A stretch of 64,000 nt of DNA, taken from Bacteroidia bacterium (GTDB taxonomy: Bacteria > Bacteroidota > Bacteroidia > Bacteroidales > Prolixibacteraceae). Both the position numbers and the translations under genes were made by a program. The notes beneath the pieces were generated by a model that was not told the DNA's origin, did no database searches, and saw only the letters and a list, made by a program, of their open reading frames with translations. The DNA lies in assembly GCA_026391655.1 (NCBI GenBank), contig JAPLDR010000124.1, positions 1 to 64,000 on the forward strand. The letters are read 5' to 3'. This document shows, one piece after another, positions 1 to 64,000 of this stretch (the stretch's first letter is position 1; every line of letters begins with the position of its first letter).

Positions 1-1448
1 TTTAGCAACGCGTTCGAACTCTGTCCGGTCGAAATTAACTTTCTTGACGGAGAATTCAGAAATATTAAACGAATACAAGAAGGTCTTATGAAAATCGGCA
101 TCTTCCTGCGGCAATAAAAAAGGTTTACAGGGATTCCCTTTGCCATCGACATACGATATATAGGCATTCATATACAATCCGTCCATCCTGCGGCTGCTGA
201 ATACCACCCATTTCCCGTTTGATGACCACGAGTGATAACTCTCCACATTATTGCTATTAAGGATATCTAATCTTTCGAGTGTCGAATCCGCAAGATGGAA
301 CATATACAAGTCGGCATCTTCGTCATAAGCGGGGAAATTTCCATGATCGGCAATGGTTATCATGATATTCTTTCCATCAGGAGATACGCGCGGAAAAGTA
401 ACACTCTTCCCAAGACGGGAAGCGGAGATTAAGGTATCGACCTTCGTCCCAAGTGTGGCGGTTGTTGCATCAAAAGAGATAGAGCAAAGACTATATCGGA
501 TACTCTTTTCTTCTTTGGGCATGGGGACAGCCTTAGCCGTGACAAAATAAAGTGTTTTACCGTCGGGATGGATAAATGCACTTTCTTCATCAAATTCAGT
601 ATTGATGGTAGGTTCGAAAATAGCAGCGGTGAAGTGAAAAAGAGATTCTTACCCACATCATAAATCACCATATCCGACTCCTGATCAAATCCATGTGCGC
701 GCTCCTGCCCTACCGAAGGAAACAACTGGCGTACCTTATTGATCGAATAGGCAATGTATTTAGCCGAGGGATGCCAGTAAGGGAATGATACACTCGAAAA
801 AGTGAGGGGCGTTTTTGTATTTATCTTTTCAATCTTATCCCCGCGGATCAGGATCGTTCCTGCATTATTTTCGCGCAGGTGGATCATCATATTATCGGGG
901 TTGTTATTGGCCATCGAATGACAATTCATGCAGGTTTGAGGCAATAAACGACTGTCGATAATGGTCTGAACCTTGAAATCGGATAAACAACGCTCATAGA
1001 TTCCCATCGTATTCCACGTTTGATAACCGGGATGGATTAAGCGGTAAACCAAATATTCATCGATGGGATCGGAGGCCACAAAATAGCTGAACGGTTTGTA
1101 TCTGATCCAATTGTTATTCTGACGGGTATAGACAGTCAGATAGATGCTGTCTTCTTTGTTCTCTGACAGAAATTCCGACCAGTCGGAAACGGGAATATCT
1201 GTTTTGTCTCCTTTAAAACTTCTCTCCAATCCACCGTTTTTCCCTTTTATGGAGAGGAATAACCCGTCGCACGTTTCGTTGACTTTAAAATTAAGAGGCG
1301 CAATATTAAAGGGGATTGTCGTTCCATTTTGTGACGGGAAAATGGATGGTAATTTACCCGCGTCAGCAGCATTCTGAGGAGCCGGTTGGGAACATCCCAG
1401 AAATAAAATTGTTATCAGGAATAGAAGAAGAATATTATTTATTTTCAT
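1..1448 (-). CDS. Haem-motif beta-propeller lipoprotein, copy 1 (frameshifted, cut by window edge)
   Basis: TolB/PD40-like secreted protein, third and most distal copy in the triplicated cluster. The N-terminus has a lipoprotein signal (hydrophobic stretch then FLGCS). A single CMNCH c-type haem motif lies near residue 172, followed by propeller blades (YWHPSAKYIAYS). After about residue 268 the frame is lost: the homologous continuation (FEPT, FIHPDGKTLYF, YSLCSISFD, SVTFPRVSPDGK, YHSWSSN) is in the -1 frame, uninterrupted to position 1. The shift lies near 625-645, next to a T5 run (minus strand). Its paralogues at 3841-5364 and 7249-8694 are intact, which shows what the ancestral frame was. 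The gene lies 190 bp downstream of its membrane-protein partner. Either a sequencing indel or a young pseudogene fits. The exact function of the family is not known to me. Confidence 0.75.
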
Positions 1449-1548
1449 GCTTTTGAAAGACTTTTTAAAAATTGATTTGAATAAATTTTAGAGTATTCTC
1501 TTTGATCCATTTTAGTGATATTTTGTGAATTAGTGTCCATTTTTTTTG

Positions 1549-1636
1549 CCACCAATGCACAAAAACACCAAACCCCACCAAATTTATCCAGCAAATCCTT
1601 TGGTGTAATTTGGAGTATTGGTGATTTGGTGGCATT
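1549..1636. repeat. Palindromic intergenic repeat
   Basis: Imperfect inverted repeat between copy 1 of the membrane protein and copy 1 of the propeller gene. The left arm begins GCCACCAATGCACAAAAACA and the right arm ends TTGGTGATTTGGTGGC, so the arms pair with mismatches. It resembles the CACCAA/TTGGTG repeats scattered in Bacteroidota intergenic DNA. A 65-codon frame (1445-1642) reads through it but is composed of the repeat and is not called. Confidence 0.55.
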
Positions 1637-1638
1637 CT

Positions 1639-3450
1639 TCAATTTTTAGATGTGCTTTCATTAAAATGAACGTAATACCAATACGTATTGCCATATAATT
1701 GCTTCATCAATGCGGGGTTTTTATTGCCACCGTTTTTAAAAGCACCGGCATACAATTCAATGCGCCTTCGCACATCGTCGCTTATTTTATATTGCGCCAA
1801 AGCTTCGGGCCATTCGGGCAGCAGCGTCTTCGTATAGACCAAAGCCTCCTGGTATACGAGCGGTGTATCAGCATAATTCATCGAACGGCTTAATGGCAGA
1901 TATTTCAAAAACTGATCGAGGTCTTTTTGCAATAAAAACGACGACATCAGGTATTCGTAAGCCATCCGGTTTTTCGGATTACCCCTGAGTAAAGCGATCA
2001 TGGTCAGATCGACCTGATCGAACTGAAAATAAAAATCATCTTTCACCTGACTGGAACGAAGTTTCCCCCAAAGCGGATGCGCATTTATTTTTTCTTCGTT
2101 GTTCAGATAGGTCGAGGCATCATTTGCCCATTTCCTGTAAAATAAATTCTTTTGCAGATAGCTTAAGAATTTGGCCGCCACATCGTATTGTCCGGTAACA
2201 ATACATGTTTCGGCATATCGTTTAACGGCACGAACCGGCATCACAGCATCGGGCGATGAATCGATTGATTCCATGGCCAGCATCTGCGAGAAATTGATCA
2301 ACCCAAGATAGAAATAAGGTTCATTCGCAATCAATGGTGCCATCCCGTGCAGCTTATAGGGAATAAAAAAATCTGTCAGATGCGGATTAAATGAAAAGAG
2401 TCGCGTACTCAATTGATTCGTCTGCCCCATAGCGAGCATTAAAGCCAGTCGCCCCTGACTTCCTGTCGGCGGATTTTTCTCGGCATTTTTAATAATATCA
2501 AACCATTGTTGCCGGTTTACGAGGTTATCGTACAGCATCTCCTTTTCTTCCTCAACATTTGGATAATGCTGGAATCCATATCCCATATACAACAACAGGA
2601 AGGCTCCAAATACATATTGAAGTATTGTCCTGACTTTAGCCGAAAGCGTATTTTGTACGATAAACTGGTATAGAATCAGGAACGGAACCGATAAAAAAAT
2701 CAGAATTATTGTGGATGGAAAGATCAGGCTGAACTTGTAATAAGCTGACGAATAGTAGCACTGCAACAACGTATCGATTACGAGATAATGACGGACAACC
2801 AATGGAATACTTATACCCATAAGTAAACATCCTGAGATAAACCACCAGATATGCGGCATCTGACTGATTTGGGAATCCTTTTTAAAACGAATAACCAACT
2901 CAATTGAAATCACAGACAATACAAACAGGATATAGGTCCCGCCAAACAACCAATATATCAAAGGAATTAGAATCAAACCAAAAACCATTCGCAGATTAGG
3001 TGCTGCTATTCTCAAATAAATCACAATAGTCCAGATTGACACCCCAACGGCCAATGCACCCGAAATGTAGAAGAAGTCGTTGCACAACAAAAAACAGTAA
3101 CCCACGGCAGGTAAAAAAGCAAGCACATTTAGCCTGTTACCGAAAAGCTGTTTCAAAACACATTGGGCAGGATAATAAATCGAGAAGATGATTCCACTCA
3201 CCACGAACGCTCCAACCCAGGGGTATAAAAAAAACTGAGTGAGGAATTCGCCACAATAAATGGCAAATCCATCCTGAATGGCCAAATGACAGGTCAGGTA
3301 ATCAAAACCGGTCAAAAACAGCTGCATTTGCTCTTTTTGTACGAGGTGACTGGGATAATACGTACCCCAGAAAACAAGCAATGCTGTGAAGAATATGACG
3401 GATGAGAAAATGGTTAATGCCGTTATTTTGCTTTCCTTCATAACATTCAA
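1639..3450 (-). CDS. Polytopic membrane protein with helical-repeat tail (probable DUF6057), copy 1
   Basis: Integral inner-membrane protein of 603 aa. About ten hydrophobic segments fill residues ~10-290. A soluble C-terminal half of paired helices follows (AVKRYAETCIVTGQYDVAAK is TPR-like). It shares with the copies at 5383 and 8691 the motifs KEQ.QLFL, FLTQFF, YWL.GG, a YEYLM motif in the tail and a terminal YWYY..F. It is the upstream partner of a haem-motif propeller lipoprotein, an arrangement repeated three times. I recognise this as probable DUF6057, which has no established function; a role in assembling, or passing electrons or signals to, the paired propeller is inference only. The start at 3450 is followed by a second Met three codons on. 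Confidence 0.7.
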   Translation of the reverse strand: MNVMKESKITALTIFSSVIFFTALLVFWGTYYPSHLVQKEQMQLFLTGFDYLTCHLAIQDGFAIYCGEFLTQFFLYPWVGAFVVSGIIFSIYYPAQCVLKQLFGNRLNVLAFLPAVGYCFLLCNDFFYISGALAVGVSIWTIVIYLRIAAPNLRMVFGLILIPLIYWLFGGTYILFVLSVISIELVIRFKKDSQISQMPHIWWFISGCLLMGISIPLVVRHYLVIDTLLQCYYSSAYYKFSLIFPSTIILIFLSVPFLILYQFIVQNTLSAKVRTILQYVFGAFLLLYMGYGFQHYPNVEEEKEMLYDNLVNRQQWFDIIKNAEKNPPTGSQGRLALMLAMGQTNQLSTRLFSFNPHLTDFFIPYKLHGMAPLIANEPYFYLGLINFSQMLAMESIDSSPDAVMPVRAVKRYAETCIVTGQYDVAAKFLSYLQKNLFYRKWANDASTYLNNEEKINAHPLWGKLRSSQVKDDFYFQFDQVDLTMIALLRGNPKNRMAYEYLMSSFLLQKDLDQFLKYLPLSRSMNYADTPLVYQEALVYTKTLLPEWPEALAQYKISDDVRRRIELYAGAFKNGGNKNPALMKQLYGNTYWYYVHFNESTSKN

Positions 3451-3635
3451 TTAAATCTTTTGCCTGTAAAAAACCTTTGGAATAATAAACTTTCTATTTA
3501 AATTCCACCTTTGTTTGGTCATAATCGTGTTAATATGCCCGGATTGTGCCATAGGCACAAAATATTGGTAGAATTCGGATATCCTGTAAAACATACCGTC
3601 CCGTACGGGCAATGCTGTTAAGTTAAGGGTTTTTG

Positions 3636-3728
3636 ATTGTTTTTTCTTTGTGGAACTTTGTGTTTCTGTGTCTTGGTGGCTATTTTTTCTTGCCACAAAG
3701 TCACTAAGCCACAAAGGAACACCAAGAA
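3636..3728. repeat. Palindromic intergenic repeat
   Basis: Imperfect hairpin in the 390-bp gap between pairs 1 and 2. The left arm runs CTTTGTGG...TCTTGGTGGC and the right arm GCCACAAAGTCACTAAGCCA and onward to ACCAAG. The arms are complementary over about 30 positions with mismatches. An 87-codon minus frame (3451-3714) covers it but lacks family similarity and is not called. Nothing else is visible in the gap. Confidence 0.6.
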
Positions 3729-3840
3729 ATCTGCTAACTTAACGACATTGCCCTAAGGGGAATCTACATCGAAATTAATCAGTTTCAAAATACATAACGA
3801 TCTTTTAAAATTCGGAAACTGTTTCTTCATATCCCGATGT

Positions 3841-5364
3841 TCATTGTTTAAACGTCACTTTCTTTAAGGGCGATTCCAGCAGTTTCTCCAATTCGGGAAT
3901 ATTTACGTCTACTTTTTCGTTTACAAATTCAGGAATATTAAAAGAAAACAGAAGCCGGTCGTAATATTCAGTGTCTTTTTGCGGCAATAAAAACGGTTTT
4001 CCGGCCTTCCCGTTTTCATCCAGATAAGCGATAAATGGCCGTGTATATAAACCATCCATGCGCCGGCTGCTAAATACAAACCACCGCGAGTTCGACGACC
4101 ATGAATGATAACTTTCCGTATCATCGCTGTTCACTTCGTCAATACGCCGAGTACTTTTCGTTTTCAAATCAAGCAAATAAAGATCAGCTTCTTTGTGCCA
4201 GATGGAGAAGTTCCCGTAATCGATCAGCGTAAACATGATGTATTTTCCATCGGGTGAAGGACGCGGGAAAGTGACACTTTTTTGCAGCGCAACTGCATTG
4301 AATAACGTATCGATCCGGTCGCCAAAAGTTCCGTTATCGGGATTAAAAGAGATGCTGCAAAGGTTATACCGGACTTCGTTAAACTCGGCGGGCATCTTTT
4401 TATGAGCAGCCCTGCAGAAATAAAGGGTTCGTCCGTCAGCTGAAAACGAGGGAAATGTTTCAAAAATACTGTCCTGCATCAACAAATTACAACTGATCGC
4501 CTGATTATTTTTAATATCATACACAACGACATCCGAAGCGGCATCGCCCACTTCAACTCTTTTCCCTGCAGCTTCATGAAAAACCTGGTGCGTATTATTC
4601 ACAGAATAGGCGATATAATTGCCCGAAGGATGCCAGAAAGGATAGACAAAATTCGACATTGTTTTGTCGGTTTTGGTGTTTAACAGGTTCATCTTGCCAT
4701 TGGATATTAAAGCAGTACCCCCTTTTTTACCCCTGATGTGAAAACTCATATCCTTCGTATTTGACTGCCGGAAAGAGTGACAGTTCACACAACTTCCGGG
4801 AATCAGTGTATTTTCTACAATTGGGGATTGATCAAAATTTGAAAGATTACGCTGGTAAATACCCATCTTACTGTAAACCTCGTAACCGGGAGCAATCAAA
4901 CGATAGACCAGTCCGTAATCAATTGGCGTTGTGCTCACATACATTGCAAAAGGGGCATACTGTTTCCATTTGTCATGCTGCTTTATAGAAACCGTTATCT
5001 GAAGACTATCACCTTTGGAACCGGAGAGCATTTTAGTCCATTTACTGACGGGGATACAAATCTCTTTCGCATCCTGAAGGTGGATCACTTGATTGTTTCG
5101 TCCTTTAATGACAGCATCGATGGCTGTATATTCAGCCTTCACCTTAAAATTCAGGGGCGCAATAGTCGCAGGAATGGTTACTCCCACATAGTCGGGAAAC
5201 AGCGACGGTTTTTCTTTCAATACATCTGTGGGCGACACCTTTTCGCTGCAGGATGAAAGGACCAGAAGGAAGAAGCCAGTTGCCAGTAGCCAATTGCCTG
5301 CCGCCAGCCGCCAGCCGCCAATTGCCTGAAGTATGTTTTTTATATTGAATTCATTTAATGTCAT
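3841..5364 (-). CDS. Haem-motif beta-propeller lipoprotein, copy 2
   Basis: Secreted protein of 507 aa, predicted lipoprotein (LVLSSCS). Order: N-terminal beta domain, CVNCHSF single haem-c motif near residue 196, then a PD40-type propeller (FWHPSGNYIAYS, FPSFSADGRTLYFC, FPRPSPDGKYIMFT, YHSWSSNSRWFVFSSRR). The gene starts 18 bp after the copy 2 membrane protein, so the two are probably co-transcribed. Oddity: the signal-peptide core (GGWRLAAGNWLLATGF) is encoded by a GCCAGC/TTGCC-rich repeat that elsewhere in this window is intergenic. One CxxCH suggests one covalently bound haem and so an electron-transfer or sensory role; this is inferred, since only the motif is seen. Confidence 0.78.
   Translation of the reverse strand: MTLNEFNIKNILQAIGGWRLAAGNWLLATGFFLLVLSSCSEKVSPTDVLKEKPSLFPDYVGVTIPATIAPLNFKVKAEYTAIDAVIKGRNNQVIHLQDAKEICIPVSKWTKMLSGSKGDSLQITVSIKQHDKWKQYAPFAMYVSTTPIDYGLVYRLIAPGYEVYSKMGIYQRNLSNFDQSPIVENTLIPGSCVNCHSFRQSNTKDMSFHIRGKKGGTALISNGKMNLLNTKTDKTMSNFVYPFWHPSGNYIAYSVNNTHQVFHEAAGKRVEVGDAASDVVVYDIKNNQAISCNLLMQDSIFETFPSFSADGRTLYFCRAAHKKMPAEFNEVRYNLCSISFNPDNGTFGDRIDTLFNAVALQKSVTFPRPSPDGKYIMFTLIDYGNFSIWHKEADLYLLDLKTKSTRRIDEVNSDDTESYHSWSSNSRWFVFSSRRMDGLYTRPFIAYLDENGKAGKPFLLPQKDTEYYDRLLFSFNIPEFVNEKVDVNIPELEKLLESPLKKVTFKQ
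5270..5332. repeat. GCCAGT/TTGCC-rich repeat inside signal-peptide coding DNA
   Basis: The plus strand reads in units of GCCAGTTGCC, GCCAATTGCC and GCCGCCAGCC. It encodes the hydrophobic core of the copy 2 propeller signal peptide. Similar GCCAG/TTGC-rich sequence occurs in noncoding DNA at ~11166-11207 and ~25381-25440. Confidence 0.6.
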
Positions 5365-5382
5365 ATAACCACTTTTTAAGGT

Positions 5383-7146
5383 TTATTTTCTAAATTGAAG
5401 ATAGTACCAATAGGTATTTGTGAAGGCATCAAACAGCTTAGGGTCAGGATCAATTTGATGCGGGCTGATCCTTTCGAAAGCTTTAATGCGTTGCTTCGTT
5501 AACGGATTTATCGGATAAAGAATTTCCTTTGAGGGGTCGGTATTTGTCTTTTCCCAAATGTACATTAATGCTTCCTGATAACTATTGGGAATTGCCTTAT
5601 AGTGTAGTGTCCGGCCCAAAGGAAAGTATTGTACAAAATGCTTTAAGTCTTTAATAAGTAGCGTATAAGCCATTAAATATTCATAAGCCATCCGGTTCTC
5701 GCTGTTTTGCCGGAATAAAACGCCAAGCATCATATCTTTTTCCCCTTCGCTGAAAAGAAAGTCGTCCTTTGTACGACATTGACGCAACCACCCCCATTCG
5801 GGATGTTGAGCAATTAAATTTTCGTCCTTCATGGTGATGAGTGCTTTTGTTGCCCAGACCCGGTAATAAAATGTCTTTTGCAACAGGTGCAAATACTTCG
5901 CGGCAACGGTATAATTCCCGTTGATCAGATTGGTTTCAGCCAAACGCTTCACCGCACGGACACTCTTCTGGTAGTCGGGCAAAGCCTCCATTGCCTCAAA
6001 GGCATAGCGTTGCGCCGTATTTATAAACCCTAAATGATAATAGACCTCTCCGACCATCATTGGAATCGTAAAATCACGCGTAAAATCGGGAATTAAGCCA
6101 CCGATACCATTCTGGTAATAGTAAAACATACGATCGGCAAGCAATCCCTCTTTTGCAAGAGCAAGATTGAGACAGGTCACAGAAAGGGGGCTCGTGGGTG
6201 TCTTCCTGTCGGCAAGCGCAATTACATGGTCCCATTTTCGCATCCTTACATTAAAATCGTAGGCCATCACCTCTTCCTTTTCCATATCGGCAACCTGACG
6301 GATAAACAGGTAACCACCAGATAACAATACGACTAATTGAACAACGAATATCAATATCTTTCTGTTTTTCTTTATATGAACAGTAAGGAAATGAAGGATA
6401 ATGGGAATGAATACGATGAGCAGGCCAATTAATCCAATTGATACAGGAATAATTACAGGGAACCGGAAGAAATTGACACCAATCCATGCCTGCCTCATGG
6501 GATACTGAAGGAGATAGGTTTTACTTAGTACCGGCAGGGCAAAAGAAAGCGCAACACATCCTAACGTAAATAAGATCAGATGAATAATTTTAATTTCCCG
6601 CTTCATTATCTCTCTTATAATTACGAACAGTGGCAGCAGCAAAAATGCACCTCCGACAAGCCAGTAAAGCAAAGGGATTAATAACAAAACAAAAAAAATA
6701 CGGACCCGATTACCTTTAAGCAGCGTATAGGCGCCAATAGAAGCCGCCGTGAGCAACATGACCACAACGCCTCCCAACAAATAATTTTCATCGCATAACA
6801 ACCCCCAATAGAGCAACGAAGGAATAAACGTGATTGGCATAAACAACGGCTTTGCTCCCAGTTGTTGGGAAATAAACCATATGGTTCTTTGCAGGAGTGT
6901 GAATAATATGGCAATAATAATCGCACCGACCCACGAGTAAAAGAAAAACTGCGTGAAGAAATTACCTGTAAAGTCGCTAAACCCACCCGGTTTTGCCACG
7001 AACTGAAAGAAGTAGTCAGGAGAGAATAAAAACAGTTGGTACTGCTCCTGATAATTCAGATGAAATGGGTATAAAAAGGCAAAAAACGCAAAAACCATTA
7101 ATCCAAATACCAGCGAAAGTAGCTTATCGATCGAAAATATCTTCAT
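5383..7146 (-). CDS. Polytopic membrane protein with helical-repeat tail (probable DUF6057), copy 2
   Basis: Inner-membrane protein of 587 aa, second paralogue of the triplicated pair. About ten membrane segments occupy the first ~290 residues. Diagnostic stretches are QEQYQLFLFSPDYF near residue 33, FFTQFFFYSWVGA near 62 and YWLVGGAFLLLPL near 162. The C-terminal half is helical (AVKRLAETNLINGNYTVAAK; NRMAYEYLMAYTLL) and ends NTYWYYLQFRK. It is followed after 18 bp by its propeller partner. The 102-bp gap upstream, to the copy 3 propeller, could hold a promoter or simply be an operon spacer. Function unknown. Confidence 0.7.
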   Translation of the reverse strand: MKIFSIDKLLSLVFGLMVFAFFAFLYPFHLNYQEQYQLFLFSPDYFFQFVAKPGGFSDFTGNFFTQFFFYSWVGAIIIAILFTLLQRTIWFISQQLGAKPLFMPITFIPSLLYWGLLCDENYLLGGVVVMLLTAASIGAYTLLKGNRVRIFFVLLLIPLLYWLVGGAFLLLPLFVIIREIMKREIKIIHLILFTLGCVALSFALPVLSKTYLLQYPMRQAWIGVNFFRFPVIIPVSIGLIGLLIVFIPIILHFLTVHIKKNRKILIFVVQLVVLLSGGYLFIRQVADMEKEEVMAYDFNVRMRKWDHVIALADRKTPTSPLSVTCLNLALAKEGLLADRMFYYYQNGIGGLIPDFTRDFTIPMMVGEVYYHLGFINTAQRYAFEAMEALPDYQKSVRAVKRLAETNLINGNYTVAAKYLHLLQKTFYYRVWATKALITMKDENLIAQHPEWGWLRQCRTKDDFLFSEGEKDMMLGVLFRQNSENRMAYEYLMAYTLLIKDLKHFVQYFPLGRTLHYKAIPNSYQEALMYIWEKTNTDPSKEILYPINPLTKQRIKAFERISPHQIDPDPKLFDAFTNTYWYYLQFRK

Positions 7147-7248
7147 TTGGAATATGTTATAACTTCATTTACAATATTCATAAAATTCAAATCTGCTTAT
7201 TCAATCAATTTCAGGCGAAAAATATTAAAAATTGAATGAATAACCGCA

Positions 7249-8694
7249 TCACTTCACCTGCTCAACCTCCTGATCCCAATAAACGCGCTCAATATCCTTT
7301 GCATCAAATGGCGTCGGGCCTTTAGCGAGTTCAGGAATATTAAACGATTTAAGGGTATTATCGTACACTGATGGATCGCGTTGTGGCAAAACAAACGGTT
7401 TGAAAGCCTTACCCGTTGAATCGATGTAACAAATATAAGGTTTGCCATAGATTCCGTCATCGCGTTTGCTCGCAAAAACAAACCACCGGCTATTTGACGA
7501 CCAGCTGTGATATGAATCTGAATTGGGTCCATTCACAACCTTCAAACGATCGATTTCTCCCGTTTTCAGGTTCATCAGCTGCAAATCTGCTTCGCGATGC
7601 CAGATTGGGAAAGTGCCATAATCGGCAACGGTATACAGGAGGTACTTGCCATCAGGCGATGTTTTCAGATGACAGACAGAACCGCCCATCTTTCGGGCAT
7701 TCCAAAGTGTATCTGCTTTTAAGCCTATCGTCCCATTTTCTGCATCGAAACTTACACGACAAATATTGTATTTCAACAATTTGATGCTATCGGGCAAAGG
7801 GATGGCGGGTGCCACACAATAGTAAATCCACTTTCCATCGGCCGAAAAGACAGGGAAGGTTTCCAAAGCAGTGGAATCTGAGAGAAAAGGCTGGGTAATG
7901 ACCTCATCCTTATCAAAATCGATCACGATTAAGTCGGATGCAGTATCGTACACTTCAAGTCGCTCGCTTCGATAAGCATGTAATTCAGGGATGATAATAT
8001 TTGTCGAGAAAACAGCATATCGTCCTCCCGGATGAAAGTTGCCATAAACAGCATTCGAAAGCATTTCCTTGCCCCGGGTGTTGATTTTCCGCAGTTTGCC
8101 ATATCGGTTCAGAATGGTACCACCATTCTTACCTCTTAGATGAAACATCGAGAGTGAAGCGTTTTGGTTACCATAGATGTGGCAGTTCATGCAAGTACCG
8201 TCGGTTAAGTTATTGTCGGCAATTACGCGCTCATCAAAAGATTCAATATGGCGTTCAACCAGCTGCACCTTGTTCCACACTTCATAACCGGGTTCAATCA
8301 GCCGATAACTCAGAAACGGATCAATCCTGTCGCTCTTCACATGCCAATAGAATGGTTCATACTGAATCCACTCCCCATTTAGGTATGCCTTCACACAAAC
8401 AGACAGGTTTCGCCCCTGCTCTGCTGTAAGAAGTGCCTTCCATTTTTTCAACGGGATCTCAATTCTCTGAGTTCCTTTAATGGTAATTGAATCTTTGCTA
8501 CCTTTAATGGTCACCACCATATTATCCGGTCCATTTCGCATCAGGAAATTAAGTGGCGCCACATTAACCGGAATGGTCACATCAATATAGTCGGGATAGA
8601 TGGGTGGAAGAGTATGACTCATCTTTATGTCCGCAGGCCCGCTGCACGATGCCAGAATCAGGCTTATAATGGCAGAAAATATAAAACTCCTCAT
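7249..8694 (-). CDS. Haem-motif beta-propeller lipoprotein, copy 3
   Basis: Secreted protein of 481 aa with a lipoprotein signal (LILASCSG). The single haem-c motif CMNCHIY is near residue 177. Propeller blades follow with NFHPGGRYAVFS, FPVFSADGKWIYYC and LKTSPDGKYLLYT, then YHSWSSNSRWFVFASKR. Its ATG overlaps the stop codon of the copy 3 membrane-protein gene (ATGA at 8691-8694), so translation of the two is probably coupled, the strongest evidence that the pair functions together. Like copies 1 and 2 it ends with a conserved SFNIPEL-type tail. Confidence 0.78.
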   Translation of the reverse strand: MRSFIFSAIISLILASCSGPADIKMSHTLPPIYPDYIDVTIPVNVAPLNFLMRNGPDNMVVTIKGSKDSITIKGTQRIEIPLKKWKALLTAEQGRNLSVCVKAYLNGEWIQYEPFYWHVKSDRIDPFLSYRLIEPGYEVWNKVQLVERHIESFDERVIADNNLTDGTCMNCHIYGNQNASLSMFHLRGKNGGTILNRYGKLRKINTRGKEMLSNAVYGNFHPGGRYAVFSTNIIIPELHAYRSERLEVYDTASDLIVIDFDKDEVITQPFLSDSTALETFPVFSADGKWIYYCVAPAIPLPDSIKLLKYNICRVSFDAENGTIGLKADTLWNARKMGGSVCHLKTSPDGKYLLYTVADYGTFPIWHREADLQLMNLKTGEIDRLKVVNGPNSDSYHSWSSNSRWFVFASKRDDGIYGKPYICYIDSTGKAFKPFVLPQRDPSVYDNTLKSFNIPELAKGPTPFDAKDIERVYWDQEVEQVK

Positions 8695-10427
8695 CTCTTT
8701 TGAATTGTAGCAAAGTGATAATAAAACCAGTATGATTTACCAAACCGTCCGCTCAAGGCATTTATTTCGCCTTTTGTTTTTTCAAATAGTTGCGTGTAAT
8801 CTGCAAAGTCCTTTATTTTTTTCGGAGAAATGGCATAACTTGCGACCTCATCCTGAGATGCCTGCGAAGATAGTAATTGAATTAACAAAGCCTCACCGTA
8901 GAGTGATGGTACGGGCCGGTTAATCAATCTGCCATATTGATCATACACTTTTCTGAAAGATTTCAAATCCTTGTTAAGCAAATGGTAACAAAGCAGGTAA
9001 TCGAGTGCGATCAGATTATTCGGGTTCTGTTCGACAAGGAAACTGAGAGAAGTCAGATAGTAATTCGATTTACGGAGTGTGTCGACCTGAGGAATCTGAG
9101 CGCGCTTTCCGATCAGCCATTTGTCTGAAGCGGACACATGATTCATTGCCTGCCTGCTTTCTGCCCATTTTTTATGAAACAGCGTCTTACTCAGTATTCG
9201 CAAATATTTATTGGCACCGGCTGAGTCCTCATTCACCATATTGATTTCAGCCAGACGTTTGATCATGCGAGAGCTCCTTTGATAAGGCGAAAAAGTATTT
9301 CCGAGCATTGCCGAATGCTGCGCAAGGTTCATATCTCCGAGCAGAAAAAATACTTCATTGCTTACGAAGATCGACTGCCAGTTTTCGTCAGGCATCACAG
9401 GCAATATCAATCCGGATGCTGCCGGCTGGTAAAAGTCTAAAAGATATTCAGGCAGTTCTCCTTTTTTAGCGAGGGCCATATTGGTAAAATAGGTAGCACT
9501 CCGGGACTTCAGATTATACTTTTGCGAAAGTTCAATGACCCGGTCGGTATTCCCAAAATAGAATTCATTGTCAAGGGACAGGATTTTTTCGCGGTCGAAA
9601 CTGGCATTTGCCCTAATTCCAAAAAGCAAAAGGAAGATGAAGGCAAAAGGAATAGTAATATTGAAAATTCGTGAATATTTGACTTCGAACCGTTTTAAGA
9701 AGAAAGCAGCCATAAGCACGAGAATCAAAGAAGCTCGTAAGAGGATGCTTTGCAAATTCATTGCAGGGTAAATGTAGGACTGGGTGATCGTAAGTAAGTA
9801 ATAATGCCTCAATGCTATTGGAATCAAAAATATTACTGCACCAATCAATAACCATTTAAGCAAATAGGATCGTCCCTTTTCCCAGTCATAAACCATAATC
9901 AGTAATGGAAAAACAAGAAACGAACTACCAGCCAGCCAATAACCAATAAAAGCCATTATCAGACCGAATGCGGTAGAGAGCCATCGTTTCGAAATCGAAC
10001 TATAAATCAAAAAAAGGATTAAAACCAGAATAAAGCCAACAGAAGCGGAAACGCGATACAATAGATCACAATGAAGCATCCAATCAATTGCAACCGGGAA
10101 TAAACCCCAAAGAGGTGCATTTTTTGTGGCAGAAATTCGTTTGATTACAAAAGAGCAGAGGAGCCATTCGAGGCAAAACAGGAGCGAGAGAACTGTTGCT
10201 CCACCTCCTCGCAGGTAGAAAAATTGTGTAAGATAATCGCCCGCATAACAAGCAAGCCAGGCAGGTTTATTGAAATAAGAGAGGAAGTAATCTGAATTAA
10301 AAAGGAACAACTGAATCTGCTCTTTGAAAAACAGATGGTAAGCATAAAAGAGCTGAAAAAAAAGAAAGCTCAAAAAAGTAAGCCCTAAAGCTACAATTCC
10401 AAAGCGTTTTTTTTCGGATGCCGACAT
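8691..10427 (-). CDS. Polytopic membrane protein with helical-repeat tail (probable DUF6057), copy 3
   Basis: Inner-membrane protein of 578 aa and first gene of the three-pair series. It retains the family stretches KEQIQLFLFNSDYFLSYF, YLTQFFYLRGGGA and YWLAGSSFLVFPL, then a soluble helical half ending SYWFYYHF. It is more diverged than copies 1 and 2. It overlaps the following propeller gene by four bases. A broken DUF4369 lipoprotein gene lies upstream on the same strand. Assignment to DUF6057 rests on recall of the family pattern, and no function is established. Confidence 0.7.
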   Translation of the reverse strand: MSASEKKRFGIVALGLTFLSFLFFQLFYAYHLFFKEQIQLFLFNSDYFLSYFNKPAWLACYAGDYLTQFFYLRGGGATVLSLLFCLEWLLCSFVIKRISATKNAPLWGLFPVAIDWMLHCDLLYRVSASVGFILVLILFLIYSSISKRWLSTAFGLIMAFIGYWLAGSSFLVFPLLIMVYDWEKGRSYLLKWLLIGAVIFLIPIALRHYYLLTITQSYIYPAMNLQSILLRASLILVLMAAFFLKRFEVKYSRIFNITIPFAFIFLLLFGIRANASFDREKILSLDNEFYFGNTDRVIELSQKYNLKSRSATYFTNMALAKKGELPEYLLDFYQPAASGLILPVMPDENWQSIFVSNEVFFLLGDMNLAQHSAMLGNTFSPYQRSSRMIKRLAEINMVNEDSAGANKYLRILSKTLFHKKWAESRQAMNHVSASDKWLIGKRAQIPQVDTLRKSNYYLTSLSFLVEQNPNNLIALDYLLCYHLLNKDLKSFRKVYDQYGRLINRPVPSLYGEALLIQLLSSQASQDEVASYAISPKKIKDFADYTQLFEKTKGEINALSGRFGKSYWFYYHFATIQKR

Positions 10428-10450
10428 TCAGAAAGTTTGATTAGTAATCA

Positions 10451-10988
10451 TTAAAAACTTAATTCCTTTTTTTGCTCAGCAGAGAACGAGCCCCAAATCA
10501 TTTTTTTAATAAATTTACCTACTACGTTATTCCGGTTGTTACGAACAAAGTTAAAATGAAAATCAACAATCCGGGCATTTAGAGAGTCAGCCTTCTGTTT
10601 TAAAGAGAAAATCAGCCACGGCTTTTTTTTCCTTCCACTGCTGAAGCGAGTCATTTAAGGCAGTACCCCCCGCGGAACTTTTATTTCCTATTTTCACGGT
10701 TATAATACCAGTTTCTTTTACAACAAGCAATTCCTGAAGATTGTACCGCAATACGGGTTTTGCTCTGATCATGTAAATCTCGGAGGTCTTAATTGCTCCT
10801 TCAAACTTAAACGTTCCATCCGCAATAATAGTCGAATCTACTCTTTCTTTTACTGCATTTTCTAATGGTACCAAATAGATTTTCTCTCCGTCATATGTTT
10901 TATCAGGCAGTTGTCCATTTATTACAAATTGAGGATCAGTCCGGCAACCAATCAGAATAAAAAGTAAAATATAAAAAGCATTTCGCAT
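10451..10988 (-). pseudogene. DUF4369 lipoprotein gene, frameshifted and truncated
   Basis: The first frame (10587-10988) encodes a lipoprotein signal (ILIGCRTD) and the DUF4369 pattern (VINGQLPDKTYDGEKIYL, DSTIIADGTFKFEGAI). It stops just after an A8 run and an AAAA run (minus strand). The continuation in the +1 frame (KQKADSLNARIVDFHFNF, NNVVGKF, SFSAEQKKE) matches the usual family pattern and stops at 10451. Family members often go on into a thioredoxin domain, which is missing here. Both a frameshift near 10595-10620 and an early end are seen; whether the indel is real or a sequencing error cannot be told. Confidence 0.6.
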
Positions 10989-11045
10989 ATTACTAAGTAA
11001 TTATAGGTTCTATGATGTTTCGTATGGGTAATATGAAAACCGAAC

Positions 11046-11210
11046 TTCTGGCGGTTAGTATCTGGCTACTTGCAGTCTGTACTTCGGGAGTAAAAAGTCC
11101 TGCTTAAAAGACCAATTCTCCTATTAAATACAATAGGGAAAAGGGTCCAATAACTTTTATAGATCACCGCCAAAAGCCAGCAGCAAGTTGCTAATTGCCA
11201 GCTGCTATCA
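11046..11210. repeat. GCCAGC/TTGCAG palindromic repeat region
   Basis: The 380-bp gap between the DUF4369 remnant and the susCD operon holds two facing arms. The left is TTCTGGCGGTTAG...TGGCTACTTGCAG and the right CCGCCAAAAGCCAGCAGCAA and onward to TTGCCAGC. They are imperfect inverted copies about 100 bp apart. No gene is seen in the gap. Confidence 0.45.
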
Positions 11211-11317
11211 TTGAATCTTAAATATGACAGGATAAGAATAAATCAACAAATATCGTTATAAAGTCAAATTAAAAACATTATGCAGCAACAAACTATAATA
11301 CAAACCTAATATGAAAC

Positions 11318-11346
11318 AAGAGGACGGACAATATGCCCGCCCTCTT
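11318..11346 (-). terminator. Hairpin after the susCD operon
   Basis: AAGAGGACGG (plus strand) pairs with CCGCCCTCTT around an eight-to-nine-base loop, with one wobble. It sits 24 bp after the stop codon of the last operon gene. The T-run on the minus strand is weak. Confidence 0.55.
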
Positions 11347-11369
11347 AAAAAAACTTATTTCGCTACAAC

Positions 11370-12215
11370 TTAAAATTTTCTGAACATCCAAAACCATGCT
11401 GTACCCCAGGCTCCTGATCCGGGTTCCGGCCATGCAAGAACAAGCTTGGTATCTGTTAATTTTAGAATATCATAAACGTAGACCGGTGCATTTCCACCGT
11501 TAGGTGCTACCCCTTTAAGAACTGTAACATTGGCCGTAGTAAGCTTTGCCATTGCCCAGACTGCTCCATTACCATCCAGTTTTTTAGCAGCTATATCAAG
11601 AGCTGCTGTACCAGTTTCGGTTTTGGTTCCGGCTAAATTTGATTTTTTCAAAGTCATACCAGCCAGCGTAAATACCATATAGCCATCAGAACCATAATCA
11701 GGATCGTTTCCGGCCATTGAAGCTTTGTCATTTGTCCACCATCCAGGAGAAGAATTTCCCAGATAGCCACCATTGCCCCAAACGGCACCGGCAGTTTCAT
11801 CCCATACATATTTCTTGGAGGTTTCGCCTGCAGTAATATTTCCAAAAAGATTTTTGAACTCGATGGGCAACGTCGTAAGGGCATCGATTTGAATGGAGAA
11901 AGTTTTAGTAATCTTGCTTCCATCAGGATTTAATCCTGTAAAAGTAACATCGACTGCTCCGGTTTTAACAACCATTACCGTATCATAGGCTTTTGTTGAA
12001 GTAGCCCCGCCGCAATTCCAGGAAGATATAACAGGGCTGTGATTTTCAAGAACAACCATATTACCATTCTTCCCATTCACTACGATAGGAGTGGCTTTTA
12101 CATTCAGTTCTGCAGATGTAATTGCGCCTCCCATGGCATCTCTGTTTACAATAGGCTCACATGCGAAGAACGCAGTGGCAAGGATAAATAAAGAAAATAA
12201 AATCGTTTTTTTCAT
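11370..12215 (-). CDS. Surface lipoprotein of the susCD operon
   Basis: Lipoprotein of 281 aa (signal then FFACEP). The N-terminal part (~40-115) resembles an Ig/PKD-like domain (TFTGLNPDGSKITKTF). The C-terminal part is beta-rich and aromatic, with many Trp and Gly (GGYLGNSSPGWWTNDK; WPEPGSGAWGTAWFW), as in surface glycan-binding proteins. It lies 33 bp downstream of susD, at the SusE/F position. I infer a substrate-binding surface lipoprotein; the ligand is unknown. It differs from the classical SusE/F three-domain layout in being much shorter. Confidence 0.65.
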   Translation of the reverse strand: MKKTILFSLFILATAFFACEPIVNRDAMGGAITSAELNVKATPIVVNGKNGNMVVLENHSPVISSWNCGGATSTKAYDTVMVVKTGAVDVTFTGLNPDGSKITKTFSIQIDALTTLPIEFKNLFGNITAGETSKKYVWDETAGAVWGNGGYLGNSSPGWWTNDKASMAGNDPDYGSDGYMVFTLAGMTLKKSNLAGTKTETGTAALDIAAKKLDGNGAVWAMAKLTTANVTVLKGVAPNGGNAPVYVYDILKLTDTKLVLAWPEPGSGAWGTAWFWMFRKF

Positions 12216-12248
12216 TTTAACTCTTTTAATAAATCGTTAAACAATTAA

Positions 12249-13958
12249 TTATTTCCAGCCAGTATATTCGGCAGCAGATGTTCCCCATCCATCATTCTGG
12301 ACCAGAATACCCTGAGAAAGAGCAATCTGATTTTCAGGAATCGGGAAGAAACCCTTTGTCGCAGTATAGCGAGCCTTATAACCACCGCCAAATGCTTTGG
12401 TAACTTCAGCTACACCTTTAAAGTAACACTTAACACCAACCTGTTTGTCAAGCAAGTCACCAGCAATACCCCAACGACGGATGTCGTTCCAGCGGGTACC
12501 TTCGAATGCAAGCTCCCAATGGCGTTCGTTTTGAAGGGCAGCCAAAGAATAAGCTTTATCAGGCAAACCGGCACGTTTGCGAACCAGGTTCATTGAAGTA
12601 GCTGTACCAGTCAACTCAGAGTGCATCAGCAAAACATCAGCAAAACGGATCAACACCAAATCCTGGGTATTGTCGAGCTGAAAATTATCAGCCGTAGCAT
12701 ACATCGGCACACTGTATGACGATGCATAAGTGCCATCCGCATTTTTAGCAGATACCGGGGTATATTTCTTTTGCCAGTAATCGGTTTCCTGAACAAAATC
12801 AGACCATCCACCTTTGGCATAAGTTGGAAGTTCAGTAGGAATTTCAATAATAGAAGCCACACGACGCATATCGGTTGGTTCAGCTGTTTTCCAATCATTC
12901 CAAAGCGTTGGATTCACAGGTCCGGCACCCCAACCCTGACCATAAGGGAAGGTTTTATCATAAGCCTGACCACCGCGTAACCCAAAATGAAGAACATACT
13001 GGTTAGAGTAACCAATAGAAGTACTCCAGCTTGGGAAGTTTGAAAATTTAATCGCAAACATAGTTTCAGGATTAACAGCATTGTCGTCCTCAACCCATTT
13101 CAAACCTTTACCTTTAGTATACGCATAATCGTTAACGGTATATTTGTTGGTATAGGCCCAAAGATTACGGAAATCAGGAACCAAAGACTGACCACTGTGT
13201 GCAATACAATCTTCCACATAAGTTACCACTTGTGCTTTCGTCATTGTGGTGCCACCAACAAGAGGAAGGTCGGCTTTTGCATAAAACCCTGTATAGAACA
13301 AGTAAACACGAGCCAACAGCGCCTGGGCTGCCCATTTAGTGGCATGACCCGCCTCAACGGAGGTATACGGAGTGGATGGCATCAGTTCAATAGCCATCTT
13401 CAGGTCGGATGCAATCTGAGCATAGAGTTGTTCGGGTGTAGCTTTGGGAAGATTTACCGGATCGGTTGTAACTACCAAAGGTACCTGGCCATAATAAGAA
13501 GCCAATTCATAATAGAAAAATGCACGCAGAAAATAAGCTTCACCCTTCATCTGATTCTTTTGGGCATCGTTATCGTAACCTGTGCAATTGTCAAGTGTAG
13601 CAATGGCCATATTGGCACGGAAAATACCTCTGTAACGGACATTCCAGAAATCCTGAAGCATACTTGATCCGTTGTTCATCAAAAGATCCAGTGCCTGCAT
13701 CAGCTTATCGTTTTCTCCACCACCACCAAATCGGTCGTCTGAGGCGAGTTCAGCTGCATAAAAGAATGAAGTATGAGGGCTGGCTGTACCATAACTCAGG
13801 TCGGCATAAATACCGGTAATCATCTGTCTTGCATCAGTTACCGTCTGCGGATAATTTGAAGTATCCTTCTTTGTGAGGTTTTTCGTATCGAGAAAATCTT
13901 CACAACTAATCAACAACAGCGAGGCTGCCGTTATACATATATATAATAAATTCTTCAT
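12249..13958 (-). CDS. SusD/RagB-family nutrient-binding lipoprotein
   Basis: Lipoprotein of 569 aa (LLLISCEDFLDTKN, typical of SusD). Alpha-helical TPR-like regions (GEAYFLRAFFYYELASYYGQ near residue 140; AQALLARVYLFY near 211) and the C-terminal SusD signature (ERHWELAFEGTRWNDIRRWG near residue 480) are visible. SusD lids the SusC transporter and captures an oligomeric substrate at the outer membrane. It lies 13 bp after susC in the same operon. No glycoside hydrolase, sulfatase or protease is adjacent, so the substrate cannot be read from context. Confidence 0.92.
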   Translation of the reverse strand: MKNLLYICITAASLLLISCEDFLDTKNLTKKDTSNYPQTVTDARQMITGIYADLSYGTASPHTSFFYAAELASDDRFGGGGENDKLMQALDLLMNNGSSMLQDFWNVRYRGIFRANMAIATLDNCTGYDNDAQKNQMKGEAYFLRAFFYYELASYYGQVPLVVTTDPVNLPKATPEQLYAQIASDLKMAIELMPSTPYTSVEAGHATKWAAQALLARVYLFYTGFYAKADLPLVGGTTMTKAQVVTYVEDCIAHSGQSLVPDFRNLWAYTNKYTVNDYAYTKGKGLKWVEDDNAVNPETMFAIKFSNFPSWSTSIGYSNQYVLHFGLRGGQAYDKTFPYGQGWGAGPVNPTLWNDWKTAEPTDMRRVASIIEIPTELPTYAKGGWSDFVQETDYWQKKYTPVSAKNADGTYASSYSVPMYATADNFQLDNTQDLVLIRFADVLLMHSELTGTATSMNLVRKRAGLPDKAYSLAALQNERHWELAFEGTRWNDIRRWGIAGDLLDKQVGVKCYFKGVAEVTKAFGGGYKARYTATKGFFPIPENQIALSQGILVQNDGWGTSAAEYTGWK

Positions 13959-13971
13959 ACTGATAAATCAA

Positions 13972-16900
13972 TTAAAATTTGATATTAACACCTACCAGAT
14001 AAGTTCTTGGACTCGGATAGAATCCTAAGTCAACTCCGGAAACCCAGCTTTGACCACCGCCGTATCCAATTTCAGGATCTTGTCCCGAATACTTGGTGAA
14101 TGTGTACAGATTCTGAGCAGTTACGTATAAACGGGCTTGTCCAAAAGGCATTTTGGTAAACAATTTTTTGAAATCGTACCCAAGTGTAACGTTCTGTATC
14201 TTTACATAATCGCCATTTTCAATATAGATATCGGAAACTTCCTGCCAGTTTGAATTGCTGCCACTCGTGAGGCGAGGTAATTTATTAGAAGTTCCTTCAC
14301 CATACCAACGACCAAAAACATCGGTCGTATAGTTCTGAATTTTCGTGTCGGCAAATGAGCGGTACGATTTCGCAATTTGTTGGCCAAATGCGCCTGTACC
14401 GGCAACATTCAAATCGAAACCCTTGTATCCAAGATTAAAGCTAAATCCAATCGTGATGTCGGGATGAGGATCACCAATCTCAACTTTATCCTTTGTATCA
14501 ATTTTCCCATCTCCGTTGGTATCCACAAAAATTAAATCACCCGGCTGAGGTTTCGATTGTAAAAAAGCCTTAGTAGCGGCAATCTGTGATTGATTTTGGA
14601 ATACTCCGGCTGTTTTATATCCCCAGAAATAACCAATAGGAAATCCAACCTGGGCACGGTACATTTCAGTAGTACCCTGGCTCAATACATTGGCATCTCC
14701 ATGAATGATTCCTTCTCCATTGGCAATACGGGTTACTTCGTTTTTATTGTGGGCAAGGTTAAAGTTTGCACCATAAGTAACTTTGCCGATGTTGTCTTTC
14801 CAGTTTGCAGAAATCTCAAAACCCTTATTATCAACATCCCCACCATTAATATATGGAGCATTCGTACCATAAGAGCCTAAGACAGGAGCTTGAACAAGCC
14901 AGTCGATCGTTTTCTTGTCGTACCAGCTGAAAGCCATTCCTAAACGGGATTTCAGGAAGCGTGCGTCAAAACCGAGGTCAAGTGTTTGTGATGTTTCCCA
15001 TTTGATATCCTTATTAGGCAGAATTTCGGCATATCCACCAGTTGCCTGTGACGTTTTAGTGTTGCCAAAAGAATATGCAGCCGTTAAATCGAAAGCCACA
15101 GTTGCCAGGTATTGGAAATTAGAGATAGATGCATTTCCGTTTTGTCCCCAGCTGCCACGCAGTTTCAGAAAGTCCAGCCAGCTCTTTGCGTTTGCCATAA
15201 ATGATTCATTAGTAATTACCCAGCCAGCTGATACAGAAGGGAAATAACCCCAACGGTTGCCACGGGCAAAGTTTGAGGAACCATCGGCACGAGCCACAAC
15301 AGTTGCCATATAAGTTTCCCTGTAGTTATAACTCAGACGGCCAAAGAACGATTCCAATCCTCCTGAACCCCAGGGACTGCCACCAATAGTTGTAGTACCC
15401 GCAGTAAGTCCTTTTGTGTTGTCAAGCCAGGCATGTTCGAAGTCACTAAAGAGGGAGTATCCATTTGTAGCACCCATACTTTCACCCATTCCCCATTTTT
15501 CCAATGACTGACCTACAAGGGCATTAAATGCATGCTCTTTAATACGAAATGCATAGGCCAGTGTATTTTCAAATGTCCAGCTATAGCCTGAACTCATTGA
15601 CTGATTAACCCTGTCGATCGTATTTATACTTGATGTAGAAAGTTCATACATTGGCGTATATTGGCGATAACTACTGGCACTCATCCTATACCCGAAAGTA
15701 CTTTTAAGTATTAAATCTTTTATAGGTTGAATCTCAAGATAAGCGCTTGTATTCAGATTATAGTTTTTCGACAAATTCATTCCCCTGTTATAAATCATAT
15801 TTGCAATAGGGTTGGCAACGTCCGGACTAAGTTGATCAAGTCCTGTAGAAGCTTTATCTGCTCTGTCAAAATAGGTTCCATCAGCACCATAAACCGGCAT
15901 TAACGGAGTCCCCACCATCATATTGTGAATATCATTCCAATAAATATTGCCAATACCAATACCTTGATTCTCACTGTAACCATAAGTCAGGTTTTCACCA
16001 AATTTAACTACATCAAGACCTGAATTACCCTTTAAAAGAATATGCTCAGAATTTAATCTTGCAGTATAACGTTTGCTATCGGGCTCAACCGGAGTGCCAT
16101 AAATACCTTGCTGATCGCTATAAGAGAAACCCAACGCGAATTTAGAGACCTCATTACCACCCATTATATTTAGTGCGTGATTCTGAGTAGTTGCATTTTT
16201 ATTGCGGATCTCATCAAGCCAGTTTGTACCATTCCATCCACTTATAACTTTAGTATTTAATGAAGGAATCATTGTCGCCCAGTTGTAAGGAGCTAAACCC
16301 TCATTAAAATTAATTTCATTCAGAATATTCATGTATTCTTTTGCATTTAGTAGTGGAGGCTCCTTATATGGATTCTGAATACCATAATATCCATCATAAG
16401 TAATCTGCATCTTTCCGGCCTTTCCACGTTTTGTTGTAACAAGGATTACACCATTAGCAGCACGCGCACCGTAGATAGCAGCTGATGCAGCATCTTTTAA
16501 AACGTCAACAGACTCAATATCTGATGGGTTCAAAGAATTGATGTCACCGCCTGCAATACCGTCAATTACATACAGTGGATTAGAATTACCAATTGTTCCT
16601 AATCCACGTATGGTCACTTTATAACCCTGACCTGGCATACCTGAATTCTGAACAATACTAACACCCGGTGACTGGCTTTGCAAAGAACTCAGTACACTGA
16701 TGGTACTAAGTTTTTGAATATCTTCACCACTCACCTGAATAGTTGCACCTGTGTTCAACTTCTTCTTTTGGACACCATAACCAATTGCCACAACCTCTTC
16801 AAGACCGACGGCTTCAGCAACCAGTTTCACAGAGATTTTGGTCTGGTTACCAAGCACAATCTCCTGAGTTTTCATTCCAATAAAAGAAAAAACCAGGGCC

Positions 16901-17145
16901 TTAGCAGTAACCGGAACAACAAGAGAATAATTACCATCAAAGTCAGTGACAGCACCTGTTGTTGTTCCTTTAACAATAACTGTCGCACCCGGAACAGGAG
17001 CGCCAGTCTCATCAGTTACATTCCCGGAAATGGTCTTCTGCTGGGCAAAAGCCATACCTGTAAGCATTACCATGAAAAGAACCATGGAGAGGAATTTTCC
17101 TGCCCATTTCCCTTCTGGCGAAAAACTTAGTCTAATTGGTTTCAT
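13972..17145 (-). CDS. SusC/RagA-family TonB-dependent outer-membrane transporter
   Basis: Protein of 1057 aa, normal for SusC. Order: signal peptide (~1-35), carboxypeptidase-regulatory-like Ig domain (QKTISGNVTDETGAPVPGAT, 36-115), TonB-box region (LEEVVAIGYG), plug (VTIRGLGTIGNSNPLYVIDG; SVDVLKDAASAAIYGARAA), then a long beta-barrel ending in IKF with a terminal Phe. It imports bulky substrates with SusD under TonB-ExbBD energy. It is first in the operon. A 687-bp AT-rich region separates it from the next gene upstream and no sigma/anti-sigma pair is present. Confidence 0.95.
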   Translation of the reverse strand: MKPIRLSFSPEGKWAGKFLSMVLFMVMLTGMAFAQQKTISGNVTDETGAPVPGATVIVKGTTTGAVTDFDGNYSLVVPVTAKALVFSFIGMKTQEIVLGNQTKISVKLVAEAVGLEEVVAIGYGVQKKKLNTGATIQVSGEDIQKLSTISVLSSLQSQSPGVSIVQNSGMPGQGYKVTIRGLGTIGNSNPLYVIDGIAGGDINSLNPSDIESVDVLKDAASAAIYGARAANGVILVTTKRGKAGKMQITYDGYYGIQNPYKEPPLLNAKEYMNILNEINFNEGLAPYNWATMIPSLNTKVISGWNGTNWLDEIRNKNATTQNHALNIMGGNEVSKFALGFSYSDQQGIYGTPVEPDSKRYTARLNSEHILLKGNSGLDVVKFGENLTYGYSENQGIGIGNIYWNDIHNMMVGTPLMPVYGADGTYFDRADKASTGLDQLSPDVANPIANMIYNRGMNLSKNYNLNTSAYLEIQPIKDLILKSTFGYRMSASSYRQYTPMYELSTSSINTIDRVNQSMSSGYSWTFENTLAYAFRIKEHAFNALVGQSLEKWGMGESMGATNGYSLFSDFEHAWLDNTKGLTAGTTTIGGSPWGSGGLESFFGRLSYNYRETYMATVVARADGSSNFARGNRWGYFPSVSAGWVITNESFMANAKSWLDFLKLRGSWGQNGNASISNFQYLATVAFDLTAAYSFGNTKTSQATGGYAEILPNKDIKWETSQTLDLGFDARFLKSRLGMAFSWYDKKTIDWLVQAPVLGSYGTNAPYINGGDVDNKGFEISANWKDNIGKVTYGANFNLAHNKNEVTRIANGEGIIHGDANVLSQGTTEMYRAQVGFPIGYFWGYKTAGVFQNQSQIAATKAFLQSKPQPGDLIFVDTNGDGKIDTKDKVEIGDPHPDITIGFSFNLGYKGFDLNVAGTGAFGQQIAKSYRSFADTKIQNYTTDVFGRWYGEGTSNKLPRLTSGSNSNWQEVSDIYIENGDYVKIQNVTLGYDFKKLFTKMPFGQARLYVTAQNLYTFTKYSGQDPEIGYGGGQSWVSGVDLGFYPSPRTYLVGVNIKF

Positions 17146-17832
17146 AAAGACATAAACTTAAGATTAGAAATTAAAGAAATAAGAATGAGTTTGAATAATA
17201 GTAATAATATGTTGATAATGAGCTCGGTTTAATCAATATCCAATCTGAGTACAATTGGGAAACAAAGAGTTAGGGATTTCATACCAATCATGTAAGTTTA
17301 TTAATATTAGTTCGAGTGTAAAAGTAAAGAGTATTTAATTATTTTTGTAATACGATCTGATCATATTTCAATATTTTCAGCTCATATTTAATCGGTTCAA
17401 TTGTCTTACAGAAAGCATTCAAATTCTTCTCAAACGTTTATTGTACAGTGATCAAGTGTTAATATATTTATTTATACACAAATATATTTAATATTATGCC
17501 GGATATATTAATTAATTCATTGCTTACAACTCAATATATCAGATAAATATAATAAAAACAATTTATTCGCTATTAAATTTATTACAACCAAACAAAACAA
17601 GGTTCCTTAAAATATTTCAATCGCTTCCAGGTTAAACTATCCATTCAATATTAAACTGTCATAACATCTTATAAGAAAAGTGCAAACCTAATGATTTACT
17701 AACCTTTATTAACACTTGAACGTGTTCCGGATTACAAGCATTTTCAAAAATAAACGCCGGGTCAAAATTGTTGTATTCAGGATCCCGGATTTTCATTAAC
17801 TTAGTCGCCGATTGATAATAATCCTATATGAT
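17146..17832. other. Long AT-rich intergenic region
   Basis: Divergent spacer between susC and the flavin reductase-rubredoxin gene. It should contain both promoters. I see a TATTTTTG (-7-like, plus strand) near 17340 but no good -33 partner. No coding frame or strong repeat is visible. Confidence 0.5.
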
Positions 17833-18537
17833 ATGAACTTCCAAAATTACTTTAAAATCAGCTACGGCTTATACATTGTGACAACCCAATCCGGCAATAA
17901 AAAAGGGGGTTACATTGCTAATACGCTCTTTCAGGTGACTGCTACCCCACCTCAATTTGCAATAAGTTGCAATAAAGACAATTACACAGCCGATTTAATC
18001 AAACAAAGTAGAGTTTTTGGCTTTTCAGTATTGAGCGAAAAAGCTAACACGACCTTAATCGGGAATTTTGGTTACAAAAGTGGCCGCGATTTTGATAAAT
18101 TTGCCGGAGTAAATTATTTTAGTGGAAAATCCGGAATTCCGATCATCACCGACTCATCGGTTGCGTGGTTTGAATGTAAGGTCAACCAATTTTATGAAGT
18201 CGGTACCCATCTGATTTTTATCGGGGAGGTAGTTGATAGCGGAATCATCGAAGAGAAGGGTAAACCACTAACTTACAGCTACTATCGCGAGGTTTTAAAA
18301 GGCTATTCACCGAAAAATGCACCTACCTATATTGAAAAAGAAAAAATAGAATCTTCGTCTTCGGATATCAAACAACAATCGGAGGTTTGGCAATGCCAGC
18401 TGTGCCGCTACGAATATGAGTCCGCTAAGGGAGATCCCATATCAGGAATCCCGCCCGGGACTTCATTTCCTGATCTACCTGATGATTGGGTATGCCCGAT
18501 ATGTGGTGCAGATAAATCTTTATTCGAAAAAGAATAA
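17833..18537 (+). CDS. Flavin reductase-rubredoxin fusion protein
   Basis: Protein of 234 aa. Residues ~1-155 form an FMN-binding flavin-reductase-like split-barrel ([31 protein letters not shown]). After a charged linker, residues ~185-234 form a rubredoxin with both knuckles ([10 protein letters not shown] and [10 protein letters not shown]) that bind one Fe(Cys)4. This is the layout of high-molecular-weight rubredoxins, which pass electrons from NAD(P)H to oxygen- or NO-reducing flavodiiron proteins. I chose ATG 17833 because it begins the conserved part; a TTG at 17812 would add seven residues. An AraC regulator starts 9 bp downstream. Confidence 0.85.
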
Positions 18538-18546
18538 TAATTGGTG

Positions 18547-19437
18547 ATGGAAGACTTCTTCAAATATACAACGAAAAGTAATGAGGATAAAAATTGGGGA
18601 TTGTATCTCAATGTGGCCGGTTGTGCCAATGTTCTACCAGGAGCGTCATATCCTCCTCCCGGACATCCTGCAGAATATAGTTTTAGCTGGGAAAACGGCA
18701 GGATTCTTCACGAATTTCAAATCAATTACATCACCAGTGGTGAAGGAATACTGGAAACGAAAACAGGTAAATATCGGGTTAAAGAAGGCTCAGTAATTAT
18801 TGTATTTCCCGGAATGTGGCACCGGTACCGACCATCAAAAATCGGCTGGAATGAGCATTATGTTGGGTTTAATGGTGCATTCGCGGACCATTTGTTTACA
18901 AATGAGTTTTTCGCAGGCCGAAATCCTATTTTTCATATTGGCTTTAACGAGAGGCTTCTACGTAGTTTTTATGAGTTGTTTGATCTGATCGAAATGGAAA
19001 AAAAAGGTTATCAGCAAATTTGCTCCGGACTGGTCATTTATATGCTAAGTACAATCATCTCGATCAAAAAGAACGAAAACTTCGAGGGAAAACAAATCGA
19101 GCTAACGATACAAAAAGCTTGTCTGATTATTAGGGAGAACATCGATAAAAATATTAATATTGAGAAACTTGCTCAGGATTTAAACATTGATTATTCCATC
19201 TTCCGTAAAATGTTTAAAGAATATACAGGAATCTCACCTGGCCAATACCACCTCTCTTTGCGGATAAGACAGGCTAAAGATTTGCTGATCAATACAAATC
19301 TGAGTATTAAGGAAATTTCGTATCATTTGGGATTCGAATCGATATTTTATTTCAGTCGCGTCTTTAAATCCAAAACAGGTATCAATCCAACCGAATATAA
19401 GAACGGACCGGAAGCCAAATCAAAGATTAAAGCATAA
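18547..19437 (+). CDS. AraC-family transcriptional regulator with cupin-like sensor
   Basis: Protein of about 296 aa. The N-terminal half is an AraC-type cupin ligand-binding domain (GEGILETKTGKYRVKEGSVI; VFPGMWHRYRP). The C-terminal ~100 residues carry two helix-turn-helix units (IEKLAQDLNIDYSIFRKMFK; SIKEISYHLGFESIFYFSRV then FKSKTGINPTEY). It lies 9 bp downstream of the flavin reductase-rubredoxin gene and probably shares its transcript. Such regulators often control sugar-use genes; the target is not shown by the sequence. ATG 18547 is preferred over the in-frame TTG and GTG just before it. Confidence 0.88.
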   Translation: MEDFFKYTTKSNEDKNWGLYLNVAGCANVLPGASYPPPGHPAEYSFSWENGRILHEFQINYITSGEGILETKTGKYRVKEGSVIIVFPGMWHRYRPSKIGWNEHYVGFNGAFADHLFTNEFFAGRNPIFHIGFNERLLRSFYELFDLIEMEKKGYQQICSGLVIYMLSTIISIKKNENFEGKQIELTIQKACLIIRENIDKNINIEKLAQDLNIDYSIFRKMFKEYTGISPGQYHLSLRIRQAKDLLINTNLSIKEISYHLGFESIFYFSRVFKSKTGINPTEYKNGPEAKSKIKA

Positions 19438-19439
19438 AA

Positions 19440-19474
19440 AAGTGCAACTATTTATATATTAAATAGTTGCACTT
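19440..19474. terminator. Bidirectional terminator hairpin
   Basis: Perfect 15-bp inverted repeat (AAGTGCAACTATTTA and TAAATAGTTGCACTT, loop 5). It lies between the AraC gene (plus) and the 3' end of tRNA-Leu (minus), with A and T runs on the flanks, so it can serve both. Confidence 0.8.
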
Positions 19475-19477
19475 AAG

Positions 19478-19561
19478 TGCCCAGAACAAGACTCGAACTT
19501 GCACACCGTAACCGGAACCAGCCCCTCAAGCTGGCGTGTCTACCAATTTCACCATCTGGGC
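19478..19561 (-). tRNA. tRNA-Leu (GAG)
   Basis: The minus strand folds as a class II tRNA of 84 nt. The acceptor stem is GCCCAGA/TCTGGGC, the anticodon stem CCAGC/GCTGG encloses TTGAGGG (anticodon GAG), a long variable arm follows, and the T loop is TTCGAGT. The discriminator is A and no CCA is encoded. Confidence 0.95.
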
Positions 19562-19640
19562 AGACTGCTTTTGGCGGTTGCAAATATATAAAAAATTTCA
19601 AATCAGATAGTCGGCATCAATCAATTTAATAAATCGTGGA

Positions 19641-19979
19641 CTACCGTTCATAACTAACTTCGTATTTCACATCTTCGATCACGCCATTTTTATTAAGGTA
19701 AAACTTATAGATTTCAGTCTTAATAGCTTTCGGGCTTTCGAACCGATCATATTGAAACTGTCCGGTATTAATTGGTGCGGCTTTTAAGAACTTACTCTTC
19801 TCATAAATATTGATTTTTCGTCCCCCGGCAATGATTTCAACACGAGATGGCCTGCCCATCGTAAGCATTAGCTCTTCCTGAGTTTTCCCTTTGTAATCCC
19901 TTATCAGTTTACTTTGGGTGCTGCATCCGGCCAACCCAATAATTAATCCCAATAAAATTACCATTCGTTTTATTCTCAT
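19641..19979 (-). CDS. Small lipoprotein, BamE/SmpA-like
   Basis: Lipoprotein of 112 aa (IIGLAGCSTQ). The mature part begins KLIRDYKGKTQEELMLTMGR, the pattern of the SmpA/OmlA (BamE-like) fold in which a helix pair is followed by G-P/R-P and beta strands (KTEIYKFYLNKNGVIEDVKY). It is monocistronic downstream of tRNA-Leu. The family includes outer-membrane assembly factors, but many small Bacteroidota lipoproteins share this fold, so a role in BAM is not claimed. Confidence 0.6.
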   Translation of the reverse strand: MRIKRMVILLGLIIGLAGCSTQSKLIRDYKGKTQEELMLTMGRPSRVEIIAGGRKINIYEKSKFLKAAPINTGQFQYDRFESPKAIKTEIYKFYLNKNGVIEDVKYEVSYER

Positions 19980-20365
19980 TTCAATATTTCAAAATTTCAT
20001 CAATACAAAGATGTACTAAATCAGCAGAACTAAAAACTAATTTTCATATACACTAAATATTCTCTATTCAGTTTTCTCAATGTCTATTGATTGAATATAC
20101 TCACTAAATCGCCCATAATATTAAGTTTAGGTTAAATCATCTTTTATTGTTAACACTAAAAATTTAACATTACAACTGTACATTGAATTAGTTTCTAGGC
20201 AATTAAAACCGAAAGTTCAAAAAAACTGTTATACAACACCTACTCACCCTGTTTATGGTAAAATGAATTTTATATTTTAGCCGCTAATTTGGGAAGAATT
20301 TGATTTTCGTAATGATATTTTTGTATTTAACAGTAATATAAACAAACCAAAAATTAAAAACAATC
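19980..20365. other. Intergenic region upstream of hppA
   Basis: Divergent spacer of 386 bp. A TATTTTTG at 20316-20323 fits the -7 element of Bacteroidota promoters for hppA; no matching -33 element is seen at the right distance. No gene or repeat is visible. Confidence 0.4.
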
Positions 20366-22648
20366 ATGATTGATCCTATTTTTTGGCTGGTTCCGGCCTC
20401 TTCGGTTCTTGCACTCTTTTTTGCCTGGTTTTTCTTCAAGCAGATGATGAAGGAAAACGAAGGTACAGACACAATGAAAAAAATTGCCAAGCACGTTCGT
20501 GATGGTGCTATGGCCTACTTAAGACAACAATACAAAGTAGTTTTCAGGGTATTCTTAATTTTGACTGCATTGTTTGCCATCATGGCTTACCTCTTAAAAA
20601 TTCAAAATCCATGGGTACCATTTGCATTTTTATCGGGTGGTTTTTTCTCAGGATTAACTGGATTCTTTGGAATGCGTACTGCTACTTATGCATCGGCGCG
20701 TACAGCAAATGCTGCCCAACGATCTCTGAATGACGGACTCCGTATTGCTTTCCGTTCAGGAGCGGTAATGGGACTGGTTGTAGTTGGCCTTGGTTTGTTT
20801 GATATTTCAATGTGGTTTTATATATTGCAGTTTATCATCGGTGCGCTCGACTCAACGACCGATGGTATTATTGCTGCTGATCCATCAATGAAACTGATTA
20901 TTATTACTACCACTACACTTACCTTTGGAATGGGCGCTTCGACTCAGGCATTGTTTGCGCGTGTTGGAGGGGGTATTTTTACTAAAGCGGCTGATGTGGG
21001 TGCGGATCTGGTAGGTAAACTGGAAGCTGGAATTCCGGAAGACGATCCTCGTAATCCTGCCACAATTGCTGATAACGTGGGCGATAATGTCGGTGATGTC
21101 GCAGGAATGGGAGCTGATTTATATGAATCGTATTGCGGAGCTGTCCTTTCAACTGCTGCTCTGGGTGCAACCGCCTTTGTCGCCTCAAATTTGACGAATA
21201 TCGGAATCAATGTTAATCCTACAGATAGTTATACTATACAGTTTAACGCTGTTATTGCACCTATGGTTATTGCGGCTGTTGGCATTGTTCTTTCCATATT
21301 TGGTATCTTCATGGTTAAAGCGAAAGAAGGAGCTTCTCAGAAACAATTATTGAATGCACTGGGGCGTGGAGTTAACATCAGTTCAATTGGAATCGCCATA
21401 TTCTCCTATTTAATCCTGAGATATTTGGCAATCCCTAATTTTTTAGGAATTTGGGGAGCCATGATGTCTGGTTTACTGGGCGGTATCGGAATAGGTAAGA
21501 TTACCGAATACTATACTTCTTCAGGATACAGCCCTACAAAGCATATTGCTGAATCATCCAAAACAGGACCTGCAACCGTAATTATTTCAGGTATAGGTAC
21601 CGGTATGATTTCTACTGCTGTACCTGTTTTGATAGTAGGTACTTCAATCATTCTTGCATTCCTTTTTGCAGCTGGTTTCGATTTCAATAATATAAGTTTT
21701 GGCTTATACGGTATTGCAATTGCAGCTGTCGGTATGCTTTCAACTTTGGGTATTACTTTAGCAACTGATGCTTATGGACCTATCGCTGACAATGCCGGTG
21801 GCAATGCCGAAATGAGCGGTTTGGGCGAAGAAGTTCGTAAACGTACTGATGCACTTGATGCTCTTGGAAATACAACTGCTGCAACCGGAAAAGGTTTTGC
21901 TATTGGTTCGGCAGCTTTAACTGCTTTGGCATTGATGGCATCGTATATCGAAGAAATTAAAATTGCCGTTGCGCGTATCCCTGAAAAGGTTGTTGCATTT
22001 GCTGAATATGCAACTAAAAATCAATTTGCAAATACTGATATTCATAAAGCTACTATCCCCCAAATGATGGAATATTTTCACCTCGATATCATGAATCCTC
22101 GTGTATTGGTTGGGGCATTTATTGGTTCAATGGCTGCTTTCCTGTTCTGTGGTTTAACCATGAACGCCGTTGGCCGTGCTGCTCAGCGTATGGTAGAGGA
22201 AGTTCGTCGTCAATTTCGTGAAATCAAGGGGATTCTCGAAGGTAAAGCAGAGCCTGATTATGCCCGTTGTGTTGAAATCTCAACTAAAGGTGCACAAAAG
22301 GAAATGCTATTCCCTTCGTTATTAGCTATTTTTATTCCGATTGCAACCGGGATAGTTTTTGGCGTTTCTGGTGTTGTTGGGCTACTATTAGGCGGTACAT
22401 CAACTGGTTTCATTCTAGCTATTTTCATGGCCAACGCTGGTGGAGCATGGGATAATGCAAAAAAATACATCGAAGAAGGTAACCTTGGCGGTAAAAAATC
22501 TCCTTGTCATAATGCAGCCGTAGTTGGTGATACTGTAGGCGATCCATTTAAAGATACTTCAGGCCCGTCATTAAATATCCTGATCAAACTGATGAGTATG
22601 GTTTCGATTGTGATGGCCGGATTGACTGTTGCCTACCACATCCTGTAA
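20366..22648 (+). CDS. hppA: Membrane-bound ion-translocating pyrophosphatase
   Basis: Integral protein of 760 aa that hydrolyses PPi and pumps Na+ and/or H+ across the inner membrane. The cytoplasmic active-site loops are clear: [20 protein letters not shown] near residue 210, then [20 protein letters not shown], and [11 protein letters not shown] near residue 475, plus [16 protein letters not shown] near the end. About 16 membrane segments are expected. The [10 protein letters not shown] segment has Ala where K+-independent enzymes have Lys, which marks the K+-dependent subfamily; in Bacteroidota these are usually Na+ pumping (family knowledge). It is followed by a strong terminator, so it is probably its own transcript. 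Confidence 0.96.
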
Positions 22649-22721
22649 CATTTTTTCAATTCAATGCAGAATTAATCAGGACTTGCAGACAATTTCTGAT
22701 CATTTTTTCTTCACAAATACT

Positions 22722-22762
22722 AAAAACCCCGGGGATATTCTTCGGGGTTTCTGTTTTTTTTT
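22722..22762 (+). terminator. Terminator after hppA
   Basis: AAACCCCG pairs with CGGGGTTT, followed by CTG and nine T residues. Confidence 0.9.
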
Positions 22763-22829
22763 GTAAACTTGATGAACGAATATTGATTGGTATGTGTTAT
22801 ATTAAAAAAACTTTCAAAACTTTAATATT

Positions 22830-23843
22830 ATGGCAGATTTAAGAACCACTTATATGGGAGTCGAACTAAAGAATCCCATTATTCTGGGGGCTTCAAGCCT
22901 GGTAGAAGATCCGGCAGCGATACAGAAAATCGAGCGGGCCGGTGTATCAGCTATTGTTTACAGATCTTTGTTCGAAGAGCAGATTCACCTCGAACAAATC
23001 CAGCTCGAAGATCAGCTTGGAGAGTATGACCATCGCAATGCGGAAATGATTCGTGTGTTCCCCGAGGTAAAGCATGGAGGTGTAAAGGAACATCTGTTCA
23101 AACTCGAAAAATTCATTTCGAAAGTGGATATTCCCGTTTTTGCGAGCTTAAATGCCATGTATAATGAGTCATGGGAAGAATACGCGGTAGCACTCGAAAA
23201 AACAGGAGTAGCCGGATTAGAACTCAATTTCTATGATGTTCCGGTTGATGGCAACTCATCAGGTTCCAAAATTGAAGAGAAGCAGGTACGAATCCTGACA
23301 AAACTTAAAAACATCATAAAAATCCCGATCAGTGCAAAGCTAAGTCCGTTTTATGCTAATCCGCTCAATCTGGTTGCACAAATGGATAAAACAGGAGTAA
23401 ACGGTTTTGTTTTATTTAACCGCTTTTTTCAACCGGAGATTAATATTGAAACCGAAGAATTTTTCTACCCTTTCGACCTCACCCACCAAAAAGATTATCA
23501 GTTAAGTCTCCGGTTTGCAGGTTTGCTTTTTGGAAATATTGGTGCCGATATCTGTGCAAGCCGGGGAATATCTGATGGAAATGATGTAATAAAAATGTTA
23601 TTGGCAGGAGCCGATTCAGTTCAGGTAGTAAGTGCAGTTTACAAAAATAAAGCCAGCCATATCACAAATATGATCGAAATACTGGAAGAATGGATGGATG
23701 CCCGGGGTTATAAAACAATCAATGAGTTCAAAGGAAAACTTTCCATGAAAAACATCAAAGATCCATATGCTTATAAAAGAGCACAATATGTCGATATATT
23801 GATGAGATCAAATGAAATTCTCAAAAAATACCCAATGGTTTAA
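22830..23843 (+). CDS. Dihydroorotate dehydrogenase-like flavoprotein
   Basis: Protein of 337 aa with a DHOD-type TIM barrel. The N-terminus TTYMGVELKNPIILGASSL and the FMN-binding tail (GADSVQVVSAVYKN) match the class 1 superfamily. The catalytic loop of true class 1 enzymes is poorly conserved, so orotate formation is not assured; databases commonly carry this subfamily as dihydroorotate dehydrogenase-like. It stands alone between two terminators, with no pyrimidine genes nearby. Confidence 0.8.
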   Translation: MADLRTTYMGVELKNPIILGASSLVEDPAAIQKIERAGVSAIVYRSLFEEQIHLEQIQLEDQLGEYDHRNAEMIRVFPEVKHGGVKEHLFKLEKFISKVDIPVFASLNAMYNESWEEYAVALEKTGVAGLELNFYDVPVDGNSSGSKIEEKQVRILTKLKNIIKIPISAKLSPFYANPLNLVAQMDKTGVNGFVLFNRFFQPEINIETEEFFYPFDLTHQKDYQLSLRFAGLLFGNIGADICASRGISDGNDVIKMLLAGADSVQVVSAVYKNKASHITNMIEILEEWMDARGYKTINEFKGKLSMKNIKDPYAYKRAQYVDILMRSNEILKKYPMV

Positions 23844-23857
23844 CTGAACCCATTGGT

Positions 23858-23900
23858 AAAACAAAACCCCGAAGGTGACAATACTCCGGGGTTTTGTTTT
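23858..23900 (+). terminator. Terminator after the DHOD-like gene
   Basis: AAAACAAAACCCCG pairs with CGGGGTTTTGTTTT, a 14-bp stem whose 3' arm supplies the T-rich tail. Confidence 0.9.
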
Positions 23901-24020
23901 ATCGGTGAAAATTCCATCGATAAACAAACATAACTTTTTGTTGCAAATGGGAAACTTCAGAATTAAATATCCATTGAAGATTCCCCTTTTATTTCGTTAA
24001 AGCCATAACTATACTGTATT

Positions 24021-24467
24021 TCACGCGAATACACGAAGAGACGTTCCCGATAGAGAGGTATTATATATCTTCAATGCTGTGACAGCCGGGCCATTTATAA
24101 CTGAACCATTAGTCCCAAAAATTGAACCATGACCTGCGGCAGGATTTTGACAATGAAATTGGTTGTCCGGATTAAATGCAAGGGCATACCCTTGATGTGT
24201 GCATGCAGAAGCAACTGCAACGAAGACCCCTGCAGAGGTACGTGCAACAATAATTCCGTTACTTATTAACGACCCGCCATTAGTATTAAGTGTCGAGTTG
24301 GCAGGTAGCGTCAGATCAAGTGTAAAGTCAAGTGTTCCGCTGGTAGTGCCCCCTGTGCCCGCATTGGCAGGAAGCATACTGTTTTTACTGCACGATGCCA
24401 AAAAAGGTGCAAATAATACTGTTCCTGCCGATACGCCAAGAACAGTAAAAAATTGTTGTCTGTTCAT
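24021..24467 (-). CDS. Rieske-type lipoprotein with altered second cluster motif
   Basis: Protein of 148 aa, predicted lipoprotein (FLASCSKN). The first half of the Rieske [2Fe-2S] site is normal (C89-T-H91). The second half reads CQNPAAGHG, so Cys106 and His113 are six residues apart rather than the usual two. Its neighbour at 24672 keeps the standard CPNHG. The rest (GSVINGPAVTALKIYNTSL) aligns with the neighbour. Rieske proteins carry electrons in the periplasm; whether a cluster forms here is uncertain. The two genes are tandem duplicates, 204 bp apart. Confidence 0.75.
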   Translation of the reverse strand: MNRQQFFTVLGVSAGTVLFAPFLASCSKNSMLPANAGTGGTTSGTLDFTLDLTLPANSTLNTNGGSLISNGIIVARTSAGVFVAVASACTHQGYALAFNPDNQFHCQNPAAGHGSIFGTNGSVINGPAVTALKIYNTSLSGTSLRVFA

Positions 24468-24671
24468 CTTATTTAATTTTTACGTTTAATTAATATTACA
24501 ATTGTTTTTATTTATAACGTTTATAAATAAGAAAATGTTTCGAAAAAATCAGAAGTTCGTCAAATTGGAAAAAAATCCTATATTAAAGAAGGGAGCCTTC
24601 GGAAAAACTATGTATTTTCTGAAAACTCCCCCTCTGATAGAATTGCTTACGCGAGTATATTTTATGGAATA

Positions 24672-25088
24672 TCAGGAATAAACCCTGAGAGAAGTGCTGG
24701 TTAAAACTGTATTATACTTCGTCAGTGGCCTGGTGGCGGGACCCATAAGTACCGATCCGGAAGTTGAAAAATTTGCACCATGATTCGGACAAACAAATCG
24801 TCCGAGTGAATCATCATAATATATAGTAGTTCCCTGATGGGTGCAAGACGCAGAAAGAGCAATGTAAGCACTCGCAGAGGTACGTACAACAATCACTCCG
24901 CTTTTTAATACCGAACCACCAATACCACTTAAAGCTGAGTTTGCCGGGAGGGTCAGATCAAGTGTAAAATCAATTGTTCCCCCTGTCCCTAAACCTGCAC
25001 TGGTTTTACTGCACGATGCTAAAAAGGGAGCAAAAAACAATGTTCCGGCCGAAACGCCAAGAGCGGTTAAAAATTCGTTTCTCTTCAT
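24672..25088 (-). CDS. Rieske [2Fe-2S] lipoprotein
   Basis: Protein of 138 aa with lipoprotein signal (FLASCSKT). The full Rieske ligand set C82-T-H84 and C100-P-N-H103 is present, followed by a GPATRPLTKYNTVL tail. It probably acts as a periplasm- or surface-facing electron carrier. It precedes a diverged tandem copy. No cytochrome b or dioxygenase partner is close by, so the electron partner is unknown. Confidence 0.85.
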   Translation of the reverse strand: MKRNEFLTALGVSAGTLFFAPFLASCSKTSAGLGTGGTIDFTLDLTLPANSALSGIGGSVLKSGVIVVRTSASAYIALSASCTHQGTTIYYDDSLGRFVCPNHGANFSTSGSVLMGPATRPLTKYNTVLTSTSLRVYS

Positions 25089-25249
25089 CTTTTCTATTTT
25101 TTACATTCAACAAATAAATCAACTGATTTCGTTGACTCAATTAGAACGCTAATTAATGAGGAAAGTTTTGAAGAAAAATATAAAATTCCTTAAATGAAAA
25201 TAAAGGATGTTTAATTTAATGTTGGGATAGAATTATCAAATGCTCCGTC

Positions 25250-25440
25250 AAAAAGCTGATCATAAGCAACTGGCAACAGGCTTCTTGCAGCAGTCTCAAT
25301 CAAGTTTTTCGCATCAGTCAGAAATAAAAGTTTAAAACTTATCTTACTGATATTGGATAATTAAAAAGATTTACATTTTTGCTTCTGGTAACTTCTTGCT
25401 TAAGCAGGACAGCCAGTAGCAAGTTGCTAACCGTCAGAAG
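25250..25440. repeat. GCTTCTGG/CCAGTAGC palindromic repeats
   Basis: Within the 556-bp gap between the Rieske and ThrE genes, 25381-25440 forms an imperfect hairpin: GCTTCTGGTAACTTCTTGCT against AGTAGCAAGTTGCTAACC and CAGAAGC. A related fragment (GCAACTGGCAACAGGCTTCT) lies at ~25268. It is the same GCCAG/TTGC family as at 11 kb. No gene is seen in the gap. Confidence 0.5.
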
Positions 25441-25644
25441 CACTCATTATTGGTTTATTCCTTTAGTCTGTAAGGTTTTACCCTTGAAATAAATTTATAG
25501 GTTTTGGGCAAGATACGATATTCGTTAAGTACGGATATTGCCGTTATTGTAATTTGGTGATCAATGGACTTTGCGAAAACAATGAAATGATACTAACTTC
25601 GCAGATATTTGTAAATTAGTCGCATCATTTTTTGATATCGTAAG

Positions 25645-26415
25645 ATGAACGGATCAAATATTCATAAAGTTAAAGAGGTTGAGGAGATGTTGCTTGATGT
25701 TGGGACTCTTCTTATGAGCAGCGGAGCAAGCACAGGCAGAGTACGAACTACTGTAAACCGAATAGCCGAAGCCCTGGGCTATGATGTTGAATTACTGATT
25801 ACGAGCCGGTCGTTGATGCTTACTGTGACAGAAGAAAATGGTTCAGATTATACGAGTAGTGTCAGACGAACACCACCGCATGGGGTAAACTTCAAGCTTG
25901 TTTCCGGAATTAGCCGGATGAGTTGGCGTGTGATAGAAGATAAGATGACAGTTGCGCAGATCAATGAGGATATCAACAGATTAACCTCTTTGCCACATTA
26001 TCCGCGTTTAGTCATTCTTTCGCTTGTTGCCTTGGCTGGTGCCTCCTTTTGCCGATTGTTCGGAGGCGAAGGATGGGAACTGGTTGTTACTTTTGTCGCA
26101 TCTTTTTTCGGTCTTTTTATCCGCCAGGAAGCACTAAAAAAGAGTTTTAATCCCTACCTTGCGATTGTATTTGCCTCATTTGCTGCATCAATGATAGCCG
26201 GACTATCGGTTAAACTTGGTATTGGAGACACACCTGAACATGCATTGGCCACATCGGTACTTTTTCTGATTCCAGGAGTTCCTCTGATCAACTCGCTCAC
26301 CGACATAATTGATGGGAACACCCTGAACGGGATTGTAAGAGGTGTAAATGGTTTTGTTATGGCATTTGCTATCGCGCTGGGACTAATGTTCGCGATGCAA
26401 ATCTATGGCATTTAA
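25645..26415 (+). CDS. Threonine/serine exporter, ThrE N-terminal subunit (DUF1212)
   Basis: Protein of 256 aa. The soluble start (VGTLLMSSGASTGRVRTTVN; PPHGVNF) is the DUF1212 signature. Five membrane segments follow from ~residue 128. In Corynebacterium ThrE one polypeptide exports Thr/Ser; in many bacteria the function is split over two adjacent genes, as here with the gene at 26496, 80 bp downstream. Substrate is assigned by family. Confidence 0.88.
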   Translation: MNGSNIHKVKEVEEMLLDVGTLLMSSGASTGRVRTTVNRIAEALGYDVELLITSRSLMLTVTEENGSDYTSSVRRTPPHGVNFKLVSGISRMSWRVIEDKMTVAQINEDINRLTSLPHYPRLVILSLVALAGASFCRLFGGEGWELVVTFVASFFGLFIRQEALKKSFNPYLAIVFASFAASMIAGLSVKLGIGDTPEHALATSVLFLIPGVPLINSLTDIIDGNTLNGIVRGVNGFVMAFAIALGLMFAMQIYGI

Positions 26416-26495
26416 TGCTTGTCCGTAATACTAGAATAATCTATATCGCTATATTTCTTACAATTATAAACATCTACATCTAAAAGAATTATTAC

Positions 26496-27002
26496 ATGGT
26501 TTTAGATATTTTAATGATTTTAGAAAAAGGAATCTGGTTTGGGTTTGCTGCACTCGGTTTTGCGGTCCTCTTCAATGTTCCGCAACGCGCCTTAATGATC
26601 ATATGGCTAATAGGAGCAGCGGGCGGATTAACTAAGCTTATAATGATGCAATGCAATATCGGAATTGTTATTGCGACCTTTGCAGGTGCTTCATTGGTTG
26701 GGATTCTGAGTGTTTCGGCGGCACATAATAAGCATGCACCACCCCTTGTATTCTCAATTCCTTCTGTAATACCAATGATACCCGGTGCCTTTGCTTACCG
26801 AATGATGCTCGGATTAATGAAACTTTCAGGAACAGCTATATCAAACGATAATTATTATCAGACTTTAGCAGAAACTACGAGCAACGGATTAAAGGCCTTA
26901 TTTATATTACTTGCTTTAGCAGTCGGAGTTGCCATCCCAATGCTCATTTCGCGTAAAGAGACCATAAAAAAGATCCGGCATAAATCAGATTCACTTGAGT
27001 AA
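26496..27002 (+). CDS. Threonine/serine exporter, ThrE C-terminal subunit (DUF3815)
   Basis: Small membrane protein of 168 aa with about five hydrophobic segments and the typical IPSVIPMIPGAFAYRMM loop near residue 85. It is the partner of the DUF1212 protein upstream; together they make the full ThrE-type carrier. Confidence 0.85.
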   Translation: MVLDILMILEKGIWFGFAALGFAVLFNVPQRALMIIWLIGAAGGLTKLIMMQCNIGIVIATFAGASLVGILSVSAAHNKHAPPLVFSIPSVIPMIPGAFAYRMMLGLMKLSGTAISNDNYYQTLAETTSNGLKALFILLALAVGVAIPMLISRKETIKKIRHKSDSLE

Positions 27003-27044
27003 TATTCGATTAATAACCAAAATTTCAACAACCAAATAAGAATT

Positions 27045-28157
27045 ATGAAAAAACTTATATTTATATCCATACTATTAATTATAAACCATATAGTATTCTC
27101 ACAAACCACATCCGTTTACCATCAAAAGAGAAAAACGACAATTTCAATTTCAGGTGAGAAATTTCTCATCAACGATATCCCGACGTTCCAGGGTAAATCA
27201 TGGAAAGGATACCCTTTAGAGGGACTTTTACCTAATTCGCGAATGGTTCAGGGAATTTTCGATGATTTAAATAAAGAAACCTTTCCGCTTTGGTATTACC
27301 CGGACCTTAAAACCTGGGATGCCGAAAGAAATACAAACGAATTTATTCAGAAAATGCCAACCTGGAAGAAAAAAGGGCTTCTGGCTTTTACAATCAACCT
27401 GCAAGGCGGTAGTCCACAGGGTTATTCAAAAGATCAACCATGGGAAAATACAGCAATTGATGAATCAGGCAATCTTCGGGTAGCTTATATGAATCGTCTC
27501 GAAAAAATTCTGGATCGTAGCGATGAATTGGGAATGGTTGCTATTCTTGGCATTTTTTATTTTGGTCAGGATGAAAGAATTAAAGGTGAAGATGCCGTTA
27601 AACTTGCCGTACAAAATACATTAAAATGGCTCTCGGATCGAAGGTACACCAACGTTTTAATCGAAATAAACAACGAATGCAATGTAAGATACGATCATAC
27701 AATTCTTCAACCTGAACGAATTCATGAACTGATTGAAATGGCGAAAAAACCTTCAGAAATTGGGATTCGATACCTTGTCAGTACCAGTTATGGCGGAGGA
27801 ACAATCCCATCTCCCGCTGTCGTCAAATCTTCCGACTTTATTCTGCTTCACGGCAATGGAGTCGGAAATCCAGCCGATATTATCGAAATGGTGAGTAAAA
27901 CCCGAAAAGTTGAAGGTTATTCTCCAAAACCCATCGTTTTTAATGAAGACGATCATTTCAATTTCGACAAACCCTCGAATAACTTTATCGCAGCTACAAG
28001 TGCTTATGCATCGTGGGGTTATTTCGATTACAGAATGAAGGGCGAAGGTTATAATGAAGGTTACCAGAGTATCCCGGTAAACTGGGGAATAAGTTCGGTA
28101 CGAAAAAAGGGATTTTTCGATCTGCTTGAAACCATTTTTGTCAATTCAAAAGAATAA
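27045..28157 (+). CDS. Secreted clan GH-A-like glycoside hydrolase
   Basis: Protein of 370 aa with a cleavable signal peptide ending near FSQTT. A TIM-barrel pattern is visible, with IEINNECN placing a candidate acid/base Glu at 211 (NE at strand 4) and IVFNEDDH placing a candidate nucleophile Glu at 301 (strand 7), as expected for clan GH-A. The substrate is unknown. It starts 42 bp after the ThrE gene, possibly by read-through. I am sure of the secreted barrel-like pattern and less sure of the exact family. Confidence 0.6.
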   Translation: MKKLIFISILLIINHIVFSQTTSVYHQKRKTTISISGEKFLINDIPTFQGKSWKGYPLEGLLPNSRMVQGIFDDLNKETFPLWYYPDLKTWDAERNTNEFIQKMPTWKKKGLLAFTINLQGGSPQGYSKDQPWENTAIDESGNLRVAYMNRLEKILDRSDELGMVAILGIFYFGQDERIKGEDAVKLAVQNTLKWLSDRRYTNVLIEINNECNVRYDHTILQPERIHELIEMAKKPSEIGIRYLVSTSYGGGTIPSPAVVKSSDFILLHGNGVGNPADIIEMVSKTRKVEGYSPKPIVFNEDDHFNFDKPSNNFIAATSAYASWGYFDYRMKGEGYNEGYQSIPVNWGISSVRKKGFFDLLETIFVNSKE

Positions 28158-28332
28158 ACCGTTACCGAAATAACTATTTAAAGATTAATAAGCAATTAAA
28201 ACAGTGGAAAAAGTACTTTTAGCTTTAATGCTCACAAATTCAAACAACAAAAAGAAAATAATATTTTATGACTAAAATCCTGTTTTTATTGAATTAATAG
28301 TATTTTTGACTTGCTTAAATTAACCAAATTAT

Positions 28333-29478
28333 ATGCTTCTTGAGTTCATAGGATACTTTTCATTCTTTAATCTCTTGTTACTGGCCATCATCTACTTCTT
28401 CAAAAAAGATTCAGTTGCGTCAGGAACAAGAATACTGGCCTATTGGCTGGCTTCGGTTGCTTATACCCAACTTATACTCACCCTTTTTTATACACATGAT
28501 ATTGAAAAAGTTAAATATCTTGCTTACTCAGAAGCCATTGTGTTTTACATGTCGATGCCGCTGTTTTACTTTTACATACTCAGGTTAACAAATAGTCAGG
28601 ACTCTTTATCTCACATGCGTTGGTTTCATTTTGTTCCATTGATTCCAGGATTGATTTATTGGGGAGTTCATAACTCACTTTCTCCGGAGGAACAGCTTAT
28701 CTCTATCAGAACTGCTTATTGTGGTCCTTTGCGCGACGAATGGCTTAATATAATCGGGATTTGTCTTCAGATATTTTATATTCGATTGGCATACAAAACA
28801 ATACAGAATTTCGTCAGCAAGGCAAAACTCACTTTATCAAACGTCGACAAAGTTGAGATCAAGTGGGTGCAATTTATGCTGACTTCCTTTCTATTCATTG
28901 CAATTTTCTACATCTCATTGTGTATTTTAATAAACAACAAAAGAATCATAGATCTTGTAACAATTCTTAGTTTTGATCTGTTTTTCTTTCTGATTTTTGT
29001 GAAGCATTTAGTTCATCCGCCAGATTATAAATACTTTAGCCAGCTTTCGATACTTGCTGAAGAAACCATTCATTCCGGCAATAATTCTTCAATCCGATAC
29101 AAAGGATTCCGGATGAGAGAAGATGAAATTAATAATCTAAATTTCAGACTTTTGTCAATAATGGAAAATAAAAAGCCCTATCTTAATTCCGAATTGTCGC
29201 TGAGCGGACTTGCTGATATGCTGAATACTACAACCCACAGACTCTCCTTTGTCATTAACACAACAATGGAGATGAACTATTTCGATTTTATTAATTCATA
29301 TAGGATTAAAGAAGCGATGAATTTACTCCAGACTGCTCAGGAAATCGATTCAAAAATAGTTGCAATCGCGTTTGATTCAGGTTTTAATAACAGAACAAGT
29401 TTTCACCTTGCTTTTAAAAAATTTACAGGTTTAACTCCGAAAGAATACCGTGAAAAGCAGGTAAAAGTAACTGTGTAA
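28333..29478 (+). CDS. Membrane-anchored AraC-family regulator
   Basis: Protein of 381 aa. The first ~235 residues contain about seven hydrophobic segments (FIGYFSFFNLLLLAIIYFF; LFFFLIFVKHLVHPP). The last ~100 residues are an AraC/XylS DNA-binding domain (SLSGLADMLNTTTHRLSFVI; SKIVAIAFDSGFNNRTSFHL; FKKFTGLTPKEYREKQ). This seven-TM-sensor plus AraC design is common in Bacteroidota. TATTTTTG at 28301 is a possible -7 element. The signal and targets are unknown. Confidence 0.82.
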   Translation: MLLEFIGYFSFFNLLLLAIIYFFKKDSVASGTRILAYWLASVAYTQLILTLFYTHDIEKVKYLAYSEAIVFYMSMPLFYFYILRLTNSQDSLSHMRWFHFVPLIPGLIYWGVHNSLSPEEQLISIRTAYCGPLRDEWLNIIGICLQIFYIRLAYKTIQNFVSKAKLTLSNVDKVEIKWVQFMLTSFLFIAIFYISLCILINNKRIIDLVTILSFDLFFFLIFVKHLVHPPDYKYFSQLSILAEETIHSGNNSSIRYKGFRMREDEINNLNFRLLSIMENKKPYLNSELSLSGLADMLNTTTHRLSFVINTTMEMNYFDFINSYRIKEAMNLLQTAQEIDSKIVAIAFDSGFNNRTSFHLAFKKFTGLTPKEYREKQVKVTV

Positions 29479-29504
29479 TTTGTACTGCAGTTTATCGGTT
29501 AATC

Positions 29505-30311
29505 TTATGGAAAAATAATCACCCTTTTATCTTTATACACATTAGCGATGTGTAGAATTTCGGGTGTTTCGTCATTCAGTTTTAAGAACAAATCAAGCCC
29601 CTTTCGCTTTGAATCGTCGAAAACTAAACTAAGATTTTTATAAAAATAATCCTTTAATTGATAATCGGGGTAAATCTTTTCACATTCGTCAATCACTTCC
29701 TCTAATTGGAGTAATCCATCTGCAAGAGCCATATTAAACTCAGAAACAAATTCAATATCAATTGGTTTATTGGCAATCCAGCAGGCAAAAACAAAATCGA
29801 AACCAGTATAATTTTTCCATGCTTCCCCAAGATCATAACAATAAGCAAACCTTTTCTCTGTTTCGAAAACCCGATCACCTATTACAACGATTGCTGTGTT
29901 TTTATCAATACTACTTTCGATATATCCCTGTTGCCCATTTTCCCAGACTGGATTTATTTTCCAAAAATACCTGGCAAGAATGCGTACGAGCTGCACGGAT
30001 GTTCTTGATTGATAATCCAAAACTATATTAGTAATTTCAGGCAACGGAACATTGCTTAATAAAACTACCGTACGAACTTTACCGGAAGATGCGATGCAGT
30101 AATTAGAAATAATCTGCGCGTTCGGAACATCAGCGATTGCGGCTACCGGAATCAAACCGATATCAGCAAGATCGGTAGTAAGCTTTGTAGCACATAAGGA
30201 TGGAATATCAAGAGAAAGTTCAATTCGATTGATCAAATCCGAATGTTGAAGTCCATATACGAAAGGCCTGGTATTGAGGTATGAAACAGCTGAAATTCTT
30301 ATTTTATTCAT
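29505..30311 (-). CDS. mqnA: Chorismate dehydratase (menaquinone, futalosine pathway)
   Basis: Protein of 268 aa that converts chorismate to 3-enolpyruvyl-benzoate, the first step of the futalosine route to menaquinone. The start ISAVSYLNTRPFVYGL, followed by CATKLTTDLADIGLIPVAAI and the substrate-loop segment DYQSRTSVQLVRIL, is typical of MqnA. ATG 30311 begins the conserved MNKIRISAVSYLNT; the longer frame from 30332 adds seven non-conserved residues. It is divergent from purB, with no other mqn gene in the window. Confidence 0.93.
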   Translation of the reverse strand: MNKIRISAVSYLNTRPFVYGLQHSDLINRIELSLDIPSLCATKLTTDLADIGLIPVAAIADVPNAQIISNYCIASSGKVRTVVLLSNVPLPEITNIVLDYQSRTSVQLVRILARYFWKINPVWENGQQGYIESSIDKNTAIVVIGDRVFETEKRFAYCYDLGEAWKNYTGFDFVFACWIANKPIDIEFVSEFNMALADGLLQLEEVIDECEKIYPDYQLKDYFYKNLSLVFDDSKRKGLDLFLKLNDETPEILHIANVYKDKRVIIFP

Positions 30312-30407
30312 AATTGAAATTTTCAAAAACAAACATACTAAAGTTTTCAGTAATTACTTATGACTATGCTTTGACCAATGGGAATAATCACTTTTCACAG
30401 ATTTTAT

Positions 30408-30415
30408 TAACTTTG
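30408..30415 (+). promoter_or_regulatory. Possible purB -7 element
   Basis: TAACTTTG matches TAnnTTTG and lies 24 bp before the purB ATG. No convincing -33 element is seen. Confidence 0.4.
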
Positions 30416-30439
30416 CATAAACAGATTAAGTTAAAAACA

Positions 30440-31789
30440 ATGGAATTACAGATCTTAACTGCCATTTCACCTGTCGATGGAAGATACCGTGACAAAGTAG
30501 AAGAACTTGGCGACTATTTCTCGGAATTTGCCTTGATTAAATACCGGGTGTTTGTTGAAATTGAATACTTTATCGCATTAACAGAGATACCTCTGCCCCA
30601 ATTGAGCAGTTTTAACGTTGAGCTGAAGTCTGGCTTGCGCAACATATACGATTCGTTTGATTTAAATGATGCCCGGAGAATTAAAGAGATCGAGAAAGTG
30701 ACAAATCACGACGTCAAAGCAGTCGAGTATTTTCTAAAAGAAAAGTTCGACAGTTTAGGTCTCGAAAAATTTAAAGAATTTATTCATTTCGGACTAACCT
30801 CGCAGGACATCAACAATACCGCTGTTCCGTGCTCGTTGCGCGATGCAATTCAAAATGTTTATATCCCGTTAGTTGATGAATTGATTGCCAAACTCGAAGG
30901 AATGGCTTTCGCGTGGGAAGACGTTTCGATGTTGGCCAAGACCCACGGACAACCGGCTTCCCCTACCCGACTGGGAAAAGAGATTAAAGTATTTATCGAA
31001 AGACTTAACGTACAGGTAGAGCTGTTGAAGGGAATTCCATGTTATGCCAAATTTGGGGGAGCGACCGGAAATTTCAACGCACACCACGTTGCCTATCCAT
31101 TAATAGACTGGGTCGATTTCGCCAATAACTTTGTACGCGATGCCCTTCATCTGGAACGTTCGCAGGCCACAACCCAGATTGCCCATTACGATAATTATGG
31201 CGCTATTTTCGATAATATGAAGCGAATAAATACGAGACTTATTGATTTTGACCGTGATTTCTGGACCTATATATCCATGAATTACTTCAAACAGCAAATT
31301 AAAAAAGGGGAAATTGGTTCATCGGCGATGCCACATAAAATCAATCCTATTGATTTCGAGAATTCAGAAGGAAACCTGGGTATTGCCAATGCAATATTTG
31401 AACACCTTTCGGCCAAGCTGCCAATTTCGCGTTTGCAACGCGATCTCACTGATTCCACTGTTTTACGGAATATTGGTGTACCATTAGCCCATACTATTCT
31501 GGCAATCAAATCAACCTTAAAAGGGTTAGATAAACTTCTGCTAAATACAGAAGTGATTGAGCGTGATCTTGAAGATAACTGGGCAGTTGTAGCCGAAGCT
31601 ATTCAGACCATCCTTCGCCGCGAATCTTATCCGAATCCTTTCGAAGCGTTGAAAGATCTGACACGTGTAAACCGAAAAATAGACCGCGAAGTAATTCACG
31701 AATTCATTGATAAATTAGCAGTTAGCGAGGAGATCAAGAATGAGTTAAAACATATTACTCCTCATAATTACACAGGAGTAGCTATTTAA
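30440..31789 (+). CDS. purB: Adenylosuccinate lyase
   Basis: Protein of 449 aa in purine biosynthesis. It cleaves SAICAR and adenylosuccinate, releasing fumarate. The fumarase/aspartase superfamily signature GSSAMPHKINPIDFENSEGN is near residue 290, and KTHGQPASPTRLGKE and HFGLTSQDINNTAVP form other active-site segments. The start at ATG 30440 yields the conserved MELQILTAISPVDGRY; the frame is open further upstream to 30314 but that part runs across the mqnA start and is not conserved. Confidence 0.97.
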   Translation: MELQILTAISPVDGRYRDKVEELGDYFSEFALIKYRVFVEIEYFIALTEIPLPQLSSFNVELKSGLRNIYDSFDLNDARRIKEIEKVTNHDVKAVEYFLKEKFDSLGLEKFKEFIHFGLTSQDINNTAVPCSLRDAIQNVYIPLVDELIAKLEGMAFAWEDVSMLAKTHGQPASPTRLGKEIKVFIERLNVQVELLKGIPCYAKFGGATGNFNAHHVAYPLIDWVDFANNFVRDALHLERSQATTQIAHYDNYGAIFDNMKRINTRLIDFDRDFWTYISMNYFKQQIKKGEIGSSAMPHKINPIDFENSEGNLGIANAIFEHLSAKLPISRLQRDLTDSTVLRNIGVPLAHTILAIKSTLKGLDKLLLNTEVIERDLEDNWAVVAEAIQTILRRESYPNPFEALKDLTRVNRKIDREVIHEFIDKLAVSEEIKNELKHITPHNYTGVAI

Positions 31790-31853
31790 TAATTAATCAC
31801 TTAAATTCGTCCGGTTTTTTTGTTAACTGTTCAGAAACTAATACTATACAATT

Positions 31854-33677
31854 GTGAAAGGTCTCTACCTTCTTTTAAGGCGTTTTATTTATCCCTACAA
31901 ACGCTATGTAATTGGCGCATTTATATTTAATCTACTCGGCGCACTTTTTGGTTCTTTTCAGTTTGCGGCTCTTAAACCTGTTCTGGAGTTGTTGTTCGGA
32001 ATACAAAAAGAGGTCATTGTAAAACCTGCAGAGTGGATGTTAACAATTGATAGTATCAGAGACAATATCATGTTTGAATTAAGTGATATTATTCACAAAT
32101 TTGGATCTGAAAAAGCACTCATATATATCGGAATTTTCCTGATTATCATGGTATTTTTGAAGGTTGCATTTACTTATCTTGCTTTGTATGTACTGGTTCC
32201 ATTACGAAATGGTGTAGTACGGGATATCAGAAATCAGATTTACCTGAAGATACTTGAACTTCCGATCGGTTTTTTTTCGGAAGAACGCAAAGGAGATATT
32301 ATTGCGCGAATGACCGGTGATGTGCAGGAAATTGACAATTCCATCATGAGTTCACTTGAAATGATACTGAAGGAACCGCTTATCATTATTATTTCATTGG
32401 CTTTTATGATTTATATGTCTCCGGAGCTCACGCTTTTTGTTTTTCTACTGTTACCTGTTGTCGGTTATCTAATAGGTAAGGTAGGTAAAAGCCTGAAAAA
32501 ACCCTCCATGCGCGGACAAAATAAAATGGGCGAATTACTTTCAACCATCGAAGAATCGCTATCGGGACTCCGTATTATCAAGGCATTCAATGCTGAGAAA
32601 AAGGTACACCAGCATTTCAATAAGCAAAACACGGAATACTACCACATTATGAATAGCTTAATGTGGCGTCGGTACCTTGCACACCCCATGAGTGAATTCC
32701 TTGGGACAATCGTGATTGTTATCGTATTATGGTATGGAGGAAAATTGGTTTTAAGCAATAACAGCAATTTATCGCCTGCAGGATTCCTGGTCTACCTGGT
32801 TTTCTTTTACAGCATAATTAATCCGGCAAAATCCTTTACAACAGCCTTTTACGCTATTCAGAAAGGGCTTGCTTCAATGGAAAGGATTGACAAGGTCATG
32901 ATGGCCGAAAACAATATTATTGACAAAGAAAATCCTCAGTCAGTTAACACTTTTACTTCTCAGATCGAATATAAAGATGTTACTTTCCGCTACATTGAAG
33001 ATGACGTTTTGAAGAAGGTAAATCTCACCATACCAATCGGCAAAACCATTGCTTTAGTCGGGCAATCGGGATCAGGAAAATCCACCTTTGTTGATTTACT
33101 TCCCCGTTTTTATGATGTCAGCGAAGGTCAGATTATGGTTGATGGAGTTGATATCCGCGACTATAAAATCGCCGATCTTAGAGGACTTATGGGAAATGTA
33201 AATCAGGATCCTATTCTGTTCAACGATACTTTCTTTAATAACATCTCCTTCGGAGTTGAGAATGCCACATTGGAACAGGTGGAGAACGCGGCCAGAGTCG
33301 CCAATGCCCATGATTTTATAATTGCAACATCTGAGGGATATCAATCGAATATCGGCGATCGCGGAGGAAAACTATCCGGAGGGCAACGACAACGCGTTTC
33401 AATTGCCCGTGCAGTACTCAAAAATCCCCCGATTCTAATACTCGACGAGGCAACGTCAGCTCTAGATACAGAATCGGAAAAACTGGTTCAGGAAGCGATC
33501 GAAAACCTCATGAAAAATCGCACATCGATCGTTATCGCTCACCGTTTGTCAACGATTAAAAATGCTGACCTCATTTGTGTATTTCACGAAGGGGAAATTG
33601 TCGAAAGGGGAAATCACGATGAACTTCTCGTTTTGGATGGTATTTATAAAAAGCTTCACGGTATGCAAAACTTTTAA
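31854..33677 (+). CDS. MsbA-like ABC exporter (fused permease and ATPase)
   Basis: Protein of 607 aa with GTG start. Six membrane helices occupy ~1-330, and the ATPase domain covers ~370-607 with Walker A GQSGSGKST, Q-loop NQDPILFND, signature LSGGQRQR, Walker B LILDEATSALD and H-loop AHRLS. It matches homodimeric exporters of lipid A, lipids or peptides; the substrate is not readable. It begins 64 bp after purB and ends at a strong hairpin. Confidence 0.92.
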   Translation: MKGLYLLLRRFIYPYKRYVIGAFIFNLLGALFGSFQFAALKPVLELLFGIQKEVIVKPAEWMLTIDSIRDNIMFELSDIIHKFGSEKALIYIGIFLIIMVFLKVAFTYLALYVLVPLRNGVVRDIRNQIYLKILELPIGFFSEERKGDIIARMTGDVQEIDNSIMSSLEMILKEPLIIIISLAFMIYMSPELTLFVFLLLPVVGYLIGKVGKSLKKPSMRGQNKMGELLSTIEESLSGLRIIKAFNAEKKVHQHFNKQNTEYYHIMNSLMWRRYLAHPMSEFLGTIVIVIVLWYGGKLVLSNNSNLSPAGFLVYLVFFYSIINPAKSFTTAFYAIQKGLASMERIDKVMMAENNIIDKENPQSVNTFTSQIEYKDVTFRYIEDDVLKKVNLTIPIGKTIALVGQSGSGKSTFVDLLPRFYDVSEGQIMVDGVDIRDYKIADLRGLMGNVNQDPILFNDTFFNNISFGVENATLEQVENAARVANAHDFIIATSEGYQSNIGDRGGKLSGGQRQRVSIARAVLKNPPILILDEATSALDTESEKLVQEAIENLMKNRTSIVIAHRLSTIKNADLICVFHEGEIVERGNHDELLVLDGIYKKLHGMQNF

Positions 33678-33685
33678 TCAATCAT

Positions 33686-33731
33686 ATATCAATTAAAAGA
33701 GGGGGTTTTAGCCCCCTCTTTTAATTGATAT
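33686..33731. terminator. Bidirectional terminator, 20-bp stem
   Basis: ATATCAATTAAAAGAGGGGG pairs perfectly with CCCCCTCTTTTAATTGATAT around a six-base loop. It is shared by the convergent ABC exporter and HU genes. Confidence 0.93.
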
Positions 33732-33738
33732 ACAGCGT

Positions 33739-34011
33739 TTACTGAACTTCGTCGTTTAGTTCACTGCCAGCTTTGAATTTGACAATTTTTTTCTTCCCAA
33801 TTTCAAGTTTCGCACCAGTTTGCGGATTCCTCCCCAAACGAGCAGGTCTTTCCAAAACTGAAAAAGTACCAAATCCTACAAGCGCAATTTTTTCGCCTTG
33901 TTTCAGCTGTTCTCCGGTCGTTTTAATAAAAGCATCAACTGCTTTTCGGGCATCCACTTTAGTCAATCCTGATTCTACAGCGACTGCATCAATTAATTGA
34001 GTTTTGTTCAT
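33739..34011 (-). CDS. HU-family DNA-binding protein
   Basis: Protein of 90 aa, standard HU length, with MNKTQLIDAVA at the start and the IHF/HU signature GFGTFSVLERPARLGRNPQT near residue 46. A histone-like homodimer that bends and compacts DNA. It has its own transcript convergent with the ABC exporter. Confidence 0.96.
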   Translation of the reverse strand: MNKTQLIDAVAVESGLTKVDARKAVDAFIKTTGEQLKQGEKIALVGFGTFSVLERPARLGRNPQTGAKLEIGKKKIVKFKAGSELNDEVQ

Positions 34012-34255
34012 AGTAAAATAAATAATTTAAATAGTTAAATGAAGCTTCAGATTTGCGGAAATTTAAGGATATTCAGGCAATTATGCAAAATATATTATGA
34101 ATTTTTTTAATTTAGGGACAAAAGATGTTATTAAACATCTTTTGAAGGTCAATTCTATTCGGAATTAATAATAAGTAAGTTCAAAAAAATATTTATGAAA
34201 TATAAATTTCAACCGTTTTATTTGTTTTAAGCGTTTAAAAATAATCTCAAATGAT

Positions 34256-34285
34256 TTTGGCGATTCAAATAAAAGTATACTTTTG
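34256..34285 (+). promoter_or_regulatory. tRNA-Ser/tRNA-Trp promoter
   Basis: TTTG (34256-34259), an 18-bp spacer and TACTTTTG (34278-34285) match the Bacteroidota sigma-ABfr consensus. Transcription would begin a few bases before tRNA-Ser at 34296. Confidence 0.75.
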
Positions 34286-34295
34286 CACACGTTTT

Positions 34296-34380
34296 GGAGA
34301 GATGGCAGAGTGGTCGATTGCGGCGGTCTTGAAAACCGTTGTACCGAGAGGTACCGGGGGTTCGAATCCCTCTCTCTCCG
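34296..34380 (+). tRNA. tRNA-Ser (TGA)
   Basis: Class II tRNA of 85 nt. The acceptor is GGAGAGA/TCTCTCC, the anticodon loop CTTGAAA (anticodon TGA), with a long variable arm (GTACCGAGAGGTACC) and T loop TTCGAAT. Discriminator G. Confidence 0.95.
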
Positions 34381-34385
34381 CACTT

Positions 34386-34458
34386 ACGGGTGTAGCTCAG
34401 TTGGTAGAGCACTGGTCTCCAAAACCAGGTGTCGGGCGTTCGAGTCGCTCCTCCCGTG
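34386..34458 (+). tRNA. tRNA-Trp (CCA)
   Basis: Class I tRNA of 73 nt, five bases after tRNA-Ser. The anticodon stem CTGGT/ACCAG encloses CTCCAAA (anticodon CCA). D loop AGCTCAGTTGGTAGAGC and T loop TTCGAGT. The acceptor ACGGGTG/CTCCCGT has one T-T mismatch. Confidence 0.92.
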
Positions 34459-34492
34459 CAAAAGCCTCAATATTCACATATTGAGGCTTTTG
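34459..34492 (+). terminator. Terminator of the tRNA-Ser/tRNA-Trp transcript
   Basis: CAAAAGCCTCAATA pairs with TATTGAGGCTTTTG directly after tRNA-Trp. Confidence 0.88.
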
Positions 34493-34646
34493 TCTTTAAA
34501 TTGGCTAAATAACTGTGCAATTTTGTCCTGTTTTTGAAAAGAATTTCACTGTCTTTCTGCCACTAAGTCAGTAAACCAATTCTGGCATAAGCTTTGACTT
34601 ATGATTGAAACAAATTCAAAAAATATAAAAATATAAAACATAGAGT

Positions 34647-36695
34647 ATGAAAGGTAAAATTGGCGTTACAAGTGATAACCTGTTTCCGATTATCAAAAAA
34701 TTTCTCTATTCCGATCACGATATTTTCCTTCGTGAGATTATTTCAAATGCAGTTGATGCGACTCAAAAACTGAAAATAGTTGCTTCTGCAGGGAAATACA
34801 AAGGTAGTGTTGAAGATTTAAAAGTTAAAATAAGCGTTAACAAAGAAGCAAAAACAATCACAGTTTCTGACCACGGAATTGGAATGACCTCTGAGGAGAT
34901 TGAAAAATTCATCAATCAGATTGCATTTTCAGGGGCCAATGAGTTTCTCGAAAAATATAAGGACGATGCCAATGCCATCATTGGACATTTCGGACTTGGG
35001 TTCTACTCCTCATTCATGGTTTCGGAAGAAGTTGAAATTATCACCCGCTCCTATCAGGAAGATGCCAAACCTGTTCGCTGGATATGCGACGGATCCCCGG
35101 AATACGTGATCGAAGACGCTGAAAAAGCTGAAGTCGGCACAGACATCGTAATGCACCTCAACTCTGATTCAGTTGAATTCCTCGAAGAAAACCGGATTTC
35201 TGAATTGCTGAATAAATACTGCAAATTCCTACCAGTACCCATTGTTTTCGGGAAGAAAAAAGAGTGGAAAAACGACAAATACGAAGATACTGCCGAAGAT
35301 AATCAAATCAACGATATCGTCCCGACGTGGACAAAGAAACCCGTTGATCTTACAGAGGAAGATTATACCAACTTCTATCATAAACTTTATCCTTACGGCG
35401 ACGAACCGTTATTCCATATTCACCTGAATGTCGATTATCCGTTTAATCTTACAGGAATTCTATATTTCCCAAAACTTAAAAATAACTTTGAAGTTCAGAA
35501 GAATAAGATCCAACTTTATTGCAGTCAGGTATTTGTAACTGATTCAGTGGAAGGAATTGTACCAGAATTTCTTACCCTTCTTCATGGCGTAATTGATTCA
35601 CCTGATATTCCGTTAAATGTTTCACGTTCATACCTTCAAAACGACTCGAACGTAAAGAAAATCAGCGGACATATCACCAAAAAAGTTGCCGATCGGCTGA
35701 CTGAAATCTTCAAAGAAAAACGCACTGAATTTGAAGAAAAATGGAACGATCTGAAACTCTTTATCGAATACGGAATGTTGACTGATGAAAAATTCTATGA
35801 AAAGGCATTAAAATTCTTTATATTCCAAAACACTGATGGTAAATCATTTACATGGGAGGAATACGGAAACATTATTAGCGCCAACCAAACCGACAAGGAT
35901 AAAAAGCTGGTATATCTTTATGCGACCAACAAAGATGAGCAATTCAGCTTTATTGAAGCCGCCAAAGGAAAAGGTTATGATGTACTATTGATGAACGATG
36001 TTCTGGCAACACCATTACTCAATCATTTTGAACAAAAATTCCCTGAAAAGCACTTTGTTCGTGTAGATGCTGAAGTCGTCGATAAACTAATCGCGAAAGA
36101 AAACAGCAAAGAGAGTACTTTGTCATTGGATGAAAAAAACGAATTAAGTCCAATTTTTCTGGCTATTACTCCAAAAGACCGCGGTCAGTTTATTATTGAT
36201 TTTCAAGATCTTGGTGAAGATGGTTCACCAATGGTCGTGACTCAGAATGAGTTTATGCGCCGTATGAAAGATATGTCGAAAATGCAGAACGGAATGAGTT
36301 TTTACGGAGATCTTCCTGACAGTTATAATCTGGTGGTCAATATTGCACATCCTCTTGTAAAAAAGATCATTTCCGAAAAACAGGAGACGCTGGCCGCAGA
36401 ATTAACCCCCGCCATTGCTGAAATTCTGAAATATAAATCCGAAAAAGAGGCACTTAAAAAGCTTAAAGCCGGGAAAAAGGAAGATGAAGTTCCGCAAGAG
36501 GAAAAAGATCTTCTAAAGGAGACCGAAAGCAAGATTTCGGAGCTTGAAGATACCAAACGTAAAAAGCTTGAAGCTTTTGGTGCTGAGAATAAATTAGCAA
36601 AACAACTCGTCGATCTGGCACTATTGGCCAACAACATGCTACGCGGCGAAGCACTTAATAATTTTGTCAAACGTAGTGTGGAATTAATAAAATAA
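34647..36695 (+). CDS. htpG: Hsp90-family chaperone
   Basis: Protein of 682 aa. The GHKL ATPase domain shows FLREIISNAVDA, DHGIGM and GHFGLGFYSSFMV. The middle domain has GILYFPK and the Arg loop VSRSYLQND. The dimerisation domain follows, with a charged insert (EKEALKKLKAGKKEDEVPQ). Its role is ATP-dependent folding and maturation of client proteins in the cytoplasm. It is monocistronic with a terminator 40 bp downstream. Confidence 0.97.
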   Translation: MKGKIGVTSDNLFPIIKKFLYSDHDIFLREIISNAVDATQKLKIVASAGKYKGSVEDLKVKISVNKEAKTITVSDHGIGMTSEEIEKFINQIAFSGANEFLEKYKDDANAIIGHFGLGFYSSFMVSEEVEIITRSYQEDAKPVRWICDGSPEYVIEDAEKAEVGTDIVMHLNSDSVEFLEENRISELLNKYCKFLPVPIVFGKKKEWKNDKYEDTAEDNQINDIVPTWTKKPVDLTEEDYTNFYHKLYPYGDEPLFHIHLNVDYPFNLTGILYFPKLKNNFEVQKNKIQLYCSQVFVTDSVEGIVPEFLTLLHGVIDSPDIPLNVSRSYLQNDSNVKKISGHITKKVADRLTEIFKEKRTEFEEKWNDLKLFIEYGMLTDEKFYEKALKFFIFQNTDGKSFTWEEYGNIISANQTDKDKKLVYLYATNKDEQFSFIEAAKGKGYDVLLMNDVLATPLLNHFEQKFPEKHFVRVDAEVVDKLIAKENSKESTLSLDEKNELSPIFLAITPKDRGQFIIDFQDLGEDGSPMVVTQNEFMRRMKDMSKMQNGMSFYGDLPDSYNLVVNIAHPLVKKIISEKQETLAAELTPAIAEILKYKSEKEALKKLKAGKKEDEVPQEEKDLLKETESKISELEDTKRKKLEAFGAENKLAKQLVDLALLANNMLRGEALNNFVKRSVELIK

Positions 36696-36734
36696 TTCAA
36701 TACTGTTCAAGTATTTAGATTTACCATTTATGAT

Positions 36735-36771
36735 AAAGCCTGCTTCCTGATCAAGGTAGCAGGCTTTTTTT
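36735..36771 (+). terminator. Terminator after htpG
   Basis: AAAGCCTGCT pairs with AGCAGGCTTT, followed by a T-run. Confidence 0.9.
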
Positions 36772-36848
36772 ACGCGACATTCCGATTACCAAAAGAAATG
36801 ATCTTTTTAATTACAAATTAAATAGGTAATTTTCGGGAAATTAAATCT

Positions 36849-37691
36849 ATGAAACAATCTGTACTGACAATATTCCTGCTTTTCCCGCTAATAATTACGG
36901 TTATTGCACAAAAGCCGATGAATATAATCACTTATAATATACGATATAATACCCCGTCTGATAAAGAAAATGCCTGGCCAAATCGCCGCGAAGAGGTGAT
37001 TAAACTATTAAAACTCCACAAAGCAGATATCTTCTCGGTTCAGGAGGCGCTTTATGATCAGATTATGGATTTAAAAGAAGGAATGTCAGGATTTGATTAT
37101 GTCGGGGTTGGTCGTGATGATGGAAATATCAATGGTGAATTTTCGGCAATCTATTATAATTCTAATCGTTATATTGTAATTGAGAACGGAACATTCTGGC
37201 TGTCCCAAACCCCGCAAATACCATCAAAGAGCTGGGATGCTGCCCTGAACAGGATTTGTACCTGGGTCAGATTCAGAGAGAAAGAAACACATAAATCGTT
37301 CTATATCTTCAATACGCACTTCGATCACAAAGGCGTGAAAGCCCGGAAAGAATCTGCCATATTGATTTTGAAGAAGATCAGCGAAATTGCAAAAAGAAAT
37401 GAACCGGTTATCCTTACGGGCGATTTCAACCTGACTCCCGCCGAAAAGCCATTGGTATTAATCCGACAAAAGCTAAAAGATTCAAGACAAATCAGTCAAA
37501 CTGTTCCCCAGGGTCCTGTAGGGACTTCCAATGGATTCGATTTCCAAAGTAAACTTGAAAATAGAATAGACTATATATTTGTAAATAAGTTTGTTGAAGT
37601 TAAGAAGTACGTTGTAATAACTGATTCAAAAGAAGGCCGGTACCCATCGGATCACCTTCCGGTTCTTGCAGAAATTCAATTAAAAAAATAG
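36849..37691 (+). CDS. Secreted endonuclease/exonuclease/phosphatase-family protein
   Basis: Protein of 280 aa with signal peptide (to ~VIAQKP). EEP fold motifs appear in order: NIITYNIRYN, SVQEAL (Mg-binding Glu), NTHFDHKG (catalytic His), LTGDFNLTP and SDHLPV (Asp-His pair). Secreted members in Bacteroidota may act on phosphodiesters of nucleic acids, sphingolipids or inositol phosphates; the substrate is not determined. Confidence 0.85.
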   Translation: MKQSVLTIFLLFPLIITVIAQKPMNIITYNIRYNTPSDKENAWPNRREEVIKLLKLHKADIFSVQEALYDQIMDLKEGMSGFDYVGVGRDDGNINGEFSAIYYNSNRYIVIENGTFWLSQTPQIPSKSWDAALNRICTWVRFREKETHKSFYIFNTHFDHKGVKARKESAILILKKISEIAKRNEPVILTGDFNLTPAEKPLVLIRQKLKDSRQISQTVPQGPVGTSNGFDFQSKLENRIDYIFVNKFVEVKKYVVITDSKEGRYPSDHLPVLAEIQLKK

Positions 37692-37812
37692 TATTTAGAA
37701 AAATCTATAATTGCATGTTGAATTTATTCAATTTCCGTTCTGAATAATATTTCACTCTCAAATTCGGCATGAACCTATTAACTTCGGATTCGGATCAAAA
37801 AATATGTAAACG

Positions 37813-37893
37813 TAAAAAGAGGGCATCAAGCGACGCCCTCTTCTAACCTAACCTAACTAACCTAAATCCTATGAAAAAACCTGCTCTTAAGCA
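37813..37893 (-). ncRNA. Candidate small RNA
   Basis: On the minus strand a full promoter (TTG-N20-TATCTTTG, 37900-37930) is followed by ~80 nt and a strong hairpin (AAGAGGGC/GCCCTCTT, 37817-37842) with a T5 tail. Between them lies a TTAGG/TTAGT repeat tract (37844-37866). No minus frame of note is present. It lies in a 394-bp gap between the EEP-family gene and the superoxide reductase gene. It could also be a leader or a relic; the plus strand holds a 17-codon frame (37871-37924). Confidence 0.45.
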
Positions 37894-37899
37894 ACGTTA

Positions 37900-37930
37900 C
37901 AAAGATACATCAAATAACCATTAACTTCAA
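37900..37930 (-). promoter_or_regulatory. Promoter of the candidate small RNA
   Basis: Minus-strand TTG (37928-37930), 20-bp spacer, TATCTTTG (37900-37907). Both elements match the Bacteroidota consensus. Confidence 0.55.
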
Positions 37931-38085
37931 TTAATCAAGGTTAATTAACGTTAAACTTTTTGTACTTATTACAGAAGCTACCGTTAATCATTTAAATCTC
38001 TGAATTTTACGAACCAAATATTCGAAAAATAAACTAAAAGAACGGATCAAACAACAGATTTCCTGTTAGAGCTCCTCATTAACGA

Positions 38086-38466
38086 TTAGCCTTCAACCTC
38101 AACAATTCTCTCGTCGCTTTGCCACAGACCGTGCCTGGTACAATAGGCAAGAGCTGTAAGTTTCATCGTTTTAGTGGGGACAATATAAAAATCGACTTCG
38201 ACCTGGCTGGGTGCACCACCCTGAGCACCAGCTACGAATGAAGCTTCAGCAAGCATCCGTTCGCCATCCCACAATTGAACCCAACTAATGTAATGATCGA
38301 AATCATCGGGATGTTTGTACTCATCGCCAATCTTAATTTTAACTTTTAATTTTTCACCTTTTGCCGCTTGACTGTCACAGCGAACAAAAGCAGAATGACG
38401 ATCAATGTAATCGCGTTTTGCTTCACGATCAATTTGGGAAATGTCCTCGTAGCGGTTGATTTTCAT
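38086..38466 (-). CDS. Superoxide reductase (neelaredoxin-type desulfoferrodoxin)
   Basis: Protein of 126 aa with only the SOR Fe(His)4Cys domain and no rubredoxin-like N-domain. Probable iron ligands are H24, H52, H58, H112 and C109 (KHPDDFDHYISW; YCTRHGLW). It reduces superoxide to peroxide in the cytoplasm without making oxygen, fitting an anaerobe. Arg23 occupies the place of the usual Lys before the first His. It lies 54 bp downstream of ahpC, which removes the peroxide formed. Confidence 0.88.
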   Translation of the reverse strand: MKINRYEDISQIDREAKRDYIDRHSAFVRCDSQAAKGEKLKVKIKIGDEYKHPDDFDHYISWVQLWDGERMLAEASFVAGAQGGAPSQVEVDFYIVPTKTMKLTALAYCTRHGLWQSDERIVEVEG

Positions 38467-38520
38467 TTTCTTAGAGTTTTTTTGAGTTTTAATTATTAAT
38501 TACCTGTTATGATACAGGTA

Positions 38521-39153
38521 TCAGTGTTTCGAAAGATAATCTGCCACACCATCTGCCGAGGCTTTCATCGCTTCTTTTCCTTCCTGCCAATTTGCAGGAC
38601 AAACTTCGCCATAATCTTCAAAATGTCGAAGTGAATCAACCATACGTAAAGCTTCATCAACATTACGACCAAGTGGTAAATCATTTACAAGTTGGTGGCG
38701 CACCACCCCATTTTTATCGATCAGAAAAAGGCCACGGTAGGCCACCGGCGCTCCAACGAAAACAGATTTTCCATCTTCGTCGATATCGTATTCACCGGCA
38801 AGAACACCATAATTCTCAGCTATTGTTTTTGAGAGATCCGCAACTATCGGATAGGTCACACTTTTAATTCCACCGTGTTTTTTTTCGGTATTTAACCATG
38901 CCCAATGCGAAAACTCTGAGTCAACCGAACAGCCAACAACAGCGGTATCACGTTTTTCAAACTCAGTCAATTTTTCCTGAAAAGCAAGCAGTTCAGTAGG
39001 ACAAACAAAGGTAAAATCTAGTGGATAAAAGAAAAACACTACATATTTTTTACCTACAAACTGATCCAAAGAATAATCCCCGACAATTTCTTTGCCGTTG
39101 ATAACAGCATTTGCCTTAAATGCGGGAGCTTTTTTCCCAACTAATGTGCTCAT
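38521..39153 (-). CDS. ahpC: Peroxiredoxin AhpC type
   Basis: Protein of 210 aa, typical 2-Cys peroxiredoxin. The peroxidatic Cys is in FYPLDFTFVCPTEL and the resolving Cys in EVCPANW near the C-terminus. It reduces hydrogen and organic peroxides. It forms an operon with the superoxide reductase gene and diverges from a Fur/PerR regulator 115 bp away, a logical regulator. Confidence 0.95.
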   Translation of the reverse strand: MSTLVGKKAPAFKANAVINGKEIVGDYSLDQFVGKKYVVFFFYPLDFTFVCPTELLAFQEKLTEFEKRDTAVVGCSVDSEFSHWAWLNTEKKHGGIKSVTYPIVADLSKTIAENYGVLAGEYDIDEDGKSVFVGAPVAYRGLFLIDKNGVVRHQLVNDLPLGRNVDEALRMVDSLRHFEDYGEVCPANWQEGKEAMKASADGVADYLSKH

Positions 39154-39220
39154 AAAATTATTTTTAAATTTTTAAAATTTTAAGAAATAAAACATTCAAA
39201 CAACATATATCATTTCAATA

Positions 39221-39251
39221 TTGTTCATTCGAAATTTATGTTCTATATTTG
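39221..39251 (+). promoter_or_regulatory. Promoter of the Fur/PerR-type regulator
   Basis: TTG (39221-39223), 20-bp spacer, TATATTTG (39244-39251). The expected start of transcription is only about 10 bp before the ATG. Confidence 0.65.
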
Positions 39252-39269
39252 CCAATCAATACTTGGCAA
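39249..39269. promoter_or_regulatory. Candidate Fur/PerR operator (inverted repeat)
   Basis: TTGCCAA-N7-TTGGCAA, a perfect 7-bp inverted repeat. It overlaps the -7 element and reaches the first base of the ATG, where a bound regulator would block its own transcription. Confidence 0.55.
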
Positions 39270-39688
39270 TGCAAGAGATCACAATCAAAGATTACCTTTC
39301 AGAAAATGGAATTCGCCCTATGAATAAGAGGGTTAAGGTAATGAATTACCTGGTTTCGAAGCGAAATCACCCCACAGCTGAAATGATTTATCTCGAATTA
39401 GTCAATGAAATTACAGGGCTTTCCAAAACTACCATTTATAATACGCTTAACCTGTTTGTCCAGGAAGGTGTTGCGCGCGCGCTAAATATCGACAGCAATG
39501 AACTTCGCTATGACGCAGATATCTCGCAACACGGTCATTTTAAATGTAAGGAATGCGGTGAAGTTTTCGATTTTTCATTGAATAAAGAGTTGCTTGAGGA
39601 CCTGCGATTAAAAAACTTTGTACTGGATGATTACCAGTTTTCGATTAAAGGTGTTTGCTCTATATGCCTCAAAGGGAAGAGTGTCTAA
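39269..39688 (+). CDS. Fur/PerR-family transcriptional regulator
   Basis: Protein of 139 aa. Winged helix (HPTAEMIYLEL; LSKTTIYNTLNLF recognition helix), then the metal domain with HGHFKCKECGEV and GVCSICLKG, the two CxxC pairs of the structural zinc site. The start at ATG 39269 gives the standard N-terminus; an upstream ATG at 39221 falls on the predicted promoter. Its divergence from ahpC and SOR suggests a PerR-like peroxide sensor; Fur or Zur roles are not excluded. Confidence 0.87.
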   Translation: MQEITIKDYLSENGIRPMNKRVKVMNYLVSKRNHPTAEMIYLELVNEITGLSKTTIYNTLNLFVQEGVARALNIDSNELRYDADISQHGHFKCKECGEVFDFSLNKELLEDLRLKNFVLDDYQFSIKGVCSICLKGKSV

Positions 39689-40254
39689 TTTTCCTCAATC
39701 GGATCCAGATCATCGTTTAAATCCTCATCATTTGTATCCACTTCAAAATCTGCCTCATCCTGGAGTTCGGGTTCTGCCAAAAATGATTCTATTGGTTTTA
39801 AATACGGAGGCACGTCACTTTTTTCTGTAGCTGAGTAGGGAAAAACATCAAGTATCGTACTTTCATTGATTCCGCTGATTTCGAAGTCAGCCATCATCCC
39901 CTGCATCGCCTCAATAATCTGATCGTAAGCCTCTTTAACGCTACTTGAAAAAACCAAAATAAACTGGGCAATCCGTTTTTCCTTACCACTCTCTTCGTCA
40001 ACTGTGATAAATGCGACTTTCGCTTTGTACCAGCGATCGCCATTATCTGAAGGTATTATTTCCGAAATGCGTGTTTTTGAAATTCTGGTAACCATAAACT
40101 CTCCGCTTACCATGGTTTGGAGCTCTTTGTAAATACGACTTTCAGCTTCGGTAAACGAGATGGCATCAAGCATATAGGTTTCACTGGCCTTTTTTTCGCG
40201 GCCATTTTCGTCCATCTTGATGTATTTTGCAGTGCATTCGAACCAGGTATTCAT
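39685..40254 (-). CDS. DUF4494 family protein
   Basis: Protein of 189 aa. The ~150-residue conserved part (NTWFECTAKYIKMDENGREK; MVSGEFMVTRISKTRISEI; RWYKAKVAFITVDEESGKEK) matches DUF4494, a Bacteroidota-wide family without known function. An acidic tail of Asp/Glu follows from ~160. It overlaps the regulator's 3' end by four bases, convergently. Confidence 0.85.
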   Translation of the reverse strand: MNTWFECTAKYIKMDENGREKKASETYMLDAISFTEAESRIYKELQTMVSGEFMVTRISKTRISEIIPSDNGDRWYKAKVAFITVDEESGKEKRIAQFILVFSSSVKEAYDQIIEAMQGMMADFEISGINESTILDVFPYSATEKSDVPPYLKPIESFLAEPELQDEADFEVDTNDEDLNDDLDPIEEN

Positions 40255-40322
40255 TCAAAAATATTTACGTTGTTAAATCTATTATTCTTCTGCAAATGTA
40301 GCCTTTTTCTGTATCGATTTTT

Positions 40323-41051
40323 TTACTGCCTGACCATTTTAGGCAGCATTTCATCAAGTTTTTTCTTAACAAGCTCGCCCCAAATGATATATCCATCATG
40401 ATTTTGATGAAGCATATCTTTGATAAAAAGCTCCTTCCTTGGTTCGCCGGCTTTATTCAGATAAGCCGACGCCGTCTCAATAAAATAAGTATTGTGCATT
40501 TTGCTGCACGATTCCTTCAGCATTTGATTCGTTTGCTTTACAGTTGGCCAAACCGCCCACCTGCTTTGTGTAGGCGTAATTTCGATAAGAAAAACAGGTT
40601 GATCCGGATATTTGCTCCTGACAGTCCGGACAATATTGCGAAACAATTTCACAATCTCTTCAGGTGATTTATCAGCTGCACTGCCGGTAATATCATTGGC
40701 CTCGAAAATCACAAGCGCACTGAACTGATGCGGATAAACAATTCTTTTGGCATAAACAGCCAGATCCGAAAATTTCGAACCACCAAATCCACGCTGAATT
40801 ACGGGATAAGGGGCAACATCCTCCTTCAGTGTCGACCACAACCTTATGCTTGAACTGCCGACAAAAAGGATAGCATTGTCAGGATCTTTTTCACTTTTAT
40901 CCAGTTGTTCAAATTTGAGAATATCCTTCTCCCATTTATCTGACGCCTCTTTCGTGTATTTCCGGCTAACGTTGCACGAGGCAAGAAATCCGGCCAATAT
41001 AAGTGAAAAAACTAATAAACGAAAGGTAGAATTAACAGTTAATCTATTCAT
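40323..41051 (-). CDS. SGNH/GDSL hydrolase lipoprotein
   Basis: Protein of 242 aa with lipobox (FLASCNVS). SGNH blocks: I FVGSSSIRLW (nucleophile Ser67), II GFGGSKFSDL, III FEANDIT, V HQNHDGY (the first or second His with Asp). Secreted esterase or lipase-like hydrolase; natural substrate unknown. Monocistronic on the minus strand, divergent from the ABC-F gene. Confidence 0.82.
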   Translation of the reverse strand: MNRLTVNSTFRLLVFSLILAGFLASCNVSRKYTKEASDKWEKDILKFEQLDKSEKDPDNAILFVGSSSIRLWSTLKEDVAPYPVIQRGFGGSKFSDLAVYAKRIVYPHQFSALVIFEANDITGSAADKSPEEIVKLFRNIVRTVRSKYPDQPVFLIEITPTQSRWAVWPTVKQTNQMLKESCSKMHNTYFIETASAYLNKAGEPRKELFIKDMLHQNHDGYIIWGELVKKKLDEMLPKMVRQ

Positions 41052-41179
41052 AGTTAAGATTTAAAAATATATCTGATTCGCTATTTAATCTGCTGACAAA
41101 GTAGTAAATATCACGCATTTTTTTCGTCTAAAATGGTTTTCCGTAAAGTAGTATATTTGCGGCTTATTAAAAATCAGAT

Positions 41180-42301
41180 ATGATCTCAGTTGACGGACTT
41201 ACCGTAGAGTTTGGAGGAACCACTCTTTTTAAAGATATCTCATTCGTAATTAACGATAAAGACCGCATTGCCCTGATGGGCAAAAATGGTGCAGGAAAAT
41301 CGACCCTGCTTAAAATTATTGCCGGAGTACGAACCACTTCTTTAGGAAAAATATCTGCTCCCAAAGATGCTGTGATTGCTTATCTGCCTCAGCATTTAAT
41401 GACCGAAGATAACCGGACTGTCTTTGAAGAGGCAGCGCAGGCTTTTGCTGAAATCAAAGAAATGGAGGTTGAAATTGAGGCACTTAACCTCGAAATGTCA
41501 ACACGTACCGATTATGAATCGGATAGTTACTATACTTTGATTGAGCAGGTTTCGGCATTAAGTGAAAAGTTTTACGCGATTGAAGAAATCAACTATGACG
41601 CAGAAGTGGAGAAAATCCTTATCGGACTCGGCTTTAAACGAGAAGATTTCACACGTTCAACAAGTGAATTCAGTGGCGGCTGGCGTATGAGGATTGAACT
41701 CGCAAAAATTCTGCTCAAAAAACCTGACCTGATCCTGCTTGATGAGCCCACAAACCATATGGATATTGAATCGATCCAATGGCTCGAAGATTTTCTGATC
41801 AACAGTGCCAAAGCGGTTATTCTTATCTCGCACGACAGGGCATTTGTCGACAACATCACCACACGGACCATCGAAGTGACCATGGGTCGCATCTATGATT
41901 ACAAGGTCAATTATTCGCAATACCTTACTTTGCGACAGGAACGTCGTGAGCAGCAATTGAAGCAGTTTGAGGAACAACGCCGGATGATTGCCGACAACCA
42001 GGATTTTATCGACCGGTTTAAAGGAACCTACTCCAAAACCAACCAGGTACAGTCACGTGTTAAAATGCTCGAAAAGTTAACTTTAGTTGAGATTGACGAA
42101 GAAGATAACTCCGCGCTGCTCGATTTCGACGGAACATTGATATTGGTGTCGCATGACCGCGATTTCCTTTCGGGATTGGTTACCAAAGTTTTTGAATTCG
42201 GCAACAAGCAGGTCAAAGAACATCTTGGCGATATTCACAGCTTTCTGCAAAAGAAAAGGATGGATACTTTAAGAGAACTGGAACGGAATACGCAAAAATA
42301 G
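41180..42301 (+). CDS. ABC-F protein with internally deleted second ATPase domain
   Basis: 373 aa instead of the usual ~530-650. The first ATPase domain is complete (GKNGAGKST 34-42, FSGGWRMR, LILLDEPTNHMD, ISHDRAFVD), followed by the linker (RVKMLEKL). At residue ~312 (DNSALLDFDG) the sequence jumps from the end of the linker to the H-loop region of domain 2 (GTLILVSHDRDF) and the ordinary tail. Walker A, Q-loop, signature and Walker B of domain 2 are missing, but the frame is kept. ABC-F proteins act on the ribosome and need both sites, so this copy is probably inactive or altered. RHS debris starts just after it. Confidence 0.8.
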   Translation: MISVDGLTVEFGGTTLFKDISFVINDKDRIALMGKNGAGKSTLLKIIAGVRTTSLGKISAPKDAVIAYLPQHLMTEDNRTVFEEAAQAFAEIKEMEVEIEALNLEMSTRTDYESDSYYTLIEQVSALSEKFYAIEEINYDAEVEKILIGLGFKREDFTRSTSEFSGGWRMRIELAKILLKKPDLILLDEPTNHMDIESIQWLEDFLINSAKAVILISHDRAFVDNITTRTIEVTMGRIYDYKVNYSQYLTLRQERREQQLKQFEEQRRMIADNQDFIDRFKGTYSKTNQVQSRVKMLEKLTLVEIDEEDNSALLDFDGTLILVSHDRDFLSGLVTKVFEFGNKQVKEHLGDIHSFLQKKRMDTLRELERNTQK

Positions 42302-42328
42302 TGCGGTGATTTGAAAATTGAGTGGTTG

Positions 42329-42392
42329 CCTACAATTATTTGAACCTGCCCAAAACAGTAACCTTTGGTGGCGACGACAAGATCAGGTGAAT
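42329..42392 (+). pseudogene. RHS repeat remnant
   Basis: Plus-strand codons give YNYLNLPKTVTFGGDDKI followed by R and a stop, the common Bacteroidota RHS core repeat. The palindromic element begins immediately after, so the RHS frame appears to be interrupted by it. Confidence 0.6.
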
Positions 42393-42480
42393 GTCTGAAC
42401 CAGAATTTGCAGAATTATCCTGATTTACAGAATTATGGGATCGTGATAATCAGGTGAATCGGGGTAATCGTGGTTCAGAC
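42393..42480. repeat. Palindromic element, copy 1 (88 bp)
   Basis: Ends are GTCTGAACCAGAATT and AATCGTGGTTCAGAC, inverted copies; the interior is also roughly self-complementary. It supplies the GTG start and first residues of RHS cassette A. Confidence 0.7.
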
Positions 42481-43629
42481 TTTTTATCAACCAGCAATGC
42501 AAAAACAGTCCATTATTCGGGGCCGTTTATTTACGAAGATAATGACTTAAAGTTTATCTTTACATCGGCCGGCAGGTTGACTCCTGTTACTGTTAACGGC
42601 AACGTTCTTTACATGTTTGAGTACAATCTGACCGACCATCTTGGCAATGTGCGGGTAACTTTTGGCGGGCATAGCAGCGGCGGGCCCGAAGTTTTGCAGG
42701 TAACCGATTACGACCCGTTTGGCCTCGTGATGGCACAGCAAAACTTTGTTGCCGCCGAAAACTCCCTGCAAAACAAATACCTTTACAACGGCAAAGAACT
42801 CCAGGATGATGTCTTAGGTGGCACGGCACTAGATTGGTATGATTATGGGGCAAGGATGTATGACCCGATGATTGGGAGGTTTACTACGAATGACCCACAC
42901 GCTGAAAATTATTACTCCTGGTCTACATATCATTATGCTGCCAATAATCCAATTGCTATGATTGATCCGGATGGTCGAGATTGGTATCAGAACAAAGATG
43001 GCAATACAATGTGGCAAAAAGGTAGTGCTGCAGTTGAAGGTTACAAAAATTTAGGGGCAACACATACCCAGAATATTGGACAGGGTGTTTCTGTTGGATA
43101 TACTCAAAATGAAGCAACTTCAATGACCTTTACCGGCATTGATAAAAGCAATTTTATTGCACAAGGAAAAGGTAATTGTAAAGATGCCTCTGATAATATG
43201 TTAGCAAAAGAAAGAGTAAATTCTAAAGGTGAAAGAATTAATGTAGTCAATGCTGATAATAATGGTGTAGCGACTACAGCCAATAGTAATGCTTCAAAGG
43301 GTATTAAAGCTGTTGATAAAGCATTAGAAAATGGTAATCCAATTGAAGTTGGTGTTGATTACAAACCTGTTCAGGTTGATAATTGCCTTGAAGATAAATT
43401 TGATGGCATGACAGACCATTTTGTTGTTGTATCAAGTAAAACTGAAACTTTGAATAATGGACAGGTTACATCAAAAACTTATAACTTCTTTGATCCTCGT
43501 AATTCCCAGTTTGGAACTTCTCCAACCAATTCTCTACAAATAAGTAATAATAAGCTAGTAGGGTATTATCTTAGAGGAACTAATAAGAATATTCCTTATA
43601 CAGTAACAACAGTAAGGGGGAGCAGGTAA
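42454..43629 (+). CDS. RHS C-terminal cassette A with papain-like tip (5'-truncated)
   Basis: 391-residue frame. Residues ~8-145 are the RHS core (LTDHLGNVRVTFGG; DYDPFGLVMAQQN; YLYNGKELQDD; WYDYGARMYDPMIGRF) and 146-175 the hyperconserved end (NNPIAMIDPDGRD). The variable tip has C242 (GNCKDAS), H322 (TDHFVVVSS) and D347 (NFFDPRN), the order and spacing of a papain-like peptidase or deamidase. The gene lacks the thousand or more residues usually preceding the core; its GTG lies in a palindromic repeat, so it is probably a silent tip donor. Its stop overlaps the next ATG (TAATG). Confidence 0.72.
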   Translation: MNRGNRGSDFLSTSNAKTVHYSGPFIYEDNDLKFIFTSAGRLTPVTVNGNVLYMFEYNLTDHLGNVRVTFGGHSSGGPEVLQVTDYDPFGLVMAQQNFVAAENSLQNKYLYNGKELQDDVLGGTALDWYDYGARMYDPMIGRFTTNDPHAENYYSWSTYHYAANNPIAMIDPDGRDWYQNKDGNTMWQKGSAAVEGYKNLGATHTQNIGQGVSVGYTQNEATSMTFTGIDKSNFIAQGKGNCKDASDNMLAKERVNSKGERINVVNADNNGVATTANSNASKGIKAVDKALENGNPIEVGVDYKPVQVDNCLEDKFDGMTDHFVVVSSKTETLNNGQVTSKTYNFFDPRNSQFGTSPTNSLQISNNKLVGYYLRGTNKNIPYTVTTVRGSR

Positions 43630-44297
43630 TGAAAATATTTATCTACATATTGCTTTGTTGCATTTTTCTGAACAATTGCAAAGCACAAGATTCAGAATTT
43701 AAAACCTACTTAAACAATTTTGGTCAAAGTAAATTGCCCTTGATGATTAATGACAGACAGTCTTCAACTGCGGTCTTTTGTCAAGCATATGATTCTCTTT
43801 TTCGGATGAAGACAACCAAGTCTATATCTGAGAAATTAGTTGAGAAATATGTCTGTACAAATGGATTCTGCAGTCAGAATGGTGGTTACTTTAGGTACGA
43901 CTACGGTGTTAAGATTGATTTTAGTAGTGATTTTATTACGGTACTTATTTCTAAATTGCAATATGAAGGCCAAACCGAATGGGATTTTGATTTAGGGGAG
44001 ACACTTCTTATCACTTACAATGAGAAGGGAGAAATTCTTTCCCACCTGTCATTGACCAAAGATAACATTCGATGGATCAGCAGTCTAAAAATAACAAAAG
44101 AGGGTATTACTGTAAGGGAGATCAAAGTCACCGAGCCTAAGATAGACCAGTATCATTATGATTTACACTGTGAATTTTGGACAACTACCTATCAAATAAC
44201 TAAAGAGGGAATAATCAAACCCATTAATACAAGTCCGGTTTCAACTGGCGTTGTTATTTGGGACAAGAGCAATGAGGATTATAAATTGAAAGAATGA
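43629..44297 (+). CDS. Putative immunity lipoprotein for tip A
   Basis: Protein of 222 aa, unknown family. A signal peptide with a likely lipobox (IFLNNCKAQ) places it in the periplasm or on the surface. Its ATG overlaps the stop codon of cassette A by one base. Position and coupling to a toxin tip suggest an immunity protein; the sequence alone does not show it. Export suggests that the toxin would act outside the cytoplasm. Confidence 0.55.
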   Translation: MKIFIYILLCCIFLNNCKAQDSEFKTYLNNFGQSKLPLMINDRQSSTAVFCQAYDSLFRMKTTKSISEKLVEKYVCTNGFCSQNGGYFRYDYGVKIDFSSDFITVLISKLQYEGQTEWDFDLGETLLITYNEKGEILSHLSLTKDNIRWISSLKITKEGITVREIKVTEPKIDQYHYDLHCEFWTTTYQITKEGIIKPINTSPVSTGVVIWDKSNEDYKLKE

Positions 44298-44395
44298 AAG
44301 GAAAGAATAGTTAATATTTTAAAAAGAAAAACCTGGGTACTCCTCGTTTGCAATTCCGACGTTTCGGAACCCTGTTTTTTCGGGGAGGAGTAAGC

Positions 44396-44522
44396 TGTCA
44401 GTCGTTTGTAACGATAAGAACTGGATACTTCTTTTGTGTTTGTAACAAGTAAATTGTCAGTAGTTTATAATAATTAAGACAACAAGCCCGGCCAAATGGT
44501 TGGGTTTTGTTGTATGGGACAA
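44396..44522. repeat. Inter-cassette spacer repeat, copy 1
   Basis: Runs from GTCAGTCGTTTGTAACGATA through TTGTGTTTGTAACAAGTAAA to CCCGGCCAAATGGTTGGG and a T-rich end. The last part is a terminator-type hairpin. Copies recur at 46738 and 47024, with fragments near 48107-48210. Confidence 0.7.
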
Positions 44523-44608
44523 TGTATGAATTAGGATTTTCAGGATTAAAGGATTTACAGGATTATGGAATCGCGGTAATCAGGGGAAACGGGTTAATCG
44601 TGTCTTCA
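44523..44608. repeat. Degenerate copy of the palindromic element
   Basis: Begins GTATGAATTAGGATTTTC and ends ATCGTGTCTTCAG. It has the same internal GGATT/AATC layout as the intact copies, but its terminal inverted repeat is damaged. Confidence 0.5.
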
Positions 44609-44611
44609 GTT

Positions 44612-44771
44612 GAAAATCCCCCCTGCCCCCCTTTTACGAAAGGGGGAGTTCGTCCAGTGAAATTTGTTGTTCCAAAGACAAACATTTTAGCAAAAATATC
44701 TTTAGAATATCAGTTTTATTGAATGCCTCCCCCTTTGGAAAAAGGGGGAACACAAGGGGGATTTTTTGTGC
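44612..44771. repeat. MITE-like element with G/C-run terminal inverted repeats
   Basis: Left end AAATCCCCCCTGCCCCCCTT with GAAAGGGGGAG; right end CCTCCCCCTTTGG then AAAAAGGGGGAACACAAGGG and GGATTT. The termini are ~40-bp imperfect inverted repeats around an AT-rich centre of ~75 bp without a gene. Confidence 0.6.
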
Positions 44772-44781
44772 AGTAAACAAT

Positions 44782-44868
44782 GTCTGAACCAGGATTTGCA
44801 GGATTAAATGATTTTCAGGATTATGGAATTGTGGTAATCAGGGGAATCGGGTTAATCGTGGTTCAGAC
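44782..44868. repeat. Palindromic element, copy 2 (87 bp)
   Basis: Ends GTCTGAACCAGGATT and AATCGTGGTTCAGAC. It joins RHS core sequence at exactly the same base as copy 1 (CAGAC then TTTTTATCAACC). Confidence 0.75.
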
Positions 44869-45978
44869 TTTTTATCAACCAGCAATGCAAAAACAGTCCA
44901 TTATTCGGGGCCGTTTATTTACGAAGATAATGACTTAAAGTGTATCTTTACATCGGCCGGCAGGTTGACCCCTGTAACAGTTAACGGCAACGTTCTTTAC
45001 ATGTTTGAGTACAATCTGACCGACCATCTCGGTAATGTGCGGGTAACCTTTGGCGGGCACAGCAGCGGCGGCCTCGAAGTTTTGCAGGTAACCGATTACG
45101 ACCCTTTTGGCCTTGTGATGGCACAGCAAAACTTTGTTGGCGCCGAAAACGCACTACCAAACAAATACCTCTACAATGGCAAAGAACTCCAGGACGATGT
45201 CTTAGGCGGCACGGCACTTGATTGGTATGATTATGGGGCAAGGATGTATGACCCGGTGATCGGGAGGTGGCATACACAAGATCCGATGGCGGAGAAAAGC
45301 AGACGTTGGAGTCCATACAATTATTGCGAAAACAATCCAATAAGATTTATTGACCCTGATGGGATGCTTGTTGATCATTATTTTAATGAAAATGGAGAAT
45401 ATCTAGGTCCAGATGAGGCAAAAACAGATAACGTAAAAATAATGACTCAAGAAACTTGGGATCAGAACAAAAATGTTGATAAAAATAGTCAAGAGTCAAT
45501 TTATCATGACGTTGGAAATGCATCATCTATTGATTTTTCCAAGGCTAATTTAAGTGAATCTGCTACTTTAAAGGTCTTTGACCATTACAATCCTACAGGT
45601 TTAGATCTAAAGCCGGTGTATGAAGGTAAAGGGAATCTCGCGATGTTTGAAGGACCTCCCAATGGAAGAAGTCCCGCAATACAAATTGATATTAAAGGGT
45701 ATAAAGACACAAAATTTTGCGATAATTTTAACCAAATTAAAAGCGGTTTTGATCATGAAGATAAACATTATTCAGACTTCAAAGCGGTTGGTTATCACGG
45801 ATATGATAAAATGGGAGTGCAGAGGAGAGAAGAAAGAGCCTATCAAAAACAGATTTCTGGGGTTAACTTCCAAAATTCAACAAGCATTTACAAACAAGAT
45901 ATTTTGAAAGCTGCTATTATCAGACGTTATTTGTTTTTGCCTGTTTCGCTCAAACCTATTCAACGACCATTAAAATAA
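44812..45978 (+). CDS. RHS C-terminal cassette B with zincin-like tip (no clear start)
   Basis: The frame is open from 44812, inside the palindromic element, but the first possible starts are a TTG at 44965 and an ATG at 45001. The RHS core is nearly identical to cassette A over ~400 bp up to YDPVIGRW, and is followed by DPMAEKSRRWSPYNY and NNPIRFIDPDGM. The tip carries HEDKH (residues 264-268 counting from the TTG) and REERAY about 23 residues later, the HExxH...E pattern of zinc metallopeptidases. Like cassette A it is probably a displaced, silent tip. A putative immunity gene starts 4 bp downstream. Confidence 0.7.
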   Translation, partial: FSGLWNCGNQGNRVNRGSDFLSTSNAKTVHYSGPFIYEDNDLKCIFTSAGRLTPVTVNGNVLYMFEYNLTDHLGNVRVTFGGHSSGGLEVLQVTDYDPFGLVMAQQNFVGAENALPNKYLYNGKELQDDVLGGTALDWYDYGARMYDPVIGRWHTQDPMAEKSRRWSPYNYCENNPIRFIDPDGMLVDHYFNENGEYLGPDEAKTDNVKIMTQETWDQNKNVDKNSQESIYHDVGNASSIDFSKANLSESATLKVFDHYNPTGLDLKPVYEGKGNLAMFEGPPNGRSPAIQIDIKGYKDTKFCDNFNQIKSGFDHEDKHYSDFKAVGYHGYDKMGVQRREERAYQKQISGVNFQNSTSIYKQDILKAAIIRRYLFLPVSLKPIQRPLK

Positions 45979-45981
45979 TCT

Positions 45982-46620
45982 ATGATGAAAAGACACATAT
46001 TCTTCTTATTAGTTTTTATTGCGAATTATAATTTCTGTAGTGGCCAGTTGTCTGTTAACTTTAATTGTTCTGAACTTTATTGCTTAACTCAAAAGGCAGA
46101 TACAGATGTAATTATAGAAGATCTTGAATGTCTGGGACCTGGTATTCGGTTGTGTGGTTATATAAATAACAAAACGAGTAATTCAATTTCTTTCGATAGA
46201 GATATCTCTATCTTTTGTTTAAAATATTGTTACTCTGATAGAATTTATACCTCGGAATTTGAAACTATTTCACTTGGCAAGGAAGATTCTTACATCACAA
46301 TTAATCCGAAAGATAGCGTATATTTTTTTCTTCAAACGTCTTCTGCATTTTCGTCCACTTTGTATGTATCAAACAAGAAAGATTATACCAATGAAATTAA
46401 GAATATACTTTCTTCCTTTCAAATTGTGATGAAACTTAAAAAACCAATAATTATTAATAGCGTAAACATTGATAATATCACAGTTGAGACAATAACGGTA
46501 GGACTACCACCATTTGTTTATATATTAGGCAAAGGTTCAGAGAAATCGAAGTATTTTGTAAATGAGCGAAGATCAACATGCATCCCATTAACAGACTCTG
46601 ATCGTTATGATATGCGTTAG
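45982..46620 (+). CDS. Putative immunity protein for tip B (exported)
   Basis: Protein of 212 aa, unrecognised family. It has an N-terminal signal peptide (LLVFIANYNFCSGQ, possible lipobox at Cys) and a beta-rich body with several Cys. It begins 4 bp after the zincin-tip frame. Its role as cognate immunity is inferred from position and from the parallel gene at 43629; the two putative immunity proteins are not obviously related. Confidence 0.5.
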   Translation: MMKRHIFFLLVFIANYNFCSGQLSVNFNCSELYCLTQKADTDVIIEDLECLGPGIRLCGYINNKTSNSISFDRDISIFCLKYCYSDRIYTSEFETISLGKEDSYITINPKDSVYFFLQTSSAFSSTLYVSNKKDYTNEIKNILSSFQIVMKLKKPIIINSVNIDNITVETITVGLPPFVYILGKGSEKSKYFVNERRSTCIPLTDSDRYDMR

Positions 46621-46649
46621 CATTCGCTGATGTTTAGTGCGTCCTAATG

Positions 46650-46691
46650 TAAATGAACGAATTCAGCAATGAAGAGAATTCATTTACAAGC
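46650..46691. repeat. Inverted repeat after putative immunity gene B
   Basis: TGTAAATGAA and TTCATTTACA flank a ~20-bp centre that also contains two GAATTC sites. Possible hairpin; role unknown. Confidence 0.4.
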
Positions 46692-46737
46692 TGTATAAAA
46701 GATGAAGGGATTTTTGAAAGGAGATGATCCTAAGCTG

Positions 46738-46868
46738 CCAGCCGTTTGCAACGATAAGAACCGAATACTACTTTTGTGTTTGTAACAAGTAAATTGTCAG
46801 TAGTTTATAACAATTAAGACAACAAGCCCGGCCAAATGGTTGGGTTTTGTTGTATGGGACAATGTCTG
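46738..46868. repeat. Inter-cassette spacer repeat, copy 2
   Basis: Starts GCCAGCCGTTTGCAACGATA, then TTGTGTTTGTAACAAGTAAA and the CCCGGCCAAATGGTTGGG hairpin. Closely matches the copy at 44396. Confidence 0.7.
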
Positions 46869-46928
46869 AAAAATGTCTGAATTAGGATTTGTAGGATTAG
46901 GCAGATTTACGGGATTTTGGGGTAAAAT

Positions 46929-47015
46929 GTCTGAATTAGGATTTTCAGGATTGAATGATTTGCAGGATTAAGAAATCGTTGTAATCAGGGAAATCGGGTT
47001 AATCCTAATTCAGAC
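46929..47015. repeat. Palindromic element, copy 3 (87 bp)
   Basis: Ends GTCTGAATTAGGATT and AATCCTAATTCAGAC, a perfect 15-bp inverted repeat. Compared with copies 1 and 2, CC/GG in the arms is replaced by TT/AA on both sides. Confidence 0.75.
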
Positions 47016-47023
47016 ATTTTTAT

Positions 47024-47159
47024 CAGTCGTTTGTAACGATAAGAACCGGATACTTCTTTTGTGTTTGTAACAAGTAAACTGGCAGGAGGTTATAATAATT
47101 AAGACAACCAGCCCGGCCATATGGTTGGGTTTTCTTGTATGGGACAATGTCTGAAAGAT
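47024..47159. repeat. Inter-cassette spacer repeat, copy 3
   Basis: Same order as copies 1 and 2 (CGTTTGTAACGATAAGAACC; TTGTGTTTGTAACAAGTAAA; CCCGGCCATATGGTTGGG). No gene lies between copies 2 and 3, so a cassette may have been lost. Confidence 0.65.
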
Positions 47160-47424
47160 GTCTGAATTAGGATTTTCAGGATTAGGCAGATTTACGGGAT
47201 TATGGGGTCACCATGTAGAGACGCATCCCGTGTTTACGGGATGCGTCTCTACATGGTGACCGTATATCTCAAAAATGCTACGGCTGTCTGGATTATGATT
47301 TACAAGATTATGGGAACAAAAGCCCCACCACTGCCCTGCCCAAAGGGGAGAGAGCCAAGATACTCTTCGTGGATTTGCAGGATTATGGGATCGTGGTAAT
47401 CAGGTGAATCAGGTTAAACGTGGT
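47160..47424. repeat. Truncated palindromic elements around a perfect palindrome
   Basis: A left half-element (GTCTGAATTAGGATTTTCAG, 47160-47205) is cut by the palindrome at 47206. A right-hand fragment (47360-47424, GGATTTGCAGGATTATGGGA and onward) ends in a decayed arm. Nothing coding is seen. Confidence 0.5.
47206..47261. repeat. Perfect 26-bp-arm palindrome
   Basis: GGTCACCATGTAGAGACGCA and onward to CCCGT pairs without mismatch with ACGGG onward to TGGTGACC; loop GTTT. The core GTAGAGACGCATCCCGT recurs at 48660. Confidence 0.85.
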
Positions 47425-47754
47425 TTAAATAGGTAGGTTTTTAATGTACGCTTTAATATCGTTATCGGAAATGGTATTTCTTTCAGATTTATCGTAAATA
47501 TCAATCAGGAATATTTGTTCGTTTAGCACATACACATAAGAAATAACACGAGCCCCGCCGCTTTTGCCTTTGCCCTTGCTGGTTATAGCCATGCGAATTT
47601 TAAATACATTACGGCCTAAAGCAGTTCCAAGCGTTGGGTTTTCGAGTAGTTCAGCCCTTAGCTTTATAAGGTCGTCTTTTAGGGAATGGTACTTTTTGGC
47701 AAGTTGTTTAACTTCCTTATTGAAATTATCGGTAGGTATTACTTTATAGCTCAT
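47425..47754 (-). CDS. RelE/ParE-family toxin
   Basis: Protein of 109 aa when started at ATG 47754 (MSYKVIPTDNF). A RelE/ParE fold is suggested by FNKEVKQLAKKYHSLKDDL, the strand segment NVFKIRMAITSKGKGKSGGA and VYVLNEQIFLIDIYDKSER. ParE members poison gyrase and RelE members cut mRNA; which applies here is unknown. It overlaps the antitoxin gene by 11 bp. It sits among repeats in the RHS island. Confidence 0.8.
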   Translation of the reverse strand: MSYKVIPTDNFNKEVKQLAKKYHSLKDDLIKLRAELLENPTLGTALGRNVFKIRMAITSKGKGKSGGARVISYVYVLNEQIFLIDIYDKSERNTISDNDIKAYIKNLPI

Positions 47755-47971
47755 TGAGCAGGTCGTCAAAAGAGTTCGGCTTTTTCTTTCCCTCGGTGAT
47801 CAGTTTTACCTCATGAAAGGCATTTGTAAGCCCTTCAAAAAAGGTTCTTTTGTCTTTTAGCCTTTTATATTCATCTAAGTCCCGTTGTATCTTTTCCCAT
47901 TCATTTAAAGACAAAAGAACGGCATTTTTATTGCCTTTTTGATCGGTTATATATTGAAGGTGCAAACTCAT
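47744..47971 (-). CDS. Antitoxin of the RelE/ParE pair
   Basis: Protein of 75 aa. The N-terminal stretch (LQYITDQKGNKNAVLLSLNE) has a Phd-like look, and the C-terminus (FEGLTNAFHEVKLI and a charged tail ending FDDLLNEL) would wrap the toxin. It precedes and overlaps the toxin gene, the normal order. It probably autoregulates the pair. Confidence 0.7.
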   Translation of the reverse strand: MSLHLQYITDQKGNKNAVLLSLNEWEKIQRDLDEYKRLKDKRTFFEGLTNAFHEVKLITEGKKKPNSFDDLLNEL

Positions 47972-48114
47972 AATTTTACGCTTTTAGTTGTATCCAATTC
48001 TTTAATATTCGGTTGCCAATCTTCAAATTTACTGAACTGAAAATTATCAATCTCTTTCTTCAACAAAAATAGTGAAACAAAGTCAATAAAAAAATCCGTA
48101 AAAAATTCATGACA
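47968..48114 (-). CDS. Short hypothetical frame upstream of the antitoxin
   Basis: About 48 codons (HEFFTDFFIDFVSLFLL; FEDWQPNIKELDTTKS) whose stop overlaps the antitoxin ATG (ATGA). The frame continues upstream to 48201 only through repeat DNA, so a true start is not evident. It may be the 3' end of a gene broken by the repeats. Family not recognised. Confidence 0.25.
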   Translation of the reverse strand, partial: CHEFFTDFFIDFVSLFLLKKEIDNFQFSKFEDWQPNIKELDTTKSVKL

Positions 48115-48290
48115 ACAATAAAGCCCGGCCAAATGGTTGGGTTTTGTGAGCCCCACCCCTGCCCTCCCCAATAGGGAGGGAGCCCAGATACCCGTTTGCA
48201 ACGATAAGAAAAAATGTCTGAATTAGGATTTGTAGGATTAGGCAGATTTACAGGATTATGGGATTGGGGTAATCAGGTGAGATGGGTTTA
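48107..48290. repeat. Fragments of spacer repeat and palindromic element
   Basis: Contains CCCGGCCAAATGGTTGGG (48126), a GCCCTCCCCAATAGGGAGGG hairpin (48162), GTTTGCAACGATAAGAA (48193) and GTCTGAATTAGGATTTGTAG (48217). Confidence 0.5.
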
Positions 48291-48642
48291 CAAATCCTCC
48301 GAAAAGTCACCAAAAGTACAATTTCCGTATAACTATATAAACAAGACCTCGGACGCACAATTGTTTGGCAACAATTATCCAAACGAGACCTTGGGCGTTC
48401 AATTGTTTGGCAACAATTATATAAACGAGACCTTGGGCGTTCAATTGTTTGGCAACAATTATTCAAACGAGACCTTGGATACTCAATTGTTTAGCAACAA
48501 TTATACAACCGAGACCTCGGATACTCAATTGTTTGGCAACAATTATACAACCGAGACCTCGGACACTCAATTGTTTGGCAACAATTATTCAAACGAGACC
48601 TCGGACACTCAATTGTTTGATTACATTGATCTAAACGAGTGA
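48214..48642 (+). CDS. Repeat-encoded frame (14-residue repeats), doubtful gene
   Basis: A 142-codon frame made almost wholly of the 42-bp minisatellite, giving NET(L/S)(G/D)(V/T)QLFGNNY(I/S/T) units. The TTG/ATG region lies in a palindromic-element fragment. The minus strand and other frames stay open too, because 42 is divisible by three. I consider translation unlikely but cannot rule it out. Confidence 0.2.
   Translation: MSELGFVGLGRFTGLWDWGNQVRWVYKSSEKSPKVQFPYNYINKTSDAQLFGNNYPNETLGVQLFGNNYINETLGVQLFGNNYSNETLDTQLFSNNYTTETSDTQLFGNNYTTETSDTQLFGNNYSNETSDTQLFDYIDLNE
48341..48634. repeat. 42-bp minisatellite, seven units
   Basis: Seven head-to-tail 42-bp units of the type ACGAGACCTTGGGCGTTCAA followed by TTGTTTGGCAACAATTAT and four to five bases. 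Each of the first six units contains the self-complementary AATTGTTTGGCAACAATT (unit 4 has one change). A partial unit precedes and five bases follow. Confidence 0.9.
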
Positions 48643-48659
48643 ATGCAAGGTCGGTTCCA

Positions 48660-48697
48660 CGTAGAGACGCATCCCGTAAATACGGGATACGTCTCTG
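48660..48697. repeat. Second copy of the GTAGAGACGC palindrome
   Basis: GTAGAGACGCATCCCGTA against TACGGGATACGTCTCTGC. Both this and the copy at 47206 are followed by CCGTATATCTCAAAAA and GCTGTCTGGATTATGATTTA. Confidence 0.75.
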
Positions 48698-48801
48698 CAA
48701 CACAACCGTATATCTCAAAAACGCAGCCGCTGTCTGGATTATGATTTACAGGATTAGTGACGGTTTTATCTTAAGAGAAGCCTTCACTGATTCAAACTAA
48801 C

Positions 48802-50517
48802 TTAAAGTTTAACCGAGGCTGTCGCGCATTTTGCTTTAAGTGAACTGTAGTTAAAAATTATTTCGCCTTTTCCCTCAATCAAAAACTGATATTCAGCAAC
48901 TCCGTAGCTGGGAATGGCAAGAAATTGAATTTCGGGTTTTTTCTCCTTGTAAGTGACTTTATTAATCCTTGCATCATTAATTTTCCCGCCGGCAACAACT
49001 TTTCCACCCGAAACTTTTAACATATCCTGGGGGTATAGTTTTGTTTTAACTGAGTTAGCTGACATGGTAGGCAATCCTTTTTTATTCTGCAATCGTACCC
49101 TCACCTGGTGCAGCTCCTTCCCTATCTTTTTGACATCAAATACTTCCATCGTTATTTCAGGGGTATTATCTGCAGCGAGGAGAACAACCGAAGCATTACG
49201 ATGAACCAATTCGGGCAACATAAAGGGGTGAGGAAGCCTGGAGCTCATTTTTACCCATCCGCCAATTTCGATTTCGCCATAGGTTGGGTGAATAAATTTC
49301 TTCCACTCCTTGTATAATTCACCTTGTGCGACCTTGTCATTGAATTTTAACAGTTCTCTCGGCAAATCAGCTTCATTTCCAGGTTGCTGCGACTTTTTCA
49401 CATCCTCGCGGTAGGTTTCCGATTCACGCTGAAACAATTCGCCCGTGAATGAAAAAGCTCCGTTTATGTAGAACAAATGAGAATCGAAATCACCGTAAGT
49501 GACATAGAGGTCGTACGACGCCTGATAAACATATCCGGGAGTAATTTTTAGTGCTTCCTTGCCGATCACATCATAAGCTGCAATATCTGAAGGATCAACA
49601 TAGATTGATTTCTCAGATGGGACCCGAAGCCACATTCCTCCATTATTGTGAAAAGCAAATCCGATGATGATATTCGGACGTGCAGTGATATAATCGTTGA
49701 TGGCCTTCAGACCAATTCCTGAAAGCGGAAAGTTGCCGGCTCCGCTCTGTACATAAGAAGGCATCCAGTTGTAACCCCAGTTGCGGTTAGCATCAAGGTA
49801 CCCTTCGCCATCTTCGTTCAGTTTTCCATCGCCATCATTATCAATGCCTTCAAAACCCAGCAATGTGTATTCGCCCTGTTCGCCCGGTTTGATACGTACC
49901 ATTATCCGCTTGTCTTCCGGATCAACTTTATAGGCTCCAAACGGATCCTTGATCCTCATTTGGCAAATGTTACCGTCACCATCCAGATCGTCATAACCAT
50001 CTTCATCAACAAGACCGTCACCATCATCATCCCTGGGAACACGGATACTTCTGTTCGAGCTTGGCGTATTTGCATCGGTAAAAAAATGGTATCGGCCATC
50101 AACATTTACCACAGGGATGATGTAGTGAGCATTCTTGTCGACTACTTTCGTGATTTTATCGTTTTCGCCATATTTGGTCAGTAACATATTGGCATAATAC
50201 AAACAGACCTCACCTGCCTGAATTTCGTTCCCATGAATATTCCCGTCAACATAAACTCCAGGTTTAGAAAGCGGTTCGCCCGTTTTTGGGTTATTGATCG
50301 TCAGCGCATAAATCTCACGTCCCTCTTCACTCTTACCGACCACATCGAGTTTGGTCAGTTCAGGAAAAGCTTTGTTCAACACTTTCAATGCTTCAACTAC
50401 TTCTTCATAATTGTAATACCTGTCGAAACGCAAAGGCACTTCAATTTTCCCCTTGTCGGCCGAAAAGACCGTCGTAAAGATTAAAATTAGCTGGAATAAC
50501 AATATATATCGTCTCAT
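48802..50517 (-). CDS. M14-family zinc carboxypeptidase, catalytically complete
   Basis: Protein of 571 aa with signal peptide. Zn ligands H95 and E98 (NIHGNE) and H290 (FAFHNNGG), the substrate-binding NR pair at 244-245 (DANRNW) and catalytic E360 (FTGELFQRE) are all present. Inserted near residues 163-182 and 226-237 are Asp-rich loops (RDDDGDGLVDEDGYDDLDGD; DNDGDGKLNEDG) that probably bind calcium. A C-terminal beta domain follows from ~430. It should remove or process peptides outside the cell. It lies 2 bp downstream of an inactive paralogue, as a probable operon. Confidence 0.87.
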   Translation of the reverse strand: MRRYILLFQLILIFTTVFSADKGKIEVPLRFDRYYNYEEVVEALKVLNKAFPELTKLDVVGKSEEGREIYALTINNPKTGEPLSKPGVYVDGNIHGNEIQAGEVCLYYANMLLTKYGENDKITKVVDKNAHYIIPVVNVDGRYHFFTDANTPSSNRSIRVPRDDDGDGLVDEDGYDDLDGDGNICQMRIKDPFGAYKVDPEDKRIMVRIKPGEQGEYTLLGFEGIDNDGDGKLNEDGEGYLDANRNWGYNWMPSYVQSGAGNFPLSGIGLKAINDYITARPNIIIGFAFHNNGGMWLRVPSEKSIYVDPSDIAAYDVIGKEALKITPGYVYQASYDLYVTYGDFDSHLFYINGAFSFTGELFQRESETYREDVKKSQQPGNEADLPRELLKFNDKVAQGELYKEWKKFIHPTYGEIEIGGWVKMSSRLPHPFMLPELVHRNASVVLLAADNTPEITMEVFDVKKIGKELHQVRVRLQNKKGLPTMSANSVKTKLYPQDMLKVSGGKVVAGGKINDARINKVTYKEKKPEIQFLAIPSYGVAEYQFLIEGKGEIIFNYSSLKAKCATASVKL

Positions 50518-50519
50518 GA

Positions 50520-52364
50520 TTATCCTCCGATTTTTATTTGTTTAACTTCAGAACCAAACACCGTTGATTCCAGTTTCACCGAAATTGTTGGTTTTTTATC
50601 CATTTTAACCAGCCAGGTCAGCTTTTTCACCTGGTTTCCGCCAATGCTTCCCAAAGGTGTACGTTTTAAACCTTCGAGCAGATCAATATCACCATCGAGC
50701 ACAACGACTACGGGAGCCGGTTGTTTGTTTCGTTCACCTATTGAAGTGGGATAAGGCAGGTATCCTTTGTTCCCGACGTAAAGTTCAAGTTTAAATACGC
50801 CGCCACCCATATCCGTAACTTTTTCGTCAGCAAAAGAAATATCGGGCAATTTTTTGCTGAGTTGGAGTAGCCATGGCAATTGAATCTTAAGCAGTGAATC
50901 GATCTTTTCAGGTTTTGGTGTCGATTCGAGGTACGGAACAAATCCTCCGATTTCAACTTCTCCCAAAGTAGGATGACTGTATTTTTGCCATGGTACAAAT
51001 CCTTTCCCTCCAAATTCTTTTTCAGAATAAGCCAGAAGTGATTTATCTTTCACGCTTAATTCATCCGGGTTCTTTTTTTCAACTTTTTCAGGCAATTCAG
51101 CGCCTTTTTCGGTTTTCTTCTCCTCCTTAACTTTCGGAACTGAAAATAAATTCATGCTGAATGAAGGCACTCCAAGCTGATAATAGGCCCAAAGTTCAAA
51201 TGAACCGTCTTTGTCAGCAGAAGGGTCCAGCGTTTCTATACTGAAACTCTTATTTTTCAGGTAATTCTTATAATCCTCTGAAAGCCTGGTGTAGAACTTC
51301 AGGTCGTCTTCCATGGGATTTACCGCAGCTCCCAATCCGAGATAACCGGAAACCAAGGATGGAGTAGCCTCTACATTTGCCGGAAGAACAAGTTTCAATA
51401 ATTCAATCACTTCATTCATCGTATACGATCGTGAAGGATCGGCACCCAGCATGGTTGCAAATCGGTTTGGAATTTTTATGCTCTCGGGATTGGCTTCACC
51501 CTTTCTTCCTCCTTTTGGCGGTAACAAACAGAAATTTGAACTTCCCAGCGTATAAACCATGGCTATGTTTGGCCGGTCATAGATAAATTTCATGATTCCG
51601 TAAACTTCAGGAGTCTGGCCCGGCCATAATCCTGCTTCCTTTTTGTTTTTTGGGAAAAGGTGTGGAAAAGCAATTCCAACATTTATACCACCTTCACCAT
51701 CTTCATTGTATTCACCATCTCCGTCGTTATCAATGCCTTCCGTGTATAATTTATATTCTCCGCGTTCATTCTTTTTGACATCAGCCGGAACCATGATCCG
51801 CGGGTCAATTTTGGAAGCAATGTAGGTTCCTGTTAAATCTTTAACCCGCATTTGAGTGATCAATCCATCGCCATTCAAATCTTCGAAACCATCTTCATTC
51901 AATGATTCATCCACATCGTTGTTAATCGGAAAATCGTTGACCGTTCTGTCGTATTTTAGACCGGAGAAATAACCTTTTGATGCATCAGGATTGGGTAAAG
52001 GCAAAATATACCACTTCAAGCCAGATGTATATTTGGAAGAGTCGAGCAGCATTTTAACCAGTCCAAGCGCACCTTCAGTTGCCAGAGGATAATTACCTTC
52101 GAAATTAGCTCCGACAAAAACGGCCGGATCTAATTCGGAATTCTTCCCGATTTCGATCACCGTTATAGCTTCTCCTCCCGGACTTGTCGCAATGGCATGC
52201 AGTTGAATCTGAGCAGGATGGTTTTGCTGAAGGTTCTTTAATATTTGCTGAACTTCGTTGTTGTTATGGTATTTTTCGAAAGAAATTCCATTTTGAGCAT
52301 CTAACGACTCAATGGAAACAACGAACAGGCATAACAAAAAAATGGTTAACAGGTTTTTGTACAT
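50520..52364 (-). CDS. M14-like pseudopeptidase, active site lost
   Basis: Secreted protein of 614 aa, parallel in layout to the gene downstream, including the Asp-rich loops (NNDVDESLNEDGFEDLNGDG; DNDGDGEYNEDGEGG) and C-terminal domain. At the zinc site NFEGNY replaces NIHGNE (His to Glu89, Glu to Tyr92). The third ligand His is absent (VYTLGSSNF) and the catalytic Glu position reads SMNLF. It therefore cannot be a standard carboxypeptidase. It could bind peptides or partner the active paralogue. An insert of Lys/Glu-rich sequence (EEKKTEKGAELPEKVEKK) is unique to it. Confidence 0.82.
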   Translation of the reverse strand: MYKNLLTIFLLCLFVVSIESLDAQNGISFEKYHNNNEVQQILKNLQQNHPAQIQLHAIATSPGGEAITVIEIGKNSELDPAVFVGANFEGNYPLATEGALGLVKMLLDSSKYTSGLKWYILPLPNPDASKGYFSGLKYDRTVNDFPINNDVDESLNEDGFEDLNGDGLITQMRVKDLTGTYIASKIDPRIMVPADVKKNERGEYKLYTEGIDNDGDGEYNEDGEGGINVGIAFPHLFPKNKKEAGLWPGQTPEVYGIMKFIYDRPNIAMVYTLGSSNFCLLPPKGGRKGEANPESIKIPNRFATMLGADPSRSYTMNEVIELLKLVLPANVEATPSLVSGYLGLGAAVNPMEDDLKFYTRLSEDYKNYLKNKSFSIETLDPSADKDGSFELWAYYQLGVPSFSMNLFSVPKVKEEKKTEKGAELPEKVEKKNPDELSVKDKSLLAYSEKEFGGKGFVPWQKYSHPTLGEVEIGGFVPYLESTPKPEKIDSLLKIQLPWLLQLSKKLPDISFADEKVTDMGGGVFKLELYVGNKGYLPYPTSIGERNKQPAPVVVVLDGDIDLLEGLKRTPLGSIGGNQVKKLTWLVKMDKKPTISVKLESTVFGSEVKQIKIGG

Positions 52365-52487
52365 GTTGAAAGTTTAGTAGTTGACAAATCGGGGCTAAAA
52401 ATACTTTTTTTATGATATTCGGTCTTACAAAAGGGGAAATAATTTAAATGTACTTCTGAGGGTCAATGCTCCGGATCATCTGAAAGT

Positions 52488-53521
52488 TTACCATTTGATA
52501 TTTTTGTCAATATAATCAATCAGATCATCGGCCATCAATGGGTGAATATTTTGGGATCGGCCATACCTTTCACTGCCTTATCGATATAACCGGGCCATGG
52601 TGAACCCTTTTGTGTGGCATCCATACTACCGAGTACGCATATGATGGAGGCTTTTGGATACATGCCCCTGATTTTCAGTACTAAATCCTGGTAAGATTTG
52701 ATAATTTTATTCTCATCCGGCCGTGTTGTTCCAAAACGGGCTTTAAACTGCTCATGTGCAGGAAGACTGATCAGCCAGCTATCGTTTTGGAACAAGTTGA
52801 TTACAACAAGATCCGGAGTAAACTTCGAAAAATTCCACTTGCTGTCGGGATCCGATGGGTTCAAACGGTCGTACATTTCGGGCATAACAATCGGAAACCA
52901 ACTTACCATCACCCCAATACCACTTCGGGAAATACATGAATACTGAGCATTGTAATGGCGGGCTGTACGACCGGCATAGGTCAGATAATTATTAAAGAAT
53001 TCGGGAGCACCAGAATCATTTTGTCCATCGGGAACATCTACTCCGTGACCGGCTGTAATGGAATTGCCATAAAATTCAATTTTCTTTTTTCCGGGGTGAT
53101 CAGGTTTCAAAACCCGGGCTCCGTCATTCAGTTCAAATCCGTAGAATGAAGTAACCGTCGTATTATCGGTTAGCTTGAAAAGTTGTATCGAATGCCTTCC
53201 TTTAGGTAAACCTGATGCCAGCAGATACCTTGTCTTGAGGGTGTCAGGCTTTATCTTTTTAGCATGTTCGGCATCGCCATCAATGATGGAATAGAAATAA
53301 GTGGTTCCAATCCCGTTTTTCAGGATTGCCTTTGCATCAGTTCCCTCAAAATTGATTGTGGCAGATGTACCGGGCCAATAAATTTTCACACACTGGTTTT
53401 CAACCGTCTCAATCCTGCCCATATAGGCTATGCTTTCCTGGTTGAATGGAACAATGTTCTGCCCGTGACTGATGGTGACAACAACGAACAGTAGCAGGGA
53501 AATCAAATAATTTCTACGCAT
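52488..53521 (-). CDS. Secreted SGNH/GDSL esterase, frameshifted at the 3' end
   Basis: The first frame gives 328 aa (52535-53521): signal peptide, N-terminal beta-sandwich (~25-135), then the SGNH domain with FYGNSITAGHG (Ser154) and NLFQNDSW. This resembles two-domain acetylxylan-esterase-like proteins. It stops at FTH just where the catalytic His is expected. In the +1 frame the sequence runs on as HPLMADDLIDYIDKNIKW to a stop at 52488, the normal family end. A one-base indel near 52535-52550, beside TTTT and GGG runs, would explain this. Confidence 0.7.
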
Positions 53522-53632
53522 TGGCTTTTGTTTTAATGTGCTTAGTATTCTTATTCCAAGGTTGTTTTACTCTGGTTTCTGATAAAAATGCATTTTCTCC
53601 GGCTTTGCCTTATCATAAGGGACTTTAAAATT

Positions 53633-55135
53633 TTACGCCAATATAGGCTCTGTTTCAGCAACTTTGTTTTTTTTATCCACTACTTTTACTATATACTGTT
53701 TAGCCTTGTGAACTCCGGTCTTGTCTTCATACTGATAAGGCTTTTTGGCTGTTTGAGGTTTGAAAGGAATATCTGCAATTTTAACTCCGTCACGCCATAT
53801 TTCGTAGCGATCAATTGCCGCATTTCCTGCATAAGCGGTATTCCATGTTATCAAAGCCTTGTTTCCGCTATCAACGACCTTTGCATCTCGTGGAGCAGAC
53901 AAATCCTGAAATGTTTTTTGAAAAAAGTTTGTCTTCCCATCCTTAATCTTTGACGCGACCATCTCAATTTTAGTGCGCTCGTCCACGCTCATTCCATTTG
54001 GCTTTACCTGTGCAGAACGCAAATTATAAGTAAGCTGACACTGATCTGGATTATCACTAATTTTACCAGTACCAACAATTGCTGTATGAACGCCGGGGAT
54101 GGTCAGCGAATAGCGAATCAATTGATTGGCAGGCACACCTTCACCGCTGACATCGAGTACTACGTGTGATGGTTTTCCATTGGCCCATTCCGACTTATTC
54201 GTATACATTGCACCATCCGAAAAGACTTTCATCGCGATGATACCCATATTTTTTGCAGCCGCCACCGGTATGACGTTGTACTGCATATTATAATAGAGCT
54301 TATCGTTGGCATTACACGGAAGAAGTACCGCTTCGAGAAGATCTTCGGTATCACGTTGGATCATTTCAATCATTACTGACGGATCGTTATGTCCCGAGAA
54401 GCCAATATGCCGGATCAGCTTTTCATTCTTCGGATTAAGTCCGGTACGATTTGTTCCGTCACGTACATCCCGAAGTGCAGCAAGTGTTCCGATTGTTTGT
54501 ACATTGGGATCCGGAGTGTTATAACCCTCATATAGTGCATCTACCTCGCCCATTTTACTCAATGCATGAACAAGAACCATATCCAAATAAGCACCTGCCG
54601 GATAGCTGCCGTTGCCATCACCAAAAATCTGAGTCAACGAACGCCGGACATCATCCAGTGATTTAGTTCCCTTTGGCCCGTTTGAATTGCCAATAACCTC
54701 AGGATGATCGTCGCCGCCTTTCCCAAAACGAAGATGGGTTTTTGATGTCAGGAAGATTTTCTTTCGTTTTGACTCGTCATAATTCGGAGTTTCCGGGACA
54801 AGACCAATCTGACGGAAGGCCTTTCCGTAAAACATCTGGCTGGTTCCATATAAGTTGGATGTATCAAAATAGTTAATGCCAAGCTTATAAGCCTTTACTA
54901 TGATAGCAACAGGATCAGTATTTTCGGGTGTCCACTGAAGTGAAGCCTGTCCACCCAAACCAAGTGTGGTCACATTAAATCCAATGCAACCGAAAGTACG
55001 TTTCATTAACGGACCCAGTGGTTTCTGTATTTCAGCACTCGAAAGATATGGTGCAAAGGCCAGACCCATCGTGGATAAAGCAGACATCTTTATAAAAAGA
55101 CGTCGTGATTGTTTGTTTTGATAATTAGCGTTCAT
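53633..55135 (-). CDS. Tat-exported aldo-keto reductase with Fn3-like C-terminal domain
   Basis: Protein of 500 aa. A twin-arginine signal (SRRLFIKMSAL) is followed by an AKR barrel with the tetrad D91, Y96 (FDTSNLYG), K122 (TSKTH) and H180 (LVH). After ~residue 415 an Fn3-like domain follows (SAPRDAKVVDSGNKALITWN; DRYEIWRDGVKIADIPF). AKRs reduce carbonyls with NADPH; Tat export suggests folding with the cofactor before export. The start overlaps the glycerate kinase stop by four bases (ATGA), so the genes are coupled. Confidence 0.8.
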   Translation of the reverse strand: MNANYQNKQSRRLFIKMSALSTMGLAFAPYLSSAEIQKPLGPLMKRTFGCIGFNVTTLGLGGQASLQWTPENTDPVAIIVKAYKLGINYFDTSNLYGTSQMFYGKAFRQIGLVPETPNYDESKRKKIFLTSKTHLRFGKGGDDHPEVIGNSNGPKGTKSLDDVRRSLTQIFGDGNGSYPAGAYLDMVLVHALSKMGEVDALYEGYNTPDPNVQTIGTLAALRDVRDGTNRTGLNPKNEKLIRHIGFSGHNDPSVMIEMIQRDTEDLLEAVLLPCNANDKLYYNMQYNVIPVAAAKNMGIIAMKVFSDGAMYTNKSEWANGKPSHVVLDVSGEGVPANQLIRYSLTIPGVHTAIVGTGKISDNPDQCQLTYNLRSAQVKPNGMSVDERTKIEMVASKIKDGKTNFFQKTFQDLSAPRDAKVVDSGNKALITWNTAYAGNAAIDRYEIWRDGVKIADIPFKPQTAKKPYQYEDKTGVHKAKQYIVKVVDKKNKVAETEPILA

Positions 55136-56262
55136 AACTCGTGTTTTGATTGTAATTTTGAAATTAACAAAGCCAATTCATACGATGACTGGTACGTTAA
55201 TTCAGCAACATTTTCAATTGCCTCCTCAAGGCTCATCGGTTTATTTATTATTGAGAACAAACCATCGAACAATTTGTTTTTTGGCAACGATGCACTGCCG
55301 GCAAGTCCAATAACCGGTTTCCCGAATTTTTTTGCCCGCATTGCCACGGCATAAGGGGCTTTGCTCATCAGGGTTTGACTGTCAATCATGCCTTCTCCGG
55401 TAATTACCAGGTCAGCCCACTGAATAGATTCGTCAATCGAAAGCAAATCTAGGATATAGTCGGCACCTGCCACAATTTGGGCATTCAGAAAGGCCGAAAA
55501 AGCGACAGAAATTCCTCCGGCAGCTCCTCCACCTTTGAGTTTGGTCACATCTATACCCGTGCTTTTTTTGATTATACCGGCATAATGTGACAGATTGCTT
55601 TCAAGCGATTCAACCATTTGTGGTGTTGCTCCCTTTTGCGGGCCAAATATGCGGGCAGCGCCTTTGGGGCCAAGCAACAGATTGTCTACATCACTTATTA
55701 CGATTATTTCTATGTCATTTGTAATGAGGCTTTGTGATGTATTTATCCGGTTTATTTTACCCAGATTTTCCCCATTCCCATTCACAGGTTTCAGCGAACT
55801 ATCCAGAAATTGAATGCCCAACGCTTCCAGCATTCCCATTCCGCCATCAACCGTCGCGCTGCCACCAATACCGATATAGATCTTATTTGCCCCTTTCTGA
55901 ATTGCATCAATTATCAATTGTCCGGTTCCGTAACTCGATGTTTTCATGGGATTTAATTCGTGAAAATTCAGCAACTTCATTCCCGAAGCACCGGCCATTT
56001 CAATCACAGCAGTACCTTTGGCATACCCATATGTGGCCTGCACGATTCTGCCGAGGGGATCTGATACAGCAACCTCCAGAGCCGCTAAGCCAAGCGCATT
56101 CATCAACACATTAACAGTATCATCTCCCCCGTCGGCTACAGGTAACTTTCTGATTTTGAAAAACTTTGGAGCGGCATCATTAAATGCCTTCTCAACCACA
56201 CCGGCAAACTGAAATGCCGGCAAACTTCCTTTCATGCTATTTGGGGCAACTAATATATTCAT
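55132..56262 (-). CDS. Glycerate kinase (GlxK/GarK family)
   Basis: Protein of 376 aa. Start MNILVAPNSMKGSLPAFQFA, ADGGDDTVN, YIGIGGSATVDGGMGMLEAL and LVITGEGMIDSQTL are diagnostic of class II glycerate kinases, which phosphorylate D-glycerate with ATP. ATG 56262 begins the conserved part; the longer frame from 56340 adds 26 residues without similarity. With the AKR it suggests a small sugar-acid pathway, which is inference. Confidence 0.92.
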   Translation of the reverse strand: MNILVAPNSMKGSLPAFQFAGVVEKAFNDAAPKFFKIRKLPVADGGDDTVNVLMNALGLAALEVAVSDPLGRIVQATYGYAKGTAVIEMAGASGMKLLNFHELNPMKTSSYGTGQLIIDAIQKGANKIYIGIGGSATVDGGMGMLEALGIQFLDSSLKPVNGNGENLGKINRINTSQSLITNDIEIIVISDVDNLLLGPKGAARIFGPQKGATPQMVESLESNLSHYAGIIKKSTGIDVTKLKGGGAAGGISVAFSAFLNAQIVAGADYILDLLSIDESIQWADLVITGEGMIDSQTLMSKAPYAVAMRAKKFGKPVIGLAGSASLPKNKLFDGLFSIINKPMSLEEAIENVAELTYQSSYELALLISKLQSKHEL

Positions 56263-56489
56263 AAATTTTCCTTTCAACATTTGAGATTTTTTAAAATACA
56301 GTTTCGATTCAACGCTAAGCAAACACTCTTTAGCGATCAATTAAAAGCACCAAATTAAGCAAAATTGAATCAATTAAAATTTAAATTACAGAGCGTTACA
56401 CAAATCGGAAAGACCTTTTTGCAAAACCTTTGAATAGGCCTCAATAAAGTTCTTTTAATTTGATTTCCTGTGAATTTCTGTCAAAAACT

Positions 56490-56523
56490 AAAAGCACCTA
56501 AATTCTTGAATTTAAGTGCTTTT
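56490..56523 (-). terminator. Hairpin downstream of tRNA-Arg
   Basis: AAAAGCACCTAAATT pairs with AATTTAAGTGCTTTT (one wobble), with TTTTAGTTTTTG after it on the minus strand. Confidence 0.8.
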
Positions 56524-56546
56524 GTATTTAAGAATCTATGAATACG

Positions 56547-56620
56547 TGACCCAATCTGGGATCGAACCAGAAACCTACAGCTTAGAAGGCTGTTGCTCTA
56601 TCCAATTGAGCTATTGGGCC
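56547..56620 (-). tRNA. tRNA-Arg (TCT)
   Basis: 74 nt on the minus strand. The acceptor is GGCCCAA/TTGGGTC (one wobble), the anticodon loop CTTCTAA (anticodon TCT), D loop AGCTCAATTGGATAGAGC, T loop TTCGATC. Discriminator A. Confidence 0.94.
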
Positions 56621-56642
56621 AGCTAAATTGTCGTGCAAAAGT

Positions 56643-56681
56643 AAAAAAAATCCCCATACGCAGATGCGACATGGGGATTTT
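56643..56681 (-). terminator. Terminator after asnA
   Basis: AAAATCCCCAT and ATGGGGATTTT form the stem; eight T residues follow on the minus strand. The loop contains a smaller CGCA/TGCG hairpin. Confidence 0.9.
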
Positions 56682-56696
56682 AAGTTTAAATGATTA

Positions 56697-57731
56697 TTAT
56701 ACCATAAAAATATTGCGTTCTGCGCACTGTCTGATCATCTCTTCTGGCCACAGACTTGCCTGTACCTCACCAATATGAGCCTTGCGCAATAAAAACATAC
56801 AAAGACGTGATTGTCCGATTCCGCCACCAATCGATAATGGCAATTCATCTTTTAATAGCTTTTTATGAAATAACAGTTCCTTCCTTTCATTCAAACCGGT
56901 GATGGCAAGTTGTCGTAAAAGTACTTCCTTGTCAACGCGGATACCCATTGAAGAAATCTCGAGCGATTGTTGCAAAACAGGATTCCAGATAAGAATATCA
57001 CCATTAAGCCCTTTATAACCGGCCGAGTTTACAGACGTCCAGTCATCATAATCGGGAGCACGTCCATCATGTTTTTCACCATCTGAAAGGATACCGCCGA
57101 TACCAATAATAAATACGGCTCCATGTTCTTTCGTAATTTCGTGTTCGCGCTCTTTTGGTGTAAGCTTAGGAAAACGCTGTACCAACTCCTCAGAATGAAT
57201 AAAATAGATCTCTTCAGGAAGTAATGGTTTGATAGCCGGGTAGTTTTCGTAAACCATAAATTCGGTACGAAGCAGAACCGAATAGATCTGGTTAACCACC
57301 TTTTTCAGATACTCAAGATTACGCTGTTTGGCAGTAAGCACTTTTTCCCAATCCCACTGATCGACATACAAAGAGTGAATATTGGTCAGCTCTTCGTCGG
57401 CCCGGATGGCATTCATATCGGTATAGATTCCGTATCCGACAGGAATTCCGTATTGTGCCAACATCAACCGTTTCCATTTTGCCAGCGATTGTACGACTTC
57501 CGCCTTTGCGTCGTTCATATCTTTAACAGCAAAAGTTACTGCACGTTCTACACCATTAAGGTCATCGTTGATTCCTGTTCCTTTTAATACAAATAGAGGA
57601 GCCGTCACACGGCGCAGGCGTAATTCGGCAGAAAGGCTATCCTGAAAAAAATCCTTTACAAATTTAATCGCCTTTTCAGTTTGTTTTAGGTCGAGTTTCG
57701 GTTTATAGTTTTCCGGAAAAAGAAGTTTCAT
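56697..57731 (-). CDS. asnA: Aspartate-ammonia ligase
   Basis: Protein of 344 aa that makes asparagine from aspartate, ammonia and ATP. The class II tRNA-synthetase-like fold is recognisable by VTAPLFVLKGTGINDDLNGV, LHSLYVDQWDWE-type segment (NIHSLYVDQWDWEKV) and the C-terminal SIGGGIGQSRLCMFLLRKAH. Length is standard for AsnA. It has its own terminator before tRNA-Arg. Confidence 0.97.
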   Translation of the reverse strand: MKLLFPENYKPKLDLKQTEKAIKFVKDFFQDSLSAELRLRRVTAPLFVLKGTGINDDLNGVERAVTFAVKDMNDAKAEVVQSLAKWKRLMLAQYGIPVGYGIYTDMNAIRADEELTNIHSLYVDQWDWEKVLTAKQRNLEYLKKVVNQIYSVLLRTEFMVYENYPAIKPLLPEEIYFIHSEELVQRFPKLTPKEREHEITKEHGAVFIIGIGGILSDGEKHDGRAPDYDDWTSVNSAGYKGLNGDILIWNPVLQQSLEISSMGIRVDKEVLLRQLAITGLNERKELLFHKKLLKDELPLSIGGGIGQSRLCMFLLRKAHIGEVQASLWPEEMIRQCAERNIFMV

Positions 57732-57771
57732 ACGTATATAATTTTATTCTTAATGGTCGTATGGAATTCGC

Positions 57772-57966
57772 ATGAAGTTTATATTCATTCCGATTGGTGT
57801 TCTCGTAATCATGCTCATTTCATATTTAATAATTTGTTTTTTAACGACTTCCGATTATTTTGGGGAATTCAACCCAATTCTTCGGAATTCGTTTCATTTA
57901 TATGAGTTTTATCAGCTTTTTGTTGCAATGATACTAATTATTGAACTATTTTTAATGAAATTGTAA
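57772..57966 (+). CDS. Small two-helix membrane protein, hypothetical
   Basis: 64 codons with two hydrophobic stretches (FIPIGVLVIMLISYLIICFL and FYQLFVAMILIIELFLM). It lies in the 255-bp gap between the LolC/E-like gene and asnA, which are both on the other strand. No family recognised and no clear ribosome-binding or promoter signal; it may be real or chance. Confidence 0.35.
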   Translation: MKFIFIPIGVLVIMLISYLIICFLTTSDYFGEFNPILRNSFHLYEFYQLFVAMILIIELFLMKL

Positions 57967-57986
57967 TTTTTAACAAAAAATTTGCG

Positions 57987-59249
57987 TTAATCGAATCTGA
58001 TGGCTTTGTCCGGTTCAATCCTTGAAATATACCACGACGGCACAAGCAACATCAACAACGTAATTATTATTGTCCCAACATTAAGCATTAGAAGATGGGT
58101 AATTTTCAAATTGACCGGTACTGTATCCAAATAATAGGAGCCTGGGTCCAGCTTGAATATTCCAAATCTGGCTTGAATCAGACAGAAAGCGATTCCTGCT
58201 AAATTGCCCCAGAACATTCCTTTGAGAATAAGAAATGATGAGATATAAATAAATATTTTCCGGATACTCCAATTAGCGGTACCGACTGCTTTCAATACTC
58301 CGATCATGGTGGTACGTTCGAGAATCAGAATTAAGAGTCCTGATACCATATTAAATCCGGCCACAAGAATAATAAGACCAAGGATGATCCAAACATTCAT
58401 ATCAAGCAGATTAAGCCAATCGAATATCTGAGGGTATTTGGAAGTTATAGTTACGGGCCTAAGAACCGAATCCTCATCACTGGAGTAGTGCAAGGTAATA
58501 CGCTGGATCTTGCGAGAAATCAATTCAAGATCATTAAAATCATTAACTGTAATTTCAAAACCGCTAATCTGATCAAATTTCCAGTCATTTAACTTCCGCA
58601 CATGCGAAATATCTGCCAGTACAAATAACCTGTCGAACTCTTCGAGACTGGTACTGTAAATGCCGCAGATCTTAAACTTTCGCATTTTCTGAGTTTTGGT
58701 CTCTTCATTTAAAAAGTAGGTATAGAGCGGATCACCCACTTTAAGTTTAAGCAGTAAGGCTATCTGTTTAGATATCAAAACATCATCGGTTTTTCCGCTA
58801 TCAGAAACAGAAAAAAGTGATCCTTCAACAAGATTTTCTTTAAAAAATGACCAATCAAAATCGGAGCCTACACCTTTTAAAACTATTCCATGAATCTCGT
58901 CGTCAGTTTTAACAATTCCCGGCTTTGTAGCAAAACGCTGAACGCTTTTTACCCCTGGTAAATTTCTGACTTCCTGTAACCACTTTTGATCTTTGGAAAC
59001 GGGTACAGTTTCGTATGAGGAATTAGAATCAAAATTAACTAATTGAATATGAGAGCCAAACCCAATTACTTTATTCCTCACCTCTTTTTTAAAACCGGTA
59101 ACAATGGCTACTGAAAGTATCATGACAAACAGACCGAATGCAATTCCGAAAACGGCGAATGAAATAATTGATTCAGAGAACTTTCTGGAAGTTCCTTTGG
59201 CAAAAAAAATCCGGCGGGCAATAAATAATTCGGTATTTAATAGTGACAC
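57987..59249 (-). CDS. FtsX/LolC-E-type ABC permease
   Basis: Protein of 420 aa. One N-terminal membrane helix (ISFAVFGIAFGLFVMILSVA), a ~220-residue periplasmic MacB-like domain, then three membrane helices (VWIILGLIILVAGFNMVSGL; LERTTMIGVLKAVGTANWSI), the FtsX layout of lipoprotein-releasing LolC/E. No lolD ATPase is adjacent. Role in lipoprotein release is assigned by family. Confidence 0.83.
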   Translation of the reverse strand: MSLLNTELFIARRIFFAKGTSRKFSESIISFAVFGIAFGLFVMILSVAIVTGFKKEVRNKVIGFGSHIQLVNFDSNSSYETVPVSKDQKWLQEVRNLPGVKSVQRFATKPGIVKTDDEIHGIVLKGVGSDFDWSFFKENLVEGSLFSVSDSGKTDDVLISKQIALLLKLKVGDPLYTYFLNEETKTQKMRKFKICGIYSTSLEEFDRLFVLADISHVRKLNDWKFDQISGFEITVNDFNDLELISRKIQRITLHYSSDEDSVLRPVTITSKYPQIFDWLNLLDMNVWIILGLIILVAGFNMVSGLLILILERTTMIGVLKAVGTANWSIRKIFIYISSFLILKGMFWGNLAGIAFCLIQARFGIFKLDPGSYYLDTVPVNLKITHLLMLNVGTIIITLLMLLVPSWYISRIEPDKAIRFD

Positions 59250-59723
59250 GTTGATTTTTTAAGGTGAGCGTAACATATATCAGCTTTAACGCCTCTCGTG
59301 GATACAATTTAAACTAAAACTATATTATCCTTTAAATTAGAACGTTATTTTCAGTTCATTAACCTTAGTAGTAAATAGACCCTCTGAGTTCAATCTTAAT
59401 AATCTATCTGTAAATCAATAAGGTAATAAGGTTAATTCTTCTTCCACGTTCCATTTCTACTAAGGTAACTACGACAAATAAGGTTTTGATTATTTGTCAT
59501 TGCTAAATTTAATTACCCACACATAGAGTTTACTGTAACAATTAACGTTTCCATCCCGATTAGCTTTAATTCGTTCAAAAATACTACTTTTTCACAATTA
59601 TACTTTTTCAGATTGAATATTTAAGAATGAGTTTTTAATTTGTACTTTTGCCTATAATTACTGGAAGCTGTTGATTTTCTTGATACTTCCCAGTTTTCTT
59701 AATCATTTCAATCAAAACATTAC
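59250..59723. other. AT-rich intergenic region upstream of ksgA
   Basis: Divergent spacer of 474 bp without a gene. ATTAACCTTA near 59357 and TAAGGTTAAT near 59430 form a widely spaced inverted repeat. TACTTTTG at 59643-59650 is a candidate -7 element for ksgA. Confidence 0.45.
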
Positions 59724-60506
59724 ATGCAAGTAAGGGCAAAGAAAAATTTAGGTCAGCATTTCCTCACCGACAAAAATATTGCGCGGGATATCGTTGATAG
59801 CTTGAAGGCAACGAACCTGAGCAGGATTCTTGAGATCGGTCCAGGCATGGGTGTTTTGACAAATTTTCTGCTCGAAAATAAGAATTATGAGACTTTCGTG
59901 ATCGAAATTGACCATGAATCGGTCGAATACCTTCACAAACACTTTCCGCAACTCAAGGATCGGATTATTGAAGGAGACTTTCTGCAACTCGATCTGGAAT
60001 CTCAAATATCGGATCAGCCTTTCGCCTTGATTGGTAATTTACCTTACAATATTTCTTCACAGATATTTTTCAAGGTCCTTGAAAATAAAGAATTAATTCC
60101 TGAAGTAGTGTGCATGCTCCAAAAAGAGGTCGCTAAACGTATCTGCTCGGGTCCGGGATCTAAAGTTTACGGAATTCTCAGTGTTTTTCTTCAGGCATGG
60201 TATAATATTGAATATCTTATCGATGTTCCAGAGTATGTTTTCGATCCGCCACCCAAAGTACAGTCGGCAGTAATCCGCCTTACCGCCAATGGAAGAACCG
60301 ATTTAGGTTGCAATGAAACACTTTTCCGCAAAGTTGTAAAACAGGCCTTTAACCAGCGACGTAAAATGCTAAGGAACAGTATAAAAAGCTTCTCCTCACG
60401 CATCGAAGAATTGGATGCCATGTTATTAACCCGACGACCGGAGCAACTTTCGGTAGCTGAATTTATTGATTTAACCAACAGCATTGAGAAATTACTAAAC
60501 AACTGA
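59724..60506 (+). CDS. ksgA: 16S rRNA dimethyladenosine transferase
   Basis: Protein of 260 aa (RsmA). It dimethylates two adjacent adenines in the 3' hairpin of 16S rRNA during 30S assembly. GQHFLTDKNIA, the SAM motif EIGPGMGVLT, EGDFLQ and the catalytic NLPYNISSQIFFK are present, and the C-terminal helical domain (AFNQRRKMLRNS) is intact. It ends 1 bp from the convergent gene. Confidence 0.97.
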   Translation: MQVRAKKNLGQHFLTDKNIARDIVDSLKATNLSRILEIGPGMGVLTNFLLENKNYETFVIEIDHESVEYLHKHFPQLKDRIIEGDFLQLDLESQISDQPFALIGNLPYNISSQIFFKVLENKELIPEVVCMLQKEVAKRICSGPGSKVYGILSVFLQAWYNIEYLIDVPEYVFDPPPKVQSAVIRLTANGRTDLGCNETLFRKVVKQAFNQRRKMLRNSIKSFSSRIEELDAMLLTRRPEQLSVAEFIDLTNSIEKLLNN

Positions 60507-60507
60507 T

Positions 60508-63500
60508 TTACTGAACCAGGTAACTTGCACTTCCTGTCCCGACTAAATTATTGACAGACACTCCATTAATGATAATTACGACCGGACCATTGTGATTTAG
60601 ATTGGTATATTTGATTTTAACAGGCTCTTTTCCATCGAAATAAACTTCCGATTCCCATAAAATAGTAGCACGACCTTGAAGGGTTGGATCAGTATCAAGA
60701 TCCAATTTGGTCGGATTGTAATATTCAATCGTTTTACGATAGATATCAATGGGCACGAGCATTTTGTCTTTTGCGTTTTGTGAAACCCATTTCGTACGAA
60801 GCTTCGCCAGGTTTGGATCACTACTTCTTGTATTCACAAAAATTACTCCTCCCTGAGCAGCTTCTCCATATATGGTATATCCTCTCGTATTGGAAAGTAT
60901 TGTAAGAGAGGTTATTTCATTTGTAGGAATCGAGCTAACCATTCCCAGGTCGCCTGAGTATAATGGTGTCCCATCAAGAACAATGAGTGCTGGAACTGCG
61001 CCACCTAAAAATGATTTTGAAGGGCGAAGGACTATGGATTTAATAGTATTGCTGAACGGATCAACCTTAATGCTGAGCGGATTAACCAATCTGCGTATTG
61101 CAGACTCCAATGAAGAAGATGCCCATATATCTTCATAGTCCAGGCTTTTTACATTGGCATATTGGTATTGCTCTTCATATTTATCATGATATACTTTCTT
61201 CTCCTGTTGATGTCCTATTATCGGAATCTCCGGAAGCTCAATCGTTTTTTCTCCCAGCGGAATGTATTGTTGATAAGGGAGAGAGATGTTGTATTCATCA
61301 GATAGGATTTTAGGCTGCGGAATAAAGATTTTGTTGCTTTTGAAGTATTGTTCATTGTATGGAATACTTAGCATAGATCCTATGGCCCTGTCTTTGTTTT
61401 TTACATCCGGCATTAAAGTTACGGATCGTGTGATATCAGGAAGGGAATCCAACGGCAAAGAGATCTCTCCTAAGTTATTGGTTGTAAGATGCCTGATCGA
61501 TGGTCCTTCAAGCGATACAAGATCCAGGCTCCTGTCAGCCCTGCGGCTCTTCAAGGCATATAGGATTCGCATGTTCAGCAAATCGTAATTGGCAAGCTGT
61601 TTTTCCTCTCCCTGTTTTGGTGCAAAGTCCCAGTTAAATTTGCTCCAGCCATAAACCATTAAAAGCAGATCGCGTTCTGTATCAGTCATATTCTCAAGTC
61701 CTTTGTTCAATACCTTTGGAGGCAGGTTACGCTGAAAATGAGGATGATAGTTGAAAGCATATTCAATTCCAGGGGTAAACAATCCGGGATCAATCCCTTT
61801 AACAGCATCTGTAACAGCAACCGAGAAGAATCCTTCTGCCGGATTTCCCTGGCCATCAGTTACCGAAATGGCAAGCTCCGTTTCCTTTCCAAGCTCATAA
61901 ACTTTATCCGCTTTGATATTAAACCTGAGGCGTTTATCACTGTTTACATAAAACAATCGTTCTGCTATCGGCCTTAGTTCTTTGTCAAACAGCGTAATAT
62001 TGGCAACTCCTGCAGGCAGTTGATCAGTATCGATCACAATGCGTTGCTTTTTGCTTAGTATGATTTCCCGCGAAAAGACCTGGGTCATGTTCATTGTACC
62101 GGAAACCATTACCAGTTCACCGTTGTAATTATTTGACTGAATTTCAACTGCAAATGAACGGTTGTCGATGGGCGTTACACAAAGCGATATCCCTTTAGCC
62201 ACGGGAACAGGTAATGGCCATTTCTTTTCTGATCCGCCTCCTTTGATTAGCTCTACATATAATCCGGGTTGAGACGTACATAAAAAGGACCCCGGACCAT
62301 AAATTTCGGATTTGATAGTGTCAAGCACTGATCCGGAACTGTTTTTTAATAACCCTTCAATAAACACAGGTTCGCCTTTAAAATTTATGGCATTAAATCC
62401 GATTCTTTGTTCGAGTCCTTCAATAAAAGTTCCGCCTTCAGGTAAAAACTTCAATTCGAAATACGGGTCCTCATAAGGAATCGTAACATCCTTTGTGAGT
62501 GATTCTTTACCGGTGTTCTGTTTGGTTGTAACTTTAAACCTCGGTTGAGAAGTAATAGTGTCGGGCAGTATAAATCTGATCAATGATTCACCATTTTTGT
62601 TTGTTTGCGTTTCATTTGATTCTTTGACATATTGGCCGGTTGAAAAACTGCCGGAGAATTTTTGCTGATTGACCGGACTCCCTATCGGATCGGTAATTTT
62701 TATGGTTGCTTCCAGCGTATCGCCGGGAAAGTATTTCTCTTTATTAAAGGTTATTGAAATCTTATCCGGATTACTATTCCGTTTTTTTACATAAAGATCA
62801 AGCTGAAACGCATCGGCAGGATCGTAATTTTGCATAGCACTTGTGAACGCGACAAAGTGGTATTTACCAAATTCCGCCTTTGCAGGGATTGCCATCCACC
62901 CCGAAGAGGTGGAATTACTTATTTTAAACCGGGAGCTGTCAGTTATTGCTTTATTTTCGTTGAAAAGAAGTGCATACATCGAAACACTTTTTGTCTCAAA
63001 AATGCCTGTAAACCTGTCCCTTATATAGGCCTTGAAATAAATGGTATCTCCAGGTTTGTAGATGTTCCGATCAAGTTGAACGAATAATTGATCTTTGCCT
63101 ATGGAATGTTGCTGGGCGGCCAAATATTTTTCAACAGGCGAATCAGTCAAATCCGGAACTGACTTAGGCTTAGCTGCCGGTTCAGGCAGCAAATCAACAG
63201 GAAGCATATCGGTAGCTCTTTCATTGGTCATTTCTGTGCAAGATACCAGAAGATTAGGATCACCAAAATATCCACTTTGTGACATTTTTAATGTATCCGT
63301 ATTGATTGGCGTATTCATCCAATATTTTTGATCGCCCGTATATTTCGAAATGCAGTTTTGTAAAAGAGGCACGTTTTGCAGATAGCAACTCTCTTTGAAT
63401 GGTAACGGTTTATTATATTCCTGAACAAATAATTCCCTGTATTGATAAAATTCTAAATTTTTCTTCTTATTCAGAATTTTTCCATTAATATCTTTAATGT

Positions 63501-64000
63501 TTCTGACAGCAACTTCGATTTTTGGGCTGATTCGAATATCAGTTTTTCCAGGTTTAATTTTGATAATTGCGTTTTTCCCTTTAACCGTAATCTTAGTAAT
63601 TTGTGCGTATTTACCATTAAATAATATTTCATAGAAATCCTTATTACTGGCAGATTCAACATTGGGGGTATGATTGAATTCAATTATCAAAGTCGAGTTT
63701 GAAATATCACCTTTTTCTACATATGACTTTTCAACTCTAAAAAAGGTAGTATCAGCCTGGTCAACCACATTAAATATGTTATTAAAAGAAATGTACTTGA
63801 GCCTCATTAAAGAATTTGCAGAATTTTCACGACCATATTCAATATCAACATCAAACATTTTCTTTTTTACATTTCCTTTTAACAAATATGAACCTGAATA
63901 CTCAATTTTGTGTATAGAATAGTTTTCTGGTTGAATAAAAATATTTCCTGAAACATTTAAAAAGCCTCCGGTCAGGTATGGTTTTGCGATAAAACCAATT
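60508..64000 (-). CDS. MG2-domain/TonB-plug-like surface protein (cut by right edge)
   Basis: At least 1163 codons; the frame stays open to the window end, so the N-terminus lies outside. Order: an N-terminal part of unknown type (AKPYLTGGFLNVSGNIFI), a macroglobulin MG2 domain at about residues 265-370 counted from the TTG at 63885 (QLDRNIYKPGDTIYFKAYIR), further beta domains, and near the C-terminus a TonB-receptor plug-like domain (ALIVLDGTPLYSG; IYGEAAQGGVIFVNTR) without a barrel. Similar MG2-plug proteins are common and uncharacterised in Bacteroidota; a role in envelope protein binding or assembly is inference. Confidence 0.72.
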   Translation of the reverse strand, partial: IGFIAKPYLTGGFLNVSGNIFIQPENYSIHKIEYSGSYLLKGNVKKKMFDVDIEYGRENSANSLMRLKYISFNNIFNVVDQADTTFFRVEKSYVEKGDISNSTLIIEFNHTPNVESASNKDFYEILFNGKYAQITKITVKGKNAIIKIKPGKTDIRISPKIEVAVRNIKDINGKILNKKKNLEFYQYRELFVQEYNKPLPFKESCYLQNVPLLQNCISKYTGDQKYWMNTPINTDTLKMSQSGYFGDPNLLVSCTEMTNERATDMLPVDLLPEPAAKPKSVPDLTDSPVEKYLAAQQHSIGKDQLFVQLDRNIYKPGDTIYFKAYIRDRFTGIFETKSVSMYALLFNENKAITDSSRFKISNSTSSGWMAIPAKAEFGKYHFVAFTSAMQNYDPADAFQLDLYVKKRNSNPDKISITFNKEKYFPGDTLEATIKITDPIGSPVNQQKFSGSFSTGQYVKESNETQTNKNGESLIRFILPDTITSQPRFKVTTKQNTGKESLTKDVTIPYEDPYFELKFLPEGGTFIEGLEQRIGFNAINFKGEPVFIEGLLKNSSGSVLDTIKSEIYGPGSFLCTSQPGLYVELIKGGGSEKKWPLPVPVAKGISLCVTPIDNRSFAVEIQSNNYNGELVMVSGTMNMTQVFSREIILSKKQRIVIDTDQLPAGVANITLFDKELRPIAERLFYVNSDKRLRFNIKADKVYELGKETELAISVTDGQGNPAEGFFSVAVTDAVKGIDPGLFTPGIEYAFNYHPHFQRNLPPKVLNKGLENMTDTERDLLLMVYGWSKFNWDFAPKQGEEKQLANYDLLNMRILYALKSRRADRSLDLVSLEGPSIRHLTTNNLGEISLPLDSLPDITRSVTLMPDVKNKDRAIGSMLSIPYNEQYFKSNKIFIPQPKILSDEYNISLPYQQYIPLGEKTIELPEIPIIGHQQEKKVYHDKYEEQYQYANVKSLDYEDIWASSSLESAIRRLVNPLSIKVDPFSNTIKSIVLRPSKSFLGGAVPALIVLDGTPLYSGDLGMVSSIPTNEITSLTILSNTRGYTIYGEAAQGGVIFVNTRSSDPNLAKLRTKWVSQNAKDKMLVPIDIYRKTIEYYNPTKLDLDTDPTLQGRATILWESEVYFDGKEPVKIKYTNLNHNGPVVIIINGVSVNNLVGTGSASYLVQ

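Follow-up and report, generated by a model that had tools for sequence, protein, structure and literature searches.

The question raised by this locus is why the genes for a membrane protein and for a propeller lipoprotein with a CxNCH motif stand side by side three times in succession. The window, that is, the whole stretch of 64,000 nucleotides analysed from a Bacteroidia bacterium of the Prolixibacteraceae, was described in a first-pass annotation as containing three such modules. The open reading frames and the matches to PF19529 (DUF6057) agree with this description and place the modules on the minus strand. DUF6057-A, -B and -C scored 506, 597 and 439 bits against a gathering score of 29.8, with the full model covered. 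The modules make up the 3' portion of what looks like one operon, in the order SusC, SusD, lipoprotein, DUF4369 and three times DUF6057-propeller (Table 1). A thioredoxin-type partner was set aside, since a thioredoxin domain was absent from the two DUF4369 neighbours scanned.

Table 1. Genes and motifs of the three modules and of their neighbours in the window.
Feature	Position	Strand	Description	Evidence
DUF6057-A	8691..10427	-	578 aa, predicted inner-membrane protein with TPR-like tail	PF19529, E 1.8e-151
Propeller-A lipoprotein	7249..8694	-	481 aa	PD40, 7.3e-14; also matches profile A3, which has propeller-A among its building sequences
CMNCH of propeller-A	8179..8193	-	residues 168-172	sequence and alignment
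DUF6057-B	5383..7146	-	587 aa	PF19529, E 5.4e-179; AF2 model, mean pLDDT 94.8
Propeller-B lipoprotein	3841..5364	-	507 aa as called	PD40, 1.3e-14; AF2 model, mean pLDDT 92.9
CVNCH of propeller-B	4777..4791	-	residues 192-196	sequence and alignment
DUF6057-C	1639..3450	-		PF19529, E 4.1e-131
Propeller-C, N-terminal part	429..1448	-	CMNCH at 918-932	ORFs and profile
Propeller-C, C-terminal part	1..522	-	different frame	PD40, 2.2e-08, and profile
DUF4369 lipoprotein	10587..10988	-	133 aa, operon neighbour upstream	PF14289, 1.7e-13
LP3 lipoprotein	11370..12215	-		recurs at 27/142 loci (unnamed and named loci overlap in part)
SusD-like lipoprotein	12249..13958	-		PF14322, 4.2e-32
SusC-like TonB-dependent transporter	13972..17145	-		CarbopepD_reg_2 and Plug; PDB 8aa4, E 4.3e-150

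The spacing given in the annotation was recovered, with the ORFs of pair A overlapping by 4 bp (ATGA) and those of pair B lying 18 bp apart; DUF6057-C and propeller-C are separated by 190 bp. Propeller-C is frameshifted, with the break between about 570 and 618 (profile matches at 618-1430 and 4-570), and it is incomplete because base 1 of the contig is the start of the window. The ORF of DUF6057-C opens at a TTG at 3450, the likely start being the ATG at 3441. As claimed, each propeller carries one CxNCH, and the paralogues are diverged with their motifs kept, the pairwise identity being 25-35% among the three membrane proteins and 41% between propeller-A and propeller-B. The paralogous modules may have evolved different specificities. 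A fourth module was identified elsewhere in the genome (contig C105, locus L004), where the order is reversed, with the propeller followed by a DUF6057 of 436.7 bits.

The pair is a two-gene unit carried by some gut and sediment bacteria, and its two members occur jointly and diverge in parallel. A survey of 295 genomes from the order identified DUF6057 in 37 and the propeller in 36, all 36 containing both; it scored at most 4 or 5 candidates per genome and left out G455, G535, G588 and weaker places (propeller E 1e-19 to 1e-27, in frames of 564-953 aa, above most propeller frames). The first reading would have been contradicted by propellers occurring mostly without the membrane protein; for the 80 named loci retrieved via the propeller alone, a DUF6057 gene was found within 1 kb and on the same strand for 110 of 118 propeller ORFs, upstream in 101 (counting L215, where the ORF call is over-long) and downstream in 9. 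The other 8 propellers were searched again over their whole loci with a larger profile. Three begin at a contig end (L159, L197, L219), one is separated by 1283 bp from DUF6057 with a chorismatase-like gene in between (L161), and one is found with two DUF6057 genes on the opposite strand (L201). In the whole loci of the last three (L162, L176, L188) the larger profile detected no DUF6057, and their propellers adjoin the chorismatase-like gene. The propeller is missing at 6 of 59 DUF6057 loci.

Joint divergence was also backed by the mirror-tree comparison, which gave r 0.88 for 139 pairs, all with DUF6057 upstream and with identical propellers removed (143 to 139). When partners were shuffled within loci, the mean was 0.64 and none of 500 shuffles reached the observed r. 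Such mirroring also arises because linked genes co-duplicate, for which contact is not required. Within the genus, DUF6057 was identified in 5 of 18 genomes, the source genome included, and the genes were also identified at three loci of the gut species Parabacteroides distasonis (L183, L189, L211). The phylum-wide search also gave weak PF19529 matches, at E values of about 1e-3 to 1e-5, which were checked in part and not counted as members; among them, L010 belongs to FtsW/RodA and L022 to PMT_2.

For the propeller, a periplasm-facing lipoprotein with a TolB-type fold and with CxNCH in an early blade is predicted. The lipobox-position cysteine is present in 174 of 174 near-full-length propellers. 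A surface-exposed location beside SusCD was set aside on the weak argument that few acidic residues follow the lipobox (0.75, compared to 1.89 for SusD). The motif is conserved in homologues, with CxNCH in 176 of 182 propeller ORFs and exactly one CxxCH in 178 of 182, counts which, like those of residue conservation, include some duplicates shared by the unnamed and named loci. In the near-full-length set, C192 and C195 were each found in 173 and H196 in all 174. A PDB sequence search with propeller-B gave no match, and one with the propeller profile gave two weak matches.

A CxxCH of this kind directs attention to haem c, and haem c maturation genes (ResB, PF01578) are present in 35 of the 36 propeller genomes. 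For ResB, the comparison is 35/36 to 178/259 other genomes (Fisher p 9e-5), an enrichment weaker than its p value because ResB alone undercounts the background of maturation genes: a PF01578 match was identified in 9 of 20 ResB-negative genomes scanned. PF01578 was likewise found in 35/36 propeller genomes. The exception, G663, gave neither a ResB nor a PF01578 match in profile searches, yet has kept a CLNCH. The chorismatase-like gene is present in 33/36 propeller genomes and in 23/259 others (p 3e-25). Of its 61 places, 12 have DUF6057 within 10 kb and at least 15 have a ResB/CcsA place at that distance or less. The ResB/CcsA places compared were 42, a subset of those found, so that nearness to them is a lower bound; none of 78 DUF6057 places came within 10 kb of one. 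In the source assembly the chorismatase-like gene, like propeller-C, has frame breaks. At other sites, the gene adjoins those for CcsBA and di-haem cytochromes, in c-type cytochrome operons (20 loci inspected, picked partly for ResB nearness, so that the operon counts are no survey). The link to haem-c biology thus gains independent support from a gene tied both to the pair and to CcsBA/cytochrome operons. On the whole, the interpretation in the first-pass annotation, an envelope system with a possible redox, sensing or maturation role, is supported in part.

DUF6057 itself is predicted to be an inner-membrane protein with about nine transmembrane helices in a GT-C-like arrangement, followed by a periplasmic TPR domain. 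In the structure comparison, TPR matches cover about residues 290-450 of the model, and the charges of the short loops would put this domain on the periplasmic side. A Foldseek search with the model returned nothing at E 0.001 or better, the rows listed being mostly TPR or other helical-repeat chains. A role as transmembrane electron conduit was rejected, since the membrane domain contains no invariant histidine, cysteine or acidic residue, which also makes quinol oxidation or haem b binding unlikely; its top conserved positions include F39, Q66, G74, P109 and G165.

Our preferred explanation, held tentatively and at somewhat less than an even chance, is that the two proteins of each module form an obligate envelope unit, a putative haem-c propeller with DUF6057 as its dedicated inner-membrane partner. 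Gene linkage, co-occurrence on the genome level, mirrored divergence and the near-invariant CxNCH are what the data establish. CcsBA would supply one haem c to the propeller, which might then dock on a conserved TPR surface that its own DUF6057 presents to the periplasm, so as to be anchored, matured or modified. The outcome would be a haem-propeller complex at the inner membrane, specific to each paralogue. Such a module may act in the same cytochrome-related setting as the chorismatase-like gene and would often be sited next to SusCD uptake or glycan-degradation genes.

That CxNCH and the conserved histidines hold copper, zinc or iron instead of haem c, within the propeller channel or close by, is rather unlikely, although several features of the propeller agree with such a non-haem metal site. 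Beside the two cysteines there are six conserved histidines, a number beyond the need of a single haem, which was counted against haem c. Also counted against it was the AF2 apo model of propeller-B, in which the motif lies in the beta strand 192-199, an unusual position for haem c. C192 would face H209 across the predicted hairpin, as judged from the strand limits. In one natural variant (L094), C192, N194, C195, H209, H390 and H420 are all lost, as if they formed one site, a joint loss which supports the preferred explanation as well. Propellers like thiocyanate dehydrogenase and selenium-binding protein bind copper, and both were found as structural neighbours (8yu5, Z 16.3; 2ece, Z 16.8); however, these matches are unspecific because many propellers align at Z 16-19. 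The lack of detected ResB and PF01578 in G663 would also fit a non-haem metal, whereas the exact and nearly invariant CxxCH, the maturation genes of the other propeller genomes and the cytochrome operons of the linked chorismatase-like gene favour haem c. That the two genes are merely co-inherited accessories of glycan or peptide uptake loci, with no physical partnership, is very improbable. SusC was identified at 20 of 59 DUF6057 loci and in 5 of 40 control stretches (p 0.019), and SusD in 19 and 3, the controls being hand-picked, non-random stretches on the same contigs; genes of the GH families 2, 10, 26, 43, 97 and 130 recur close to the modules. However, SusC is not in the stretch at 39 of the 59 loci, and the pair stays together across duplication and contexts while other neighbours vary.

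DUF6057 could also be a GT-C-type glycosyltransferase whose TPR domain lies in the periplasm, comparable to the eukaryotic TMTC proteins and transferring a polyprenyl-linked sugar to its cognate propeller, which we regard as unlikely. By VIA-align, the model matched Pmt4 (9i5l, Z 11.4, 264 aligned, rmsd 5.4), Pmt1-Pmt2 (6p25_B, Z 10.3, 271, 5.6), an oligosaccharyltransferase (6s7t_A, Z 9.4, 262, 5.2) and ArnT (5ezm, Z 9.2, 280, 5.9), over residues 1-298 in three of the four and 1-395 for 6s7t. These rows came solely from the second look by VIA, which leaves room for families missing there, and Z values of 9-11 are within the stated background for helical proteins. With hhalign, the transmembrane part aligned to 23 PMT_2 relatives at probability 54.5 with -glob 0 (E 1.8e-5, 288 columns; MFS and SusC controls 0.1 each) and at 36 by default (E 3.8e-4, 61 columns; reversed 2.0, five column shuffles 0.0, TPR half 0.1). 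Conservation is higher in the first extracytoplasmic loop than across the entire transmembrane domain (mean entropy 2.27 compared to 2.94), but the candidate catalytic acid is not strict, with E34 in 140 of 161 sequences and any acid at 31-37 in 151, one of the remainder being truncated. The DUF6057 profile also gave no match in a PDB sequence search at E 0.1. In 146 of 174 propellers, residues 352-354 keep a D(S/T)(A/I/L/V/M/T) site; D(S/T)x is, however, what the general Bacteroidota system recognizes, and a review places such sites on about half of the non-cytoplasmic proteins (PMC12871550). In its account of general O-glycosylation, the same 2025 review lists the core-glycan flippase, transferase and ligase as still undiscovered (PMC12871550). 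DUF6057 was rejected as the general oligosaccharyltransferase of Bacteroidota because its distribution is patchy (37 of the 295 genomes surveyed in the order). If it were an active GT-C/TPR enzyme, this would be relevant to how Bacteroidota modify their proteins. A bacterial counterpart of TMTC, which would modify a single cytochrome-like propeller client, would have co-diversified with it after tandem duplication and would share a haem-protein pathway with a chorismatase-derived aromatic, is quite improbable.

Compared to known systems, all four membrane proteins of the source genome are full-length members of Pfam DUF6057 (PF19529), an entry without an assigned function. Its propeller partner and its predicted TPR/GT-C-like architecture come from the present analysis, and the word DUF6057 did not occur in the literature searched. 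The family is thereby given a partner of its own, a predicted architecture and a setting related to cytochromes, from which testable hypotheses for genes of gut species follow. With TMTC1-4 and other GT-C/PMT mannosyltransferases, DUF6057 would share the succession of a GT-C-like membrane part and extracytoplasmic TPR repeats, but differs in the missing PDB sequence match and the less strict acid mentioned above.

The linked gene is clearly homologous to the FkbO/Hyg5 chorismatases (5ag3, E 9.2e-48; FkbO 4bps, E 3.5e-36), but the one protein tested, from L150, stays under the TIGR04444 cut-off (151.6 compared to 325), and its gene setting is that of cytochromes. A chorismatase-like enzyme beside c-type cytochrome operons is a separate puzzle.

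Among TolB and TolB-like PD40 propellers, TolB itself matches the propeller model over residues 57-484 (Z 26.3, 278 aligned), and TIGR02800 matches weakly. However, the TIGR02800 score is at most 34.5, below the equivalog cut-off of 343.15, and the partner is DUF6057 here and Pal for TolB. TolB is not known to have a CxNCH. The alpha propeller of hydrazine synthase matches as well (5c2v, Z 22.5) and also belongs to a haem-protein setting. Its haems are placed in the middle and C-terminal domains in a published account (PMC12758564), whereas the CxNCH of the propellers described here is inside the propeller itself. With c-type cytochromes, these propellers have in common a CxxCH in an exported protein.

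In the source genome of the window (5.0 Mb in 149 contigs), the three modules lie on a contig of 97,991 bp, C60, of which bases 1-64000 form the window. On the minus strand, from 17145 to 1, the gene order is SusC-like, SusD-like, LP3, DUF4369, DUF6057-A, propeller-A, DUF6057-B, propeller-B, DUF6057-C and propeller-C, and all three DUF6057 proteins match PF19529 at full length. The gene spacing read in the first-pass annotation was confirmed, with the A pair overlapping via ATGA and the B pair 18 bp apart, as was its count of exactly one CxNCH in each of propellers A, B and C; the C pair is separated by 190 bp. Propeller-C contains a frame change at about 570-618, and its gene runs past the contig end. 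A fourth module, with reversed gene order, is present on contig C105. In the same genome, the chorismatase-like gene is also broken, giving two neighbouring ORFs (L284, G000:C36:18000-31500), and assembly indels may explain the breaks in both this gene and propeller-C.

Lipoprotein genes beside the modules in the window
Feature	Product	Strand	Position
LP3	lipoprotein, 281-aa	minus	between SusD-like and DUF4369 genes
DUF4369	short lipoprotein	minus	between LP3 and DUF6057-A

Among 295 genomes of the order, PF19529 was present in 37, and the propeller profile (E < 1e-50) identified 36, all of which (36/36) also contain DUF6057. G340, the one genome in which DUF6057 was found but no propeller, has partial DUF6057 matches only. 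With a propeller-only query, a separate collection gave at least 585 confirmed relatives, and the best 80 loci were examined. Here, 110 of 118 propeller ORFs have a same-strand DUF6057 gene within 1 kb, located upstream for 101 and downstream for 9. The other 8 propellers comprise 3 starting at a contig end, 1 with DUF6057 at a distance of 1283 bp, 1 with DUF6057 genes on the opposite strand and 3 without any DUF6057 in the locus. Conversely, when loci were collected around DUF6057 genes, 53 of the 59 contained a propeller. In two distant genomes outside the class (G078 and G039), DUF6057, propeller and a chorismatase-like gene are adjacent. The first-pass annotation had named two outcomes that would speak against a coupled system, propellers found mostly without the membrane protein and a CxNCH motif not conserved among homologues. 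Neither occurred, given the linkage of 110/118 ORFs, the 36/36 genomes with both genes and the presence of CxNCH in 176 of 182 propeller ORFs.

The two families also diverged in parallel. For 139 non-identical pairs, each with DUF6057 upstream, distance matrices from FastTree trees of DUF6057 and propeller correlated with an r of 0.88, and the nearest neighbour was identical in both trees for 61% of the pairs. Shuffling of all partners gave a mean near 0 and a maximum of 0.12 (300 shuffles). When shuffling was confined to modules sharing a locus (23 loci, each carrying two or three), the mean was 0.64 and the maximum 0.76, with 0 of 500 shuffles reaching the observed r. Since the trees are mirrored and the within-locus shuffles fall short, the pairs are inherited as units, with rare swapping of partners. 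Unit inheritance is expected of physical partners; co-duplication of linked genes would give the same pattern.

The propeller ORFs without CxNCH carry CxGCH (2) or no motif (4), the latter being 3 fragments and one full-length protein, L094 (G546:C7:62000-75500, 4156-5667). In 174 near-full-length propellers (propeller-B numbering), C192 and C195 were each found in 173 and H196 in 174; further histidines are H209 (164), H245 (168), H263 (147), H390 (162) and H420 (169). L094 differs at C192, N194, C195, H209, H390 and H420 but retains R155, R172, H196, R211, H245, N256, H263 and D274. The joint change in this one natural variant therefore suggests that the six residues serve one site. In seven fetched loci (L196, L199, L201, L205, L209, L210 and L215), propellers oriented opposite to the neighbouring modules have Tyr at H209. 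The fold predicted by AF2 for propeller-B (mean pLDDT 92.9) matches TolB, with 278 positions aligned across residues 57-484 at Z 26.3 and rmsd 3.3, and also the alpha propeller of hydrazine synthase (Z 22.5, 284 aligned, rmsd 3.8). CxNCH is located in a predicted strand, with H209 on the hairpin partner of that strand; haem c motifs are normally located in helices. A Cys at the lipobox position is common to all 174 propellers. The five following positions contain on average 0.75 acidic residues, compared to 1.89 in SusD (36), 1.95 in LP3 (19) and 0.45 in DUF4369 neighbours (11), the last three counted on proteins matching our lipobox pattern. Being poorer in acids here than SusD and LP3, the propeller is more likely to face the periplasm than to be surface-exposed. 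Residues 352-354 correspond to the Bacteroidota O-glycosylation motif D(S/T)(A/I/L/V/M/T) in 146/174.

In 142 loci from partly overlapping sets, counting up to 4 genes away from the modules, the largest recurrent families were SusD (46), SusC (43), the chorismatase-like Rid protein (33), LP3 (27) and DUF4369 (22). Glycoside hydrolase families 2, 10, 26, 43, 97 and 130 also recurred in the neighbourhood. Compared to 40 hand-picked stretches from the same contigs, the 59 DUF6057 loci were enriched for SusC (20 versus 5, p 0.019), SusD (19 versus 3) and Rid (10 versus 0, p 0.005); LP3 (6 versus 0, p 0.08) and DUF4369 (5 versus 1) were less clear.

The Rid protein resembles the FkbO/Hyg5 chorismatases (5ag3, E 9.2e-48; 4bps, E 3.5e-36), and the one Rid protein scored against TIGR04444 (FkbO/Hyg5) was under the cut-off. 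Its gene occurs in 56 of the 295 genomes, 33/36 with and 23/259 without propeller (odds ratio 113, p 3e-25, a p too small because genomes of one order are kin; the 36 span 22 families). Of 61 Rid gene places, 12 are within 10 kb of DUF6057 and at least 15 within 10 kb of ResB/CcsA; by this partial ResB/CcsA list, none is near both and 34 have neither within this distance. Loci fetched around the Rid gene revealed operons of imelysin, a DHOR di-haem protein, Porin_O_P, a small cytochrome-like lipoprotein, CcsBA and Rid, and a variant operon with hydrazine-synthase-like haem proteins. In a chosen set of 20 such loci, DHOR relatives were present in 9 and CcsBA in 10. Thus, the same gene accompanies both known c-type cytochromes and the DUF6057-propeller module. 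The imelysin-DHOR grouping is seen in L274, L275, L278 and L279, and the hydrazine-synthase-like one in two Bacteroidales loci, L283 (G337:C2:84000-102000) and L293 (G568:C1:129000-147000), also with CcsBA. Domain scans of this group covered the L283 proteins; a 1331-aa protein combines the hydrazine synthase alpha middle domain (PF18582, 2.4e-37) with FGE-sulfatase and NPCBM domains, and a hydrazine-synthase beta/gamma-like protein matches NF052342 under the cut-off (1.6e-29). For haem c maturation, ResB was found in 35/36 propeller genomes versus 178/259 others. This enrichment is weaker than it appears, because 9 of 20 ResB-negative genomes match PF01578. PF01578 agrees with ResB for 35/36 propeller genomes; in the propeller genome G663, profile searches gave no match to either.

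In the mechanism we infer, the propeller would carry one haem c (a mono-haem propeller), and its own inner-membrane DUF6057 partner would handle it via a periplasmic TPR domain. Linkage of the genes, their co-occurrence, the mirrored divergence and the conservation of the motif are observed, and the folds and topology are predicted; haem, docking and purpose are putative. Among the strongest points against this mechanism are the location of the motif in a strand, the surplus of conserved histidines, G663 and the 3 propellers without DUF6057 in the locus. The word DUF6057 was absent from the texts searched, and among the matches listed there was no paper on the pair; background came from papers on TMTC proteins (PMC7801869), Bacteroidota O-glycosylation (a review, PMC12871550), anammox enzymes (PMC12758564) and Bacteroides iron piracy (PMC13142918).

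By our count, the AF2 model of DUF6057-B (mean pLDDT 94.8) predicts about 9 TM helices, the first extracytoplasmic loop being a long one, and a C-terminal half made up entirely of helices. On average, there are 1.8-2.4 K/R per 7-9 residues in each of the four loops placed in the cytoplasm. Of the loops placed outside, two short ones contain 0.0-0.3 K/R, and the two long ones, of 45 and 25 residues, contain 1.7 and 1.9. These charges most likely put the C-terminal half in the periplasm. Residues about 290-450 match TPR proteins in structure. The N-terminal half matches the GT-C enzymes Pmt4, Pmt1-Pmt2, OST and ArnT with Z 9.2-11.4, scores inside the range that the alignment tool gives as background for helical proteins. 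In hhalign with -glob 0, comparison to PMT_2 relatives gave a probability of 54.5 over 288 columns (MFS and SusC controls, 0.1); default settings gave 36 over 61 columns (reversed 2.0, five column shuffles 0.0, TPR half 0.1). The best catalytic-acid candidate, E34, is present in 140/161 proteins, and any acid at positions 31-37 in 151/161; the DUF6057 partner of the L094 propeller is also without an acid there. From these results taken together, a GT-C-like fold is probable for DUF6057.
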